Translations under genes and position numbers: made by a program
The notes under the pieces: generated by a model
What the model was told of the DNA's origin: nothing
What the model saw: only the letters and a program-made list of their open reading frames with translations
Databases searched by the model: none
Assembly: GCF_041435055.1 (NCBI RefSeq)
Contig: NZ_CP108003.1
Location: forward strand, 186,001 to 250,000
Length of the DNA: 64,000 nt
Reading direction: 5' to 3'
Source of the DNA: Streptomyces sp. NBC_00341
Lineage (GTDB): Bacteria > Actinomycetota > Actinomycetes > Streptomycetales > Streptomycetaceae
Shown here: piece by piece, positions 1 through 64,000 of the stretch
How the letters are laid out: each line of letters starts with the position of its first letter
Numbering within the stretch: the stretch's first letter is position 1

Positions 1-3000
1 TTCCACGACGCGGTCACGCGGTTGCGCACGGCCGGAGTCGGTACCTTCCTCGAACTCGGCCCGGACCCCGTCCTCACGGCCGCCGTCCAGGACTGCCTCG
101 CGGACGACGACACCGGCGAGGCGCCGGAACCGGTCGTCCGCGCGGCCCTGCGCCGCGGCCGCTCCGAGACCGGCACGTTCGCCGCGGGGCTCGCCCCGCT
201 CCTCGTGCACGGCACCGGCACCCGAAGGAGGGAGCTCTACTCCGGCACCGGTGCGTGCCGGGTGGACCTGCCGACCTACGCGTTCCACCGGCAGCGGTAC
301 TGGGCCGAGAACGTCGTCGTCCCGGCCGACCTGGCGGGAGCCGGACTGACCGGCGCCGCCCACCCGCTGCTCGGCGCCTGCGTCCCGCTGTCCGGCGGGG
401 GGTCCGTCTGCACCGGACGGCTCTCCACCGCCGCCCACCCGTGGCTCGCCGGCCATCTCGTCGCCGGGCGGCCGGTGCTTCCCGGCACCGCGCTCCTCGA
501 CCTGGCCGTGCACGCGGGCGACCACGTCGGCTGCGGTCTCGTGGACGAACTGGTGCTGTCCTCCCCGCTGTCCCTCGACGCGGGCGAGCAGCAGATCCAG
601 GTCCTGACCGAGCCCGCCGACGCGGCCGGAAACCACACCGTGCGGATCTCCTCCCGGCCGGCCGACGCGCCCGCAGAGGAGCCCTGGACCCTGCACGCGA
701 CCGGAACCCTCACCCCGGCCGTGGCAGGCGACGAGCCGTTCGACACCTCTGAGTGGCCGCCGCGCGGCGCCGTCGAAGTGCCGCTCGACGGGCTCTACGA
801 GGACGAGCAGGACCCGGCGGGGAACGGAGTCGCCTACGGCCCGGCCTTCCAGGGACTCAGCGCGCTCTGGCGGCGCGACGGAGAGGTCTACGCCGAAGTG
901 GTGCTGCCCGAAACGGTCCATGCGGACACCGGGCGCTACGGACTGCACCCCGCCCTCCTCGACGCGTCCCTGCACTCCCTCGCCCACCTGCTGCCCGGCG
1001 CCGCCGGCCGGCTCGTGCCGTTCTCCTTCGGCGGCGCCGCCCTGCACGCCCAGGGCGCCACCGCCCTTCGCGTCCGGCTGACGGCGACCGGGCCAGAGCA
1101 GGTGGCGCTCAGCGCCGTGGACCCCGCCGGGCGGGCGGTCGCCTCGATCGCCGCGCTCACACTGCGCCCCCTCGCCACGGACGGCCCTCGCGAAGCGCGC
1201 CACCCGGACGCGCTGTTCCGCGTCGACTGGCAACCCGTGCCGGTGACAGCGCGGAAGACGGAGACGGAGAAGGGGACGGAACCGGAGTTCCGGCGCTGCG
1301 CACTGGTCGGCGCGGACCCGCTGAGGATCATGGACACCCTCTCCGGGGCGGGTGTGTGGACCGAGTCCTTCGCCGACCTGGAAGCCCTGTCGGACGCGGC
1401 GTCGGCGGGCATGACCCTGCCCGAACTCGTCCTGGTCTCCTTCGCCTCCGGTCCCGGAACCGACCCGGTCCGCGGCCTGCGGGACATCACCGGCGAGGCG
1501 CTGCGGACCGTACGGTCGTGGCTCGCGGACGAGCGGTTCGCCGGAACGAGCCTGGCCTTCGTGACACGCTCCGCGCTCGGTGACGGCACCGGACGCCCGG
1601 ACGACCTGGCCTGTGCTCCGCTCTGGGGCCTGGTGCGGACCGCCCAGTCGGAGAACCCGGGCCGCTTCCTCCTCATGGACCTCGACGGGACGGAGGCCTC
1701 GGTCCTCGCCCTGCCCGCCGCCTTCGACACCGGAGAACCACAACTCGCGATCAGAGACGGTCAGTTGCGTGCGGCCAGGCTGGCCCGTGTCGCCGTACCC
1801 GAGGAGCCCGGCGCCGCCTGGGACCCGGACGGCACCGTGCTGGTCACCGGTGCCACCGGCGCCCTCGGCGGACTGGTCGTCCGCCACCTCGTCGCGGCCC
1901 ACGGCGTGCGGCAGCTGCTGCTGGTGAGCCGCAGCGGCTCCGCCGCCCCCGGCGCCGGGGAGTTGCTGGCCGAACTCGCGGAGCTGGACGCCGAAGTCAC
2001 CCTGACCGCGTGCGACGCGGCCGACCGGACCGCCCTGGCCGGGGTCCTGGACCGGATCGACCCGGCGCATCCGCTCACCGCGGTGCTCCACCTCGCCGGG
2101 GTCCTGGACGACGGAGTGATCACCTCGCTCACCCCGGAACGGTTCGAGACCGTACTGCGCGCGAAGGCGGAGGCCGCGCTGCACCTGCACGAACTGACCC
2201 TCGACGCGAAGCTCGCCGAGTTCGTGCTGTTCTCCTCGTCGGCGGCCACCTTCGGCACCCCGGGCCAGGCCAACTACGCCGCGGCCAACGCCTTCCTGGA
2301 CGCCCTGGCCGAGCAGCGGCGCGCCGACGGCCTGCCCGCCAGATCGCTCGCCTGGGGCGCCTGGGAGCACGGCATGGCCGGCCGGCTCGGCGAAGTGGAC
2401 CGCGACCGCATGACCCGGGGCGGCGTGCTGGCGCTGGGCGACGGGGAAGGGCTCGCGCTCCTCGATGCCGCCCTGCGGGTCGACGCCGCCCAGTTCGTGC
2501 CCGTCCGCCTCGACACCGCGGCGTTCGGCCCCGAACCGGCCCCGCTCCTGCGCGGCCTCGCCCGCCCGGCGGCCCGGCGCACCGCCGCGAGCCACGACAC
2601 CGGCCCCCGTACGGGAGACCGGCTGCGCGGGCTGACCGGCACGGCCCGCCGGGACGCGGTACTCGACCTGGTGCGCGGTGCGACCGCCGCCGTCCTCGGG
2701 CACGCCTCGGCCGACGCGGTCGAGTCCGACCAGGCGTTCCTCGAACTCGGCCTGGACTCACTGACCTCGGTGGAGCTGCGCAACGCGCTGGCCGCCGAGA
2801 CCGGGCTGCGGCTGCCGGCCACCGTCGCCTTCGACCACGCCTCACCGCTCGACCTGGCCGAGCACCTGCACGCACTGCTCGGCACGGCACAGGACGGCGC
2901 GGAGGACCGCACGGACACCGCGGCCGCCGTTGGCGGGCCCGACACCGACGAGACCATCGGCCGGCTCTTCCGCCGGGCCTGCGAGGAGCGCAGGCTGGCC

Positions 3001-3774
3001 GAGGGCTTCGGACTCCTGCAGAGCGTCGCCCGGCTGCGGCCGACCTTCGGCGACGGCGGCGAGGAGGCCGAGTCCCCCACCTCCGTCCGGCTGGCCAAGG
3101 GCGGCGAACCGGTCCGGCTCGTCTGCTTCGCCTCGCAGGTCGCCCTCGGCGGCGTCCACCAGTACGCACGGTTCGCCTCCGGGTTCCGTGAGGTGCGGGA
3201 GGTGATCGCGCTCGCGGTGCCCGGATTCGCGACCGGTGAGCCGCTGCCGGCCACCGAGGACGCCCTGCTCGACCTGCTGGCGCGGACGGTGCGCGAACAG
3301 GTCGGGGACGCGCCCTTCGCGCTGCTGGGCTCGTCCTCCGGCGGTGTACTCGCCTACGCGACGGCCGCCCGGATGGAACAGGAGGGCCGGCCTCCGGCGG
3401 GAGTCGTGCTCCTGGACACCTATGTGCCGGGCGACGACTCGCTCGGCCAGTTCGAGGACCAGCTGCTCGGCGGCATGTTCGAACGCGAGGCCGGCTTCGC
3501 GCGCATGGACGCCGCCAGGCTGTCCGCGATGAGCTGGTACTTCAACCTGCTGGGCGGCTGGCGGCCCGGGAAGCTCGACTCGCCCGTGCTGCTCGTGCGG
3601 GCCGGCGAACCGATGCCCGGCGGCGAGGAACTGGCCCCCGAGCGGTGGCAGACGGGCTGGAGCGAGGCGGACCGCGTCGTGGACGTACCGGGCAACCACT
3701 TCACCATGATGGAGAACCTGGCCGACGCAACCGCGGCCGCGGTCGAGAGCTGGATCCGCGAACAGTCGTTGTGA
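1..3774 (+). CDS. Type I modular PKS, terminal module (partial: AT end-DH-KR-ACP-TE)
   Basis: This is the C-terminal 1,257 residues of a modular PKS whose 5' part lies outside the window; the frame is open from base 1. It starts in the tail of an AT domain. DH follows, with the HxxxGxxxxP motif (His codon at 454) and the DAxLH Asp at 961. KR has the GATGALG nucleotide motif near 1852, an LDD motif indicating B-type stereochemistry, and the catalytic Tyr codon at 2275. The ACP carries LGLDSL with its phosphopantetheine Ser at 2758. The TE has GSSSG (Ser codon 3334) and a C-terminal His at 3697. As the last module it should install an alkene and release the chain by hydrolysis or cyclisation. 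AT specificity cannot be read because its active site is missing. The TE resembles the one ending the PKS at 20019, including the ALGG..YARFA stretch. Confidence 0.95.
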
Positions 3775-3804
3775 AAAAGGCCGTTGAAGGGGACACGGAC
3801 GTGC

Positions 3805-3831
3805 GGCCCGGCGGCGTTCAGCGGCCGGGCC
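3805..3831. terminator. Terminator-like hairpin after the PKS gene
   Basis: An 8-bp perfect stem, GGCCCGGC at 3805-3812 paired with GCCGGGCC at 3824-3831, with an 11-base loop. It lies between the converging PKS and glycosyltransferase genes and could end transcription from both sides. There is no T-tract, which is common for actinomycete terminators. Confidence 0.5.
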
Positions 3832-3930
3832 ACGCGATGTCGTCGACGGCGGGGAACAGCCCGGCCGTTCGCCGGGTCTGCCCCGGGGGGCCGTCCCGCC
3901 GCGTCATGAGGCCGGGCCGGGCACCGCGCC

Positions 3931-5199
3931 TCAGGCCCGCCACGGTGCGGTGCGGCGCTCCTCGGCCAGCTGCTCCAGGACCGGAACCACCTCGGACGGG
4001 GCCGGCCGGGAGAGTGCCTCGTCGCGCAGCCGGGCGGCGTTGTCCAGGAAGTCCGGGTCCGCCAGGATCCGCGCGACCCGGTCCTGTACCGCGTCCGGCG
4101 TGGCCTGGTCGTGGGGGAGGAGCAGTCCGGCCCCCTGCTGCTCCAGACCGGCGCCGCGGTAGAGCTGGTCGGCCACCGGTGTGGTGACGGTGAGCTGCGG
4201 TACGCCGTGCACCAGCGCGTTCGCGTAGCTGCCGAAACCACCGTGGTGGATCAGCAGGGAGCAGCTCGGCAGGAGCGCGTGCAACGGCACCGACTCCACG
4301 ACACGTACGTTGCCCGGCAGCGGGCCCAGTTCCTTGACCTGCGCGGGCAGCAGCGCGGCGACCACCTCGGCGTCGAGCTCCGCGAGCATGTCGAGGATCT
4401 TGCCCTTGGAGACGTAGTCCCCGCCGTAGCGCTCGGTGTTGGAGGCGCCGAGGCTCATGCAGATCCGGACCCGCTCCGGCGGGGTCCGCAGCCAGTCCGG
4501 GACGACCGCCGGGCCGTTGTACGGCACGAACCGTACCGGCGTCCGCAGCGCGCCGGTGTCCAGGCCCAGGCTCTCGGGCAGCGGGTCCAGCGTGAGCTGC
4601 CCGGTGGCGAATTCCTCGGTGAAGGTCCCCCCGAATTCGGCGGCGCGGCCGCCCAGCCATTCGGCCAGCGGATCCTTGCGCCGGTCCGCGGACACGTCCG
4701 CCGCCAGGCCCTGGAAGAGCCGGCGTTTCATCACCCACACGTCGGCGAAGCACAGCGACCGCACGTGTGCGGCCCCGACGACGCCCGCGACGAGGGGGCC
4801 GGCGTAGGTGAGCGGATCCCAGACCACGAGGTCGGGCCGCCAGGAGCGGGCGAACTCCACCATCTCGTCGATCATCGGCTCGTTGTACATCGCGCTGCCG
4901 TACGCGGCCAGCTGGGCCCGTTCGAGCTCGTTCTCGTAGGTCAGCTTCGCCGGATCCAGCTCGTTCCAGCTCGCCGACTCCCACTCCTCCTGCGACTGGC
5001 GATTCGAGGTCATCGCCGCGCTGATTCCGTCGTTCCGGCCGGTCGCCACGGCGGTCATGCCGGTACGGGCGATGACGTCGACGAGTTCCTCGCAACTGGC
5101 GACACGGACCTCGTGTCCCGCGGCACGCATCGCCCACGCGATCGGCGTCATGCAGAACAGGTGGGACTTCTCGGGAATCGTCACGAACAGCACACGCAC
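3931..5199 (-). CDS. Glycosyltransferase, DesVII/EryCIII-like (activator-dependent type)
   Basis: A 422-residue GT-B glycosyltransferase. The N-terminus (RVLFVTIPEKSHLF, then PIAWAMRAAGHEV) is typical of the macrolide deoxysugar transferases of the EryCIII/DesVII group, and the C-terminal nucleotide-sugar region contains IHHGGFGS. The GTG start at 5199 is chosen because AGGAG sits six bases upstream and the conserved N-terminus begins there. Members of this group normally need a P450-like partner (DesVIII/EryCII); none is visible in this window. It is transcribed away from the sugar genes at 5424, so the 224-bp gap is a divergent promoter region. The role is inferred to be attachment of a deoxysugar to the polyketide. 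Confidence 0.88.
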   Translation of the reverse strand: MRVLFVTIPEKSHLFCMTPIAWAMRAAGHEVRVASCEELVDVIARTGMTAVATGRNDGISAAMTSNRQSQEEWESASWNELDPAKLTYENELERAQLAAYGSAMYNEPMIDEMVEFARSWRPDLVVWDPLTYAGPLVAGVVGAAHVRSLCFADVWVMKRRLFQGLAADVSADRRKDPLAEWLGGRAAEFGGTFTEEFATGQLTLDPLPESLGLDTGALRTPVRFVPYNGPAVVPDWLRTPPERVRICMSLGASNTERYGGDYVSKGKILDMLAELDAEVVAALLPAQVKELGPLPGNVRVVESVPLHALLPSCSLLIHHGGFGSYANALVHGVPQLTVTTPVADQLYRGAGLEQQGAGLLLPHDQATPDAVQDRVARILADPDFLDNAARLRDEALSRPAPSEVVPVLEQLAEERRTAPWRA

Positions 5200-5423
5200 G
5201 GTGGACTCCTGGGAGCGACAAGTGGTCCGAAGCCTCCCCAGCGTCGTCCGGCCGCCGGTCGAGCGGCGGGCCGCGGCCGGGCATCGGGGGAAACACCCAG
5301 AGTTTGGATGCATGGCCCGGCTGCCGGTGTGCGCATCCCGGGAGCGCGTGGATAGTTGCGGCAGCGGCGACGGCCCGGCCGGGCCGTCGCCCCAACGGAC
5401 CAGTTGATCCGGGAGACTCGTCG

Positions 5424-6392
5424 ATGGCTTCAGTGGGTTCCGCGGACCGGCCGACCGCCGTGGTGCTCGGCGCCGGCGGCTTCGTCGGCCGCAACGTATG
5501 CGCCGCGCTGCGGGCCACCGGCCGGCCGGTGGCCGCCGTCGCCCGCCGCCCCGCCGGCCTGCCCGACGGCTGCCGCCCCGTGCCCTTCGACGTCGCCCGC
5601 GGTGACCCCGCCGACCTCGCCGCCGCCCTCGCCCCGCTACGGCCCGGCCTGGTGGTGAACGCGGCGGGCGCGCTGTGGAACGTCACCGACGACGAGCTGA
5701 CCGCCGGCAACGTGACCCTCGTCGAGAGGCTCGTGCGAGCCGTCGAGGCGCTGGCGGACCCGGTGCGGCTCGTGCACATCGGAACGGCCTACGAATACGG
5801 GGTGCACCCCGACGACACGCTGGCGGAGACGCTGCCGGCCCGCCCCGTGGGCCGGTACGCGCAGACCAAGCTCGCCGCCACCCGGATCGTCACCCGGGCC
5901 GCCGCCGAGGGACGGGTGAGCGCGACCGTGCTGCGCATCCCCGTCGCGCTCGGCCCGTTCATCCCGGCGGAGAGCCTGCTCGGCGGGCTCGCCCGGCAGC
6001 TCGCCGCGCACCCCGCCGAGTTGCGGCTGCCGCCGCTGGACGGCGTACGGCGGGACCTCATCGATGTCCGGGACGTCGCCGACGCCGTTCTGTGTGCGGC
6101 GCGGGCTCCCCGGCTGCCCCCCGTCGTCAACATCGGCTCGGGCCGTCTCGTCCCGCTGGCCGACACGGTGGACGCGCTGATCCGGATCGCCGGAACGGGC
6201 GCGAAGGCACCGGCGATCGTGCGCGGCCCGGCACCCGCCGGGCGCCGCGACGCCGGCGCCGGGGACCGGCCCCTGGACATCGGCCTGGCACGGCGGGAGT
6301 TCGGCTGGGCCCCCGCCCGCACCGTGACGGACGCGCTGCACGCCCTGTGGGGCAGCACCCGCGTCCCCCACACCTCACAGCACCACACCTGA
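5424..6392 (+). CDS. NDP-4-keto-6-deoxyhexose 4-ketoreductase (NAD-dependent epimerase/dehydratase family)
   Basis: A 322-residue extended SDR. The Rossmann motif LGAGGFVG lies near the N-terminus and the catalytic YAQTK (YxxxK) in the middle, and the overall pattern matches NDP-deoxysugar 4-ketoreductases such as TylCIV, EryBIV and UrdR. It should reduce the C-4 ketone as the final step of deoxysugar synthesis. The ATG at 5424 is preceded by GGGAG with eight bases of spacing. It heads a plus-strand run with the C-3 dehydrase, 3-ketoreductase and a glycosyltransferase. Which C-4 epimer is made cannot be read from sequence. Confidence 0.85.
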   Translation: MASVGSADRPTAVVLGAGGFVGRNVCAALRATGRPVAAVARRPAGLPDGCRPVPFDVARGDPADLAAALAPLRPGLVVNAAGALWNVTDDELTAGNVTLVERLVRAVEALADPVRLVHIGTAYEYGVHPDDTLAETLPARPVGRYAQTKLAATRIVTRAAAEGRVSATVLRIPVALGPFIPAESLLGGLARQLAAHPAELRLPPLDGVRRDLIDVRDVADAVLCAARAPRLPPVVNIGSGRLVPLADTVDALIRIAGTGAKAPAIVRGPAPAGRRDAGAGDRPLDIGLARREFGWAPARTVTDALHALWGSTRVPHTSQHHT

Positions 6393-6419
6393 CCACCGCA
6401 GCGGACGAAGAGGGCTTCC

Positions 6420-7730
6420 ATGACTGACACCGATGTGCAGTCCATCATCGAACTGACCCGCAAGTACCACCGGGAACAGGAGGCTTCCGGGACGGAGTTC
6501 GTCCCAGGAGTCACCCCGATCCTGCCGGCCGGCGCGGTCCTCGACGAGGACGACCGCGCCGCGCTGGTGGAACACGCGCTGCAGCTGCGCATCGCCTCCG
6601 GCGCCACCGCGCTGCGCTTCGAGCGGAAGTTCGCCAAGACGATCGGTGTCCGCAAGGCTCACCTGACCAACTCCGGCTCGTCCGCCAACCTGCTGGCGCT
6701 CGCCTCGCTCACCGTGCCGGAGCTGGAGGACCACCGGCTGCGCCCCGGCGACGAGGTGATCACCGTCGCCGCGGGCTGGCCCACCACCGTCAACCCCATC
6801 GTCCAGTGCGGTCTGGTGCCGGTCTTCGTCGACGTGGACCTCGCCACGTACAACACAACGGTGGAACGGGTCGAGGCGGCGATAGGCCCGCGCACCAAGG
6901 CCATCATGATGGCCCACACGCTCGGCAACCCCTTCCAGGCCACCGAGATAGCGCAACTGGCCAAGGATCGCGGGCTGTTCCTCGTCGAGGACAACTGCGA
7001 CGCCCTCATGTCGACGTACCAGGGCCGTACCACCGGCACGTTCGGGGACTACTCGACCGTCAGCTTCTACCCGGCCCACCACCTCGCCATGGGCGAGGGC
7101 GGCTGCGTGCTCTCCAACAGTGTGGAGCTGGCCCGGATCACCGAGTCGATGCGGGACTGGGGACGCGACTGCTGGTGCGAGCCGGGCGAGGACAACAAGT
7201 GCCTCAAGCGCTTCACCTACCAGATGGGTGATCTGCCGCTCGGCTACGACCACAAGTACATCTTCTCCCACATCGGCTACAACCTGAAGTCGACCGACCT
7301 CCAGGCCGCCCTGGGCCTGAGCCAGCTCGGCAAGCTCGACGACTTCACCGCCGCCCGCAAGCGCAACTGGCAGCGGCTGCGCGACGGCCTTGAGGGAGTG
7401 CCCGGCCTGCTGCTGCCCGAGGCCACCCCCGGCAGCGACCCGAGCTGGTTCGCCTTCGTGCTGACCCTGACCGAGGACGCCCCGTTCCGCCGCGCCGAAC
7501 TGGTCGACTTCCTCAACGCCCGCCGCATCGGCACCCGGCTGCTGTTCGCCGGCAACCTCGTACGGCACCCCGCCTACCGCGACGTGGAGCACCGGGTCAG
7601 CGGTGGTCTGGCCAACAGCGACATCATCATGGAGCGGACGTTCTGGATCGGCGTCTACCCGGGCATCACCGCCGAGATGACCGACTACATGGTCGCCTCC
7701 ATCCGGGAGTTCGTCGCCAAGCACCGCTGA
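6420..7730 (+). CDS. NDP-4-keto-6-deoxyhexose 3-dehydrase (SpnQ/E1/RfbH-like, PMP and [2Fe-2S])
   Basis: A 436-residue DegT/DnrJ/EryC1-fold enzyme of the C-3 deoxygenation group. Two features separate it from aminotransferases. The PLP-anchoring Lys is replaced in YPAHHLAMGEGG, leaving His as in E1 and SpnQ. Iron-sulfur cysteines are visible in EDNCDAL and in the CWCEPGEDNKC stretch. It removes the C-3 hydroxyl of an NDP-4-keto-6-deoxyhexose and needs a ferredoxin-type electron donor, which I do not see in the window. It starts 27 bases after the 4-ketoreductase with a purine-rich ribosome site. Together with the 3-ketoreductase downstream it points to a 3-deoxygenated sugar. Confidence 0.9.
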   Translation: MTDTDVQSIIELTRKYHREQEASGTEFVPGVTPILPAGAVLDEDDRAALVEHALQLRIASGATALRFERKFAKTIGVRKAHLTNSGSSANLLALASLTVPELEDHRLRPGDEVITVAAGWPTTVNPIVQCGLVPVFVDVDLATYNTTVERVEAAIGPRTKAIMMAHTLGNPFQATEIAQLAKDRGLFLVEDNCDALMSTYQGRTTGTFGDYSTVSFYPAHHLAMGEGGCVLSNSVELARITESMRDWGRDCWCEPGEDNKCLKRFTYQMGDLPLGYDHKYIFSHIGYNLKSTDLQAALGLSQLGKLDDFTAARKRNWQRLRDGLEGVPGLLLPEATPGSDPSWFAFVLTLTEDAPFRRAELVDFLNARRIGTRLLFAGNLVRHPAYRDVEHRVSGGLANSDIIMERTFWIGVYPGITAEMTDYMVASIREFVAKHR

Positions 7731-7901
7731 GCGCCGCCGGCCGGGCCCGCCCCGGGCCCGGCGCGATCTGACAGACACGGGATCTGGTGGGGCCGGCTGC
7801 CGCGGCCGGCCCCTGGACTTCAGCGGCGAGGGACACCATGCAGCCAATGCCACCCACCTCTCCGACCGCCCCCGCACCGGGCACAGAACGCGGGGGACGC
7901 C

Positions 7902-8942
7902 GTGTCTGACACCGAACGGACGGGCATCGCGATCCTGGGCGCCGCCGACATCGCCTGGCGCCGCACCGCCCCGGCCCTGCTGCGCTGCCCCGCTCTGCGC
8001 GTGGTGGCCGTGGCCAGCCGTACCCCCGACAAGGCGCGCGCCTTTGCCGACCGCTTCGGCATCGAGGCCGTGACCGGCTACCAGCGGCTCCTCGAACGCG
8101 AGGACATCCAGGCCGTCTACATCCCGCTGCCGAACGCCCTGCACGAGCAGTGGGCGGACGCGGCCCTGCGGGCCGGCAAGCACGTCCTGGTGGAGAAGTC
8201 GCTCACCGCGAGCACGGCGGCCGCCGCCGGCCTGGCCCGGACGGCCCGTGAGCGCGGCCTGGCCTTCATGGAGAACTTCGCCTTCCTCCACCACACCCAG
8301 CACGACCGGGTCCGCGAGCTGGTCGCGGAGGGCGCCATCGGCACGCCCCGGGTCCTCACCGCCTCCTTCGGCATCCCGCGCACCGACGGGGAGCTCATCC
8401 GCTACAGCAGGGAACTGGCCGGCGGAGCGCTCCGGGAGACCGGCTGCTACCCGATCCGCGCCGCCCGGCTCTTCCTCGGCACCGACATCGAGGTCGTCGG
8501 CGCCCGGCTCCGGTACGAGGAGGACGGCGGCTGCGACATGGCCGGATCGGTACTGCTCGCCGACGGCGCGGGCGTCACCGCCCAGTGCGACTTCGGCCTG
8601 GACCACGCCTACCGCAACACGTACGCGCTGTGGGGCAGCGAGGGCCGCATCGAGGTGGACTGGGCGTTCACCCCGCCCCCCGACACCCGGCCGCTGCTGC
8701 GGCTGCGCCGGGGGGACCACGCCGAGGAGTGGACCCTGCCGGCCGCCGACCAGTTCCTCCGCGCGGTCTCCGCCTTCGCGCGGGCCTGCGCCGACCCGGC
8801 CGCCCACACCTCGCACGCCGACGACGCCGTCCGCCAGGCCTCGCTGATCGAGTCGGTCCTCGAACTGTCCGGCGCCCCCGAAGACCCCGCCCGCGACCGG
8901 CTCGGACGGGCCGGGGCAAGGAGCGCGCATGTCCCCGGCTGA
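7902..8942 (+). CDS. NDP-hexose 3-ketoreductase (Gfo/Idh/MocA family, SpnN/KijD10-like)
   Basis: A 346-residue Gfo/Idh/MocA oxidoreductase. The N-terminal Rossmann fold begins GIAILGAADIAWRR, and VLVEKSLTAS carries the conserved EK of the family. Homologues such as SpnN and KijD10 reduce the C-3 ketone left after 2,3-dehydration in 2-deoxysugar synthesis. The gene starts at GTG 7902 behind GGGGGA and overlaps the next glycosyltransferase by 14 bases, suggesting coupled translation. A 2,3-dehydratase partner would be expected but must lie outside the window. Confidence 0.85.
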   Translation: MSDTERTGIAILGAADIAWRRTAPALLRCPALRVVAVASRTPDKARAFADRFGIEAVTGYQRLLEREDIQAVYIPLPNALHEQWADAALRAGKHVLVEKSLTASTAAAAGLARTARERGLAFMENFAFLHHTQHDRVRELVAEGAIGTPRVLTASFGIPRTDGELIRYSRELAGGALRETGCYPIRAARLFLGTDIEVVGARLRYEEDGGCDMAGSVLLADGAGVTAQCDFGLDHAYRNTYALWGSEGRIEVDWAFTPPPDTRPLLRLRRGDHAEEWTLPAADQFLRAVSAFARACADPAAHTSHADDAVRQASLIESVLELSGAPEDPARDRLGRAGARSAHVPG

Positions 8943-10188
8943 CCTCCCCGCCCCGGCTGCCGCCGACACCCCGGCGCAGCCCGGAAAGCACGTGCTGTGG
9001 CTGGGGTTTCCCTCCTACGGGCACATCAAGGCGAGCCTCGGCGTCGTCGAGGAGCTGCTGCGGCGCGGCCACCGCGTCACCTACGTGATAGCCGACCGGT
9101 TCGCCGCCGCCGTCGGGACCACCGGCGCGCGCGTCGTGTCCTACGCCTCAACGTTCCCGGAGACGATCACGGGCAACGAGACCGCGACGGCGATGCTGCT
9201 GGCCTTCCTGGAGGAGAGCTTCGCGCCCCTGGAGGCAACCCTGGCGGCGGTCGCCGCCGACCCGCCGCAGCTGGTCGTGCACGACGTGCTCGCCTCTGAC
9301 ACCGCCACCGCCGTGAGCAGGCTGTACCGGACACCCACCGTGCGGGTCTACGCCGGCTTCGGCACCAACGAGCACGTCCCGCAGAACGGCACCGAGGCGG
9401 ATCCCGCGCACACCCCGGTGGACCCGGACGATCCCCGGCTGCGCGACCTGGCCGCCGCACTGACCGCCCGGGTCGAGGCGGCCGGCGTCGCCGCCCTGTT
9501 CGCCGACGGGCGGACGGGCGGTGACGAGCCCGCCGTCAGCCTGTCCTTCGTCGTGCGGGAGTTCCAGACCAAGGGGGAGACCTTCGGCGACGACTACCTG
9601 TTCGCCGGGCCCTGCCTGCGCGCGGTGGACTTCGCGGGAGCGTGGGAGCCCCCGCCCGGCGACCCACCCGTGCTGCTGGTCTCGCTCGGTACCTCCGCCA
9701 ACCGCCACCCCGGATTCTTCCGGCACTGCGCCGAGGCCTTCACCGGCACCCCCTGGCACATCGTGATGACCCTCGGCCGCGACGCCGACCCGGCGGAGCT
9801 CGGGACGCTGCCGCCCAATGTCGAGGTCCGGTCGTGGCTCCCGCACCTGACCGTGCTCGGGCATGCCGCCGCGTTCGTCTGCCAGGGCGGCACCGGCAGC
9901 CTGATGGAGGCGTTCCACCAGGGCGTCCCGGTGGTGGTCGTACCGCAGCAGCAGGACCAGTGGGCGACCGCGCGACAGGTCGTCGACCTGGGCCTGGGCC
10001 GGTCGATCAGCCCCGGCGACCTCGATGCCGAGACCCTGCGCACCGCCGTCGAGGCCATCGCGGACGACGCCGGGATGCGGCACCGGGTGAGAGAGCTGAG
10101 CCGGCGGGTGCGCACCGCCCCCGGGGCCACCGCGGCCGCCGACCGCCTGGAAGCCGTCATGGCGGACCGCGCCGCCGCACTGAGCTGA
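8929..10188 (+). CDS. Macrolide-type glycosyltransferase (MGT/OleD-like)
   Basis: A 419-residue GT-B enzyme of the UDP-glucosyltransferase/MGT superfamily, with HVLWLGFPSYGHIKASL at the acceptor side and FVCQGGTGSLMEAFHQGVP at the donor side. Its first 14 bases overlap the end of the 3-ketoreductase gene. Family members either decorate natural products or glycosylate and inactivate the host's own macrolide (OleD, Mgt); the sequence does not decide between these. A strong hairpin follows the stop. Confidence 0.85.
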   Translation: MSPADLPAPAAADTPAQPGKHVLWLGFPSYGHIKASLGVVEELLRRGHRVTYVIADRFAAAVGTTGARVVSYASTFPETITGNETATAMLLAFLEESFAPLEATLAAVAADPPQLVVHDVLASDTATAVSRLYRTPTVRVYAGFGTNEHVPQNGTEADPAHTPVDPDDPRLRDLAAALTARVEAAGVAALFADGRTGGDEPAVSLSFVVREFQTKGETFGDDYLFAGPCLRAVDFAGAWEPPPGDPPVLLVSLGTSANRHPGFFRHCAEAFTGTPWHIVMTLGRDADPAELGTLPPNVEVRSWLPHLTVLGHAAAFVCQGGTGSLMEAFHQGVPVVVVPQQQDQWATARQVVDLGLGRSISPGDLDAETLRTAVEAIADDAGMRHRVRELSRRVRTAPGATAAADRLEAVMADRAAALS

Positions 10189-10194
10189 CGCCGC

Positions 10195-10241
10195 GGCGGG
10201 AGCGGCCCCTCGGGCACTGGAGCCCCGGGGCCGCTCCCGCC
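10195..10241. terminator. Strong bidirectional terminator hairpin
   Basis: A perfect 15-bp stem: GGCGGGAGCGGCCCC at 10195-10209 pairs with GGGGCCGCTCCCGCC at 10227-10241 around a 17-base loop. It fills the 54-bp gap between the convergent glycosyltransferase and mqnD-like genes. Confidence 0.75.
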
Positions 10242-10242
10242 G

Positions 10243-11115
10243 TCACCGCGCCGAGCCCGCCGAGCCCGCCGGGTCCAGCGCGTCCGGCGGGAACGCGGGC
10301 ACGGCCCCCGCCCGCACGGCGTGGTCCAGCAGGGTACGGACCGCCGCGAGACCGTCCGCGCCGAGATCCTCGGTGTACTCGTTGACGTACAACTCGATGT
10401 GCTGCTTCTGCACTTCGGGCGCGAGCTCCTGCGCGTGCGCCCGCACATGGTCCCGCGACGCCTCGGGATCGGCCCACGCGTGCCGCACGGAGGCGCGGAC
10501 GGCCTCGGCGATGCCCGCGAGCCGCTCGGGGCCCAGATCGCGCCGGGCGACGATCGCACCGAGCGGGATGGGGAGCCCGGTCCGTTCCTCCCAGGCCTCG
10601 CCCAGGTCGACCAAGCGGTGCAGACCGTACTCGTGGAAGGTGAACCGGGCCTCGTGGATCACCAGGCCCGCGTCCACCTCGCCGTCCCTGACGGCCGGCA
10701 TGATCCGGTCGAACGGCATCACCACCGTGCGGATCTCCTGGCCCGGCAGCGCCTGCCGGGCCCACAGCCGCAACAGCAGGTAGGCCGTGGAGCGTTCGGT
10801 GGGGATCGCCACGACCCGCCCGCCCAGATCTGCGGGCTCGCAGGCGGTACGGGTGAGCAGCAGCGGTCCGCAGCCGCGGCCGAGCGCGCCGCCGCAGGGC
10901 AGCAGCGCGTACCGGTCCAGGACGTACGGCAGCGCCCCGTACGAGATCTTCAGCACGTCCAGCTCGCCGCGCGCGGCCATCGTGTTGGTGACGTCGATGT
11001 CCGCGATGGTGACCGAGGGGGACGGCACCCCCGGCAGCAGCCCGGCCGTCCACGCGTGGAAGACGAACGTGTCGTTGGGGCACGGCGAATAGGCGAGGTC
11101 CAGGGAGCTTGCCAT
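10243..11115 (-). CDS. mqnD: MqnD-like 1,4-dihydroxy-6-naphthoate synthase (futalosine pathway)
   Basis: A 290-residue protein of the MqnA/MqnD periplasmic-binding-protein fold, with the MqnD hallmarks AYSPCPNDTFVFHAW, ADIDVTN, PCGGALGRGCGPL and VIHEARFTFHEYGLH. MqnD converts cyclic dehypoxanthine futalosine to 1,4-dihydroxy-6-naphthoate in menaquinone synthesis. In Streptomyces the housekeeping mqn genes sit in the core chromosome, so a copy inside a polyketide cluster is unexpected. It lies just downstream of a methyltransferase gene on the same strand (28-bp gap) and has an AGGAG ribosome site. It may supply an aromatic building block or be a resistance copy of a target; both are inference. 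Confidence 0.85.
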   Translation of the reverse strand: MASSLDLAYSPCPNDTFVFHAWTAGLLPGVPSPSVTIADIDVTNTMAARGELDVLKISYGALPYVLDRYALLPCGGALGRGCGPLLLTRTACEPADLGGRVVAIPTERSTAYLLLRLWARQALPGQEIRTVVMPFDRIMPAVRDGEVDAGLVIHEARFTFHEYGLHRLVDLGEAWEERTGLPIPLGAIVARRDLGPERLAGIAEAVRASVRHAWADPEASRDHVRAHAQELAPEVQKQHIELYVNEYTEDLGADGLAAVRTLLDHAVRAGAVPAFPPDALDPAGSAGSAR

Positions 11116-11143
11116 GACACTCCTGTCTCTTTCCGCGGAGCGG

Positions 11144-11788
11144 CTATCGGGTCAGGTCCCAGAGCCCGAGGTACTTGTTGGGCGAGTTCTCGGGGATGAG
11201 GTCCAGCGGCTGCCCGAGGCCGAAGGGCGGCAGCGACAGATCGAGTTTCGCGTGCCGCAGACTCGGCTCCGCGATCCGCTCGGAGTTGGTGAACGCGTCC
11301 TGCTCCATCGTGGGATCGCTGGTGTAGCTCGTGGTGAGCAGGTACCGGCAGGAGCTGCGGAACCGCTCCAGGGCGGGCAGGACCATGCTGTTCGGCAGAT
11401 GGATGAACACGTCGCGGCAGACCAGCAGATCGGCCGTCCGCAGCACGGTGGCCGTGATGTCGACGACCTCCAGCCGGTAGCCGCGCTCCCTCAGCTCGGG
11501 CCAGGTGGCCCGCTCGTGGACGTCGTAGCCCCGGTAGTCGACGCCGTCGAGGTCCATCGTGCTCATCCAGGCCAGATCACCGCAGCCGGCGTCGTTGAGC
11601 GTCTTCACGTCGTACGTCTCGATGATGTTCATGAGCCCCTTGCGGACCAGCTGGGTGTGCGGCTCACTGGAGCCCCACCCGCAGACCGTGTCGGGGGCCT
11701 GGTCCGGCCATCCTCGTGAGAAGACGTTCAGGCTGGGGTTGTACTGGTGGAGCTCCCGTGCATCAGCGCGACCTAGTTGGTTGATCAC
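11144..11788 (-). CDS. Class I SAM-dependent methyltransferase
   Basis: A 214-residue protein with the Rossmann SAM-binding motif NDAGCGDLAWM, then DVHER (acidic residue ending strand 2) and LLVCRDVFIHLPN (motif IV region). The conserved part begins at the GTG at 11788; longer starts lack support and the ribosome site is weak. It precedes and probably shares a transcript with mqnD. The substrate is unknown: a sugar hydroxyl or an aromatic hydroxyl or carboxyl is possible. Confidence 0.75.
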   Translation of the reverse strand: MINQLGRADARELHQYNPSLNVFSRGWPDQAPDTVCGWGSSEPHTQLVRKGLMNIIETYDVKTLNDAGCGDLAWMSTMDLDGVDYRGYDVHERATWPELRERGYRLEVVDITATVLRTADLLVCRDVFIHLPNSMVLPALERFRSSCRYLLTTSYTSDPTMEQDAFTNSERIAEPSLRHAKLDLSLPPFGLGQPLDLIPENSPNKYLGLWDLTR

Positions 11789-11982
11789 GGCATCTCGCTC
11801 TCTTCGGGAACGGGTCGTCGGCCCCCACGGGAGCACGGGTCCCGTGCGCCGAACCACACCGAGCGCCGGACACCAGGTGTTCTCCCGAACTCCGTGGCGA
11901 GCTGCAGCAACGGACTGGTGAATCGACCAGTGTTGGGCCGGTGCGGTGAGCCTTTGGCGCCGTCGCTGGCAAGCTGCTGCTC

Positions 11983-13194
11983 ATGTCGGCGTACCACGTG
12001 GCGTTTCTGCCGTTTCCCGCGTTCGGACACATCAACACGACGCTGCCCGTCGTCACGGAGCTCGTACGCCGTGGCCACCGGGTGACCTTCGCGACCAACG
12101 CACGCTTCGCCCCCCTGGCGGCCGAGGCCGGCGCGACGGTGGTGGAGTACGAGTCCTGGCTCGCCTCGCGCAAGCTGCCCGACCGGGTGGACGCGGACTA
12201 CATGGTGCGCGAGCCGGTCCGCTCGATCGACGAGGCCATCGCCACCGTTCCGGTCTACGAGGCCGGATTCGGCGACGACATACCGGATGTGCTGCTGTAC
12301 GACGTCAGCACCTTCGCCGCCGGCCGGGTGCTGGCCCGCAAATGGCAGCGGCCCGCGATCGAGCTGTTCGCGACGTTCGCCTCCAACGAGCACTACTCAC
12401 TGACGCAGCAGATCGGTGCGCTGTACGCGGACGAGATCGACCGGGAGCACCCCGCGCTCATCGACTTCTTCGTGAAGCAGGGAAAGCTGCTGAGCGACCA
12501 CGGCCTCGCCGACGTCACGCTGGAGGAGTTCAACGCGGCGGCCGACGACGCGAACCTGGTGTTCCTGCCGAGGCCGTTCCAGCCGGCCGAGGAGACGTTC
12601 GACGAGCGGTTCGCCTTCGTCGGCGCGTGCCTGGGCGACCGGCCCGAGGACGCCCTCTGGAAGCCGCCGGGCGACGGCCGCCCGCTGCTGCTGGTGTCGA
12701 TGGGCAGCTTCAGCTTCGACCACCAGAAGGACTCGCTGCGTACCTGGGTGGACGCCTTCGCGGACAGCGAGTGGCAGGTGATCGTCTCGGCGGGCGCGCT
12801 GGCCGACAGCGAGGACCTGCCGACGGTGCCGGACAACGTCCAGCTGCACCGCTGGGTGCCGCAGCTGGCGGTACTGGAGCACGCGGACGCGTTCGTGTCG
12901 CACGCCGGGATGAACAGCGTGATGGAGGCGATGTACTTCGGAACGCCCGTGGTCGCGGTGCCGCACATGCCCGAGCAGCGGCTCGTCGCGGACCGGCTCC
13001 AGGAGCTCGGTCTCGGCGTGCACGTGCCGCAGGCCGAGGCGAGCGGCGAGCGGGTGCGCGCCGAGGTGGACCGCATCGTCAAGGACGGGCGGACACGCGC
13101 CCGGGTCGATGCGCTGAGTGGTGCGATGCGTTCGGCCGACGGCCCGGTGCTCGCCGCGGACTACGTCGAGAAGGTGGCCGCGCGCGGGTGCTGA
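11983..13194 (+). CDS. Macrolide-type glycosyltransferase (MGT/OleD-like)
   Basis: A 403-residue GT-B enzyme. The N-terminal HVAFLPFPAFGHINTTLPVV and the C-terminal VSHAGMNSVMEAMYFGTPVV are diagnostic of the MGT family. It stands alone on the plus strand, divergent from the methyltransferase and convergent with the PAS-LuxR regulator. Three of the four glycosyltransferases here share this architecture. It could add a sugar to the product or take part in glycosylation-based self-protection. Confidence 0.85.
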   Translation: MSAYHVAFLPFPAFGHINTTLPVVTELVRRGHRVTFATNARFAPLAAEAGATVVEYESWLASRKLPDRVDADYMVREPVRSIDEAIATVPVYEAGFGDDIPDVLLYDVSTFAAGRVLARKWQRPAIELFATFASNEHYSLTQQIGALYADEIDREHPALIDFFVKQGKLLSDHGLADVTLEEFNAAADDANLVFLPRPFQPAEETFDERFAFVGACLGDRPEDALWKPPGDGRPLLLVSMGSFSFDHQKDSLRTWVDAFADSEWQVIVSAGALADSEDLPTVPDNVQLHRWVPQLAVLEHADAFVSHAGMNSVMEAMYFGTPVVAVPHMPEQRLVADRLQELGLGVHVPQAEASGERVRAEVDRIVKDGRTRARVDALSGAMRSADGPVLAADYVEKVAARGC

Positions 13195-13216
13195 CCGGCG
13201 CGGACCACCCCTGGCC

Positions 13217-13252
13217 CCGGGGCGCCGGCCTGCGTGCGGGGCGGCGCCCCGG
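13217..13252. terminator. Bidirectional terminator-like hairpin
   Basis: An 11-bp stem, CCGGGGCGCCG paired with CGGCGCCCCGG, separated by 14 bases. It lies between the convergent glycosyltransferase and regulator genes. Confidence 0.6.
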
Positions 13253-13265
13253 CGGGGTGCCCGGG

Positions 13266-14087
13266 TCAGGCGCTGCAGTCCGGCCGCAGGCCCCGGGTGC
13301 GTTCTGCCCCCTGGCGGTCGGGGCGGATGTACTCGGGCAGGATCCGGGGCGGCCAGCACCCGATGCTGAACATGCCCATCGAGTAGGCCTTCGCCGCGAG
13401 CGCCGTGCGGTTGGGCACCTTGAACTGCCGCAGCAGGATGCTCACGTGGTACTCGACGCCCTGGCGGCTGAGGAAGAGCTTGGCCGCCAGGCGCACGGTC
13501 GGGTCGCCCGCCGCGACGCCCTCCAGGACCTTCGCGGTGAGGGCCGTCAGCTTCCGCTGCGAGCCGACGAGTTCCTGCCGGTCGTCGGCCGTCTCCTGCG
13601 GCGTGAACTGCGCCATGATCATCTTGACCCGGCCGCTGTCGTCCTTCACCGGGAACGCGGTGAGCTTCCCGGAGACCGCGGTGTCGTGGAACCACATGGC
13701 GATGGACCGGCTGACGACGGGGGCGTGGTGCTCCTGGACCAGCCGGCCGAACTGGCGCAGTACGTACTGGCGCACGCTCGGGTGCAGGAACTCGGCGAAA
13801 CTGCGCTCACGGATCTCGTCGGGATAGCGGCCGCACTGCGTACTGAACGCGTTGTTGACCGACCGTACGCGCAGGGTCGGATCAAGGATCGCCAGGCCGA
13901 CTCCCGAACGTTCGAACATGGAGAGGACCACGGCGCTGTACTCGTCGCTCCGGATCTCCGCGGTGAACAAGGACGATTCGGCGTCGCGTGGTTCGTCGAC
14001 TGCCTGAGACGGTCTTCGCGCAGTGGTGGAAACCACCCCGGCCGGCTGCGGAAATTCGCTCCTGGTGCTGGTTTCTGCATGGAACAT
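13266..14087 (-). CDS. PAS-LuxR transcriptional regulator (PimM-like)
   Basis: A protein of about 273 residues with a PAS domain in its middle (VGLAILDPTLRVRSVNNAF onwards, roughly residues 60-165) and a LuxR-type helix-turn-helix near the C-terminus (LTALTAKVLEGVAAG through VPNRTALAAKAYSMG). This matches PimM/AmphRIV, cluster-situated activators of polyene and other polyketide pathways, though it is longer than PimM (192 aa). The ATG at 14087 is preferred because a GGGGAAGG site lies 10 bases upstream; an in-frame GTG at 14096 is the alternative. Its likely operator occurs at 18880-18895 before the PKS2 operon. Confidence 0.85.
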   Translation of the reverse strand: MFHAETSTRSEFPQPAGVVSTTARRPSQAVDEPRDAESSLFTAEIRSDEYSAVVLSMFERSGVGLAILDPTLRVRSVNNAFSTQCGRYPDEIRERSFAEFLHPSVRQYVLRQFGRLVQEHHAPVVSRSIAMWFHDTAVSGKLTAFPVKDDSGRVKMIMAQFTPQETADDRQELVGSQRKLTALTAKVLEGVAAGDPTVRLAAKLFLSRQGVEYHVSILLRQFKVPNRTALAAKAYSMGMFSIGCWPPRILPEYIRPDRQGAERTRGLRPDCSA

Positions 14088-14252
14088 GTGCGCCACACCT
14101 TCCCCGATTTTGTGTGTATCGGCGGGCGCTCAGCAGCCTAGGAGTTCATGGCCGGATCTCGCTGCAGTCCTGGTAGTGCGCGACTAGCGCAACGCTCAGG
14201 AAGGCGTGGATCATGGACCTCCGGATCACTCCGGGGATCGGCGACCCGATCG

Positions 14253-15833
14253 TCAGGGAAGAGTCGACACGTCCTGCGCCAGGTCGTTCACCAGGCCGTT
14301 CAGCATCTCGGTCATCTCGGCGCGGGTGCCGGCGGCGCCGTAGACGTGGAAGTCGGGGCGGATCAGCGCGGCCGGTGCCAGCACGGCCTCCTTCAGCCAG
14401 GCGGTATACGTGCCGTCGATGTCGACATCGGGCGTCAGATGGACGATCGAGCAGCCCAGCGCGCCGAGCCGGCCGGCCAGGACCGGCTCCACCAGGGTCT
14501 CCGGGTCGTCCAGACTGAGCAGGGCGAAGGTGCCACCGCACAGCTCACCGGCGTCCGCACGGCCGGTGCGCGCCTGGGGAACGATCCTGCTGTCCGGTCC
14601 GGCGAACAGGCCGTCGGCGGACTGCTGGAACAGCCCCGCCTTCAAGGCCTCCTCCCCCGGGCGGGCGAACGCCTCCGGATCGCGGGAAGGAGCGTCGTCC
14701 GCCCCGCGCACGGCCAGCAGGGCACTGTCCCGGTAGCCGGCGACAGCCGGGTCGACCGTGCCGATCAGCTCGGCCAGGTTCACCGACATGTCGATGGTCC
14801 GCTGGGCGTCGGGGCGGCGCTCGGCCTCGTAGCTGTCGAGCAGTTCCTCACCGGCCGAACCGGCGAGGACCAGGTGGAGCTTCCAGGCCAGGTTGGTCAC
14901 GTCCCTGATTCCGGTGCACATGCCCTGGCCGGCGTGCGGGGGCATCACATGGGCGGCATCGCCCGCGATGAAGACCCGGCCGGGACCCCGCGAGCGCCAG
15001 CGGTCGGCGTTGCGGCCCAGGCACGTGTAGGCGACGTACCGCTGGAGCGTCGCGTTGTCGGGGTTGACCCCGAAGTGGGTCAGCAGCCGCCAGGCGTTCT
15101 CCACGGTGTCGAAGTCCTCGAAGGACTGACCGGGAAGCCGCATGAACTCCCAGCGGCTGTGGGACGGCCCGGCCGACAGGTCGACGCGGGGCTGCGCAGG
15201 GTCGGCGACCTGCACGTTCTGCGAAGGGAACTGCGCGGTGTCGTGCGGCATGACGTCGCAGGCCATCCAGTCGGCGGCGTAATCGGACGCCGAGACCGAG
15301 ACGCCCAGCCGCTTGCGTACGAAGCTGTTGGCTCCGTCGCAGCCGACCAGCCAACGGGCGGCCAGGACGCGCTCGCCGTCCTTCGAGCGGACCGTGAGCC
15401 TTACCGAGTCGTCCTCCTCGGTCAGACCGACAGCCTCGAAACCGCGCAGCACCCGCAGGCCGGGCAGCTGCTCGCCGCGCCCGACCAGGGCCGACTCCAG
15501 GCCCGGTTGGTAGAAGGAGGTCGCTTCCGGCCAGCGGTAGCGGTCGTCGTGGTTCAGCTCGAAGTGCATCAGCGTCCGGCCCTCGCCGTTGACCACGACG
15601 TAGTCCTTGGTCAGCTCACTGACCGGGGCGAGCGCGTCGGCGACGCCTATCGTGCCGAGGATGCGGCCGACATGACGGTCGAAGGAGACCGCCCGGGGCA
15701 GGTTGTAGGGCTCCACGTACTTTTCCACCACGGTCACACGCCAGCCGCGCTGGGCAAGCATGATCGACAGCACCTGTCCCACAGGGCCGTAGCCGACTAC
15801 CAGGACATCCGCGTCCGCTGCGTCTTCATTCAC
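14253..15833 (-). CDS. FAD-dependent aromatic monooxygenase (PHBH fold, MhpA-like)
   Basis: A 526-residue flavoprotein hydroxylase. The N-terminal VVGYGPVGQ is the GxGxxG FAD site. LVGCDGANSFVR is the DG motif and FIAGDAAHVMPPHAGQG the GD motif. The pattern is closest to MhpA-type phenol hydroxylases and polyketide hydroxylases that add oxygen to electron-rich aromatic rings using NAD(P)H and O2. The GTG start at 15833 gives the expected short lead before the FAD motif. It is the first of two such enzymes on this strand, consistent with an aromatic precursor or product in the pathway. Confidence 0.85.
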   Translation of the reverse strand: MNEDAADADVLVVGYGPVGQVLSIMLAQRGWRVTVVEKYVEPYNLPRAVSFDRHVGRILGTIGVADALAPVSELTKDYVVVNGEGRTLMHFELNHDDRYRWPEATSFYQPGLESALVGRGEQLPGLRVLRGFEAVGLTEEDDSVRLTVRSKDGERVLAARWLVGCDGANSFVRKRLGVSVSASDYAADWMACDVMPHDTAQFPSQNVQVADPAQPRVDLSAGPSHSRWEFMRLPGQSFEDFDTVENAWRLLTHFGVNPDNATLQRYVAYTCLGRNADRWRSRGPGRVFIAGDAAHVMPPHAGQGMCTGIRDVTNLAWKLHLVLAGSAGEELLDSYEAERRPDAQRTIDMSVNLAELIGTVDPAVAGYRDSALLAVRGADDAPSRDPEAFARPGEEALKAGLFQQSADGLFAGPDSRIVPQARTGRADAGELCGGTFALLSLDDPETLVEPVLAGRLGALGCSIVHLTPDVDIDGTYTAWLKEAVLAPAALIRPDFHVYGAAGTRAEMTEMLNGLVNDLAQDVSTLP

Positions 15834-15960
15834 GGCCCGACCGTAGTTCAGCGGGAGGCGTTGCAGGCCGGCTCCCGCACGGGTCAGGGACAAGCACCAG
15901 AATGAGCAGCCGTGGCTTGACCGGACCGGGATGCGGCCTTCACCGGTGGTGTGCGGGGAG

Positions 15961-16899
15961 TCAGCGGCGGTCGTACCTGTCCGCCATCGCGTGAAAGATC
16001 TTCTTGGGTTCCCAGCGGGTTTCGTCGAGCATGCGGACCACGCCGTAGGAGGCGATGTCACGCGCCCCGGGCTTGTCGAAGCCGGCGAAGGAGAACCACA
16101 GCGCGGTGTCCACCCCCTCTTCCTCGAAGACCGTCAGCAGCTCGGTGAGGTAGCGGACCTGCTCGTCCTCGTCCGACACCGGCCCCGGCGGCGGATCCCA
16201 GGCCATGCCGCCGAGTTCACCCGCCCCGAGGTAGGCGCAGGTGCCGTACTCGGTGACGGCGACCGGCTTGCCGTGGCGGCGGAACTCGCGCAGGTGGGTG
16301 CGGAAGGTGTCCGCGTTGTGGGCGCCGCGGTAGGCGTTGATGCCGACGAGGTCGAACGGGGCCCAGTCGATGGACTCCCAGGGGCCGGACGCGTAGGTGA
16401 CCCGGCCACCGAAGTGTGCGCGCACGGTGGCGACGGCCTCGGCGAGGAAGCTGTTGACACGCTCGGTCGCCCGGCCCAGGTCGGACCACCACTGCGCGTC
16501 GGACCCCATGGAGTAGATGCGGCGGCCGAAGGAGTCACCGGGGAAGAAGCCGCCGCAGAAGACACTGATCTCGCACCCGGTCACGAACACCACCTCGGCC
16601 CCGGTCCGCCGTACGGCTTCGGCACGCCGGGCGCAGTCCACGAAGAAGGGCAGCAGACACTCCGCGGGGAGGTCGACGGGGAAGGGCGCGAACCAGACCT
16701 CCAGGCCGGCCTCGGCGGCGCTCAGGGCCGCCGTGCTCAGCCGTTCCGGGTCGCGCCCCGACACGCGTACCGCGTCGCAGCGCAGTTCACCGGCGAGCAC
16801 CGCCATGTCGCGCCGGACCGCCTCCGGGTCGAAGGTCTTCCGGGTGAACTGCTCCCCGGGAAGGAACCCGGTGTCGTAGTTGATGCCGCGTGCGCGCAC
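15961..16899 (-). CDS. TIM-barrel glycosidase-like protein (often labelled 'abortive infection protein')
   Basis: A 312-residue soluble protein without signal peptide or membrane segment. The order of conserved pieces (RARGINYDTGFLPGE at the N-terminus, FVTGCEISVFCGGF, DLVGINAYRG, VTEYGTCAYLGAGELGGMAW) resembles a GH-type TIM barrel in which Glu in GCEIS and Glu in TEYG would be the acid/base and nucleophile. Databases often carry the name 'abortive infection protein' for such actinomycete proteins, but nothing here shows a phage-defence role. Between two FAD monooxygenases in a glycosylated-polyketide cluster, cleavage of a sugar from an intermediate is a reasonable but untested idea. Confidence 0.6.
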   Translation of the reverse strand: MRARGINYDTGFLPGEQFTRKTFDPEAVRRDMAVLAGELRCDAVRVSGRDPERLSTAALSAAEAGLEVWFAPFPVDLPAECLLPFFVDCARRAEAVRRTGAEVVFVTGCEISVFCGGFFPGDSFGRRIYSMGSDAQWWSDLGRATERVNSFLAEAVATVRAHFGGRVTYASGPWESIDWAPFDLVGINAYRGAHNADTFRTHLREFRRHGKPVAVTEYGTCAYLGAGELGGMAWDPPPGPVSDEDEQVRYLTELLTVFEEEGVDTALWFSFAGFDKPGARDIASYGVVRMLDETRWEPKKIFHAMADRYDRR

Positions 16900-17037
16900 G
16901 TCACTGCTCCCCTTGTCTCCGAACGAGTCAGTGTGCCGGGTTCGGAGGCGGGCCGGACTCCGGAGGCGGGCCCGTCGTCCGTCGCCGGCACACTGCCGGC
17001 CTCGCGGTGGAGGAGGTGCCTTGCTTGCCGTGGTCGC

Positions 17038-18636
17038 TCAGCGTTCCGGACGCGTACGGCCGGCCGGAGCCGCACCGCAGGCGCTGCCGAACCAGCCGGC
17101 CAGCGCGTCGCGGAGCCCTTCAGAGGCCCGGTCGGACGGCTCACCGGGGGCGGCCGCCCAGGCGACGTAGCCGTCGGGCCGGATGAGCAGCGCGGCCGCG
17201 GGCGGCTGCGCGCAGCGGGCGGCGACGATGTCGACCCGGTCCTTCCATTCCGCCGCGGCTTGTGCCGGATACGGTTCCCCGGCCAGGTCGAGCAGGACCG
17301 GCCGGCCTGCGCGCATGAGTTCGGCGAGCCGTGCGGGGCCGCCGCCGGTCTCCAGGGCGAGGTCCGGGGCGAAGTGTCCCGCGAGCGGGTGCGCCGATGT
17401 CGTCCCGTAGCGGAGGTCGTCGCCGGCCAGCAGGTCGGCGACGCGCTGGATGTTGTCCTTGGAGTGCAGGAGCTCCCCGAAGAGCTCGCGCAGCGCGGTG
17501 ACCTCGGGGCCGGGGGCCATGAGCGCCGTCTGGGCCTGGGTGTGCATGAAGACGCGGCGCCCGGCCGCGTGCCGCTCGGTGTGGTAGCTGTCGAGGAGGC
17601 CGGGCGGTGCCCAGCCGAGGATCTGCGCGGCCAGTTTCCAGCCGAGGTTGGCGGCGTCCTGGAGGCCCAGGTTGAGCCCGGGGCCGCCGACGGCCGAGTG
17701 GACGTGCGCGGCGTCCCCCGCGAGGAGAACCCGGCCGCTGCGGTAGACCTCGGCCAGCCGGGTGCTGCGGCCGACGAGGCGGCGCAGCATGTGCGGGCCG
17801 GGCCCGGACGGCGGGGCGAGGGGCAGATCGATGCCGAGTACGCGGCGGACGCTGTCGCGCATGTCATCGAGCGTCATCGCCGTGTCCTCGCCCTCCGGCG
17901 GGGAGCCCCATTCGAGGGTCAGGAGGCGGTGGTTGCCGTCCGGCAGCGCCGCGAAGGCGAAGATGCCGTGCTGGGTGCGGTTGAACGTGAACACCGGGCT
18001 CATCCGGCCGTGACCGGGGACGTCGAGCTCACCGGTGTCCGGCACCAGCGCCGAAGCGGGCAGAGTGGCATACGCGGCCCGGGAGACCAGATCGCAACCG
18101 GTAGCTCCCGGAAAGGAGATACCGGCCAGCTTGCGGACGGTGCTCTTCCCGCCGTCGCAGCCGACGAGGTGGCGGGCGCGCAACTCGTAGCTGTCGTCGC
18201 CGTACCGGACCTGGGCGGTCACCTGCTCCTCGGACTGGTAAAGGCCTGTCAGTTCATGCCGGCGGCGGATTTCCACCCCGAGCTCGCGGGCCCGTTCCGC
18301 CAGCACCTGTTCCATGCGCTGCTGCGTCACCGGCAGGACGGTCATCGGGTTGGCTTCCAGCACGCCCAGGTCCAGCGGGAGCGCGCCGAAGAGGTAGCCC
18401 GAGACCTGCTGGGGTACGCCGGCCACACCGCCGAACCGCTCGTACAGACCACGCTGGTCGAGGAACCGGACCACCTGGCCGGCCAGGCCGTTGGCCTTGA
18501 TCTGTGGGCTGGGGTCTGGCAGCCGTTCGAGGACGACCGGCCGCACCCCGGCCATGGCCAGCTCACATGCCAGCAGCAGCCCGACGGGGCCGCCTCCGAC
18601 GACGACGACATCGGCGGTCTCTGTCTCGACAGCCAT
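17038..18636 (-). CDS. FAD-dependent monooxygenase (PHBH fold, aromatic polyketide/rifampicin hydroxylase type)
   Basis: A 532-residue flavin hydroxylase with VVVGGGPVGLLLA at the FAD site, HLVGCDGGKSTVRK and RVLLAGDAAHVHSAVGGPGLN, and a C-terminal thioredoxin-like extension (LIRPDGYVAWA) as in PgaE, MtmOIV and Rox. It should hydroxylate or Baeyer-Villiger-oxidise an aromatic or polyketide substrate. The ATG at 18636 is fixed by GAGGAG seven bases upstream. It is divergent from the ligase-PKS2 operon across a 283-bp control region. The sequence does not say whether it acts in biosynthesis or in drug inactivation. Confidence 0.85.
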   Translation of the reverse strand: MAVETETADVVVVGGGPVGLLLACELAMAGVRPVVLERLPDPSPQIKANGLAGQVVRFLDQRGLYERFGGVAGVPQQVSGYLFGALPLDLGVLEANPMTVLPVTQQRMEQVLAERARELGVEIRRRHELTGLYQSEEQVTAQVRYGDDSYELRARHLVGCDGGKSTVRKLAGISFPGATGCDLVSRAAYATLPASALVPDTGELDVPGHGRMSPVFTFNRTQHGIFAFAALPDGNHRLLTLEWGSPPEGEDTAMTLDDMRDSVRRVLGIDLPLAPPSGPGPHMLRRLVGRSTRLAEVYRSGRVLLAGDAAHVHSAVGGPGLNLGLQDAANLGWKLAAQILGWAPPGLLDSYHTERHAAGRRVFMHTQAQTALMAPGPEVTALRELFGELLHSKDNIQRVADLLAGDDLRYGTTSAHPLAGHFAPDLALETGGGPARLAELMRAGRPVLLDLAGEPYPAQAAAEWKDRVDIVAARCAQPPAAALLIRPDGYVAWAAAPGEPSDRASEGLRDALAGWFGSACGAAPAGRTRPER

Positions 18637-18879
18637 CACAGATCTCCTCGAAGGTGGCGCTCCTGGGGGCACGCACAGGTGTACACGGCAAGTGGGCCGT
18701 GGACGACAACCGCGGTCTCGGCCATGGAGCTGACTCCGAATCTCCGCCGGACGGAAGAGAAGTGACGGGAGGTGAGACACGACGGAAGGTCCGGGGACCG
18801 GACCCGCGTCCCACCGCAACGTCCTTGCGCGCCCACACTAGACACGCCGTTCAAGGCCTGGTCCCACGGCTCCGGCGCA

Positions 18880-18895
18880 CTAGGGAATCCCCTAT
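18880..18895 (+). promoter_or_regulatory. Probable PAS-LuxR (PimM-type) operator
   Basis: CTAGGGAATCCCCTAT matches 14 of 16 positions of the published PimM consensus CTVGGGAWWTCCCBAG as I recall it. The site overlaps where a -35 box would be: a -10-like GATACT follows at 18908-18913, 17 bases after 18890. That is the geometry of PimM-activated promoters. The gene for a PimM-like protein lies 5 kb away at 13266. Confidence 0.7.
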
Positions 18896-18919
18896 CAGCT
18901 CCCCGTCGATACTGCCGTC

Positions 18920-20005
18920 ATGTCGGTGACGATGAGCGCGGAAGAGCCGAGGTCGCTGACCGACGGCTGGTTGGCACAGGACCTCGACGAGTGGACGCGG
19001 CGCGTGCTGCGGCGCCAGTTCGATCCCGAACACGGATCGCCCTACTGGCTCAAGCGCCGCACCGAGCTGGACTTCGACCCGCTGGGACTCACCGGCTACG
19101 ACGATCTGGCCGCCTTCGGCCACTTCGACATCACCGCCCTCAGGGACCTCGACCCGGCCGATCTCGTCCCGACCGCAGTGCCGCGCCCCCTCGGCGGCCG
19201 TGTCTGGGAGTCCGGCGGCACCACCGGCAGGCCCAGCCGCGTCTTCTACACCCCGGACATGTCGGCACACTGGGCCGCCTGGCGCCTCCACGGCTGGCGG
19301 ACCGCCGGGTTCCGCCCCGGCACCACCTGGATCGACGCCTGCCCCTCCGGACCGCACATCGTCGGTGAGGAGGCCGACTACCTCGCCGACATGTGCAGGT
19401 CCACCGTGTACTCCATCGACCTCGACACCCGGTGGATCAAGCAGCTCATCCGCAGCGGGCGGCTGATCGAGATGGAGGAGTACGTCGATCACGTCGTCGA
19501 GCAGATCACCGACATCCTGGAGACCTGCTCCGTCGACTACCTGCGCAGCACCCCCGCCACGGTGCACGCCCTCATCAACCGCCGCCCCGAACTGATGGCC
19601 CGCCTCTCCGGGGTCTACCTCGGCGGCACCCAGCTCACCGCCGACGCCTACCGCAGGTTCTCCGAGGCCATGCCCGGCGGGATCATCGCCACCACCTACG
19701 GCAACACCCTCGGCTGCGCCAACGGCATCCCCTCGCCCGACGGGGGCGCGACGCTCCCCTACGTGCCGAACTTCCCCCAGATCACCATGTCCGTGGTCGA
19801 CAGGACCGAGCCCGGCCGTGTCGTGGAGTACGGCGAGGTGGGCCGGGTCCGCCTGACCGTGCTGCACGAGGACCTGTTCCTGCCCAACATCCTCGAACGG
19901 GACCAGGCCGTCCGGTTCCGGACCTCCGAGCAGTGGCCGTGCGACGGCGTGGCCAACGTACAGCCGCTCCAGATCAGCTCGGAGATGCCCGAGGGCCTGT
20001 ACTGA
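18920..20005 (+). CDS. PaaK-like adenylate-forming ligase
   Basis: A 361-residue protein related to phenylacetate-CoA ligase (PaaK) and other aryl-acid activating enzymes. The phosphate-binding loop is [15 protein letters not shown], and the adenylate-binding region includes [13 protein letters not shown] and [12 protein letters not shown]. It is shorter than PaaK (about 430 aa), mostly at the C-terminal lid. The likely transcription start, 7 bases after the -10 GATACT, falls on the A of the ATG, so the message may be leaderless. It ends 13 bases before PKS2, whose loading domain is itself a CoA ligase, so the two may jointly select or activate the starter acid. The substrate cannot be read. 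Confidence 0.75.
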
Positions 20006-20018
20006 CCCGGCCCGACCG

Positions 20019-23000
20019 ATGGAACAGCGACCAGAAAGACGGGGGCGGCGGATGCTGCGCACCGAGCTCATCAGGCCCCTTCACGAGCTGCTGCCGGCCC
20101 ATGCCGAACGCCTCGGCGACAAGATCGCGTTCCGCGACGCGCGGCGGACCGTCAGCTACGCCGAACTCGACCTGCGCACCCGCCGTCTCGCCGGCCAGCT
20201 GGCCCACCTGGGCCTGGGCCGCGGCGAGACCGCCGCCCTGCTGCTCGGCAACTGCCTTGAGATGGTGGAGAGTTACCTGGCCATCGCGCGGGCGGCCGCG
20301 GTGGGCGCGCCGCTCAACCCGCACGCCACCGACGACGAGCTGGAACACCTGCTGGGGGACAGCGGCGCGGTGGTGCTGATCACCGACCGCACGCACCTGG
20401 AGCAGGTGCTCCGGCTCGGTGCCGGGCACCCGGGGCTCCGGGTGGTGGTGACCGGGAGCGGGGCGGCGCCGCGGGACGTGGCGCTGTTCGACACCCTGGT
20501 GGGCGCCGAGCCGCCGGTACCGGCCCGGGACGACGCCGCTCTGGATGACGTCGCCTGGATGCTGTACACCTCCGGCACCACCGGCAGGCCCAAGGGCGTG
20601 CTGTCCACGCACCGGAAGGCGATGTGGGGCGTGGCCGCCTCCTACGCGCCCACCCTCGGCCTCGAAGAGGCGGACCGGGTGCTGTGGCCGCTGCCGCTGG
20701 CCCACACCGTGGCGCACAACCTGTGCGTCCTCGGTGTCGTCGCCGTCGGCGCCAGCGCGCACATCGTGGACGGCCTGGCCGCCGACGAGATCGTCGCCGC
20801 GCTGGAGGAGGACCGGACCACCTTCTTCTGCGCCGTTCCCACGGTCTACCAGCAGTTGCTCGGGGCGGCCCGCGACACCGGGCTGGGCACGCACGAGCTG
20901 CGGGTCTGCATGGTCGCCGGCGCCGCCTGCCCGGCCGGACTGCACGACGACTTCGAAGAGGCCTTCGGCCTGAGGCTCCTGGACAGTTACGGCAGTACCG
21001 AGACGGGCGGCCCCATCGCGTCCAACGCCCCCGCCGGACCACGCGTCGCCGGCTCCTGCGGGCCGCCCGTCCCCGGTCTCGCGCTCCGGCTCCTGGACCC
21101 GTCCACCGGTGAGGAGGCACTGCCCGGCGCCGAGGGCGAGGCCTGGGTCAGGAGCCCGGCCGTGATGCTCGGCTACCACGGCCATCCCGAGGCCACCGCG
21201 GCGGTGCTGCGCGACGGCTGGTACCGCACCGGCGACCTGGCCCGGATCGACGAGCAGGGCTTCGTCACCATCACCGGCCGGGTCAAGGAACTCATCATCC
21301 GAGGCGGGGAGAACATCCACCCCGGCGAGGTCGAGGCGGCCATCGCCCCGCTGCCCGGGATCGCGGAGGTCGCCGTGGCGGGCCGTCCGCACCCGCTGCT
21401 GGGCGAGATCCCGGCCGCGTACGTGGTCCCCGGCCCCGGGGGCTTCGACGCCGGGCAGCTCATCGAAGCCTGCCGTGCGCGGCTGTCGTACTACAAGGTG
21501 CCCCACGAGGTGTGGGAGGTGGAGCGCCTCCCGCGCACCCCTCTCGGCAAGGTCATGCGGCCGGCCCTGGCGAACACCCCGGCGCGGCTGGTGCTGTCGC
21601 GTGCGGCGGAGAGCGACGACGCGGGGGAGGGCGACGCCGGGCAGTGGGCGCGACTGCTCGGCGAGACGCCGCGGGACAGCCGCGACGAGGTACTGCTCGG
21701 CCTGGTCCGGCGTGAGATCGGCGCCGTGCTCGGGCAGCCGGTACCGGCCGCGGCGGACACCGCCTTCCGGGAGCTGGGCTTCGACTCGATGATGGCCGTG
21801 CGGCTGCGCGACAGGTTCGTCGCCGCCACCGGTCTGCGGCTTCCGGCGACGCTGGTCTACGACCACCCGACCCCCGAGGCCGTCGCGGCGTACCTGGGGG
21901 CGGAACTCTCCGGCGGCACCGTCCCGTCGGCGACACCCGACGCGGGTACGGGTACGGGGACGGGCGCGGACGACGCCATCGCCATCGTCTCGATCGCCTG
22001 CCGCTTCCCCGGCGATGTCACCTCGCCCGAGGGGCTGTGGAAGCTGGTGGCCGAGGAGTCGGACGTCGTGGGCGACTACCCCGACGACCGGGGCTGGGAC
22101 CTGGACCGGCCCCTTGACGGCGACCCCGGGCGGGAGGGCGCCGGCTACGCCCGCACCGGGGGCTTCCTCGACGGCGCCGACCTTTTCGACGCCGCGTTCT
22201 TCGGCATCAGCCCGCGCGAGGCCCTGGCCATGGACCCGCAGCAGCGGCTGCTGCTGGAGTGCGCCTGGGAGGCGTGCGAACGCGCGGGCATCGACCCGAC
22301 CTCCCTGAAGGGCAGCCGCACCGGGGTGTTCGCCGGCCTCATGGCGGGCGAGTACGGTGCCCGGCTGCTGGGCCGCCCGGCCCCGGAGGGCCTGGAGGGC
22401 TATCTCGGCAACGGCAGCGCGGGCAGCGTCGCCTCCGGACGCCTCGCGTACACGCTCGGGCTGGAGGGCCCGGCGATATCGGTGGACACGGCGTGCTCGT
22501 CGTCGCTGGTGGCGCTGCATCTCGCGGCACGGTCGCTGCGGGAGGGCGAGTGCTCCATGGCCCTGGCCGGCGGGGCGACGGTGATGTCCACCCCGTCGCC
22601 GTTCATCGAGTTCGGCCGCCAGCAGGCGCTGTCCGTCAGCGGCCGGTGCCGCCCGTTCTCCGCCACGGCCGACGGGACCACGTTCGGTGAGGGTGTCGGA
22701 CTGCTGCTGCTGGAGCGGCTGTCGGACGCGCGGCGCAACGGCCACCGGGTGTGGGCCGTGCTGAAGGGCTCCGCCGTCAACCAGGACGGCGCCTCCAACG
22801 GCCTGACCGCGCCGAGCGGCCCCGCACAGCAGCGCGTGATCCGGCAGGCCCTGGCCGACGCCCGCCTCTCGGCGGCGGACGTCGACATGGTGGAGGCGCA
22901 TGGCACGGGAACCGCCCTGGGCGACCCGATCGAGGCGCAGGCGATCATCGCCACCTACGGCCAGGACCGCCCCGGGCACCGGCCCCTGTGGCTCGGCACG

Positions 23001-26000
23001 GTCAAGTCGAACATCGGGCACGCACAGGCGGCGGCCGGAGTCGCGGGCGTCATCAAGACGGTGATGGCCATGCGCGAGGGCGTGCTGCCGAGGACTCTGT
23101 ACGCGGACGAGGCATCGCCGCTCGTGGACTGGTCGGCGGGCACCGTCGAACTGCTGACGCACGCCCGCACGTGGCCCACGACGGACGGACGGCCCCGCCG
23201 GGCCGGCGTCTCGGCTTTCGGCGCGAGCGGCACCAACGCGCACCTGATCCTGGAGCAGGCCCCGCCCGAGGAGCCCGTCGCGGATCCGGCAGCAGAGGAG
23301 ACCGGCCCGGTCCCGTCGGCGTCCCTGGTGCCGTGGGTGCTGTCGGGCCGCACCGCCGCGGCACTGCGCGACCAGGCGGCGGCGCTCTCGCCGCAGGCCG
23401 CCACCGGCGGGAGCGACGCGGCGGACGTGGGCTGGTCGCTGGTGACCGGCCGGGCGCGCTTCGAGCACCGGGCCGTGCTGGTCGGGGACTTCGGTGCCGG
23501 CCTCAAGGCGCTGGACGCCGGTGAACGGGCGGACCGGGTGGTCACCGGAGCGGTGGCGGAAACCCTCAGGAACGCCAAGCCGGTGTTCCTCTTCCCGGGC
23601 CAGGGCGCGCAATGGGCGGGCATGGGCGTGGAACTGGCCCGGGCCTCAACGGTGTTCGCGGCCCGGCTGGCCGAGTGCGAGAGCGCGCTGTCGGAGTTCG
23701 TGGACTGGTCGCTGACCGACGTCCTGCACGGCGCCCACGGCGCGCCGCCGCTGGAGCGGGTCGACGTGGTCCAGCCGGCTTCGTTCGCCGTGATGGTGTC
23801 GCTCGCCGCGCTGTGGCGTTCCTTCGGAGTGGAGCCGGCCGCGGTCGCGGGCCACTCCCAGGGAGAGATCGCCGCCGCCTGCGTCGCCGGAGTGCTGTCG
23901 CTGCGCGACGCGGCCCGGGTGGTGTGCCTGCGCAGCAGGGCGATAGCGGAACTGGCCGGGCCGGGAGCCATGGCCTCGGTGACGCTGCCCGTCGAACGGG
24001 TGGAAGAGCTGCTGGCGGAGGGCGTGTCGGTGGCCGCGGTCAACGGCCCGTCCCAGGTGGTCGTCTCCGGCGAGGTGGCCGCTGTGGAAGCGCTGCTCGC
24101 GCGGTGCGAAGAGCGGGGCGTGCGGGCGCGGCGGATCGCGGTCGACTACGCCTCCCACTCCCCGGCGATGGACGTACTGGCGGAACGGCTGACGGCCGAC
24201 CTCGCCGGGATCGTGCCCGGCGCGGGCCGGGTCCCGCTGGTCTCGTCGGTGACCGGCCGGCCGGCAGAGCCACTGACGATGGACTCCGCGTACTGGCTGC
24301 GGAACCTGCGGCAGCCGGTGCGGTTCTCCGACGCGGTCCGGACCCTGGCCGGCCAGGGTCACACCGCGTTCGTCGAGGTCTCCTCGCATCCGGTGCTGAC
24401 GGCCGCCGTCGCCGACGTGGCACAGGACGCGGCCGTGGTGACCGGCTCGCTGCGGCGGGACGCCGGCGGCTGGGACCGCTTCCTGACCAGCGTCGGGGAA
24501 GCCTGGGTCCGGGGCGTCGCCGTCGACTGGACAGCCGCGTTCCAGGGGCTCCGGCCCCGGACCGTTGACCTTCCCACCTACCCCTTCCAGCGCAGGCGGC
24601 ACTGGCTGCACGCCGGCCCCTCCTCGGGCGACCCGGCCGCGTGGGGCCAGCAGGCGGCCGCCCACCCGCTGCTCGGCGCAGTCGTGCGGCTCGCGGACAG
24701 CGACGCCGTGCTCCTGACCGGTGTGCTCTCGCCGAGGTCCCAGCCGTGGCTCGCCGACCACGTGGTGGGCGGCGCCGTCCTCTTCCCCGGCACCGGCTTC
24801 GTGGAGCTGGCGCTGCGCTCCGGCGACGAGACCGGCATGGACGTGCTGGACGAACTCGTCATCGAGACACCGCTCGTCCTGCCGGAGTCCGACTCCGCCG
24901 AGGTGCGGGTCCAGGCCCGGGTGGGAGAACCGGACACGACAGGACGCAGGCCGGTCACCATCCACTCCTGCGAGGCCGGCCCCACCGACGACGGGGAACA
25001 CCAGGTGTGGACCCGGCACGCCACGGGATTCCTCACCGTGGACGCCTCGACCGCCACCGACCCGTCCGGCCCCCTGGACGCGGCAGCCTGGCCGCCCGCC
25101 GGCGCCGAACCCGTCGAACTGGACGGTGCCTACGAGCGGCTGGCGGACGGCGGTCTCGGCTACGGCCCGGCGTTCCAGGGGCTGCGCGCCATGTGGCGGC
25201 GGGGGACCGAGGTGTTCGCCGAGGTCGGGCTGCCGGCCGGAACCGGCGCCGACAAGGGCTTCGGAATCCATCCCGCCCTGCTGGACGCCTGCCTCCACCC
25301 GGATGTCATCGAGGCGAGCACCGGGCAGCTGCGGCTGCCGTTCAGCTGGAGCGGGGTGCGGCTGCACACGGCAGGCGCCTCCGTGCTCCGGGTACGGCTG
25401 AACCGGGGCGCCGACGGCGAGGTGGCCCTGCGGGCGACCGACGAGTCCGGGCGGCCCGTGGTGACGATCGGGGCGCTCGAAACCCGCCCGGCCGAACCGC
25501 GCACCGCACGGGCGGGCATCGCCCGCGAGGCCCTGCTGCGGGTCGCGTGGACCCCCCTGCCGATCCCGGACCCGGGCGCGGGCCGCCACCGCTGGGCCGT
25601 GCTGGGGCACGGGGACCGCGCCGGAACGCATCCGGACGTGGCGGCGCTCGCCGCGGCGGTCGCCGCGGGCGACGCCGTACCGGACCACGTGCTGGTGCCC
25701 TACACGGACACGTGGGGGCTGCCGACGGCCGAGGCCGTGCACCGCGCGACCGGTGAGGCCCTGCGGCTGATCCAGGACTGGCTGGCGCGGGAGAGCCTGT
25801 CCTCGGCGCGGCTGGTACTCGCCACCCGGGGCGCGGCGGTCGGCACGGGCGTCGGTCAGGTGACCGACGCGGTGCACGCGGCCGTGTGGGGGCTGGCCCG
25901 CTCGGCCCAGTCGGAGCACCCGGGCCGGATCGTGCTGGCCGACTTCGACACCGACCCCGCCCAGGATTCGCAGGAGTCGCGGGAGGCCCTGCGGATGCTG

Positions 26001-28082
26001 GCGGCGGCCATGGAATCGGCCGGGCCCGACGAGGAACAGTTCGCCGTGCGGGCGGGCACGGTGCTCGTCCCCCGGCTGACCCGGGCCGTGGCGGGGGCCT
26101 CCACCCCGCCACCGCCGGCGCTCGACCCCGAGGGCGTGGTGCTGATCACCGGCGGCACGGGGATGATCGGCCAGGTCATCACCCGGCATCTGGTCGAGGA
26201 ACACGGCGTCCGGCACGTGCTGCTGGCCGGCCGCCGCGGCGACGCGGGCGAGCTGCCGGAGGAACTGGCCGCCCGGGGCGCCGAGGTGACGGCCGTCGCC
26301 TGTGACGTGACCGACCGCGCCGCCCTCACCGCGCTGCTGGACAACCTGGAACGGCCCCTGACGGCGGTGATCCACGCCGCGGGCGTACTGGACGACGGTG
26401 TGATCACGTCGCTCACCCCGCAGCAACTGGCCACGGCACTCGCGCCCAAGGCCGACGCCGCCGTGCACCTGGCCGAGCTGGTTCTCGCCCGGGGCGACGA
26501 GCCGGCCGCGTTCGTCACGTTCTCCTCCCTGGCCGGGGTCCTCGGCGGGTCCGGACAGGCCAACTACGCCGCGGCCAACGCGTTCCTGGACGCCCTGATG
26601 CAGCAGCGCCGCGAGCGGGGACTGCCGGGTGTGTCGGTGGCGTGGGGCCTGTGGGAGCAGCCGGACAACGGCCCGGGGCTGGCCGCCGACCTGGCCGCGG
26701 CCGACCGCCGCCGGCTCGCCGCCGACAGCGCACGCCCGCTCACACCGGCGCAGGGCGCGGCGCTGTTCGACGCCGCACTCGGCCTGGCCGGCACACACGG
26801 CGACGCCGTACTGGTGGCCGCCCGCTTCGACTCCGGCCGGCTGCGCGCCACCCGGACCGCTCTGCTGCGGGGCCTGGTGCGCGGGCCGGCCCGGCGCGCC
26901 GCCGCGACCGGTTCGGACGGGGCGTCGCTGCGGCGGCGGCTGGCCGGCCGGTCCCCGGCCGAACGGCAGGAGGCCCTGGTGGAGCTGGTGCGCCGAGAGG
27001 TCGCCGCCGTGCTGGGCTTCCCCGGCCCGCACTCGGTCACCCCCTCCCAGACCCTGGCCGAGGCCGGATTCGACTCCCTGACCGCCGTGGAGCTGCGCAA
27101 CCGGCTGGGCGAGGCCACCGCGTTGCGGCTGCCCACCACCCTGGTCTTCGAACACCCCACGGCCGTCGCGCTCGCCGGATACCTGGCCGAGCAGCTCACC
27201 GACGACGCCGACACCAGCGACGCGGCCAGGGCCGCAGCTGCCGTCACGGACGGCGCGGACGAGGGCCCGGATGTCTTCGGGGCGCTGTTCCGGGAGGCCT
27301 GCGCGGACGGCCGCACCGACGAGGGCTTCGCCTTCCTCAACAGCGCAGCCCGGCTCCGCCCCCGGGGCATCGCTCCGGTCGAACCCGTCCGGCTCGGCTC
27401 CAGCGGCTCCGGGCCCGCGCTGATCTGCGTGAGCTCCCACGTGGCGCTGGGCGGGGCGCACGAGTACGCCCGCTTCGCCGCACCGTTCCGGGGCCGGCAC
27501 CCCGTATGGGCCCTGCCCAACCCCGGGTTCGGCACGTCCGAGGCGCTGCCGCCGACCAGGCAGGCGCTGATCGAGGCGCACGCGCGGTACGTCCTGGAGT
27601 GCGCGGACGGAGGCCCGTTCGTCCTGCTCGGGTCGTCCTCCGGCGGAGTGATCGCGCACGCCGTGGCCGCCCTGCTGGAGTCGGCCGGCACACCGCCGAC
27701 CGCGGTCGTCCTGCTCGACAGCTACGAGGGCGCGGTCCTGGACTCCTCGCCCACCGGGAGCGCCTTCCGCGACGTGCTGGCCGACGGGCTCCACGAACGG
27801 CAGAGCGCGTTCGCACGGCTCGACTTCACCCGGCTGACGGCGATGAGCTGGTACGGCGAGCTGTTCGCGCAGTGGAGCGCCGAGCCGCTGACGGCGCCCG
27901 TGCTGCTGGTACGGGCCTCGGAACCGCTCTCGCCCGCACTCGCGGGAGAGGACTGGCAGACGGTGTGGAAGACGGCGCACACCACGCTCGACGTGCCGGG
28001 GAACCACTTCACCCTGATGGAGACCCACGCACAGAGCACGGCCGGTGCGGTACGGGAGTGGCTGGAGGCGGTGGCGGGGTAG
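20019..28082 (+). CDS. Self-contained type I PKS: CoA ligase-ACP-KS-AT-DH-KR-ACP-TE
   Basis: A 2,687-residue PKS. A CoA-ligase loading domain (residues about 15-525) has [18 protein letters not shown] and YRTGDLA. ACP1 has GFDSM with its Ser codon at 21786. The KS has DTACSSS (Cys codon 22494) and both His motifs, EAHGTGT and NIGHAQ. The AT has GHSQG (Ser codon 23856) and the YASH signature of methylmalonyl-CoA selection. DH has His 24759 and Asp 25284. KR has TGGTGMIG, a B-type LDD and Tyr 26565. ACP2 has Ser 27075, and the TE has Ser 27636 and His 28005. All key residues are present. The predicted product is starter acid plus one methylmalonyl unit, reduced and dehydrated to a 2-methyl-enoyl acid, released by its own TE. 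An in-frame ATG at 20052 is an alternative start. Confidence 0.95.
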
Positions 28083-28097
28083 GCCCCCACCGCCCCC

Positions 28098-28115
28098 AGC
28101 CCGCCCCCGGGCTGC
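28098..28115. terminator. Terminator-like hairpin after PKS2
   Basis: CAGCCCG pairs with CGGGCTG across a 4-base loop in the 44-bp gap between the convergent PKS2 and glycosyltransferase genes. Confidence 0.45.
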
Positions 28116-28126
28116 CCGCCGTGGCG

Positions 28127-29323
28127 TTACAGCAGGGCCTCCAGCGCCTCTGCGGCGCGGGGCGCGCCTCCGGCCCGTTCCAGCACGGTGGCCATCCTTC
28201 CCACCCGTTCGCACATCACCGTGTCCGCCGCCGTCGTGCGCACGGCCTCAAGCAGCGTCTCCTCCGTGACCTCCGTCGGCAGCACAAGCGTGCCGAGGCC
28301 GAGGGCCGCCGCCCGGTTCGACAGCACCCGGGTCTCCGGCATCTGCGGGATCATGACCGGCGGCGTGCCCGCGTACAGGGACTCCATCAGGCTGCCGAGG
28401 CCGGCGGCGGTGACGAAGACGTCCGCCCTCCGTAGCGCCGCCAGCTGAGGGATCCAGGAGTGTGCCTCGACGTTGTCCGGCAGCGGGCCCAGGTCGGCGG
28501 GGTCCGAGCCGGCGCCGACGGTGATCACCGCATGCCAGGGCTTGCCCTCGAAGGCGCGCACACAGGTGTCGAAGAAGCGCGGCTGCTTGTTGTAGAGCGT
28601 GCCCATCGAGATCACGACAAGGGGCAGCCCGTCGGCGGGCGGAGTCCAGGTCTCCGCGGTGAGGTACCGCGGGGTCATGCAAGGGCCGACGAAGGCCGTT
28701 TCCTCACCGAAGGTCTCCCCGAACGGCTGGAATTCTCGCGGCACGTAGACCAGGCTGCGGTCGGCGCCCCAGCTCACCAGGGCGTCCGGGGCGATGTCGA
28801 TGCCCAGCTCCGTGGTGAACTGCCGCGCCCTGGTCAACAGTTCGACCACCGCCGGGTGGTCGCGTGTCACGCCGGCGTCGTCCGAGGCCGCGCGCACCTC
28901 CGAGTAGTGGGAGTTCGACGCCAGCGAGGGAGTCGACTGGACCGCGGGGCACCCCCACAGCTGTTCCAGGGCGCGGCCCGCAGGGGCGACGATCATGTCG
29001 TAGAGCACCAGGTCGGGCAGGTCGTCGGCGAACAGCCGCTGGGCGACGGGCACCAGCTCGATGCTCTCCTTGAGGAACAGCACCGCGGACCGCGCCAGCA
29101 TGTCCGGGGTCATCGTGTCGTACCGGTCGTGGCCCAGTACGTCATCCAGCAGGCCCTTGTGGACGAAGGGGGTGGCTCCGGTGGCGCGTACCGCGGCTTC
29201 GAAGGTCTGCGAGGTCAGGAAGCTCACCCGGTGTCCGCGCCGGACCAGTTCCTCTGTGACGGCCAGGGCGGGCCGCATGTGCCCGTGAGCCGGGATGCTG
29301 AGAACGAGAACGTGGCTGCTCAT
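28127..29323 (-). CDS. Macrolide-type glycosyltransferase (MGT/OleD-like)
   Basis: A 398-residue GT-B enzyme, with VLVLSIPAHGHMRPALAV at the start and FVTAAGLGSLMESLYAGTPPVM at the donor site. In VTAAGLGS the usual HxGxxS His is replaced (TAAG instead of HAGG/HHGG), which may alter donor binding. The start at ATG 29323 is chosen because AAGGA lies six bases upstream. It follows the methyltransferase gene after 58 bp and is probably the last gene of the long minus-strand run. Confidence 0.82.
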   Translation of the reverse strand: MSSHVLVLSIPAHGHMRPALAVTEELVRRGHRVSFLTSQTFEAAVRATGATPFVHKGLLDDVLGHDRYDTMTPDMLARSAVLFLKESIELVPVAQRLFADDLPDLVLYDMIVAPAGRALEQLWGCPAVQSTPSLASNSHYSEVRAASDDAGVTRDHPAVVELLTRARQFTTELGIDIAPDALVSWGADRSLVYVPREFQPFGETFGEETAFVGPCMTPRYLTAETWTPPADGLPLVVISMGTLYNKQPRFFDTCVRAFEGKPWHAVITVGAGSDPADLGPLPDNVEAHSWIPQLAALRRADVFVTAAGLGSLMESLYAGTPPVMIPQMPETRVLSNRAAALGLGTLVLPTEVTEETLLEAVRTTAADTVMCERVGRMATVLERAGGAPRAAEALEALL

Positions 29324-29381
29324 CGATGTCCTTGGTGAGGTGAGGCGGTCCACCGGGACCGCTTTTCGTGATGGGCTGAGG

Positions 29382-30245
29382 TCACCGCAGCGCGGTCAGC
29401 AGGCCGACGCGGCCGGTGCCGGGCAGCGCCGGGTCGAAGGCCGGCGGAACCGGACGGCCGTGGCGTGCGGCGAGGTCGGGGAGCGGCTCCGCGTCGGCCG
29501 TCCATCCGTGGTCGGCGAGCCAGTCGGCGGCCGGGCGCGTCATCCGGTTCTTCCAGAACGCGGACAGCCGGTCGACGACGCCGCCGGGCGCGTCGGCGGC
29601 GGCGTGCCTGGCCCGGTCGGACTCGACCATTGCCCGGGTCACGTGCTCCACCGCCAGGTGGCTGCCCGGCGCCGAGAGTGCGCCGATCCGGCCGAGCAGG
29701 CTGTCCCCCTCCTGCTCGGTGAGGTACACGAGAACGCCCTCGACCAGCCACGCCGTCGGCTCGGTGGGGCAGAAGCCCCGCGCGGCCAGCTGCGCGGGCC
29801 AGTCCGCCCGCAGGTCCGCCGCGATCACCTCGCGTCGGCAGGCGGGCGTCTCACCGCGCAGCACGTCCTCCTTGAAGGCGATCAGCTCGGGCTGGTCGAG
29901 CTCGAACAGCCGGCAGCCCTCCGGCCACCGCAGCCGGAAGGCACGTGTGTCCAACCCCGCCGCCAGCAGCACCACCTGGCGGCAGCCCGCCTCGGCAGCG
30001 TGATGGAGATAGTCGTCGAAGTACCGGGTGCGCAAGGCGAAGTAGTCGCCCATGGCGGCGGTGAAGCGCTCACCCGAACCGGCGTTCCACTCCGCCTGCT
30101 GTTCGGTGCCCGCCGCGTCGAGGAGGCGCTTGGCCAAGAGGTCCTCGAACAGCCGGTCGTGCCGCTCGGTCTCGGCCCATCGGGCCATACCCACCACCAG
30201 CGCGGTGGTGCTGACCCCCGCGAGGGGCTTCGGTCGGTCTGTCAT
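29382..30245 (-). CDS. SAM-dependent methyltransferase, leucine-carboxyl-methyltransferase family
   Basis: A 287-residue protein of the LCMT-like/TIGR00027 group. The N-terminal STTALVVGMARW, the motif VVLLAAGLDTRAFRL with WPEG, FELDQPELI and WLVEGVLVYL are characteristic. Members of this group methylate carboxylates or hydroxyls in many polyketide clusters. Its ATG overlaps the amidohydrolase stop as ATGA at 30242-30245, so translation is coupled. The substrate is unknown. Confidence 0.82.
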   Translation of the reverse strand: MTDRPKPLAGVSTTALVVGMARWAETERHDRLFEDLLAKRLLDAAGTEQQAEWNAGSGERFTAAMGDYFALRTRYFDDYLHHAAEAGCRQVVLLAAGLDTRAFRLRWPEGCRLFELDQPELIAFKEDVLRGETPACRREVIAADLRADWPAQLAARGFCPTEPTAWLVEGVLVYLTEQEGDSLLGRIGALSAPGSHLAVEHVTRAMVESDRARHAAADAPGGVVDRLSAFWKNRMTRPAADWLADHGWTADAEPLPDLAARHGRPVPPAFDPALPGTGRVGLLTALR

Positions 30246-31558
30246 GGCGTCCCGTCTCTCGTGTCCTCGGTCGCGCTCCCGCTCGCCGGAGCGACGCGAG
30301 CGCGGTATGCCTCACGGTCGAAGCGGACGCCGCCGCGCCACACCGCCTCGATCGAGCGGGTGTGCGTGATGTCCTCGGCAGGGTTGCCGGCGACCAGCAG
30401 CAGGTCCGCGCGGCGGCCCGGCGCGATCAGCCCGCGGTCGTGCAGACCGAAGCGGGCGGCCGGCACCGAGGTCGCCGCGGCGAGCGCCTGTGCCGGGGTC
30501 AGCCCGGCGTCGACCAGCAGGGCCAGCTCGGCGTGCAGGCTCGCTCCGTGCACCACCGGGCAGGCCCGGTCGGGGCGTTGGTTGGCGTCGCTGCCCGCCA
30601 GTACCGGCACGCCCGCCCGGTGGAGGGCGGCCACGCTCGCCAGCGCGTGGCCGAAGCGGTGCTCGGGCCGGGGATGGTCCGCGCACAGCCCCTCGCGGCC
30701 CGAGGCGATGGCCCGCCGGGCGTGCTCGGGCAGGTGACCGGCGATCCGTGGGTCCTCCGCCAGCGTGCGGCCCACCCGGGCCGCGGGAGAGGGCGGCGGA
30801 GCGGACATCTCGAGCATCGTCAGGGTGGGCAGGACGGCATGCCCGCCGGCCGCGAGACGGCCGGCGAACTCGTCGTCCAGGGGCGCTTCCAACGGCAGGT
30901 GCGTCAGGACGTCCACCCCGCTGTCCAGCGCGAGCCGGGCGGACCACAGGGCCGAGACGTGCGCGACGGTCACCAGGCCGCGCCGCCGGGCCGCCTCGAC
31001 GAGTGCCGTCACGGTCGCGCGGTCCAGCGCGGGCAGCGACATGCCGTGGTTGGCGCCGTCGTCCACCATGATCTTGAGGAAGTGTGCGCCCTCCTCGTGC
31101 CGGGCGGCCACGAACGCATCCGCCTGCCCGGGGCCGGCGACCGTCGGCAGCCGTGGCATGCCCACCGCCGGGTGCCCGCCGGGCGCGCTCGCCAGCCATC
31201 CGGCGCTGCGCAGATCGGCCACGTCGTCGCGGCCGGCGGCCAGCTCGCACAGGGCCCGGGTGGCGTCAGCCGGGCCCATGAACATGTCGAGCTCGGTGGT
31301 CACCCCGAAGGCCAGGGCCAGTTCGAGATTGTCCGGCACGCCGAAGACGTGGGTGTGCGCATCGATCAGCCCCGGCAGCAGGGTCAGGCCGCTCCCGTCG
31401 ACCATCTGTGTGCCCTTCCCGGGCCGCGGCCGGGGACCCGGTCCGACGGTGACGTCTGTGACGACGCCGTCGGTGAACTCCACCGAACCGGTCCCCGCCA
31501 CCGACTCCCCGTCGAAGACGCGTACGTCGTGGATGAAGGTCGCCCCCACCCGTCTCAC
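30242..31558 (-). CDS. Amidohydrolase-superfamily metal-dependent hydrolase
   Basis: A 438-residue cyclic amidohydrolase. GLIDAHTHVFG supplies the HxH metal ligands, FLKIMVDDG holds the possible carbamylated Lys, VAHVSALW and THLP the further His ligands, and VLAGSDAN the catalytic Asp. The GTG start at 31558 overlaps the UbiA stop as GTGA. It should hydrolyse a C-N or C-O bond of a ring or amide. No tell-tale substrate motif is present. A nitrogen-bearing intermediate would fit with the nitroreductase in the same operon. Confidence 0.8.
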   Translation of the reverse strand: MRRVGATFIHDVRVFDGESVAGTGSVEFTDGVVTDVTVGPGPRPRPGKGTQMVDGSGLTLLPGLIDAHTHVFGVPDNLELALAFGVTTELDMFMGPADATRALCELAAGRDDVADLRSAGWLASAPGGHPAVGMPRLPTVAGPGQADAFVAARHEEGAHFLKIMVDDGANHGMSLPALDRATVTALVEAARRRGLVTVAHVSALWSARLALDSGVDVLTHLPLEAPLDDEFAGRLAAGGHAVLPTLTMLEMSAPPPSPAARVGRTLAEDPRIAGHLPEHARRAIASGREGLCADHPRPEHRFGHALASVAALHRAGVPVLAGSDANQRPDRACPVVHGASLHAELALLVDAGLTPAQALAAATSVPAARFGLHDRGLIAPGRRADLLLVAGNPAEDITHTRSIEAVWRGGVRFDREAYRARVAPASGSATEDTRDGTP

Positions 31559-32460
31559 CGTCCGATCCCGGTCGCTACGGACCCGTAGAGGCACAGCAGG
31601 TTGAAACAGAGGACGAAGCCCATCGCGGGGAGGGTCAGCCCGTCCGGTCTGCGCCGCGCCAGGAAGCGCCAACCGCCGAACGCGGGAAGCAGCAGGCTCA
31701 GCGCGGGCAGCAGGCCCGCCCGCCCGAGCAGCAGCGGGGCGATCACCGCGGCGGCGCTCGCCAGGGCCAGGCTGACCGCAGCGCTGCCGCGCGCGCCGAA
31801 CACCTGTGAGTAGAGCCGCGCCCGTGGGTCGCTCTCGTGACTGGTCTTGCGCGCGACCTCGAACTGCAGGAAGACACAGGCGAACATGGCGAGCAGCGGC
31901 ACCGCGCGCAGATCCCCGCCGATCGCGCCGCTGGTCATCAGCGAGCCGTACAGGTAGACCGAGAGCAGGAGTTGCACCGGGTAGCCGGCCAGCAGGCCGG
32001 CCACCGGGTCGTCACCGAGCCGGGGCCAGCGGCGCTCCAGGCCGGTCAGGGCCACCGTATAGCCGAGGCCGAGCACGATCAGGACCGCCGACCAGCCCGA
32101 CACCGGCAGGTTGAGCGCCATCACGACGGCGGCGATCAGTCCCATCGCGCAGCGCAGCTCCGTCACCGAGATGGCGCCGGTCACCAGCGGGCGGTCCGGA
32201 TGATGCAGCCGGTCGTACTCCAGGTCCTTCTGCTCGTCCACCATCCGGGCGAACAGCAGGGCCAGCACCACGCTTGCCGCGCGCACCACCGTCGCCGGGC
32301 CGGGCCTCCAGTGCCCGGCCCCCGACAGTGCCTCGGCCGCCCCCTCCAGAGCCAGGGTCCACAGCACTCCGTAGGTGACGTAGACCTGCGGGCGGAACAT
32401 CCGCAGCACGAAATCGCCCAGCCGGGCCGGTGTGTGCCGGGCCGTCAGCGTCCCGCTCAT
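31555..32460 (-). CDS. UbiA-family membrane prenyltransferase-like protein
   Basis: A 301-residue polytopic membrane protein with about eight or nine hydrophobic segments. The first Asp-rich motif is VDEQKDLEYDRLHHPDRPL, matching DxxxDxxxD of UbiA enzymes; the second region is weaker (KTSHESDPRARLYS). UbiA proteins transfer prenyl groups to aromatic acceptors; MqnP does so with 1,4-dihydroxy-6-naphthoate. The ATG at 32460 overlaps the nitroreductase stop. The lack of a clean second DxxxD leaves open a non-prenyl donor. Confidence 0.78.
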   Translation of the reverse strand: MSGTLTARHTPARLGDFVLRMFRPQVYVTYGVLWTLALEGAAEALSGAGHWRPGPATVVRAASVVLALLFARMVDEQKDLEYDRLHHPDRPLVTGAISVTELRCAMGLIAAVVMALNLPVSGWSAVLIVLGLGYTVALTGLERRWPRLGDDPVAGLLAGYPVQLLLSVYLYGSLMTSGAIGGDLRAVPLLAMFACVFLQFEVARKTSHESDPRARLYSQVFGARGSAAVSLALASAAAVIAPLLLGRAGLLPALSLLLPAFGGWRFLARRRPDGLTLPAMGFVLCFNLLCLYGSVATGIGR

Positions 32461-33104
32461 CCCTGCCATCCGTTCCAGGAGACGACCTCGTCCAGTGGCT
32501 GCCGCGGCGGGCGACGGAAGTCGGGGCCGCCCGTGACATGCCCGACGGCCACCAGCGCCACCTGCGTGACCTCGTCCGCCGGAATGCCGAGCAGTTCCGC
32601 GACCTCTCGTTCGTGTGCCAGGTGCACCGTGGTCAGCGCGGTGCCCAGGCCACGGCTGCGCGCCGCCAGCATGAAGCTCCACAGCGCCGGGTAGACCGAG
32701 CCGAAGAAGGCGGACCGGCCGGCCGGCGGGGCGTCCGGCGCCAGCCGGCCCCGGGCGGCGGCCAGCACCAGCGCCGGCACCTCGTGCAGGTGATCGGCGA
32801 GATAGCGCACTCCGGCCACCGCCCGCTCGCTCATCGCGCCCGGTGGCTTCGCTGCCAGATAGGCGTCCGACGCGGACTTGTAGTACCGGGCGACGGCCGC
32901 CTTGGTCTCCTCGGCGTCGATCACCACGAACCGCCAGTCCTGGCGGTTGCCGCCGTTCGGTGCGTACTGGGCGATCCGCAGGCATTCGGCGATCAGCGGG
33001 CGGGCGACCGGACGCGACAGGTCGAGCCGGCGGCGCACGGTGGGCGTACGGGTCAGTATCGCGTCGACGTCGTGGACCGCCGGGGCGGCGTGGGTGCCGG
33101 TCAT
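32457..33104 (-). CDS. Nitroreductase-family FMN oxidoreductase
   Basis: A 215-residue protein with the nitroreductase N-terminal RRLDLSRPV pattern, the FMN-binding QYAPNGGNRQDWRFVV and the C-terminal GVAxG-like VALVAVGHV. It should use NAD(P)H and FMN to reduce or dehydrogenate a small substrate; the family includes azoline oxidases and flavin-dependent dehydrogenases as well as nitroreductases. Its ATG overlaps the AfsA-like stop as ATGA (33101-33104). Confidence 0.8.
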   Translation of the reverse strand: MTGTHAAPAVHDVDAILTRTPTVRRRLDLSRPVARPLIAECLRIAQYAPNGGNRQDWRFVVIDAEETKAAVARYYKSASDAYLAAKPPGAMSERAVAGVRYLADHLHEVPALVLAAARGRLAPDAPPAGRSAFFGSVYPALWSFMLAARSRGLGTALTTVHLAHEREVAELLGIPADEVTQVALVAVGHVTGGPDFRRPPRQPLDEVVSWNGWQG

Positions 33105-34090
33105 CCCGGTGTCCGCAGTCGCGGGGGCAGGGTCAGCCGCACCTCGCCCTCGGCGATCGGACGGCCCTGCTGCGTCAGAGTGCAGCGCAGCACGGCATCC
33201 GTCCCGTTGCCGCTGACCGGCAGGCTCTCGCAGGTGACGGGCAGGTCCAGTTCACCCATCGCGAGGAATCGGGCGCTCACCCCGGTCAGCACGGCCGCCG
33301 GCGAGTTCAGTGCGCCGGAGGCGACGGCGGTGGCGATGCCCAGCTGCCGGAACGCCTCAAGGGAGAGCATGCCGGGCACGTGGTCGAGGGGGTGGTCGAA
33401 GAGCACCGGGTGGGCGGTGTCGACGACGAGCGGGGCGGTCATGGCCCGGTCGGCGGCGCCCGGCATGAGCCTCGGTGCGCAGACCACCACGTTCGCCGGG
33501 TCCCGGCGGTCGACCAGCGCCGCGCCGATCGGCGGTGCCGGCGCGGGGCAGGCGGTGAACGCGGTCTGGGCGGACAGTCCGAGTGCCGCCCGCCCCTCGT
33601 CGCGCATCGCCTGCCAGTGCTCGCCCGACACCCACGACATGCTGCATTCCAGCGTTGCCGCCACCTGCTCGCCGATCAGCGCGCTGTAGCGGAGCCGCGC
33701 GCCCGTCACCCCCTCGCGACCACGGAAGCGGCGCAGGATCCGGCAGCGCAGTACCACCTCGGTGGGGGCGGCGCCCACCGCCAGAGCCGCCGGGTCGAGG
33801 TCCCGCAGCATGATCTCGCGCAGGATGAACTTCGTGCCGAACGGCATGTCGAACAGTTCGTGGCCCAGCATGATGAGTGTCTGCCGGGCGGCCTCCACCA
33901 GCACCATCGGGTCGTAGACGTCGCAGCAGCCCACCGTGTCCCGGTAGAAGGCGTGGGAGCGGGGGATCTGCACCCCGACGTCCAGGGTGTCCTCGTCCCG
34001 GCTGAGCGCGCCTGTGACGAGCACCTCCGTGAGACTCAACCGGTGAACGATCTCCCGGGGCACCGTGCGGCTGAACTCCACCGTGTCCAT
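33101..34090 (-). CDS. AfsA/ScbA-family enzyme (butyrolactone-synthase-like double hotdog)
   Basis: A 329-residue protein with two hotdog repeats. The first contains RSHAFYRDT, YDPMVLVEAARQT and FILREIMLRDL; the second contains HPVLFDHPLDHVPGMLSLEA. The DHPxDHVPGM and VEAARQ stretches are hallmarks of AfsA/ScbA/BarX, which join a beta-ketoacyl-ACP to dihydroxyacetone phosphate on the way to gamma-butyrolactones. A strong AAGGAGG lies before the ATG. No ArpA-type receptor gene lies nearby, and the neighbours are ACP, acyl ligase, reductase and phosphotransfer-type proteins. It may therefore make part of the product rather than a hormone. Confidence 0.85.
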   Translation of the reverse strand: MDTVEFSRTVPREIVHRLSLTEVLVTGALSRDEDTLDVGVQIPRSHAFYRDTVGCCDVYDPMVLVEAARQTLIMLGHELFDMPFGTKFILREIMLRDLDPAALAVGAAPTEVVLRCRILRRFRGREGVTGARLRYSALIGEQVAATLECSMSWVSGEHWQAMRDEGRAALGLSAQTAFTACPAPAPPIGAALVDRRDPANVVVCAPRLMPGAADRAMTAPLVVDTAHPVLFDHPLDHVPGMLSLEAFRQLGIATAVASGALNSPAAVLTGVSARFLAMGELDLPVTCESLPVSGNGTDAVLRCTLTQQGRPIAEGEVRLTLPPRLRTPG

Positions 34091-34105
34091 CGTGATTCCT
34101 CCTTG

Positions 34106-35107
34106 TCACCTGGCCGCGAGGCGGGCCAGGTGAAGTTGCCAGTCGGCTGAGCCGGGCCCGTCCAGCACCGGCGCCAGCCCCTGGTGCTTCATGGGCAGGA
34201 CGTGGGTACCGACGATCACCAGGTCCCACGGGTCGATCAGCAGGCCGTTTCGCCAGACGGCCTCCAGCAGTGGGCCGTGGCCCTGCGGGGTGCTCGCCGC
34301 CAGCCGGGCCGCGCGGAGTTCGTCGCGGACCGCCCCGGGGGGCATCGACGCCTCCGCCCGCTCCACCGCCAACCGGAGCCGGCCGGCGGCCGGCGCGAAC
34401 GTCAGTTCGCGCTCGGGCACTTCGGCGTGCAGCCGCGCGGCCAGTTCCAGGGCCCGCCCGGACTGGTCCGCGCCTTCCAGCGCACTGGCGTAGACCCGCT
34501 CCCGGGTCGCCGTGTCGAAGTGCACGCCCAGCTCGCGGGCCACGTCGGCCGGCTCGTCCGGGGTGTGCACCAGGTTGAGCAGGTAGCTGTAGCGACCGAT
34601 CTCGTAGCGCAGCTGGCCGGGGATCCTGGCCTTCGGATCGGTCGGGCCCTTGCGCTCGGTCACCACCACCGACGTCGGCGGTGCCCAGGCCTCCTCCGCC
34701 TCCGGCCGGACGACCAGGACCACCGAGTCGCACGAGTCCATGAACAGGTCGGCCAGCCGGCGGCGCTCCGGGGTCGCCAGGTTCCACTGGTAGTACCAGA
34801 GCGACCGCACGGCGGTCCGGGTCAGCCGGGTGCGTTCCGCGGCGACGATTCGCAGGCCGTTGCGGGCCAGCCAGTCGACGGTCGTCGGGATCTGCCGGCT
34901 GACGACCGCGTCCGGCTTGAGCAGCAGCGCGGCGTGCCGGTGCAGGAAGCCCTCCACGTCGGCGGTGAGCCCCGCGAGCTGTTCGACGCTCTCCAGGAAG
35001 TACGTGTCGGAGGCGAACAGGGTGCGCTTGCGGGGATCACAGCTGAGGGCCGGTGAGAGGTCCACGCCGGAGCGGCGGTCCTGCCGCGTCGTGTCGTCCG
35101 TGATCAT
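34106..35107 (-). CDS. Nucleoside-diphosphate-kinase-like protein with C-terminal extension
   Basis: A 333-residue protein whose first half looks like an NDK. ALLLKPDAV matches the MIKPDGV strand with its Lys, GPTDPKARIPGQLR matches the GATxPxxAxPGTIR nucleotide loop, and NLVHTPD matches NxxHGSD with the catalytic His retained. Real NDKs are about 135-150 aa; here a further stretch of about 170 residues ending WDLVIVGTHVLPMKHQG follows, which I do not recognise. It overlaps the upstream SDR stop (ATGA at 35104). Phosphotransfer through the His to or from a pathway intermediate is an inference. Confidence 0.7.
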   Translation of the reverse strand: MITDDTTRQDRRSGVDLSPALSCDPRKRTLFASDTYFLESVEQLAGLTADVEGFLHRHAALLLKPDAVVSRQIPTTVDWLARNGLRIVAAERTRLTRTAVRSLWYYQWNLATPERRRLADLFMDSCDSVVLVVRPEAEEAWAPPTSVVVTERKGPTDPKARIPGQLRYEIGRYSYLLNLVHTPDEPADVARELGVHFDTATRERVYASALEGADQSGRALELAARLHAEVPERELTFAPAAGRLRLAVERAEASMPPGAVRDELRAARLAASTPQGHGPLLEAVWRNGLLIDPWDLVIVGTHVLPMKHQGLAPVLDGPGSADWQLHLARLAAR

Positions 35108-36240
35108 CGGCCGGCTCCGTCCGGTTCGTCCGCGCCCGGCTCGCCGGAGAGCGGTGCGGTGAGGTCCAGCAGGGCCAGCACGTCCTGGGCGCCCGGCAGC
35201 GGTGCGCCGAGATAGCCGGTCTCCAGGCAGTGGTCGATCAGCCGGCGCAGGAAGTCCTGACCGCCGTCCGGGGTCCCCCGGCCGGTCAGCTCGGCCGTGT
35301 TGGAGGCGTCGAAGATCATCTGCCGCCGGAAGTAGCTCTCGTAGAGCGAGACGACCCGCTCGTAGTAGAGGCGCTCCCCGGGCGGCAGCCGCGAGGAGTC
35401 GAAGCTCGTCGGCGGTACGAACCTCGGCACGTGGAAGGAGGGGTACTCGGCCATCACGTCGGAGAAGTCCCGCAGGGTCAGCGGGGCGCCCACCGCGTGG
35501 AAGGTGCGGCCCTCCGCCTCCTCGAACCGTTCGGTGACCCGTGTGACGACGTCTGCCACATGGTCGACCGGGACCAGGTCGAGACGCGCCTCGTACTGGC
35601 CGGGTACGGACCGGACCTTGCCCTCGGTGGCCAGCTTGAGGACGACGTAGATGTTCTTGCGGTCGCGCACCGCGCCGGTGCGCTCGTCGCCGACGACGAT
35701 GCTGGGGCGGACGACCGCAGCCCGCACCCCGTCGGTCCGCGCCTTGTGCACCAGAGTCTCGGCCTTCAGTTTGCTGGCCTCGTAGGAGTTGGCCAGCCGC
35801 TGCCCCTCGTCCAGTTCGCACTCGCGGACCACGCCGTCGCGTTCTCCGCACACGTAGGCGGTACTCACGTGCACCAGAGCGGCGCCGGAAGCCCGGGCCA
35901 GCTCGATCACGTGGGCGGTGCCCTCCACGTTGACGGCCTGGTAGAGCTCGTCGGGCCGGCCGAAGTCGGTGACCGCCGCGCAGTGCACGATCCGGTCGAG
36001 CCCGCCGGCCGCCAGCGCCCGGTACGCGTCCCGCGACAGGCCCAGCCGGGGCCGGGTCACATCCCCGGGCAGCTGTTCGACGGCTCCGTCCGCCAGCGCG
36101 CTCCCGTCGTTGCGGACCACCTCCGTGGCCCGGTGCACCAACGCGGTCACCCGGTGGCCGGTCTCCGCGAGCCGGGCACAGACCTCCGCGCCGACCAGCC
36201 CGCTCGCCCCGGTCACCAGCACGTTCAAGGGCGTTGTCAT
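35104..36240 (-). CDS. Extended SDR, thioester-reductase-like (NAD_binding_4 type)
   Basis: A 378-residue NAD(P)-dependent protein with the Rossmann motif VTGASGLVGAEV, RIVHCAAVTDF, VHVSTAYVCGE and the catalytic YEASK. The long form and the STAYVCG pattern resemble carboxylic-acid/thioester reductase R domains and male-sterility-type fatty acyl reductases. Encoded directly after an ACP and downstream of an acyl-AMP ligase, it could reduce an ACP-bound acyl group to an aldehyde or alcohol. It overlaps both neighbours by 4 bases. Confidence 0.78.
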   Translation of the reverse strand: MTTPLNVLVTGASGLVGAEVCARLAETGHRVTALVHRATEVVRNDGSALADGAVEQLPGDVTRPRLGLSRDAYRALAAGGLDRIVHCAAVTDFGRPDELYQAVNVEGTAHVIELARASGAALVHVSTAYVCGERDGVVRECELDEGQRLANSYEASKLKAETLVHKARTDGVRAAVVRPSIVVGDERTGAVRDRKNIYVVLKLATEGKVRSVPGQYEARLDLVPVDHVADVVTRVTERFEEAEGRTFHAVGAPLTLRDFSDVMAEYPSFHVPRFVPPTSFDSSRLPPGERLYYERVVSLYESYFRRQMIFDASNTAELTGRGTPDGGQDFLRRLIDHCLETGYLGAPLPGAQDVLALLDLTAPLSGEPGADEPDGAGR

Positions 36241-36512
36241 TTCGCTGCCTCCCTCAGCCGGGCCGCGGAGACCAGGCGCACCACGTCGCCGAGAGTGCCG
36301 GCGGTGGCCGTCTCATGCGCGCCCAACTCCGGTAGCGCGAAGCCCTGTTCCAGTGCCAGCGTCAGTTCGATCAGCCGTAGCGAGTCGTAGCCGAGGTCGG
36401 CCGCCAACGCGGTCTCGTCGGTCAGTTCCGTGTCCGGCACGGGCGCCATGGCGCCCACGATCGCGTACACGGTGGTCCGGGTGTCGTCCTCGACCGGGAC
36501 AGGTGGGCTCAT
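36237..36512 (-). CDS. Discrete acyl carrier protein
   Basis: A 91-residue ACP with ADLGYDSLRLIEL, in which Ser of DSL is the phosphopantetheine site. It is acidic, as expected. ATG 36512 is the conservative start; a TTG at 36524 sits only four bases after GGAGG and could be used instead. It lies between the nucleotidyltransferase and SDR genes and is the obvious carrier for the acid activated by the ligase at 38193. Confidence 0.85.
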   Translation of the reverse strand: MSPPVPVEDDTRTTVYAIVGAMAPVPDTELTDETALAADLGYDSLRLIELTLALEQGFALPELGAHETATAGTLGDVVRLVSAARLREAAK

Positions 36513-36540
36513 GGGTGACGTCAACGTTCCTCCAGCAGAT

Positions 36541-38196
36541 TCAGGACGTGGCTGCATGGGGCTGCGCGCCTCCGCTGGACAGCAGATCGCTCGCCTCGTC
36601 GATGGGCAGGTCAGCGTTGAGGTGTGCGCCGAGGCGCAGCCAGTCGTAGCCGATCTCCAGCGTCCGCCGCCATGCGTCCGACGAGTCGAACGAGGACGGG
36701 AACCGGTCCGCGCCCGTGGCGCCGCGCACCAGGGCCACGAAGGCGTCCAACTCGGCCAGCGCGGTGGCGCCTTCGGTGTCGGAGCCGACCGTCAGCCTCT
36801 CCAGCCGCTCGGCCCGCTCCCGTATCCCGTCCGTGCGTGCGCCGGCCGGCAGCATCGCCAGACGGCGCACGACCTCGGCGTCCGGCGGCAGCGGGTTGAC
36901 CGCGTACGCGCTGAGCAGGCCGCGCACCGCGAACCGCAGTATCCGGCGGGCGCTGAGCTGCGCGACGCCCCACTGTTCGCGGTCCAGAGCACCCACCAGG
37001 TCCTCGCGGGCATTCTCCACCAGCACGTTGGACCACACCAGGGTCATCGCGGCCGCGGAGAACCGGCGGGCCGGCACCGGTACGAGGCCGATCGCCTCCG
37101 GGTCCTCGATCGCGGCCCCGCCCACCCCGATGACGGGCAGTGCCGTGCTCGGCGGCGGTGTGATCGCGCCGGAGGGCGCGGCCAGCGGCATGGTCGCCAC
37201 GATCGGCCCCTCACCGCGCCACGCCGCCCGCACCAGGCCGTACCGCAGGAACTCGGCGATCATCGGCCCGGCGTTCGGCGTCCCGGCCGCCTCCGCCGTG
37301 GCCAGCACCTGTTCCAGGGAACGGCCGAAGACCAGCGAGCGCCACGCCCGCGCTGTGCGGTGGCCGAGGACGAACACGTCCTGCCGTCCGCGCACCACGT
37401 GCACCCGCTCGCCGGTCTGCCAGGTGGTCACCGCGTCGGCGCGGGCCACGGTGATCCGCTCTCCGGTGTCCTCGACGCCGGAGATGCCGAGATCGACGGC
37501 GAGCCGGCGGCCCTCGTCCACGTAACCGGCCGCGTCCAGACCCGACACGTCCAGCGACGCCAGGGCGCGGAAGCGGCCGGACAACGGGTGGTCCCCGATC
37601 CGGTCCAGCTGCATGGGGAGCCACTTCGGCTCCAGGTAGGTCTCGCCGCGCGCTGCGGCCCACGACTTGACCGCCTGGAGCAGTCCCGCCTCCATCCATG
37701 CGGCGGCCTCCTGCGGCAGGCCCAGCCGCCGCAGCACCAGCGCATACCTCACGCAGTGCCGTGCCCGGTCCGCCCACCACCGGCCGGCCATGTCCGCGAA
37801 GTCATCCAGGGACATCAGCCCCTTCACCTTGGCCACCAGCTCCGGGTTGCGCAGCGGGAAGCTGCGCAGCAGACGCTGGCACCGGTTGAGCAGGTCCTCC
37901 ACCTGCGCCCCCGAGCCCTCGCGCACCGCGGTGGCCACCGCGGAGAACTGTTCCTCCAGCTGGCGTACCGAACGGGTCCTGACCTCGACCCGCCGCCCGT
38001 CGACGAAGAGCAGGGAGGGCATGGTCGGCAGGTCCGCGTCGACGTCGGCGATGAGCAGGAAGTCGATGTCGGACGACGAATTGCCGAACCCCTCGGCGAT
38101 CGAACCCTCCAGCACCACGGCGCAGCCGGCCGCGGAACGTATCTGCGGGAACGTCTTGTCGAGCAGGCTCTGCAGGTATTGCTCGCTGAGGATCAC
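36541..38196 (-). CDS. Pol-beta-type nucleotidyltransferase domain protein
   Basis: A 551-residue protein. Near the N-terminus LEGSIAEGFGNSSSDIDFLLI is the GSxxxG...SDxD signature of DNA-polymerase-beta-type nucleotidyltransferases, with RRVEVR supplying a possible third acidic ligand. The rest is a mostly helical domain of about 450 residues that I do not recognise. Relatives transfer AMP or other NMP groups to proteins, RNA or small molecules (aminoglycoside adenylyltransferases). The GTG start overlaps the acyl ligase stop (GTGA at 38193-38196). The substrate is unknown. Confidence 0.72.
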   Translation of the reverse strand: MILSEQYLQSLLDKTFPQIRSAAGCAVVLEGSIAEGFGNSSSDIDFLLIADVDADLPTMPSLLFVDGRRVEVRTRSVRQLEEQFSAVATAVREGSGAQVEDLLNRCQRLLRSFPLRNPELVAKVKGLMSLDDFADMAGRWWADRARHCVRYALVLRRLGLPQEAAAWMEAGLLQAVKSWAAARGETYLEPKWLPMQLDRIGDHPLSGRFRALASLDVSGLDAAGYVDEGRRLAVDLGISGVEDTGERITVARADAVTTWQTGERVHVVRGRQDVFVLGHRTARAWRSLVFGRSLEQVLATAEAAGTPNAGPMIAEFLRYGLVRAAWRGEGPIVATMPLAAPSGAITPPPSTALPVIGVGGAAIEDPEAIGLVPVPARRFSAAAMTLVWSNVLVENAREDLVGALDREQWGVAQLSARRILRFAVRGLLSAYAVNPLPPDAEVVRRLAMLPAGARTDGIRERAERLERLTVGSDTEGATALAELDAFVALVRGATGADRFPSSFDSSDAWRRTLEIGYDWLRLGAHLNADLPIDEASDLLSSGGAQPHAATS

Positions 38197-39911
38197 AGGG
38201 GTCTCCCGGTCGTGGTGGCGTCGGTCTCCAGGACACGTGAGTCCCGCAGCCGGCCGGCCCGCAGTTGTTCCCACATGTGCCGACGTCTCGGTTTGCCGCT
38301 GGACGTCCGGCTGATCAGCCCGCTGCGGCCGACGACGACCGTGACGGTGGTCTCGTCTCCCAGCGTGCCGCGCAACGCGGTGGTCGCCTTGCGCACCCAG
38401 CTGCCTTCGGGCCGCTCCACGAACAGCGTCACCGCGGTGCCGTCGGCGTTCCCGACGCCGACGACCGCGCACCTGTCCCGGGCGATGCCGGTCGCCGCGG
38501 CCACCCGCGCCTCCAGGTCCTCGACGTAGACGCTGCGCCCGTGTGCCTTGATGCTGTCGCCGGTCCGGCCGAGTACGAACAGCTCGCCGCGGTGCAGGAA
38601 CCCGGCGTCCCCGGTCCGCAGCGCGCCGTCGACGATGCGGGTGGAGCCGGTGCGGCCGGCGTGGTAGCCGTCGGTGACCGAGGGGCCGGCCACCGCGATC
38701 TCGCCGAGGTGACCGTTCGGCAGCGGCTTCCCGTCCTCGTCCAGCACGTTGACGTCCAGCCCGTCGGCGGGCGGCCCGCAGCCGATCATCCAGCCTGTGC
38801 CGGCATCGTCGGGGGAGGGGGCGGGACCGGCTCCGCCGGTGAATCCCCGCTCCGCTTCGACGGTCACGGGCCCGCCGAGGCGCAGGCCGCCCGTGTCCAC
38901 CCGCACGACCTTCAAGGGGGTCTGCCGGGAGCGTACGGTCACCGCCAGTGTCGCTTCCGCCAGGCCGTAGGACGGCAGGAAGACCGAGGAGGAGAAACCG
39001 GCGGGCGCGGCGAGCGCGGCGAATCGTTCCAGCACCCCTGGGGAGATGGGTTCGGCGCCGGTGATCGCGGTGCGCCACGCGGACAGGTCGAGGTCGCCGA
39101 GCCGCTTGCCCAGCCGCCGGACCGCGTACTCGAACGCGAAGGGCGGCGCGGCGGTGTGCGCGGCGAAGGCGAACCGGCTCAGCCAGCGGACCGGGTCGCG
39201 GATGAACTGTTCGGGCCGCATCAGCCAGAGATCCTCCTGCCTGCTGACAGGCGCCAGCAGGCAGCCGATGAGGCCCATGTCGTGGTGGAGCGGCAGCCAG
39301 GAAGCGGTGCTCTCGCCCGCCCGCCAGTCGAGCCGGTCATGGATCATCGACAGATTGGCCGCCAGATTGGCCCACCCGACCCGCACCCCGCGCGGACGGC
39401 TGCTGGAGCCGGAGGTGAACTGCAGCAGCGCCAGCCCGCTCGGAAGGTGTACCGGTGCTTCCTCGCCGTCGTCGTGCCAGACCCACGGCTCACGCTCCGA
39501 GCCGGCGGCGGCGACCACCCGTGCGGCGACGGGGGCCAGTTCGGCGGAGGTAATGGTGAGCGCGGCTCCGGTCTGCCCGAGGATTCCGGCCACGTGCTCC
39601 ACGTACTCCGCCTCCGGCGTGTACGACGGCGGCGGAAGAAGGCACAGGGTGGCGCCGGCGGCCCAGACGCCGAAGAGCGAGGACAGGCAGGGGAAGCCGG
39701 TCGGCAGCAGAAGGCAGACCACGTCGCCGGGGCCGACTCCGGACGCGGCCAGCGACCCGGCCACCCGCCGCGCCGAAGCGGCGATCTCACGGTAGGAGTG
39801 GAAGGTCCAGCCGCCCCGGTCGTCCGCAAGGTGGATGCCGCGGTCGGTTCCGGCCGTGAGGCCGCCGGTGTGCGGCGGATCCGTCAGCCAGCCGAGCAGG
39901 TCGTCATTCAC
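38193..39911 (-). CDS. Fatty-acyl-AMP ligase-like adenylating enzyme (FAAL)
   Basis: A 572-residue acyl-adenylating enzyme with the P-loop LLQFTSGSSSRPRGV, WLPLHHDMGLIG, PSYGLAEATLAV and GRTGDSIKAHGRSVYVEDLE. The HHDMGLIG and AEATLAV forms are typical of FAALs, which make acyl-AMP and pass the acyl group to an ACP rather than to CoA. The partner ACP is two genes downstream. The GTG at 39911 overlaps the end of the PEP-enzyme gene by 8 bases. Confidence 0.85.
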   Translation of the reverse strand: MNDDLLGWLTDPPHTGGLTAGTDRGIHLADDRGGWTFHSYREIAASARRVAGSLAASGVGPGDVVCLLLPTGFPCLSSLFGVWAAGATLCLLPPPSYTPEAEYVEHVAGILGQTGAALTITSAELAPVAARVVAAAGSEREPWVWHDDGEEAPVHLPSGLALLQFTSGSSSRPRGVRVGWANLAANLSMIHDRLDWRAGESTASWLPLHHDMGLIGCLLAPVSRQEDLWLMRPEQFIRDPVRWLSRFAFAAHTAAPPFAFEYAVRRLGKRLGDLDLSAWRTAITGAEPISPGVLERFAALAAPAGFSSSVFLPSYGLAEATLAVTVRSRQTPLKVVRVDTGGLRLGGPVTVEAERGFTGGAGPAPSPDDAGTGWMIGCGPPADGLDVNVLDEDGKPLPNGHLGEIAVAGPSVTDGYHAGRTGSTRIVDGALRTGDAGFLHRGELFVLGRTGDSIKAHGRSVYVEDLEARVAAATGIARDRCAVVGVGNADGTAVTLFVERPEGSWVRKATTALRGTLGDETTVTVVVGRSGLISRTSSGKPRRRHMWEQLRAGRLRDSRVLETDATTTGRPL

Positions 39912-42669
39912 TCTTCGCCCCTCCCGCGCTTCCGGCGAGGACGGGCACGGTGGTCATGCCCGTGTCGGGAGCCGTGTCCTGGTCCGTGGCCGGGTTCGGC
40001 TCGTCGTCCAGGACCGTGATCGTCCCGGTGCCACCGTCCACCCGCACCCGTGCGCCGGTCCTCAATTCGGCCACCGCGCCCCTGACCTGGACCACCGTCG
40101 GGATGCCGAGCTCCCGGGCCACGATCGCCACATGCGTCAGCGGGCTGCCGCGCTCGATGACCAGGGCGGCGGACGAGGGCAGTGCGGCCACCCAGCCGGG
40201 GTCGGTGCGGTAGGTCACCAGGACGCCACCGGACACGTCGACCGGGGTGTCCGTGACGACGGCCCGTGCCTCCACCACTCCGGGGCAGGACGGCGTGCCG
40301 CGCAACTCTCGGACGCCGGTGCGCGCCACCGCGCCCGATACGAAGCCGGCTCGCTCCAGATTGCCCCGCCAGTAGGGCGCCGAGCGGGTGGTGAACCGGG
40401 ACGGCGCGGACAACTGCTCGTCCTCGGCCCGCTGCCGCTTGCGCAGCTCCACCAGGTCCCGCAGGCCGGTGTGACCGGTCGTTCCTTCGTAGGCGCCGTG
40501 CAGTTCGTCGAGGTAGAGGAAGAAAACGTCGTTCCAGTGGTCGATCGCCCCGATCCGGGCGAGGTCGCGGCCCATGGCGCGCAGCATCCGCTTCGCCGAG
40601 CCGAACGCGCGGGTGCGGCAGAATCTGAGCTGTTCGCGGTTGTACAGCGAACTCTGCGCCTTGCGGCGGACGATGTCGTAGACGAGCCTGCGTGGGCCGC
40701 GCAGGTGCGCGTCCAGGTAGGCGTCGACGTCTCCGCCGGGGCCCGCTCCCACCTCGGGCAGTGCGGTGCGCAGCAGGGCGAACAGCGTGGAGGGGTCTTC
40801 CCGCAGGTCCGGTACCTCCAGCTTGAGTTCGTCGAGGCTGCGGTAGCCGTACGCGTCCACGTACGCGTCCACCGAGGCGAGGAACCCCGTGTGGCCGGCG
40901 GCACGCAACGCCTCGTAGGTCTCCTCGGCCGGTGTCTCCCTGACCAGGCGGTCGAGTTCGGTGTCCTTCCGCACGGCGGCCGCCAGCCGGGCCAGTGCGT
41001 GGGCCGGCTCGATGGACTCCACCTGCGGGCCGGGACTGGCGGCGCTCCAGGTCAGCCACTCGGGGGCGTCCGGCAGCCAGCGTCGGCCGAGCAGCGCGAG
41101 CCCGCCCAACGACCACAGGATCGCCGCGTCGAGCGTCTGCATCGGACCCCACTTCTCCAGCAGGTCCTTCTCCAGTGCGCGGAAACGCCCATGGACGTCC
41201 TGTCCGTCCATCGCGTCGTAGTCGACGTTGTCGAACTCCTGGTACGCCTCATAGAAATAGGCCATGAAGCGCTTGACCGACCTGTTCATGGTCAGGAACC
41301 GCCGGACGAATGCGCCCGCCGTCCTGGCCCTGGTCAGCCGACCGCGCAGCGAGGGCGAGAAGGTATACGGGTAGATCGCCGACGCGGTCTCGTCGTCGAT
41401 TTCTTCCTCGACGCCGATGGCCAGCTCAAGCACTTTTCGATTGAGTTTGTAGAGAGGCGCGATCCGGACCATCCGGTACCAGTTGAAAAGGTTGTAGTAA
41501 ACACGCCCGTGGAAATATCCGAGCATATTGGGGGCCCACTCGAATATCTCGCGGAGTTCGGCCTGAGGAACGCTCAAGGATCGGGCGTAGTACTCGTACA
41601 CCTTGCCGTACACGTGGGCGGCGAAACTGAAGGTGAGGGGCGAGACGATTCCGGAGAAGCTTTCGACGATATTGGCGTTGTCCCATATGCGGATATCGGC
41701 GTCCGGGGCCGGTTCCGGGTTCCCTTCGGCAACCGGCAGGGCGGTGACCGGACGGGTCTGGAGTATCCACAGGGTTTCCCCGGAGAACGCCCACTCGATG
41801 TCCTGCGGGGACCCGAAGCACGCCGTGATCCTGACCCCCGCCTCATGCAGCCGGGCCAGCTCCGCGGGCTTCAGCGACAGCCGCTCCCGTTCCTGGGCCG
41901 GCACCGCGCTCACCAGGCAGCCCGAGCCCGCCGCGTCCGGGTGGTAGCGCTCCCCCTTCTCGCCGATCACCACGTCGTCCGTCGCGCCGGTGGCGGCGTC
42001 CAGCACCACGGTGTCGGCGTCGACCGCACCCGACACCAGCCCCTCGCCCAGCCCGTACACCGAGCTGACCACGTACTGGCCCCGGTCTCCGCTCACAGGA
42101 TTCGCGGTGAACAGAACGCCACTGCGCTCGGCGTCCACCATCTCCTGTACGACGACGGCCATCTCCGCGTCGCGCAGCGGCAGCCCGTGACGCAGCCGGT
42201 AGTGCAGCGACCGCTCGGAGAACGCCGACGCCCAGCACCGCCGCACGTGGTCCTCGACCTCCGCGAGCCCTCGGACGTTCAGGAAGGTGTCGAACTGCCC
42301 CGCGAAGGAGAGGCGTGCCCCGTCCTCCTCGATGCCGGAGGAGCGCACCGCGACCGCGCCGCCCCCTGCCCGGCGATAGGCCTCCTCGATCACCGCGGCC
42401 GCCCGCTCGTCCAGCCGGCCCGAGCCGATGAGCTCGGCCAACTGTTCCGCGATCCGTCCGGCATTGTGAACAGTGGCTGTGGAGAGCAGCTCATCGATCC
42501 GCCCGGACATATCGAGGGCGGTAACGAATTTCCGGAACACATCGACGCCCACCACGGCCCACCGCGGGACGTCGAGCCCGTGAACGGAAAGATCATATAG
42601 ATTCCTCCCCTTGCCGCCCGCCGCGCGTGCGACCTCTTCCAGCGAACTTCCAGCGAAAATGGTGCGCAT
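39904..42669 (-). CDS. PEP-utilising phosphotransferase (PEP synthase/rifampin phosphotransferase superfamily)
   Basis: A 921-residue three-part enzyme. An N-terminal ATP-grasp domain (GGKGRNLYDLS, AVRSSGIEEDG, GVLFTANPVSGDRG, WILQTRPVT) occupies about residues 1-330. A middle region of about 450 residues follows. The C-terminal swivelling phospho-His domain has RGSPLTHVAIVARELGIPTVV, with His846 (codon 40132-40134). PEP synthase makes PEP; rifampin phosphotransferase uses the same layout to phosphorylate a drug. The divergent middle region favours a special substrate, so phosphorylation of a pathway intermediate or of the product is likely. It opens the minus-strand operon behind AGGGG. Confidence 0.82.
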   Translation of the reverse strand: MRTIFAGSSLEEVARAAGGKGRNLYDLSVHGLDVPRWAVVGVDVFRKFVTALDMSGRIDELLSTATVHNAGRIAEQLAELIGSGRLDERAAAVIEEAYRRAGGGAVAVRSSGIEEDGARLSFAGQFDTFLNVRGLAEVEDHVRRCWASAFSERSLHYRLRHGLPLRDAEMAVVVQEMVDAERSGVLFTANPVSGDRGQYVVSSVYGLGEGLVSGAVDADTVVLDAATGATDDVVIGEKGERYHPDAAGSGCLVSAVPAQERERLSLKPAELARLHEAGVRITACFGSPQDIEWAFSGETLWILQTRPVTALPVAEGNPEPAPDADIRIWDNANIVESFSGIVSPLTFSFAAHVYGKVYEYYARSLSVPQAELREIFEWAPNMLGYFHGRVYYNLFNWYRMVRIAPLYKLNRKVLELAIGVEEEIDDETASAIYPYTFSPSLRGRLTRARTAGAFVRRFLTMNRSVKRFMAYFYEAYQEFDNVDYDAMDGQDVHGRFRALEKDLLEKWGPMQTLDAAILWSLGGLALLGRRWLPDAPEWLTWSAASPGPQVESIEPAHALARLAAAVRKDTELDRLVRETPAEETYEALRAAGHTGFLASVDAYVDAYGYRSLDELKLEVPDLREDPSTLFALLRTALPEVGAGPGGDVDAYLDAHLRGPRRLVYDIVRRKAQSSLYNREQLRFCRTRAFGSAKRMLRAMGRDLARIGAIDHWNDVFFLYLDELHGAYEGTTGHTGLRDLVELRKRQRAEDEQLSAPSRFTTRSAPYWRGNLERAGFVSGAVARTGVRELRGTPSCPGVVEARAVVTDTPVDVSGGVLVTYRTDPGWVAALPSSAALVIERGSPLTHVAIVARELGIPTVVQVRGAVAELRTGARVRVDGGTGTITVLDDEPNPATDQDTAPDTGMTTVPVLAGSAGGAKSE

Positions 42670-42987
42670 CGAACCCCTAGGTCTCTGGCGCTACGTGCGG
42701 GAAAACCCATCTGTCTGGGCGGCCAAAAGTGCACACTAGTCGCAGAGAAGGCACCTCTGCCCCCCAGATATCCACTCCAATGGTTTCCCTAGTACTCGCC
42801 GATTGACCCGGCGCCGGACCAGCGGGTTGCCTCTACGGTTTGATTGTCGTCAGGCCTCCTTCGGGTAATGCATCGAGTCTCCTTCGGATCTCGAACGGGT
42901 CTCAAGGGTTTCACGACTGAGGAACTCGGAGCAGGCAACGGCAGAAGTAATATTCGCGCAGACGCTGGAATACGGAGAACAAAGACC
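42670..42987. promoter_or_regulatory. Divergent control region between the PEP-enzyme operon and the P450 gene
   Basis: 318 bases without a gene, visibly poorer in G+C than its surroundings. It holds TTTCCCTAG (42784-42792), which read on the minus strand is CTAGGGAAA, a PAS-LuxR-type half-site. A GATATC lies at 42767-42772 on the side facing the minus-strand operon, and a TACGGT -10-like hexamer at 42834-42839 faces the P450. No convincing -35 boxes are seen, which suits activator-dependent promoters. Confidence 0.4.
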
Positions 42988-44409
42988 ATGCAGAAGCTTC
43001 CTCCCGGATCGCGGCAACCTGCCTTCCTCCAGACCTTCCACATGCGGAATCCGGTGCGTTATCACGAGAAGCTGCGCCGGCGCCACGGCCCGGTCTTCCG
43101 TCAGAAGCTCCTCGGCTTCCCGCCCCAGGTGGTCGTCACCAACCCCGAGCTCGCCGCACAGATCTGGGCCACCGACGGGGAGGGCAACCGGGCCGGGGCC
43201 CTGCGTGCCCGGTACATCCCCTGGGTGGGCGACCACTCCCTGCTGACGACCGACGGCGAGGGATGGTGGCGTCAGCGGCGGCTGATCAGCCCGACCCTGC
43301 ACGGCCGCTCGATCGCGGCCTACCCTTCGATCATTTCCGAGATCGCCGCGCGCGACCTCGCCGACTGGCCCCTGGAGACGCCGTTCAAGCTCATGGACCG
43401 ACTGCAGTCCATCACCCTCGACATCGCCCTGAGGCTGGTCTTCGGAGTCAGCGAACCGGGGAAGGACTCCGCGTTGCGAACCGCCCTCATCGCCTTCTCC
43501 AGAGTCACCGGGTCGCCCGCCCTGTTCCTGATGCCCTCGCGGCTGCGGACCTGGGCGGAGAACTCGCCGCTGGCCAAGCGCATGGCGTTCCTGCCGAGCA
43601 CCCGCGCTCAGCGCGCCAGCGACGCGGTCGACGAGCTCCTCCTCGCGGAGATCGCCCGGCGCCGTGGGGAGAGCGACCCGGACGCCACCGACGTCCTGGG
43701 CCGGCTGCTCCGGGCACGGGACGACGAGGGCCTCGGCATGACCGACCAGGAAATCCGCGATCAGCTCATCACCCTGCTGGAAGCCGGCCTGGAGACCACG
43801 GCGACGGGCCTGTCCTGGACCTTCGAACGGCTGGTGCGCAACCCGGAGGCATACGCCCGCCTGAAGCAGGAGGTCGAACGCGGCGAGGAGGAGATCTACC
43901 TCGACGCGGTCATCAAGGAGGCACTGCGCGCCCGCCCGGTCGTATTCGGCAGCGGCCGCGTGCTCGACCAGCCGGTGCACATCGGTGAGTACGACATCCC
44001 GGCCGGCTGGGTGGGCATTCCGATGATCTCGCTCATCCTGAGCAACGACTCCGCCTACCCGGATCCCGAGGAGTTCCGCCCGGAGCGCTTCATCGGCGAG
44101 GACACCAAAGCGGCCCAGCGTTCCTTCCTGCCGTTCGGCGGCGGCCGCCGCTACTGCGTCGGTGCCCAACTGGCCATGATGGAGATGAAGTACATAGCCC
44201 GTGAGGTGGTGCGTCACATCGACCTCGCCCCGGCCCGCCCCGCGCCGGAGAAGCAGCGGATGTGGCACGTCAGCCTCATCCCCGGTGACCGTGCCGCCGT
44301 GGTCGCCCACCGCAAGCCGGCGGCCCGCGCGGCTGCCACCGAGGAGGCCGCCACCGGCCTGGCATCGGCCGGCGGCATCACGGAGTGCCCGGTGCACCAG
44401 GGCGCTTGA
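42988..44409 (+). CDS. Cytochrome P450
   Basis: A 473-residue P450 with the I-helix LLEAGLETTATGLSW, the K-helix IKEALR (ExxR) and the heme loop FLPFGGGRRYCVGAQL, in which Cys390 (codon 44155) is the ligand. It lacks a membrane anchor. Its length and the FGGGRRYCVGA form are more like CYP110-type and fatty-acid-type bacterial P450s than the 400-residue macrolide hydroxylases. The ATG at 42988 has CGGAG 10 bases upstream; earlier in-frame starts are unlikely. It probably hydroxylates or epoxidises the polyketide or an acyl intermediate. The intact heme Cys argues against a DesVIII-type activator role. Confidence 0.88.
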   Translation: MQKLPPGSRQPAFLQTFHMRNPVRYHEKLRRRHGPVFRQKLLGFPPQVVVTNPELAAQIWATDGEGNRAGALRARYIPWVGDHSLLTTDGEGWWRQRRLISPTLHGRSIAAYPSIISEIAARDLADWPLETPFKLMDRLQSITLDIALRLVFGVSEPGKDSALRTALIAFSRVTGSPALFLMPSRLRTWAENSPLAKRMAFLPSTRAQRASDAVDELLLAEIARRRGESDPDATDVLGRLLRARDDEGLGMTDQEIRDQLITLLEAGLETTATGLSWTFERLVRNPEAYARLKQEVERGEEEIYLDAVIKEALRARPVVFGSGRVLDQPVHIGEYDIPAGWVGIPMISLILSNDSAYPDPEEFRPERFIGEDTKAAQRSFLPFGGGRRYCVGAQLAMMEMKYIAREVVRHIDLAPARPAPEKQRMWHVSLIPGDRAAVVAHRKPAARAAATEEAATGLASAGGITECPVHQGA

Positions 44410-44476
44410 GCCGGCCGCCTCCTCCTGAGCCATCGGACCGATCTCTCACCCCACCCGAACCAGCAAAGGCCGGACC

Positions 44477-45514
44477 ATGAGGTACGAGAACGTATACATC
44501 CAGGGCCTCGGTGTGAAGCTGGGCCGTCTGCAGTCCGTCGAGGAAGCCATCGAACTCGGCTTGTGCCACCCCGAGGCGGCCGCCATGACCGAGCAGCGCT
44601 CGGTGTCGGTGTCCGCCGTCGCCGGGCCGGACCTTGCCATCGAGGCGGGCCGCGATGCCCTGGCCGCCGCGCGGGCCACTGCGCCCGGCGGCACCCTCGC
44701 CATCGACCTGCATCTACACGTCGCCACGTACTTCCAGGGCGTGGACCTGTGGTCCGCTCCCTGCTACGTACTCAACCATCTGGACGGGCCCGGCCCACGG
44801 GTGTCCGCACAGTTCTCCGCCATGTCCAACGGCTGTGTCGCCGCGCTGGAAGTTGCCGCGAGCGTGCTCAACGGCAGGCCCGACGTGGAGACCGCCCTGA
44901 TCACCACGGGCGACCGGTTCGGCGAGCCCGGCGTCCCGCACTGGAGCGTGGACGACGACATGGCGTTGGGCGACGCGGGCAGCGCCGTCGTGCTCGGCGT
45001 CGCGCCCGGCGTCGCCCGCCTCGTCTCGACCGCCTCCTACTGCGACCCCACGCTCGAACCGCTGCACCGGGGCACCGAGGAGTTCCACCGGGCCAGCCGC
45101 GCCGCCCAGGTGCCCATCGACCTGATCACCCGCCGGAAGGACTACTTCGCCCGGCACGACGCTGCGGAGTTCATCCGCCGCAACGAATTCGGCATGCGCG
45201 AGGCCGTCAAGCGCGCCCTGGGCGATGCCGGGCTCGACATGGCGGACATGGCGAAGGTCCTGGTGCCGTTCTTCGGCCGCGGTCTCACGCGCAACACCTG
45301 CCTCAAACCGCTGGGCATCACGGAGGACCGCACCCTCACCGACTGGGGGCTGTCCCTGGGACACCTGAGCGGCAGCGACCAGTTCGTGGGCCTGCACCGA
45401 CTGGTCGAAACCGGTGCGGTCGCGCCCGGCGACCACGTGTTGCTGTTCGGCGTGGGCAGCGGGTTCACCTGGACCACCGCCGTCGTGCAGATCACCGGGG
45501 CCGAGGCCCGATAG
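44477..45514 (+). CDS. KASIII-like acyltransferase (CerJ/ChlB3 type)
   Basis: A 345-residue thiolase-fold protein with the active-site Cys in MSNGCVAALEVA (Cys120, codon 44834). The FabH His-Asn pair is changed: VPFFGRG stands where HQAN would be, and SLGHLSGSDQ where GNTSAAS would be. The GHxGxxDQ form is seen in KASIII-like enzymes that move an acyl group to a sugar, alcohol or ACP (CerJ, ChlB3) instead of making a C-C bond. It follows the P450 by 67 bases on the same strand and is next to a discrete acyltransferase. It may transfer the acid made by PKS2. Confidence 0.8.
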   Translation: MRYENVYIQGLGVKLGRLQSVEEAIELGLCHPEAAAMTEQRSVSVSAVAGPDLAIEAGRDALAAARATAPGGTLAIDLHLHVATYFQGVDLWSAPCYVLNHLDGPGPRVSAQFSAMSNGCVAALEVAASVLNGRPDVETALITTGDRFGEPGVPHWSVDDDMALGDAGSAVVLGVAPGVARLVSTASYCDPTLEPLHRGTEEFHRASRAAQVPIDLITRRKDYFARHDAAEFIRRNEFGMREAVKRALGDAGLDMADMAKVLVPFFGRGLTRNTCLKPLGITEDRTLTDWGLSLGHLSGSDQFVGLHRLVETGAVAPGDHVLLFGVGSGFTWTTAVVQITGAEAR

Positions 45515-45536
45515 CCGATGTCCCGGGCCCCTCGCC

Positions 45537-46499
45537 CTACCGCCGGCGCAGCGGGACCCCGTGCTCGAAGACCGCCGCGACCGCCCGCGGGACATCCTCC
45601 GGACTGTCGACGAACACGACCGGAAAGGGGTAGTGAAGCGCGTTCAGGATGGGCGAGGGGCCCACGATCAGCCCCAGCCTGGCCCCGTGACGCTCCATCT
45701 CCCGCGTCAGATGCACCACGCTGATGGGCGCGACGACGTTGTTGGTGAACATGTCGCACACCTCCTCGGCGCGGGTGAGGGTCTTCTGCTCCAGGGACGA
45801 GCAGAGCGCCAGCGAGGGGTCGGTGAACGGCATCCCCGAGATGTACCCCCGGGTCACCTCCCGGGCCCCCGCGCGCAGCGGGCTGTGCTCCGCCACGTCG
45901 GCGCCCTCGGTGACGGTGACCATGCCGCCGGTCTCGGCGCTGAGCTTCTCCAGCGCGTCCCGGTAGCCGCTGAGCATGACGATCCGCACCCGGCGGTCCG
46001 TGTCCCAGCCGAAGTCGCAGGCCACGAACACGCCCTCGTAGCCGGCGCAGAGCTCCGCCGGATCGTCGTCCGGACCCAGATAGGCGGAGGCGATGCCCTC
46101 CTCCCGCTCCGGCTCCGGCACGCTCGGCGTCTGCTTCGGCCGGAGCTCACCGCGCATCAGGAGCCCCATGAGCTCCTCCCGCCCGCACGCCCCGGCGATG
46201 CAGGAGCCGACCATGCCGCCCAGGCTCATACCGCCGACCATGTGCGGACGCAGCCCCTTCTCGGCCAGCACGTCCTGAATGCCGAGCTGAGCGGCCGCCA
46301 GCCCGACGGACACGGCGCGCCGCTGAACCCCGTCGTCGAAGTCCCCGTTCTGTCGCACAAGGGCCTCGACATCGAGGCCTGTCCACGCCGAAGCCTGTGC
46401 GAAGGACTTGCGCACCGCCGCGTACTGGTCGTAGAAATCGACGACCCCGCCCGGTTCGTAGCGGAACAGATTCGTACCAAATATCGACGCTAGAGCCAC
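45537..46499 (-). CDS. Discrete malonyltransferase-like (FabD-fold) acyltransferase
   Basis: A 320-residue AT-like protein. GGMSLGGMVG is the nucleophile elbow (Ser of GxSxG), and VAEHSPLRAG holds the likely catalytic His. It lacks the usual GHSxGE sequence, so its acyl donor is uncertain. The GTG start at 46499 is supported by GGAGG eight bases upstream. It is convergent with the KASIII gene (22-bp gap), and the two may cooperate in loading and transferring an acyl group. Confidence 0.75.
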   Translation of the reverse strand: MALASIFGTNLFRYEPGGVVDFYDQYAAVRKSFAQASAWTGLDVEALVRQNGDFDDGVQRRAVSVGLAAAQLGIQDVLAEKGLRPHMVGGMSLGGMVGSCIAGACGREELMGLLMRGELRPKQTPSVPEPEREEGIASAYLGPDDDPAELCAGYEGVFVACDFGWDTDRRVRIVMLSGYRDALEKLSAETGGMVTVTEGADVAEHSPLRAGAREVTRGYISGMPFTDPSLALCSSLEQKTLTRAEEVCDMFTNNVVAPISVVHLTREMERHGARLGLIVGPSPILNALHYPFPVVFVDSPEDVPRAVAAVFEHGVPLRRR

Positions 46500-46524
46500 G
46501 TGTGTCACCTCCATGACGAGGGCA

Positions 46525-46560
46525 ACGCTAAGCGAGGAAGTACCAGGGGCTTTCCCAGAG
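46525..46560 (-). promoter_or_regulatory. Probable promoter and PAS-LuxR-like operator for the acyltransferase gene
   Basis: Read on the minus strand, CTCTGGGAAAGCCCCTGG (46560-46543) resembles the GGGAA-centred palindrome at 18880. A TAGCGT -10-like hexamer (46530-46525) starts 26 bases after its GGG, compared with 25 at the 18880 site. The match to the consensus is weaker on the outer bases. Confidence 0.4.
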
Positions 46561-46574
46561 TTGAGAAGGGTACG

Positions 46575-47771
46575 GTGATCACCATGCCAATGGGATACTT
46601 AGTGACGACGGTGATCGTCGCCTGGTGCACGTTCTTCGCCGTTGTCGCACCGCGCCGCCCCCAGCCTCTGGCGAGCATGAGTTTCTGGTTCGGCCTGATC
46701 CTCAACGAGGTGCCGTTCCTGGGCATCTACGTCCTGGTGGCATCCACGGCCCTGGCCGCCGCCCAGGGCGATCTGGGATCGACGGGCGCCAAGGTGACAG
46801 CCGCGGTGGCCGCCCTTGCCGCCATCGGCCTGGCCGTCTCCGCCTGGCGGGGGGTGCGCTCGGACCAAGTGGTCGAAAAGGCCCTTGAGGACGGGCTCGG
46901 GACCAGTTGGCGGAATCGCGTGAGGATACCGCTGCGCCGCCACCGGCCCTGGGCCCTCATCCTGCTGCTGCCGGGCTCCATGCGACGGCGTGACGTGGAA
47001 CGGATCCGCAACATCAGCTACGGGGACGCCGGGCGCCGGAATCTCCTCGACGTCTACCGTCGCCGCGACGCGCCGGCGAACGCGCCGGTCCTGATCTACT
47101 TCCACGGCGGCCACTACACCAGCGGTGCGAAGAGCCGCGAGGCACGGCCCCTGTTGAACCGGCTGGCCGGCCAGGGGTGGGTGTGCATCAGCGCCAACTA
47201 CCGTCTGCGGCCCCAGACCACGTTCCCGGGCCACCAGATCGACGCCAAGAAGGTCATCGCCTGGGCCCGCGAGCACGGTTCCGAGTACGGCGCCGATGCG
47301 TCGAGACTGTTCGTGGCGGGCAGCTCCGCCGGATCCAACATCGCGGGCCTGTGCGCGCTCACGCCGAACGATCCGATGTTCCAGCCCGGATTCGAGTCGG
47401 CCGACACCTCGGTCACCGCGGCGATCTGCTTCTACGGCTTCTACGGCCACTACTTCGGCGCCCCGCCGGACGAGCCGCCGCCCCCGCTCCAGCCACAGGG
47501 CTACATCCACCCCGGTGCGCCGCCCTTCTTCGTCGCTCACGGCACCAGGGACGCGCTGGGGACTGTCGAGGGCGCCCGGAACTTCGTCGCCCAACTGCGC
47601 CACGGTTCGGACAGCACCGTGGTCTACGCCGAACTCCCCGGCGGGCAGCATGCTTTCGACGTCTTCCACTCCCCGCGCTTCGAGGCCGTCGTGGACGGCG
47701 TCGAAGCCTTTGCCGCCTGGGTCCTGACTACTCCGCAGCACACTCCTGACCCAGCCCGCGAGGTGTACTGA
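46575..47771 (+). CDS. Membrane-anchored alpha/beta hydrolase (esterase/lipase family)
   Basis: A protein of about 398 residues. The first 100 residues carry three hydrophobic segments (YLVTTVIVAWCTFFAVV, the FWFGLILNEVPFLGIYVLV region and an Ala-rich helix). The rest is a hormone-sensitive-lipase-like hydrolase with FHGGHY (oxyanion hole), GSSAGS (nucleophile Ser), HGTRDAL (Asp) and GQHAF (His). GTG 46575 follows GAAGGG closely; ATG 46584 is the alternative. It is divergent from the acyltransferase gene. It could trim an ester from the product at the membrane, or be an unrelated arm gene at the cluster edge. Confidence 0.75.
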   Translation: MITMPMGYLVTTVIVAWCTFFAVVAPRRPQPLASMSFWFGLILNEVPFLGIYVLVASTALAAAQGDLGSTGAKVTAAVAALAAIGLAVSAWRGVRSDQVVEKALEDGLGTSWRNRVRIPLRRHRPWALILLLPGSMRRRDVERIRNISYGDAGRRNLLDVYRRRDAPANAPVLIYFHGGHYTSGAKSREARPLLNRLAGQGWVCISANYRLRPQTTFPGHQIDAKKVIAWAREHGSEYGADASRLFVAGSSAGSNIAGLCALTPNDPMFQPGFESADTSVTAAICFYGFYGHYFGAPPDEPPPPLQPQGYIHPGAPPFFVAHGTRDALGTVEGARNFVAQLRHGSDSTVVYAELPGGQHAFDVFHSPRFEAVVDGVEAFAAWVLTTPQHTPDPAREVY

Positions 47772-47960
47772 TCACGAGCGCCGCTGACACGGCGGCCTTG
47801 ATCAACGGCGCAATGCCCGGCTGAGGACCGTGGGCGGGAGCGCGATGGCGAGCGTGGCGGACGACCCGTGCTGCGCCGCCGGTCCGCAATGTCCGCGTGC
47901 GCAACCGGTGCGAACGCCGCGACCGAGTGTGCGCCGATCGGCGGCAGCGTCCCCGAATGA

Positions 47961-47988
47961 GTTAAAGGAGCGGGTTAAAGATTAGGAT
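47961..47988 (+). promoter_or_regulatory. Probable tap-tpg promoter with GTTAAAG direct repeat
   Basis: Two GTTAAAG copies (47961-47967 and 47974-47980) lie 13 bases apart just before a -10-like TAGGAT at 47983-47988; the tap GTG follows at 48021. The rest of the 249-bp gap from 47772 shows no gene. Confidence 0.4.
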
Positions 47989-48020
47989 AAGGGCTGTAGC
48001 GTCCGGGCTGGAGGTAGGCA

Positions 48021-50165
48021 GTGGCATCCGAGGAAGAGCTGTTCGCGAACATCGACGCATTGCTGGACGAAGAGCCGCAGCTCCCGCCTCCCGCGGAGCG
48101 GGCCCGCCTCCGGGAGGCCGCCGGCATCACCCAGGCCCGCCTCGCGACAGCGCTGAAGACCACGACGCAGTCGGTCAAGAACTACGAGAACGGCCGCTCC
48201 GAGCCGCGGTCGCCGCGACTGGAGGCCTACCAGCGGCTGCTGAACGGCTGGGCGGCGAAGTACCCCGTCCACAGCACCCCCACCCCTCGGCCCACCCGCG
48301 CCCCTCAGTCCGCCCCACCGCCGCAGCAGCCGCCCGCACCGCAGTCCGCCGTACCGGCAGCCGCGCCCGTCATGCCCATCGCGGCTCCTGCGCCGGAACG
48401 GCCCGCCCGTACGGCTGGGGCCCCCACGGCGGCTCCGGCTGCGGCCCCTGCGGCGGCCCCGCGGCGCCCGGCTGCGAAGAAGGCGGCGCAGCCCGCCCAG
48501 GACCCGCGCTTCCCGCACGGCCCGCTCGCCGTACTGGACGGCGACGGCTCCGCGTACGGCGCCGACGGCATCGTGCTCGACTGCCCCGCCCGCACGGTCC
48601 CGGAGCTCGTGGAGTGGACGCTCGGTGAATCCGGTCTCGGCGCGGCGAGGCTGAACCGCTACGGCAAGGACTCCGACCCGCTGATCGCGCTCACCGCGAC
48701 AGCCGCCGTGAAACTGGGACTGCCGGAGCACCTGGAGGGCCACGAACAGCGCCGCTCCCTGCGCCTGCCCGAGGACCACCCCGTGGTCAAGCAGATCGCG
48801 AAGGCCAGATGGCAGCTCACCCGGCGCGGGTTCGGCCCGTGGGCCCGGATCTACCGCAAGGTCCAGGGCCGTGACCGGCAGTGCGTGCAGCTCGCGCTCC
48901 TGTCCTGGGACGCCCTCGACGAGCGGTCCTGGCCCGGCGTCACGGACATGGAACCGGCCGACATCGCCCGCGTCCTCGGTATCTACGCCCAGCGCGTCAT
49001 CACCCCGCGCGGTTCCACCGCGGTCTCCGGACTGGAACTGATGACAGCGCTGCGCCCGCCGACGAAGGCCGTACAGGACCCGGAGACCGGGAACTGGGTA
49101 TCCGGGTACAACGCCGGTTCCCTGGGGACGGAGCCGATGGACCCGGCGCCGCCGGAAGCCACCCCGGAACACCCCGTCGTCGTGAACAGCGGCTGGACCG
49201 GCGGCTTCCTGAACGAGGAGGCATACCAATGGGTGCGGCCGGTGGACTCCCTCACCGACGAGGAGTGCACCCTGCCGTACGCGGTCGGCCTCGACCTCAA
49301 CACGGCGTTCCTCGCCGCCGCGGCCCGCCTCGTTGTCGGCCTCTCCGCCCCCGACCACTTCGACGCCCCGAAGTTCAACCCGAAGATCCCCGGGAGCTGG
49401 CTGGTCGACCTCTCCCGCATCGAACCCGACCCGCGCCTGCCCAGCCCGTTCACCCCGGACGGAACCCGCCCCACGGGGCCGGCCTGGTACCAGACCCACA
49501 CGGTCGCCTACGCCCAGGAGCTCGGGCACGACGTGCACCCGATCGAGGCGTACCTGCGCCGCGAGACCGGCGCGTACCTCGACCCGTGGCACGACCGCCT
49601 CAAGACGGCGTACGTCGACACCCTGGCGGACCTGGGCGTCACCCGGGACCTGGACGACCGCCGGTTCCTGGCCGCGATGGAGCGGCACAAGCAGCTCGAC
49701 CCGGCCCTGGCCGCCGTCCTGTCCGCGATCAAGGCCACGGTGAAGGGCGGCGTCGGCAAGCTCAGGGAGCGCCCGCAGGGCAAGTCCTACAAGGAGGGCG
49801 ACCGGTGGCCCTCCCTGGAGCGGCCGACCTGGCGCCCCGACATCCGGGCCGCCGTCATCAGCAAGGCCCGGGTCAACATGCACCGCAAACTGCAGAACAT
49901 GGCCCGCATGACGGGCCTGTATCCGCTCGCCGTGCTCTCCGACTGCGTCGTCTACCCCTCGCCGGGCGACAGCCCGCTCGACTTCCTCCCCTACGCGGCG
50001 TCCGGCAAGCCGCAGCCCGGCGGCTTCCGCCTCGGCCCCACCCCGGGCCTGGCGAAGCTGGAGGGCGTCCAGTCGATGCTGTGGGCGGTCGACCTGATGG
50101 AGAAGGACCTCAACCCTGCCCGCCACATCAAGGGCGGCGACGCCGTCCTGGACGAAGGGGAGTAG
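48021..50165 (+). CDS. tap: Telomere-associated protein Tap
   Basis: A 714-residue protein encoded next to tpg, as in Streptomyces telomere operons (S. coelicolor Tap is about 739 aa). The N-terminus has an XRE-type helix-turn-helix (REAAGITQARLATALKTT), then a Pro/Ala-rich linker (about residues 85-155). The conserved Tap body follows (DPRFPHGPLAVLDGDGSAYG, and WARIYRKVQGRDRQ, RVNMHRKLQNMARMTG further on). Tap binds the 3' telomeric overhang and recruits the terminal protein to the replicon end. The GTG start has GGAGG six bases upstream. It indicates a linear replicon. Confidence 0.9.
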   Translation: MASEEELFANIDALLDEEPQLPPPAERARLREAAGITQARLATALKTTTQSVKNYENGRSEPRSPRLEAYQRLLNGWAAKYPVHSTPTPRPTRAPQSAPPPQQPPAPQSAVPAAAPVMPIAAPAPERPARTAGAPTAAPAAAPAAAPRRPAAKKAAQPAQDPRFPHGPLAVLDGDGSAYGADGIVLDCPARTVPELVEWTLGESGLGAARLNRYGKDSDPLIALTATAAVKLGLPEHLEGHEQRRSLRLPEDHPVVKQIAKARWQLTRRGFGPWARIYRKVQGRDRQCVQLALLSWDALDERSWPGVTDMEPADIARVLGIYAQRVITPRGSTAVSGLELMTALRPPTKAVQDPETGNWVSGYNAGSLGTEPMDPAPPEATPEHPVVVNSGWTGGFLNEEAYQWVRPVDSLTDEECTLPYAVGLDLNTAFLAAAARLVVGLSAPDHFDAPKFNPKIPGSWLVDLSRIEPDPRLPSPFTPDGTRPTGPAWYQTHTVAYAQELGHDVHPIEAYLRRETGAYLDPWHDRLKTAYVDTLADLGVTRDLDDRRFLAAMERHKQLDPALAAVLSAIKATVKGGVGKLRERPQGKSYKEGDRWPSLERPTWRPDIRAAVISKARVNMHRKLQNMARMTGLYPLAVLSDCVVYPSPGDSPLDFLPYAASGKPQPGGFRLGPTPGLAKLEGVQSMLWAVDLMEKDLNPARHIKGGDAVLDEGE

Positions 50166-50169
50166 CGCC

Positions 50170-50724
50170 GTGAGGGAGATCGACGACGCCATCGAACGCG
50201 CCGACCGGGAAGCCTTCACCCGGGAACCGCCCAAGACCCTCAAGGGCCGCATCAACTACCTACTGCGGCAGTTGGGCACCGCCAGGGCCGTCGCGGCGGA
50301 GCTCGGCATCACGGCCGACTCCGTCAACCGCTACCGGCGCGGCGCCCGGAAGAACCCGCCGAGGAACATCGCCCTGAAGATCGAGGAAGCCGTCCTGTCC
50401 CGCTGGCAGCCCCAGGTCCGCAAACGCCGGCACCAGCAGGCCGCCACCACGGGAATCACCGTGGAGACCCGGGCCCGGTTCGGCTACACCGCCCCCATCG
50501 GCACCACCGACGACGGCCGCTTCCGCCGCCTCACGGTCCGTCTGCCCGGCAGCTACGCGCAACGCCTGTTCGACGCCCGCGGCGCGGGAGCCGACGACCA
50601 GGAGATGCGCGGAATCATCGCCGACGGATTCCGGAACATCTATTTCCAGGACGGCGGTGTCCGCGCCCAGGGACTGTCGGACGTGGAGATCAACGACATC
50701 GATTACCTGGACCTGGATTACTGA
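50170..50724 (+). CDS. tpg: Telomere terminal protein Tpg
   Basis: A 184-residue protein, exactly the size of Streptomyces Tpg. It has the helix-turn-helix TARAVAAELGITADSVNRYRRG near the N-terminus and the conserved C-terminal IIADGFRNIYFQDG. Tpg is covalently attached to the 5' ends of linear Streptomyces DNA and primes end-patching synthesis. It starts at GTG four bases after the tap stop, so the two are co-translated. Confidence 0.92.
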   Translation: MREIDDAIERADREAFTREPPKTLKGRINYLLRQLGTARAVAAELGITADSVNRYRRGARKNPPRNIALKIEEAVLSRWQPQVRKRRHQQAATTGITVETRARFGYTAPIGTTDDGRFRRLTVRLPGSYAQRLFDARGAGADDQEMRGIIADGFRNIYFQDGGVRAQGLSDVEINDIDYLDLDY

Positions 50725-50754
50725 ACGGAGACCAGCACACGATCTCGACGTCCC

Positions 50755-50771
50755 CAAGGGATTGTCCCTTG
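50755..50771. terminator. Terminator-like hairpin after tpg
   Basis: CAAGGGA-TTG-TCCCTTG, a perfect 7-bp stem with a 3-base loop, lies between convergent tpg and araC-type genes. Confidence 0.5.
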
Positions 50772-50776
50772 ATCAG

Positions 50777-51640
50777 TCAGGCCTCCCGTTCCACCGGCAG
50801 CCACAACTCGGCATCCGCCTCGCTGCCGTCCGCCGACATCCGCGTACGAAGGATCTCCGGCCCGGGGCGGCTCCGGTACGGGTTCGACGGGAACCACTCG
50901 GTGAACACATCCCGCCACAGCGCCTGGATCGCCTCCGGCGCCGGCCCCGAGGTGGTGAAGACCGCCCAGGTACCGGCCGGCACCGGCAGTGTGGCCATGC
51001 CCTCCGGCGCGGACGCCAGGGTGACGACCCCGTAGTAGTAGTCGAGGCAGGTACCCTCCGCCCGGCCGGGATCGAGGCCGTCGCAGACCGCGAGGATGCC
51101 GTGCGGCTCCTGGTCGGACAGCTTCTCCAGCAGCTCCCTCGCCCGGTCGCCGGTCCCGCGGACGAAATCGATGATCGCCCGGTTGGGCCCCGAGTGCACG
51201 AGCGGCACCCGGGCCTTCGCCCCGACGACGGTGAACTCCGGCTTGTGCACCACGCGGTAGCGCATGCTGCCGCTCCCCTCGACGATGAGGCGGAACGTCA
51301 TCCGGGGCTGCGAGCTGAGCGCCGCGCCGGTGCGCCGTGCCTCGCCGGGTCCGACGCCGTGCACCGTACGGAACGCCCGCGCGAACGCCTCTCCCGAGCC
51401 GTATCCGTACCGCACCGCGATCTCCAGCAGCGTCCGCTCACCGGCCAGTACCTCCGCGCCCGCGACGGTCAGCCTCCGGCGCCTGATGTACTCCGACAGC
51501 GGCATCCCCGCGAGCGCCGAGAACATCCGCCGCAGGTGGTACTGCGAGGTGGCCGCGACCCGTGCCAGCTCGCCGACGTCGATGGAGCCGTCGAGCTGCC
51601 GCTCGATGTGCTCCATGGCCTGATTGAGCCGCTCCAGCAC
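50777..51640 (-). CDS. AraC-family regulator with GyrI-like effector domain
   Basis: A 287-residue regulator. The N-terminal AraC HTH pair (DVGELARVAATSQYHLRRMF and LLEIAVRYGYGSGEAFARAF) is followed by a GyrI-like small-molecule-binding domain (MRYRVVHKPEFTVVG through the C-terminal WLPVERE). The architecture is that of SoxS/Rob-like drug-sensing activators. GTG 51640 is selected because GGAGG lies five bases upstream. It is divergent from the PhyH gene (119 bp), which it may control. Confidence 0.85.
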   Translation of the reverse strand: MLERLNQAMEHIERQLDGSIDVGELARVAATSQYHLRRMFSALAGMPLSEYIRRRRLTVAGAEVLAGERTLLEIAVRYGYGSGEAFARAFRTVHGVGPGEARRTGAALSSQPRMTFRLIVEGSGSMRYRVVHKPEFTVVGAKARVPLVHSGPNRAIIDFVRGTGDRARELLEKLSDQEPHGILAVCDGLDPGRAEGTCLDYYYGVVTLASAPEGMATLPVPAGTWAVFTTSGPAPEAIQALWRDVFTEWFPSNPYRSRPGPEILRTRMSADGSEADAELWLPVEREA

Positions 51641-51759
51641 GCTCGCCTCCAAGATCCCGGACAGTGATTCAACCAGGCGCTGCCCGGCACACCACACCCG
51701 AGAAAAGCGGTGCGGCAAGTGTCGGGTGACCGGGGCGGACGGTGCGGCACGCTGGCGGC

Positions 51760-52542
51760 ATGGACGACACGACCTTGGTATCCCGCTTCCTCCGCGACGG
51801 CTTCGTCAAGCTGGAGGGCGCCGTCGCACCCCGCGTGGCCGCGAGCTGCGCACGGCTGCTGTGGCGGGAGACGGGCTGCGACCCGGACGACCCGGTGACG
51901 TGGACACAGCCCGTGCACTGGGTCGGCGGGATGGCCCAGGGGCCGTTCGCCGCCGCCCCCAACTCCCCGGCCCTGCACCGGGCGTACGACCTGCTGGCCG
52001 GGGCGGGGCGCTGGGAGCCGCGTTACTCGCTCGGGACTTTCCCGCTGCGCTTCCCGCACGAGGAGGAGCCCGACGACGCGGGCTGGCACATCGAGGGCAG
52101 CTATGCGGTGGAGGGCGAGACCTGGCCCTTCACCAATCTCCGCTCACGCGGCCGGGCCCTGCTGATGCTGTTCCTCTTCAGCGAGGTGGGAGAAGAGGAC
52201 GCCCCGACCCGGATCCGGGCCGGCTCCCACCTCGACGTGCCGAAGGTGCTGGAGCCGTACGGGGAGGAGGGCGCGAACGGCCTGGCCATCGCGCCGGACC
52301 TCGTAGCGGCCTCCGCCCACCGGCCGCTCGCCCTCGCCACCGGCTCCCCGGGTGACGTCTTCCTGTGCCATCCGTTCCTGGTGCACGCGGCACAGCCGCA
52401 CCACGGGACGCGGCCGCGCTTCATGGCCCAGCCGCCGCTGATGCCGGCCGCGCCGTACGAACCGGAGCGGGCCGACGGCGCGTACTCACCGGTGGAGATC
52501 GCGATTCGTCGGGGCCTGGGACGGGACACCTCCGGCGACTAG
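51760..52542 (+). CDS. Phytanoyl-CoA dioxygenase (PhyH) family protein
   Basis: A 260-residue Fe(II)/2-oxoglutarate oxygenase-like protein. WHIEGSYA aligns with the HxD metal motif but reads HxE, and FLCHPFLVHAAQPHHGTRPRF contains the distal His and the Arg that binds 2-oxoglutarate. The Asp-to-Glu change may be tolerated or may signal altered activity. The start at ATG 51760 matches the conserved N-terminus. Its end overlaps the convergent MFS gene by 4 bases. The substrate is unknown. Confidence 0.78.
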   Translation: MDDTTLVSRFLRDGFVKLEGAVAPRVAASCARLLWRETGCDPDDPVTWTQPVHWVGGMAQGPFAAAPNSPALHRAYDLLAGAGRWEPRYSLGTFPLRFPHEEEPDDAGWHIEGSYAVEGETWPFTNLRSRGRALLMLFLFSEVGEEDAPTRIRAGSHLDVPKVLEPYGEEGANGLAIAPDLVAASAHRPLALATGSPGDVFLCHPFLVHAAQPHHGTRPRFMAQPPLMPAAPYEPERADGAYSPVEIAIRRGLGRDTSGD

Positions 52543-53816
52543 CGCGCCCCGTCATCGCCAGGCACATTCGCCTGCCGCCGGGCGGCAAGAACCACCAGGC
52601 CCCCGATGACCGCGAGGCTCATCAGGACCACACCGAATACCGTGGCACCAGCGGTCAGGCCCACCGCGTCACTCAGGTAGCCGGCGGACACGGGCAGCAC
52701 ACCGGCCAGAACGTAACCCCCCACGTTGAGCGCGGCATTGGCCTCCGCGAGACGCTGAGGAGGGACGCCGGAACTGAGCAGCGACAGGCCGCCGAGCTGC
52801 CCCAGCCCCTGGCCGGCCCCGGCGAGCAGCGCAGAGGCGAGGAGGACCGGCGCCGACGAGGCGTGCACGGCGACCACCAGCATGATCATGCCGAGCGCGG
52901 TGCTGCTCGCGCCGGCCGTGAGGATGGTGCGCCGGCGCAGCCGCCGGACGGCGAACTGCACGGCGGTGGCGGCGAGGAACATGGCGAAGGCCATGGCGCC
53001 GGCGGTGATCCGGCTGGTGGTGCCCAGCAGTCCCGAAAGGAGCGAGGGGCCCAGCGAGAGGACGAAGGAGGTGGCGGTGATGCCGGGTGCGAACACGGCG
53101 ATGCCCTGGATGAGCTGCCGGCCGTGGCCGCGCGGGACCGACGGCACCCGCACCCAGGCGCCTTTCGCGGGCGCCGCGGGGCGCCGGAGCGGCATGCGGA
53201 GCACGGCGGACACCGCGGTGAGGAGCAGCGCGGCCTCGACGGCGAAGACGGTGACGGTCGGCGCGGGCAGGGTCTCGGACAGGACACCGGCCAGGAACGG
53301 GCCGAGACCTGCGCCGAAGACCATCGCGCAGGAGGCGAGCAGGGCGCCGGTCCGCCTGCGTTCGTGACCGGCCACGTCGGTCACGGCCGCCATACCGGCG
53401 GAGACCACGGCGCCGACGGCGATGCCGGTGAACAGCCGGGCCACGATCAGCGCGGCCACACCGGTGGCCGTCGCGAAGATCAGGCACGCGACCATGGCGA
53501 GCCCGAGGGCGGGCAGCAGTACGGGCTTGCGCCCGATCCGGTCCGAGACGACACCGGATACGAGGAGCGAGCCGAGCAGCCCGACGATGTAGAACGCGAA
53601 AACGACCGTCAGGGTCCCCTTGGAGAACCCGATATCGCGCTGCCACAGCACGTACAGCGGCGTGGCCGCGTTCGAGAGGACGAAGACGGCCGTGACCGGC
53701 CACGCGGCCAGCCACACCCACCACAGCGGAGCACCGGCCCGCCCGCCGGGCCGCACCGGGTCACCTTGCCCCACCCCGACGGCAGCACGGACGGGCGCGT
53801 TACGGATCTCGGACAT
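52539..53816 (-). CDS. MFS transporter (12-TM drug-efflux type)
   Basis: A 425-residue membrane protein with about 12 hydrophobic segments. GVVSDRIGRKPVLLPALG is the MFS motif A between helices 2 and 3. The ATG at 53816 has AGGAGG upstream. It is divergent from an ArsR-type regulator across a 99-bp region with a perfect palindrome, the usual layout of a repressor-controlled efflux pump. Confidence 0.85.
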   Translation of the reverse strand: MSEIRNAPVRAAVGVGQGDPVRPGGRAGAPLWWVWLAAWPVTAVFVLSNAATPLYVLWQRDIGFSKGTLTVVFAFYIVGLLGSLLVSGVVSDRIGRKPVLLPALGLAMVACLIFATATGVAALIVARLFTGIAVGAVVSAGMAAVTDVAGHERRRTGALLASCAMVFGAGLGPFLAGVLSETLPAPTVTVFAVEAALLLTAVSAVLRMPLRRPAAPAKGAWVRVPSVPRGHGRQLIQGIAVFAPGITATSFVLSLGPSLLSGLLGTTSRITAGAMAFAMFLAATAVQFAVRRLRRRTILTAGASSTALGMIMLVVAVHASSAPVLLASALLAGAGQGLGQLGGLSLLSSGVPPQRLAEANAALNVGGYVLAGVLPVSAGYLSDAVGLTAGATVFGVVLMSLAVIGGLVVLAARRQANVPGDDGAR

Positions 53817-53836
53817 GGCTGTTCCTCCTGGCTCCG

Positions 53837-53853
53837 CTACAGTACGACTGTAG
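53837..53853. promoter_or_regulatory. Likely ArsR operator
   Basis: CTACAGT-ACG-ACTGTAG, a perfect 7-3-7 inverted repeat in the 99-bp divergent region between the MFS and ArsR genes. A related CAGTACGAT follows at about 53868. Confidence 0.6.
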
Positions 53854-53915
53854 TCGAACTTAGCAGGCAGTACGATGGAACTCGTACAGAGGAATCGAGC
53901 CACGAGGAGTCACTC

Positions 53916-54275
53916 ATGCCTCCGACCGAAACGGTGTTCCCGGAGCCACCCGGCCTGCCGTCACCGCTGCCGGAGCCGGCGGTCGAAGACCTGCGCCTGG
54001 AAACGGTCCTCGGCGCACTCAGCGACCCCTTGAGGCTGACGATCGTCCGCAAACTCCTCCTGGAATCGGAGCAGTTCGACCACCCCTGCGGCTGGTTCGG
54101 CCTCGACCGGCCCAAGTCCTCCCTCACGCACCACTTCAAGGCACTACGGGAGGCAGGGATCACCCGCCAGCGCCAGTACGGACTCGAACGCCGCAGCCAC
54201 GTACGCGCAGACGACCTCAACACCCGCTTCCCCGGCCTCCTCGACCTGGTCGCAGACTGGGCCCCCTCGGCGTAA
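53916..54275 (+). CDS. ArsR-family winged-helix regulator
   Basis: A 119-residue regulator with LGALSDPLRLTIVRKLL and the recognition helix region SSLTHHFKALREAGITRQRQYG. It has no CxC metal site, so it probably senses an organic ligand. ATG 53916 is preceded by GAGGAG. It likely represses itself and the divergent MFS gene through the palindrome at 53837. Confidence 0.87.
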   Translation: MPPTETVFPEPPGLPSPLPEPAVEDLRLETVLGALSDPLRLTIVRKLLLESEQFDHPCGWFGLDRPKSSLTHHFKALREAGITRQRQYGLERRSHVRADDLNTRFPGLLDLVADWAPSA

Positions 54276-54321
54276 CCACCGGCCAACCGGCGGTCGTGGC
54301 ACGGGACCCCGCTGCACACCC

Positions 54322-55656
54322 CTACTTGTGGTCACGGAGGAAGGCCGGGATGTCGGCCCGGGTCGGGTAGTCGGGCAGCGGTGCGGGCTTGTCCTGGAGG
54401 AATGCGGTGATGACGGCTGCTGCTCGTCGGTCGTTGCCACCCAGGCCGTTCCACATGTGGTGGCCGACACCGGGCATGTACTGGGTGCGCCGGATGGCGG
54501 GGTTGTCCGCGAGGACGGTTGTCTGCCACTGCCGGACCTGGGAGGAGCACTCGGCCATCATCAGCATCGCGGGTGTCCGGGAACGCCTCAACCGGGGGGC
54601 GATGGAGGGGGAGTCCTTGATCGTCTGCTGGATGCGGAGGCTGGCGGCGGCGCTGAAGGAGAAGTTCTGCTCCGTGTCCTCGACCGGGATGCGGTGCGCG
54701 TCCCGCGCGCAGTAGGCGGACGCGGTGTCGCTGCCGAGATCGGCGGCGGTGAAGGCGTTGTCGCCTTCTGCCTGTCCTACCAGCCCGTTGTCCGGGCTGA
54801 GCAGTCCGAGCCGCATGAGGCCGAAGGCGACCGCGTACCGCGGAACGCGTGTGGAGCGTGGTCCGGTCATGGCCGGTGCGATGCCGCGGGCCGATGGCCG
54901 GCCCTTCTGTCCGGCCATCCGGGCGGTGGGGCCGTCCATCGGGCCCGGCTCGGCGATGACCGCCCGGCGCAGGTGGTCGGCGACGGCCGGGTCGGCCAGC
55001 GCGCGGGTGAGCACGACCGCGCCCGAGGAGAAACCCAGTACGTCGGCGCGGCCCTTGCCGAGTTTGCCGACGAAGGCGCCGAGGTCATGGACGGACCGGG
55101 TGATCGAGTACTGGTCCATGGGCAGCAGGTCACTGCGTCCACCGCCGGCCTGTTCGTAGGCGTACACGTCGTAGCCCTGTCCCGCGAGCCGCTGCAGGAA
55201 GCGGTGGTCGAGCACTGAGATGCCGCGCACCGGGCCGCCGTTGAGGTAGACGAGCGGGACGCGTTGCCGGGGGCTGTTGCCGGCGGGCGGGTAGTGGTAG
55301 ACCGCGACCCGGCTGCCGGTGGACAGGCGCCAGTGCTCGGTGGTCACGAACGACAGGGCGGGCGGGTGGTGGCGCGTCGTGGAGACGGTGGGGACGCACA
55401 CCGACAGGGTCAGGGCCGCTGCTACGAGGACCGGCAGGAAGGGCACCATCCGTCCCCGCCAGGAGCGGCGGCGGCCTCGCCATATCGCCGCGGCAGCCGC
55501 GATCCCGACAGTCGCTGACCATGCGGCCAACCCCGATCCCGCACCGTCGGTGGCGGCGATCAGCGCCACGAAGACGGCGACCAGCCCCACTACCGCGGCG
55601 GTGGCCGCCAGCAGGCGGCCGACAAGGCGCAAGCAACGTATGACGGACGGTGGCAC
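54322..55656 (-). CDS. Membrane alpha/beta hydrolase
   Basis: A 444-residue protein with three hydrophobic N-terminal segments (LLAATAAVVGLVAVFVALIA, an Ala-rich WSATVGIAAAAAIW and FLPVLVAAALTLSVCV). A hydrolase domain follows, with VPLVYLNGGPVRG (oxyanion region), DVLGFSSGAVVLTRAL (Ser in GFSSG) and GVGHHMW (His). It may be a proline-iminopeptidase-like esterase facing outside the membrane. GTG 55656 is supported by GGGGAG. It is divergent from a TetR gene with paired operator repeats between them. Confidence 0.78.
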   Translation of the reverse strand: MPPSVIRCLRLVGRLLAATAAVVGLVAVFVALIAATDGAGSGLAAWSATVGIAAAAAIWRGRRRSWRGRMVPFLPVLVAAALTLSVCVPTVSTTRHHPPALSFVTTEHWRLSTGSRVAVYHYPPAGNSPRQRVPLVYLNGGPVRGISVLDHRFLQRLAGQGYDVYAYEQAGGGRSDLLPMDQYSITRSVHDLGAFVGKLGKGRADVLGFSSGAVVLTRALADPAVADHLRRAVIAEPGPMDGPTARMAGQKGRPSARGIAPAMTGPRSTRVPRYAVAFGLMRLGLLSPDNGLVGQAEGDNAFTAADLGSDTASAYCARDAHRIPVEDTEQNFSFSAAASLRIQQTIKDSPSIAPRLRRSRTPAMLMMAECSSQVRQWQTTVLADNPAIRRTQYMPGVGHHMWNGLGGNDRRAAAVITAFLQDKPAPLPDYPTRADIPAFLRDHK

Positions 55657-55677
55657 GGTGGGCTCCCCGAGTTTTGG

Positions 55678-55699
55678 AACGACGTTTTGAAACGACGTT
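55678..55699. promoter_or_regulatory. Likely TetR operator (two AACGACGTT repeats)
   Basis: AACGACGTT occurs at 55678-55686 and 55691-55699, 13 bases apart; each copy is itself nearly palindromic. They lie in the 49-bp gap between the divergent hydrolase and TetR genes and would block both promoters. Confidence 0.6.
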
Positions 55700-55705
55700 A
55701 TCAGC

Positions 55706-56341
55706 ATGGGTAAACTGCTTTTCATGGGAAGGCCGAGAACAAACGACGCCGACGTCGGAGAACGGCTCATCGCATGCGCGACCGAGATGTTCGCCACCCG
55801 CCCGCAGGAGTCGGTCACGGTCCGCGCGCTGGCCGCCGCCGCCGGAACGTCGACGGCGGCGGTGTACACGTTGTTCCAGGGGAAGGACGGTGTGATCCGC
55901 GAGGTGCGCGACCGGGCGGTCGCCGGCCTGTTCCAGGACCTGACGGCCGTTCCCGGCTCGGAGGCCGCCCTGGAGGACCTGTACGCGTTGGCCGTGGCGT
56001 ATCGCCACTGGGGACGTGAACACCGTCACCTGTACGCGGTGTTGTTCGGTGGCGCACAGTCCTTCGTGCCGTCGGCCCGGGTCGGTGACCGAGACCCGGT
56101 GCGACCGCTTGTCGCGGCGATCGACCGTGCCGTGGCGGATCAGATCCTCGCGGGCGACACCACACTGATCGCCGTCTCGTTGTGGGTCGCCCTGCACGGG
56201 CTCGTGACCCTCGAACTCGCCGGCGGCCTCGACGGCACCGCGGCCGAGACCGCGTTCCGGTCAACGATTGATGCCGTACTGCGCGGCTGGGCAACCCCCG
56301 CCGCCTTCCCTGGCCTTCGACGCCCGGACCCGGCGCCGTGA
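55706..56341 (+). CDS. TetR-family regulator
   Basis: A 211-residue repressor with an N-terminal HTH (VTVRALAAAAGTSTAAVYTLFQGKDG, cut short here) and a helical ligand domain typical of the WHG/TetR_C groups. ATG 55724 (MGRPRTN) is an alternative, more conventional start; neither has a clear ribosome site. It most likely controls itself and the divergent hydrolase. It is not of the ArpA butyrolactone-receptor type as far as I can see. Confidence 0.83.
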   Translation: MGKLLFMGRPRTNDADVGERLIACATEMFATRPQESVTVRALAAAAGTSTAAVYTLFQGKDGVIREVRDRAVAGLFQDLTAVPGSEAALEDLYALAVAYRHWGREHRHLYAVLFGGAQSFVPSARVGDRDPVRPLVAAIDRAVADQILAGDTTLIAVSLWVALHGLVTLELAGGLDGTAAETAFRSTIDAVLRGWATPAAFPGLRRPDPAP

Positions 56342-56503
56342 ACCGGCCACCTCCAGGCGCTCCTGGGCGACGAGTTCGGCGACGTCGGCGGTGCTCCGCA
56401 GCGAAATGATCGCGCCTGCTGCGCATTCCGCGTCGCTGCCGGTGCCGTACTCGTATTCGTCGCCCGCCGGTCGACCGAGGGGATTCACCCGCCTCTGTTG
56501 CAC
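56261..56503 (-). CDS. Possible small hypothetical protein antisense to the tetR end
   Basis: An 80-codon reading frame starting at GTG 56503. Its first two thirds (NPLGRPAGDEYEYGTGSDAE, then CAAGAIISLRSTADVAELVA) look protein-like and keep fairly high third-position G+C. The last 81 bases overlap the TetR gene on the other strand. I do not recognise the family, and no other support is available. Confidence 0.3.
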   Translation of the reverse strand: MQQRRVNPLGRPAGDEYEYGTGSDAECAAGAIISLRSTADVAELVAQERLEVAGSRRRVRASKAREGGGGCPAAQYGINR

Positions 56504-56751
56504 CTTTCTGCCACCTCACCGAAGAAAGAGCTTGCAGCCACCCGGCTCCCCGCCTACGGTGCTGCGCATGGGTTCTCTGTGATACTCCCCGTGCGGCCGC
56601 GTTGAGCTTGGCTCCGCCGTCGCACGTTCTCGTCCGTGCTTCCGCTCCTCCCGGTAATGCCGCCTGTTTGGCGTACCGCGGAGTGTTTCCGGCGTGCGCG
56701 GACGCGTACGTCCACCCGTGCCGATCGGCCCCGCCGAGAACAGGGGACTCC
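56342..56751. promoter_or_regulatory. Promoter and long leader of the ABC-F gene
   Basis: 410 bases with no confident gene apart from the possible antisense frame at 56261-56503. A near-ideal promoter is present: TTGCAG (56532-56537), 17 bases, TACGGT (56555-56560). The expected start, 7-8 bases on, is the ATG at 56568 of ATG GGT TCT CTG TGA, leaving about 170 bases of further leader before the ABC-F ATG. Ribosome-mediated attenuation is common for this gene class, but I could not settle a specific fold by eye. Confidence 0.5.
56568..56582 (+). CDS. Possible leaderless 4-codon leader peptide (MGSL)
   Basis: ATG GGT TCT CTG TGA begins exactly where transcription from the TTGCAG/TACGGT promoter should start. 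A leaderless micro-ORF of this kind could serve as the ribosome sensor in an attenuator controlling the ABC-F gene. There is no ribosome site, as expected for a leaderless frame. Confidence 0.35.
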   Translation: MGSL

Positions 56752-58401
56752 ATGCTTACTGCACAGCTATCTCTTCAGAACGTCACCCGCCGCTACGACG
56801 ACCACGTCGTGCTGGACGACGTGTCCTTCAGCGTCAAGCCGGGCGAGAAGGCCGGCATCATCGGCGACAACGGAGCCGGAAAATCCACCCTGCTGCGACT
56901 GATCGCCGGCCAGGACCGGCCCGACAACGGCGAACTGACCGTGATCGCACCAGGCGGCTCGGGCTATCTGGCCCAGTCGTTGGCCCTGCCCCCCGAGGCC
57001 ACCGTCCAGGCCGCAGTGGATATGGCTCTTGCCGACCTGCGTGAACTCGAAGCGCGTATGCACCACGCCGAAGCCGGACTCAGGGGCTTGGCGGGGGCGG
57101 AGCTCACCGCCGCGCTGGACGCCTACGCCCACATGCTCGCCCAGTACGAGGCGCGCGCCGGCTACGAAGCCGATGCCCGGGTGGACATCGCCCTGCACGG
57201 GCTCGGCCTGCCGGATCTGGCTCGGGACCGGACCCTGGGCACGCTTTCGGGCGGTGAGCGATCACGGCTGGCGCTGGCCGCGACCTTGGCGTCCCAGCCG
57301 GAGCTGCTACTGCTGGACGAGCCGACCAACGATCTGGACGACCAAGCGGTGGGCTGGCTGGAGGAACACCTGCGGGCGCATCGCGGCACGGTGCTCGCGG
57401 TCACCCACGACCGGGTGTTCCTGGAACGGGTCACCACCACGATCCTGGAGGTCGGCGAGGGCAAGGTGACGCGTCACGGCGACGGCTACAACGGCTACCT
57501 TGCCGCCAAGGCCGCTGAGCGGCGGCGCCGTCTGCAGGAGTACGCGCACTGGTGCACGGAGCTGGCCCGCAGTCAGAAGCTGGCCGCCACGAACGTGGCA
57601 CGGCTGGAGGCGATCCCTCGCAAGGCGCCGTTCGCCGTGTTCGGCCACGGCGGCTTCCGTGCCCGCGGCCGTGGCCACGGGGCGATGGTCCGTATCCGCA
57701 ATGCGAAGGAGCGTGTCGAACGGCTGACGGACAAGCCTGTCGCGCCGCCGCCCGAACCGCTGGTCCTCGCCGCTCGGATGTCCACCGCCGATGGTCGGAC
57801 GTCGCAGGCCGCGGCGGAACTCACCGGCATCCGTGTCGAGGGCCGGCTGCACGTACCTTCGCTGCGGATCGGCGGCGAGGAGCGGCTGTTGGTCACCGGA
57901 CCCAACGGGGCCGGCAAGACAACGCTCATGCGGGTGCTGGCGGGTGAGCTGCGGCCCGATGAGGGGACGGTGCGCACGCGGGGCCGAGTCGGGCACCTGA
58001 GACAGGAAGAGACACCGTGGCCGCCCGGCCTGACAGTCCCACAGGCGTTCGCCCACGGCTGCGGGGGCGAACTGGATGAGCGCATCGACCATCTTCTGTC
58101 CCTCGGCCTGTTCAGCCCTGCCGAGCTGCGCCTGAAAGTGGGCGAACTGTCCTATGGACAAAGGCGCCGGATCGAACTGGCCCGTCTCGTCAGCGAACCC
58201 GTCGACCTGTTGCTGCTGGACGAGCCCACCAACCATCTCTCCCCCGTCCTGGTCGAAGAACTGGAAGGAGCGCTGGCCCGCTACCGAGGCGCGGTCGTCG
58301 TCGTCACCCACGACCGCCGCATGCGAACCCGCTTCACCGGCAGGCACGTGCAACTGAACGCGGGCCACGTCGCACAGTTTCAGGCGACCGGAGCGGTCTG
58401 A
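56752..58401 (+). CDS. ABC-F ATPase, antibiotic-resistance (ribosome protection) type
   Basis: A 549-residue soluble protein with two nucleotide-binding domains: Walker A GDNGAGKST and GPNGAGKTT, signatures LSGGERSRLA and LSYGQRRRIELA, Walker B LLLLDEPTNDLD and LLLLDEPTNHLS. It has no membrane segment. A linker of about 80 residues (LARSQKLAATNVARLEAIPR and a basic FRARGRGHGA) would reach into the ribosome. The size matches TlrC/OleB/SrmB, which protect macrolide and related producers. It could be the self-resistance gene of the upstream cluster, although tap-tpg and several regulator genes lie between. Confidence 0.88.
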   Translation: MLTAQLSLQNVTRRYDDHVVLDDVSFSVKPGEKAGIIGDNGAGKSTLLRLIAGQDRPDNGELTVIAPGGSGYLAQSLALPPEATVQAAVDMALADLRELEARMHHAEAGLRGLAGAELTAALDAYAHMLAQYEARAGYEADARVDIALHGLGLPDLARDRTLGTLSGGERSRLALAATLASQPELLLLDEPTNDLDDQAVGWLEEHLRAHRGTVLAVTHDRVFLERVTTTILEVGEGKVTRHGDGYNGYLAAKAAERRRRLQEYAHWCTELARSQKLAATNVARLEAIPRKAPFAVFGHGGFRARGRGHGAMVRIRNAKERVERLTDKPVAPPPEPLVLAARMSTADGRTSQAAAELTGIRVEGRLHVPSLRIGGEERLLVTGPNGAGKTTLMRVLAGELRPDEGTVRTRGRVGHLRQEETPWPPGLTVPQAFAHGCGGELDERIDHLLSLGLFSPAELRLKVGELSYGQRRRIELARLVSEPVDLLLLDEPTNHLSPVLVEELEGALARYRGAVVVVTHDRRMRTRFTGRHVQLNAGHVAQFQATGAV

Positions 58402-58544
58402 AGCCCCACCACCGGGAGTCCGGCACGGTGCTTTTCGACAAGGGCCATTCCATCCAGCATTCCGCTATGTCGAGCAGTCAAATGCGTGACACGTGAATGT
58501 GCTTGGCCGTCATGGACCCGGTCATAGGGGCATAACCCCAACAA

Positions 58545-58560
58545 GTAAGTCAAGACTTAC
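58545..58560. promoter_or_regulatory. Palindromic operator upstream of helD-type gene
   Basis: GTAAGTC-AA-GACTTAC is a perfect 16-bp palindrome 51 bases before the start codon. A -10-like TATGGT lies at 58580-58585, and its -35 region (58557-58562) overlaps the palindrome. A shorter GGGG-CATAA-CCCC inverted repeat lies just upstream (58527-58539). Such an element is expected for an inducible polymerase-rescue gene. Confidence 0.55.
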
Positions 58561-58611
58561 CTTTGGAGGGCTTCGTCCGTATGGTGTGGCTCGAATCAAA
58601 GGAGCTTCTTG

Positions 58612-60693
58612 TTGCCGAAGAGAAAAGATTCTGCTGTGCGCGCGGTTGAATTGGAGCAGGATTATGTGTCCTCGTTGTACGAGCTGCTCACCGAGCGGCT
58701 TTCCGAGGCGCGAGCAAACAGGGCGAGTGTGCTGAAGGCCCCGGCCGACAGCGCCGGTGAGGCGTACGAGAGGGAGATCGCCGCCGAACGTCTGGCCAAG
58801 GAAATCGGCCGGCTGGAGGGCGCCGAAAAAGGGCTGGTCTTCGGACGCATCGACTGGACGGACGGCACCGCGCTGCGCATCGGACGGATCGGACTCCACA
58901 CGGAGGAGGACGACCTGCCGCTGCTCGTGGACTGGCGCGCGAACGCGGCGCGGCCCTTCTACGAGGCGACACCGGTCCACCCGATGGACCTGCGGCGCCG
59001 CAGGCATCTGCGCCTCGATGACCGCACCGTCGTCTCGGTGAGCGACGAACTGCTGGACGGGACCGACCCGACCCACGAGGACGTCGTGGGGGACGGCCCG
59101 CTGACCGAGGCACTGTCGGCCAGGCGCACGGGCAAGATGCACGCCGCCGTCGCGACGCTCCAGGCCGAGCAGGACGAGATCGTCCGCTCCCGCCACCGAG
59201 GGGTGACCGTGGTGCAGGGCGGGCCCGGCACCGGCAAGACGGTCGTCGCCCTGCACCGGGCGGCCTACGTCCTGTACGCGTTTCCGCGCGCCGCGGAAGA
59301 GGGAGTCCTGGTGGTGGGCCCGAACGCCCGGTTCCTCGACTACATCTCCCAGGTCCTCCCCTCACTGGGAGAGAACGACGTGGTTCTGGCGACCTGCCAG
59401 GAACTGGCCGGAGTGTTCACGGAGGCGGCGGACCCCTTCGACACGGCACGTCTCAAGGGCTCCTCCGCCCTCGCCGACGCCCTGGTCGGCCTGCTGCGCG
59501 TCCACCAGGCCCCCGCCGGTGACTTCACCGTGCGGGTCGGTCAGGAAGTGGTCCACCTGTCCGAGAAGGAAGTGGCCACGGCACGCGACGCCGCCGTGGC
59601 AGCCGTACCGGGGCACAACCCCGCGCGCCAGGTCTTCAAGGAGCTCCTGGCCGATGCTGTCACCGAGGCGATGCAGCGGGACATGGGCGACATCCTGGAG
59701 CAGATCGACGCCGATACCGAGAAGATGACGGGCCTGAACCTCGACCGGTTCACCGGAGCCGCCCAGCGCCGTACCGAAGGCGCGGCCGACCCGGATCCGG
59801 CCCACGAGCTGGACCTGGACGCCATCCGGGCCGACCTCCTCGACGACGCCGGCGTCGACCGGGCGGTCGAGGCGCTGTGGCCGCGGCTCCTGCCGGGCGG
59901 CCTCGTGGAAGAGCTCCTGACGCAGGCCGGCGCTCTCGCCGAGCACCTGCCCGGCCTGACCGCGCAGGAGCGGTCCCTGCTGCTGCGAGGTCCCGACGAC
60001 CCGTGGACCGGCGCCGATGTCCCGCTGCTGGACGAGGCGGCGAGCCTGGTCGAGGGTCCCCCCGAGCGGACGTACGGGCACGTCGTCGTCGACGAGGCGC
60101 AGGAACTGACCGCCATGCAGTGGCGGATGATCGTCCGCCGTTGCCCGGCAAGGGCGATGACGCTGGTGGGCGACTTCGCCCAGGCAGGTCCCGTCGCGAC
60201 AGCACGCGACTGGACGGAAGCGCTGAGCCCCCACGTCGGACCCCGGTTCAAACTGCACAACCTGACCGTCAGTTACCGCACCACGCAGGAGATCCTGGAG
60301 AGCGTCCGGGACCTGCTCACGCGGATCGCTCCGGACCAGAAGCCCACACGGTCACTGCGAAGCGGTGAGAGCCCTCGCTCGCTGACCACACCTCAGGACG
60401 GGTCTGTCACCGCCGTCGTCCAGGAACTGCGCGCGCAGAGCGCCGCGCACCCGGACGAGCTCCTGGGGGTGATCTGCGCGGACACCAGGGTGAGCGAGCT
60501 GACGGCCCTGGGCATCGTGGACCAGGCACGCATCGTGCCGGCGTCCGAAGCCCGCGGCCTGGAGTTCGACGGGGTCGTCGTCCTGAACCCCGAGGAGATC
60601 ATCACGGCCCGCCCCGGTGGGGAGAGAGACCTGTACGTAGCCCTGACCCGGGCCACCAAACGGCTCTGCACCATCACCGCCCAGCCCGCCTGA
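58612..60693 (+). CDS. helD: HelD/HelR-type RNA polymerase-associated helicase-like ATPase
   Basis: A 693-residue UvrD/PcrA-like SF1 protein. The N-terminal coiled-coil (VRAVELEQDYVSSLYELLT and following helices) is the HelD arm, and GRIGLHTEEDDLPLLVDWRA is its conserved platform. VQGGPGTGKTVVALHRAAY is Walker A, HVVVDEAQELT motif II, and RGLEFDGVVVLNPEEI with LYVALTRATKRL the C-terminal motifs. HelD proteins remove stalled RNA polymerase from DNA, and HelR paralogues protect it from rifamycins. TTG 58612 is chosen because AAAGGAG lies seven bases upstream. It could contribute to drug tolerance with the ABC-F protein next door. Confidence 0.85.
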   Translation: MPKRKDSAVRAVELEQDYVSSLYELLTERLSEARANRASVLKAPADSAGEAYEREIAAERLAKEIGRLEGAEKGLVFGRIDWTDGTALRIGRIGLHTEEDDLPLLVDWRANAARPFYEATPVHPMDLRRRRHLRLDDRTVVSVSDELLDGTDPTHEDVVGDGPLTEALSARRTGKMHAAVATLQAEQDEIVRSRHRGVTVVQGGPGTGKTVVALHRAAYVLYAFPRAAEEGVLVVGPNARFLDYISQVLPSLGENDVVLATCQELAGVFTEAADPFDTARLKGSSALADALVGLLRVHQAPAGDFTVRVGQEVVHLSEKEVATARDAAVAAVPGHNPARQVFKELLADAVTEAMQRDMGDILEQIDADTEKMTGLNLDRFTGAAQRRTEGAADPDPAHELDLDAIRADLLDDAGVDRAVEALWPRLLPGGLVEELLTQAGALAEHLPGLTAQERSLLLRGPDDPWTGADVPLLDEAASLVEGPPERTYGHVVVDEAQELTAMQWRMIVRRCPARAMTLVGDFAQAGPVATARDWTEALSPHVGPRFKLHNLTVSYRTTQEILESVRDLLTRIAPDQKPTRSLRSGESPRSLTTPQDGSVTAVVQELRAQSAAHPDELLGVICADTRVSELTALGIVDQARIVPASEARGLEFDGVVVLNPEEIITARPGGERDLYVALTRATKRLCTITAQPA

Positions 60694-60699
60694 CGACTC

Positions 60700-60725
60700 C
60701 GCGCCCGCGTTGCCACGAGGGCGCG
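60700..60725. terminator. Weak terminator-like hairpin
   Basis: CGCGCCC pairs with GGGCGCG across 12 bases in the 40-bp gap between the convergent helD and tetR genes. Confidence 0.3.
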
Positions 60726-60733
60726 TCGAGTGC

Positions 60734-61312
60734 TCACAGCAGCCGGTCGACGAGCCCATCGACGTAGTCGGGGGTGAGTTCCATGCCGAACAGGACCCGG
60801 ATGTACATCGGGGCGAGGACGTGGTCCAGCACGTCGAGCGGGGCGGGGGCCTTCTCGCCGCGCTCGACGGCGCGGTCGAGCATGGACTGCAGCTGCCGGG
60901 TGCGTTCGTCGCGCAGGCTGTCACGTGCCTGCCGGCCCAGCCGGTCCTGCTGGCCGGTACCGGTGCCGGTGAGGGCGACGGCGAGGCGCACGAGTGCCAG
61001 GCCGTCGGGTCCGGTGATCTCGCGGGCGACGTTGGCCGCGTAGGCGTGCAGATCGCCGGAGAGGCTTCCGGTGTCGGGCATGGGTGACTGCGCGTTGAGG
61101 CGGGCGAGCGCCACCTCGGAGAGGAGGTCCTCCAGGCTTCCCCACCGGCGGTAGATGCTGCTGTCGGCCACACCCGCGCGGGCTGCGACCTCTCCGACGG
61201 TGAAGTGGCCGTAGCCCCGCTCACTGATCAGAGCGGTCACCGCCTGGTGCACCTGTGCGCCGACGCGGGCGCTGCGCCCGCCGGGCCGTCGGGTTCGCTG
61301 TCGTTCGTCCAT
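60734..61312 (-). CDS. TetR-family regulator of the adjacent MFS gene
   Basis: A 192-residue repressor with HTH FTVGEVAARAGVADSSIYRRWG and a TetR_C-type ligand domain. ATG 61312 is used. It is divergent from a DHA2-type drug exporter, with an inverted repeat between that covers the exporter promoter, so it most likely represses the exporter and itself. Confidence 0.87.
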   Translation of the reverse strand: MDERQRTRRPGGRSARVGAQVHQAVTALISERGYGHFTVGEVAARAGVADSSIYRRWGSLEDLLSEVALARLNAQSPMPDTGSLSGDLHAYAANVAREITGPDGLALVRLAVALTGTGTGQQDRLGRQARDSLRDERTRQLQSMLDRAVERGEKAPAPLDVLDHVLAPMYIRVLFGMELTPDYVDGLVDRLL

Positions 61313-61321
61313 GCTTCCACC

Positions 61322-61366
61322 TTAACGCAGTCAACACTTGCGTTTAAGGGTAGCCCTCCGTATAGT
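61322..61366 (+). promoter_or_regulatory. TetR operator overlapping the MFS promoter
   Basis: TTAACGCA (61322-61329) and TGCGTTTAA (61339-61347) form an inverted repeat. The exporter promoter TTGCGT (61338-61343), 17 bases, TATAGT (61361-61366) uses the right half-site as its -35. A further TAACGCAG lies at 61371-61378. Repressor binding would directly exclude polymerase. Confidence 0.7.
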
Positions 61367-61457
61367 CCACTAACGCAGCTCCTGACTGCCTTAAAGCGCC
61401 CAGAGGTCGACCACGCCGGTCGTGGCCGGGCGCAATCGACGATTGAGAGGAATCCCC

Positions 61458-62927
61458 ATGGCTGCATCGCCTGCGACAGCAGACAGCCGACCGAACCGGG
61501 CCGTGCTGCTCGCGGTGACCTGCCTGGGCCAGTTCATGGTCCTGCTCGACAACACGATCGTCGGAGCAGCGCTGCCCGACATGCAGCACCGGCTCCACAC
61601 AGAACTGACCGGCCTGCAGTGGATCGTCGACGCCTACGTACTCCTGGTCGCCATGCTGCTCCTGACCGGCGGCGTCCTCGCCGACCGGTTCGGCCGCAAG
61701 CGGATCTACCTGACCGGCGTGGCGGTGTTCACCGCCGCATCGCTGGTCTGTGCCCTCGCACCCTCGGTCAGCTGGCTGATCGCCGGCCGGGTACTGCAGG
61801 GCATCGGGGCCGCGGCACTCGCCCCCGCCTCGCTCGCCCTCCTCGTCGCCGCCTACCCCGTACCGCAGGAGCGCGTCAAGGCGATCGGGCTGTGGGCCGG
61901 ACTCAGCGGAATCGGCCTCGCCGCAGGCCCCGTGGCCGGCGGCGTACTGACCCAGGCCTTCGGCTGGCCCGCCATCTTCCTCGTCAACCTGCCCTTCGGT
62001 GTGGGCCTTCTGCTGGTCGGCCTGCGCCGCCTAGAGGAGTCCCGCAACCCGAACGCCCCCGCGATCGACATCCCCGGCGCGGCACTGTCCGTCCTCGCCG
62101 TGGGCGTGATGACCTACGGCCTGATCGAGGGCGGTGCCCGCGGCTGGACGTCACCGGAGATCCTTGCGTGCTTCGCCGCCGCGGTGATCCTCCTCGCCGC
62201 CTTCATCACCGTCGAAGCCCGCCGCGTCGCGCCCATGCTGTCCCTGCGGCTGTTCAAGCAGCGCCTGTTCACCGTGTCCAACACCGCCATGGTCGTGGTC
62301 GGGTTCGCGATCATGGGCTCCTCGTTCTTCTTCTCCCAGTTCTTCGTCTACGTCCAGGGCAGCTCGATCATGCGTGCCGGCCTGCAGACGCTGCCCCAGT
62401 CCCTCGCCATGGTCGTCGTCAGCCCGTACGCAGGGCGGCTCGCCGCCCGATACGGCTTCCGCGTCGTGGTCACCACCGGCCTCGCCCTGGCCGGCCTGGG
62501 CCTGATGGCACTCGGCACCGTCCACGCCGACACCGGATACGAGAACGTGTGGTGGCGTCTGGCACTCGCCGGCACCGGATTCGCTCTGGCCATGTCCCCA
62601 CTCACGGGAGCCGCCATCCAGGCGGTCAGCCCGCAGGAAGGCGGCCTGGCATCCGGCGTCAGCAGCACCACCCGGCAGATCGGTGGCGTCTTCGGCGTCG
62701 CGGTACTCGGAGCCATCGTCCGCTCCCGGCAGTCCGGCGGCGCCACCTTCGAGACCGGCCTCAACAACGCCTTCCTCGCGGCCGGCATCATCACTCTGGT
62801 CACCGCCGTGTTCACCGGACTGTGGCTGACGAGGCCCAAGCCCACGGAAGGCCCCGCAGCACCGCAGCGTTCCTTCGAACCGGAGGCGGTCCCCACTCCG
62901 AACGACGTACCCACGACCAGCCGCTGA
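61458..62927 (+). CDS. MFS drug exporter, DHA2 (EmrB/QacA, 14-TM) family
   Basis: A 489-residue membrane protein with about 14 hydrophobic segments. FMVLLDNTIVGAALPDM is the DHA2 motif D1 in helix 1, LADRFGRKRIYLTG is motif A, and the motif C region includes GLAAGPVAGGVLTQAFGW. It exports drugs by proton antiport. ATG 61458 follows GAGAGGA. It is controlled by the divergent TetR and ends before a strong hairpin. Confidence 0.88.
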   Translation: MAASPATADSRPNRAVLLAVTCLGQFMVLLDNTIVGAALPDMQHRLHTELTGLQWIVDAYVLLVAMLLLTGGVLADRFGRKRIYLTGVAVFTAASLVCALAPSVSWLIAGRVLQGIGAAALAPASLALLVAAYPVPQERVKAIGLWAGLSGIGLAAGPVAGGVLTQAFGWPAIFLVNLPFGVGLLLVGLRRLEESRNPNAPAIDIPGAALSVLAVGVMTYGLIEGGARGWTSPEILACFAAAVILLAAFITVEARRVAPMLSLRLFKQRLFTVSNTAMVVVGFAIMGSSFFFSQFFVYVQGSSIMRAGLQTLPQSLAMVVVSPYAGRLAARYGFRVVVTTGLALAGLGLMALGTVHADTGYENVWWRLALAGTGFALAMSPLTGAAIQAVSPQEGGLASGVSSTTRQIGGVFGVAVLGAIVRSRQSGGATFETGLNNAFLAAGIITLVTAVFTGLWLTRPKPTEGPAAPQRSFEPEAVPTPNDVPTTSR

Positions 62928-62939
62928 CGGTGCCCCGGC

Positions 62940-62972
62940 CACGGCCGGGGGCCTGTCAAACGCCCGGCCGTG
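62940..62972 (+). terminator. Terminator hairpin after the DHA2 exporter
   Basis: CACGGCCGGG pairs with CCCGGCCGTG, a 10-bp perfect stem with a 13-base loop, 13 bases after the exporter stop codon. Confidence 0.65.
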
Positions 62973-63134
62973 CCCTGGCCGGTGATGACGGTCGCGTACC
63001 TGCGGCTGCGCCGGCGGCGCGTGGCCAACGGGGGAGGGCTCGACGACTGTTCGCTGCAGGGGCGGGTGTTGTCAGTGCCCTGGGCTACGGTTTTGGTGCC
63101 CGATGGGCCCCGACGACCCTGATGGGCCGCGACG

Positions 63135-63169
63135 TTCTCGCCCGGCCGATAAGCCCGGCCGGGCGAGAA
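63135..63169. repeat. Perfect 13-bp inverted repeat
   Basis: TTCTCGCCCGGCC (63135-63147) and GGCCGGGCGAGAA (63157-63169) flank a 9-base loop. It lies well away from any gene end, so it may be a terminator for an unseen transcript, a protein-binding site or the remnant of a mobile element. Confidence 0.5.
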
Positions 63170-63573
63170 CCGCGATGCTCGCTCCCCATTGTTCTTGGCA
63201 CGGGAGCGGGCTCTTCCGGATGGGAAGGCCGACGCACAGGGCGTCGTCTCCTATTGGCGGGGGTCGCTGGCGTGAATGCAAGGAAATCAGGGAACTTCCG
63301 CCCTCGGTGCGCCGACTTGCTCGGGAACGGTCACGGGTGTTCGTCAGAGGGTTACAAGTGACCGGCGATGGTCCCTGATTTCGTACCTGCCCGTGTTGCC
63401 CGTGGTGTCATTGTTCCGTGATTTCATGATCACCTGGTGTTACGACTCACCTTCCCTACATGCTGGTTGCTCTCCCGGCAGGACGCGGCTGGCACCCGCT
63501 CTCCCGGGACCGTGGCGGTCTCCGGATGGGCCGCGCGGGAACGGCACAGGCCGCACATCGGGAAGGCACTCAC

Positions 63574-63792
63574 ATGCAGATGCGACAACTCGGGTTCCTC
63601 GCCGCCACGGGGGTGGTGTTCGTGTGGAGTGTGGTGATGGTGGCCCTTGATCATGTGGCCGCCATCGCCACACTGGCTCCGACGCTGGGCCTGACGGTCC
63701 AGCAGATCACGCACGCCGCCCGAGCGCAGACCGTACCGACTTCCGGGGCCTGTATAGCCTCCCTTCCGGAACAGGAGGGCGAGGCGCCGTGA
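63574..63792 (+). CDS. Small hypothetical membrane protein
   Basis: A 72-residue protein with one hydrophobic segment near the N-terminus (LGFLAATGVVFVWSVVMVAL) followed by a polar tail. ATG 63574 has GGAAGG seven bases upstream. Its stop overlaps the next gene's GTG (GTGA at 63789-63792), so the two are made together. I do not recognise the family. Confidence 0.6.
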   Translation: MQMRQLGFLAATGVVFVWSVVMVALDHVAAIATLAPTLGLTVQQITHAARAQTVPTSGACIASLPEQEGEAP

Positions 63793-64000
63793 CCACCGAC
63801 CCCCCTCTCCCGCCCAACCGGGCCGCCCACAAACGGCCCGGACGCAAGCTCGGACCGATCTCGCAGAACGTCGGGCCCACCCACCACGCATGGCTGACGC
63901 CGGTCCGCACCGCCTACCTCTGCAGCGGCCTGACACTCAGAGAACTGAGCGTCCGCGTCAACCTCGCCACCTCGAAACTCTCCGAGTTACTGCGCGGCAC
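63789..64000 (+). CDS. Helix-turn-helix protein (partial, runs off the window)
   Basis: Open from GTG 63789 to the window edge (70 complete codons). After a basic, Pro-rich start comes LCSGLTLRELSVRVNLATSK, a plausible XRE-type HTH. A TTA leucine codon occurs near 63986, so translation would depend on the bldA tRNA in Streptomyces. It is coupled to the small membrane-protein gene. Confidence 0.55.
   Translation, partial: MTTDPPLPPNRAAHKRPGRKLGPISQNVGPTHHAWLTPVRTAYLCSGLTLRELSVRVNLATSKLSELLRG

What the first reader, a model, noticed from the sequence alone, without database searches (positions are those of the whole stretch)
29382..42669. Tightly coupled operon joining AfsA-type, FAAL/ACP/reductase and three phospho- or nucleotidyl-transfer proteins
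Eleven minus-strand genes run with mostly 4-8 base overlaps: PEP phosphotransferase, FAAL, pol-beta nucleotidyltransferase, ACP, SDR, NDK-like, AfsA-like, nitroreductase, UbiA, amidohydrolase, methyltransferase. Known parts suggest an acid is adenylated, loaded on the ACP and reduced, and that an AfsA-type step joins an acyl chain to a phosphorylated C3 unit. Three phosphate or nucleotide-handling proteins in one operon is not a layout I recognise from butyrolactone, furan or butenolide pathways. It could build a prenylated, phosphorylated or nucleotidylated butyrolactone-like moiety that is either part of the glycosylated product or a new signal.
Basis: partly seen in the sequence, partly recalled or inferred. 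Interest (0 to 1): 0.85.

Follow-up and report, generated by a model that had tools for sequence, protein, structure and literature searches.

The report
Salinipostin-like phosphotriester gene cluster, decorated variant
The gene block is a Streptomyces relative of the known operon that makes salinipostins (butyrolactones carrying an unusual phosphate triester), with extra tailoring genes, so the pathway type is known but this decorated version and how its phosphate enzymes work are not.

Summary
In detail: eleven tightly coupled minus-strand genes at 29382-42669, with the named enzyme families. The claim of an unknown layout does not. Eight of the eleven (PEP-type phosphotransferase, FAAL, nucleotidyltransferase NT, ACP, SDR, NDK-like kinase, AfsA, UbiA) match eight of nine genes of a Salinispora oceanensis operon that fits the printed size of spt, the salinipostin cluster. 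Its luciferase-like flavoprotein is replaced here by a nitroreductase-family one. Added are an amidohydrolase and a methyltransferase, always found together (13 of 50 loci), a divergent P450 and sometimes a glycosyltransferase. The core PEP+NT+SDR+NDK+AfsA+UbiA is complete in 45 of 50 NT loci, and the catalytic residues checked in PEP, NT and NDK are invariant. Best explanation: a salinipostin/cyclipostin-type enol-phosphotriester pathway, decorated. New here: FAAL and ACP come and go as a pair, and two AfsA-free relatives keep PEP, FAAL, NT, ACP, SDR and a divergent UbiA, suggesting a portable alkyl-phosphate module separate from AfsA/NDK/flavoprotein. Product and step order are inferred, not shown.

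The parts
39904..42669 (-). PEP-synthase-type phosphotransferase, 921 aa (ATP-grasp + mobile His domain; no pyruvate-barrel hit in Pfam; RedH/PigC/rifampin phosphotransferase are relatives)
   Evidence: His846 in 54 of 54 loci
38193..39911 (-). fatty acyl-AMP ligase (FAAL), 572 aa
   Evidence: occurs with the ACP in 21 of 50 loci (20 strong + L014 in pieces)
36541..38196 (-). small-molecule nucleotidyltransferase, 551 aa: ANT/KNTase-like N-domain, HEPN-like C-domain
   Evidence: D43, D45, E71 in 54 of 54
36237..36557 (-). acyl carrier protein, 106 aa (start uncertain), DSL Ser59
35104..36240 (-). thioester-reductase/fatty-acyl-reductase-like SDR, 378 aa
   Evidence: Y153/K157 in 53 of 53
34106..35107 (-). 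NDK-like kinase, 333 aa, with extra helical C-terminal part
   Evidence: H181 and K64 in 49 of 49
33101..34090 (-). AfsA-type butyrolactone synthase, 329 aa, two AfsA hotdog domains
32457..33104 (-). nitroreductase-family flavoprotein, 215 aa, in place of the luciferase-like flavoprotein of the Salinispora operon; putative butenolide reductase
31555..32460 (-). UbiA-family membrane transferase, 301 aa
   Evidence: both tested Asp of DExxD (E there in 47 of 49) and E, R, K of the EFARK motif in 49 of 49
30242..31549 (-). amidohydrolase, 435 aa; accessory, found with the methyltransferase in the same 13 loci
29382..30245 (-). LCM-type (carboxyl-type) SAM methyltransferase, 287 aa; accessory
28127..29323 (-). 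MGT-type glycosyltransferase, likely twelfth gene (start uncertain); homologue in 5 of 13 AMH+MT loci
43042..44409 (+). divergent cytochrome P450, adjacent in 11 of 11 window-type loci L009-L019 (start uncertain)
42670..43041 (.). divergent intergenic region, presumed to hold the promoters (not tested)
   Evidence: sequence

Best explanation
The block is a salinipostin (spt)-like operon that builds a gamma-butyrolactone bearing an alkylated cyclic enol phosphate (phosphotriester), with extra tailoring. Inferred route: FAAL and ACP load a fatty acid and the SDR reduces it to the alcohol. The PEP-type enzyme phosphorylates the alcohol through its mobile histidine, and the nucleotidyltransferase activates the phosphate. 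AfsA joins a beta-ketoacyl chain to dihydroxyacetone phosphate, and the nitroreductase-type flavoprotein reduces the butenolide phosphate. The NDK-like kinase raises the butyrolactone phosphate to an activated form, and the membrane UbiA-type protein joins the alkyl unit to it, the enol closing the ring. The amidohydrolase opens an ester/lactone or amide, the methyltransferase caps the carboxylate, and the P450 and glycosyltransferase add further changes. Shown: homology, synteny, conserved catalytic residues, co-occurrence. Inferred: every chemical step and the product.
For: Salinispora operon L046: PEP-FAAL-NT-ACP-SDR-NDK-UbiA-flavoprotein-AfsA, bases 5608-16765 = 11.2 kb, nine genes. PMC7888443 lists spt (butyrolactone, salinipostin) of S. 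tropica as RS20900-RS20940, 11.1 kb (passage). The 5.4 Mb S. oceanensis sequence searched holds one AfsA open frame, inside this operon. Identities of window proteins to L046, best segment: PEP 56, FAAL 49, NT 50, ACP 52, SDR 54, NDK 39, UbiA 40, AfsA 31%. Core complete in 45 of 50 loci. Catalytic residues invariant. Salinipostins, cyclipostins and cyclophostin are bicyclic enol phosphates with a suspected common origin with A-factor (PMC6681047, passages and section 4 part 1).
Against: No product is known here for this cluster or for its Streptomyces relatives. AfsA is only 31% identical to the Salinispora one; the flavoprotein is of another family and gene order differs. FAAL+ACP are absent from 29 of 50 loci while PEP and NT stay in all 29 and SDR in 28, so the alcohol cannot always be made by a FAAL/ACP in the locus. 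Six window-type loci lack the nitroreductase. UbiA enzymes normally use allylic diphosphates (recalled), which a saturated alkyl chain is not. Step order rests on inference.
Confidence: 0.68

Rival explanations
1. The cluster mainly makes a plain A-factor-type butyrolactone signal; the phosphate enzymes are regulatory or make a minor product.
For: AfsA scores as a ScbA/BarX-type equivalog; from recall, the spt cluster is said to make simple butyrolactones (Sal-GBLs) too.
Against: PEP, NT, NDK and UbiA are present in all 45 AfsA-containing loci, and the catalytic residues of PEP, NT and NDK are invariant where aligned; plain signals need none of them (recalled A-factor pathway).
Confidence: 0.15
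2. The block makes a side unit of the neighbouring glycosylated polyketide (PKS 20019-28082, sugar genes 3931-13194).
For: Proximity; a glycosyltransferase directly follows the operon.
Against: Relatives keep the operon with different flanking genes; a homologous glycosyltransferase travels with the operon itself in 5 of 13 AMH+MT loci.
Confidence: 0.07
3. The nucleotidyltransferase acts on the butyrolactone phosphate, not on the alkyl phosphate: adenylylation makes the phosphorus electrophilic for ring closure. (A variant of the best explanation, not exclusive of it.)
For: It is present in the FAAL/ACP-less clusters (by construction, since loci were found through it) and its model aligns with small-molecule adenylyltransferases.
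Against: It is kept with PEP, FAAL, ACP, SDR and a divergent UbiA in two loci with no AfsA (L049, L051).
Confidence: 0.35

Closest known systems
spt (salinipostin) operon of Salinispora (L046, S. oceanensis; PMC7888443 lists spt for S. tropica)
   Same: eight of nine gene families, shared order PEP-FAAL-NT-ACP-SDR-NDK, one tight operon
   Different: nitroreductase instead of luciferase-like flavoprotein; AfsA before, not after, UbiA; added amidohydrolase, methyltransferase, P450, glycosyltransferase
Cyclophostin / cyclipostins of Streptomyces (PMC6681047)
   Same: expected bicyclic enol-phosphate product class (inference)
   Different: no gene cluster for them seen in the papers listed (capped lists), so identity cannot be tested
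A-factor / ScbA-type butyrolactone pathways
   Same: AfsA family protein over the NCBIfam cut-off
   Different: those have no PEP, NT, NDK, UbiA, FAAL genes (recalled)
RedH / PigC / rifampin phosphotransferase
   Same: family matches over most of the length or the ATP-grasp part; shared ATP-grasp + mobile His design (their architecture recalled)
   Different: scores far under their cut-offs; different substrate expected

Membership tests
spt-like butyrolactone-phosphotriester cluster (broad class) | AfsA-type synthase in the operon | tested here: met
   PF03756 155.7 bits; NF041195 219.2 against cut-off 200
spt-like butyrolactone-phosphotriester cluster (broad class) | PEP-type enzyme, NT, SDR, NDK, UbiA next to AfsA | tested here: met
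spt-like butyrolactone-phosphotriester cluster (broad class) | FAAL and ACP between PEP and SDR | tested here: met
   lacking in 29 of 50 relatives, so optional in the class
spt-like butyrolactone-phosphotriester cluster (broad class) | phosphotriester product | not testable with these tools
   needs chemistry
salinipostin cluster proper (Salinispora spt) | luciferase-like flavoprotein (PF00296) in the operon | tested here: not met
   found in 4 of 50 loci, L046 included; the window operon's flavoprotein is PF00881 and no block protein matched PF00296
salinipostin cluster proper (Salinispora spt) | gene order with AfsA last | tested here: not met
   AfsA lies between NDK and NR here
genuine PEP synthase | C-terminal PEP/pyruvate-binding barrel | tested here: not met
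   Pfam finds PPDK_N and PEP-utilizers only, at E<=1e-3, though NF004881, named PEP synthase, is over its cut-off
NDK | catalytic His and KPD motif | tested here: met

The most novel reading that the evidence does not exclude
The cluster family contains a portable alkyl-phosphate module (PEP-type kinase, NT, SDR, FAAL, ACP, UbiA) in which a UbiA-fold membrane enzyme transfers a nucleotide-activated saturated alkyl (phosphate) group. It pairs with AfsA here and with other partners elsewhere (L049, L051). The window lineage makes a ring-opened, methylated and sometimes glycosylated phosphotriester.
Probability: 0.22. Interest if true: 0.68.

Novelty: new variant of a known kind. Interest (0 to 1): 0.42.

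Why it matters
How bacteria build the salinipostin/cyclipostin phosphotriester, a serine-hydrolase-inhibiting warhead (PMC6681047 passages), is to my knowledge unsettled (recall; no mechanism seen in the rows listed, and the two key papers are not held). The comparison splits the pathway into an alkyl-phosphate module and a butyrolactone module and gives natural experiments: clusters without FAAL/ACP, without the flavoprotein, and without AfsA. These tell which enzyme may belong to which step and make the open question testable enzyme by enzyme. It also shows a decorated lineage with a fixed amidohydrolase-methyltransferase pair.

Tried and rejected
Rejected: a novel layout (eight genes match spt); a mosaic without co-occurrence (45 of 50 loci complete); a true PEP synthase (no barrel domain); degenerate NDK or NT (catalytic residues invariant); UbiA absent from L049/L051 (the ~285 aa membrane protein there, 0 Pfam families, aligns to the UbiA profile: hhalign probability 91.5, E 8.5e-7).

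Led nowhere: Creamer 2021 and Kudo 2020 are not held; no paper holds 'DUF6001'; no cluster paper for cyclophostin/cyclipostins among the rows listed (40 of 1,236; 0; 8). In the plasmid collection 17 records match; the ten listed cover only 81 bases each. Foldseek on the NT model found nothing at E<=0.001 (best 1.2e-3). In one search I used a wrong frame for the Salinispora luciferase-like protein; one search uses the right one. At the loose bit cut-off, FAAL is also counted in L018 and L026 and ACP in L018. One search shows L026's is a 26% hit far from the operon, while L018's are short stretches inside it (46 residues of the FAAL end, 28 of the ACP start), i.e. remnants. I use the stricter counts.

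Full report
Observation. The eleven minus-strand genes are real and coupled: six 4-base overlaps, one of 8, one of 17 (ACP start uncertain), gaps of 5 and 15. A glycosyltransferase (28127-29323) follows after 58 bases and a P450 (43042-44409) is divergent from the first gene.

Conservation. A homology search with the nucleotidyltransferase gave 215 proteins at E<=1e-3, of which 120 were listed; one with the NDK-like protein gave 158, 120 listed. A scan of named genomes with 17 NT relatives gave 80 pattern matches (possibly the cap), of which 50 loci were confirmed. All were found through NT, so NT is present by construction, and each locus reaches at most 10 kb either side. Counts over 50 loci: PEP 50, SDR 49, UbiA 47 (two of them the divergent form), NDK 45, AfsA 45; the six-gene core PEP+NT+SDR+NDK+AfsA+UbiA is complete in 45. 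The five misses are L040 and L058 (contig ends) and L049, L050, L051 (real). FAAL and ACP occur together in 21 of 50: 20 strong FAAL hits plus L014, whose FAAL is in pieces, and the same 21 loci for ACP. L018 keeps only 46 residues of the FAAL end and 28 of the ACP start in the expected places, so there the pair was lost secondarily. Amidohydrolase and methyltransferase occur in the same 13 of 50. GT occurs in 5 and the window-type P450 in 11, all inside those 13. Rhodococcus rhodnii L025 has core, FAAL, ACP, NR, GT, AMH, MT and a different P450 in one run. On an NT tree of 53 rows the AMH+MT pair sits in three places: the window clade (12 rows, 100/100), L029 and L025. L029 lies firmly in another clade; the fork that parts L025 from the window clade has only 87/85, so those two might be one origin. 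FAAL+ACP is missing within the window clade in L009/L018 and in L013. Of those six, four from another family were read at length (L070-L073), and all four carry the core with FAAL and ACP.

Identity with spt. The Salinispora oceanensis locus L046 reads PEP, FAAL, NT, ACP, SDR, NDK, UbiA, luciferase-like flavoprotein, AfsA: nine genes, 11.2 kb. The 5.4 Mb of that organism searched hold one AfsA open frame (two domain hits), and it is this one; the search may have covered the 5.43 Mb scaffold only. PMC7888443 (passage seen) lists spt, butyrolactone, salinipostin, RS20900-RS20940, 11.1 kb for S. tropica, which is nine locus tags if numbered in steps of five. Gene names spt1-9 and the work of Kudo 2020 and Creamer 2021 are recalled; those papers are not held (the second seen only in reference lists).

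Mechanism. The two AfsA-free loci L049 and L051 keep PEP, FAAL, NT, ACP, SDR and a divergent UbiA but no NDK, AfsA or flavoprotein match; L050 keeps FAAL, ACP, SDR and NT, with only a weak (33%) PEP match on the other strand. I infer an alkyl module (reduce acid to alcohol, phosphorylate, nucleotidylate, transfer by UbiA) and a butyrolactone module (AfsA, flavoprotein, NDK). This rests on two or three loci. Against it: in 29 of 50 loci FAAL/ACP are absent while PEP and NT remain in all and SDR in 28, so another acyl source, or another role for SDR, is needed; whether FAAL/ACP lie elsewhere in those genomes was not searched. The amidohydrolase-methyltransferase pair would fit opening an ester/lactone or amide and methylating the acid; this is a guess from families.

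Verdict. The novelty claim is mostly refuted: this is a decorated new variant of salinipostin-type clusters. The comparative split into two modules is the part worth a specialist's time.

Noticed in passing
own genome contig C2 (window = C2:186001-250000): C2 is 255,797 bases, holds none of the six 16S genes found and its two ends are a 763-base inverted repeat 97% identical: probably a linear plasmid, so the cluster is plasmid-borne.
   Followed up: partly
window 3931-28082: Neighbouring cluster: EryCIII-like glycosyltransferases, deoxysugar-type genes, FAD hydroxylases and a PKS with N-terminal acyl-ligase and C-terminal thioesterase.
   Followed up: partly
L049:3221-11710 and L051:3504-15252: Clusters with PEP, FAAL, NT, ACP, SDR and a divergent UbiA but no AfsA or NDK match; L051 also has acyl-CoA dehydrogenase, HAD hydrolase and MFS genes. 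Possibly a different alkyl-phosphate product.
   Followed up: partly
L018:9864-10001 and L018:11640-11723: Short remnants of the FAAL end and ACP start in a locus that has otherwise lost both genes: a recent paired loss.
   Followed up: partly
window 36541-38196: The nucleotidyltransferase joins an ANT-like domain to a HEPN-like domain, a pairing that recalls MNT-HEPN pairs (recalled); role of HEPN here unknown.
   Followed up: partly
L010, L012, L014, L016, L017, L019: The S. violaceusniger-type loci lack the nitroreductase gene although the rest of the window-type operon is kept.
   Followed up: no
own genome: Eight AfsA domain hits that read as four genes: two on C1, two on C2 including this one.
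   Followed up: no
L033 and L057: A second AfsA homologue (29-30% identical) lies a few genes downstream of the core operon.
   Followed up: no
window 44477-46358: A KASIII-like gene and a malonyltransferase-like fragment beside the P450; among the loci fetched the KASIII hit recurs only in L009 at about 30%.
   Followed up: no
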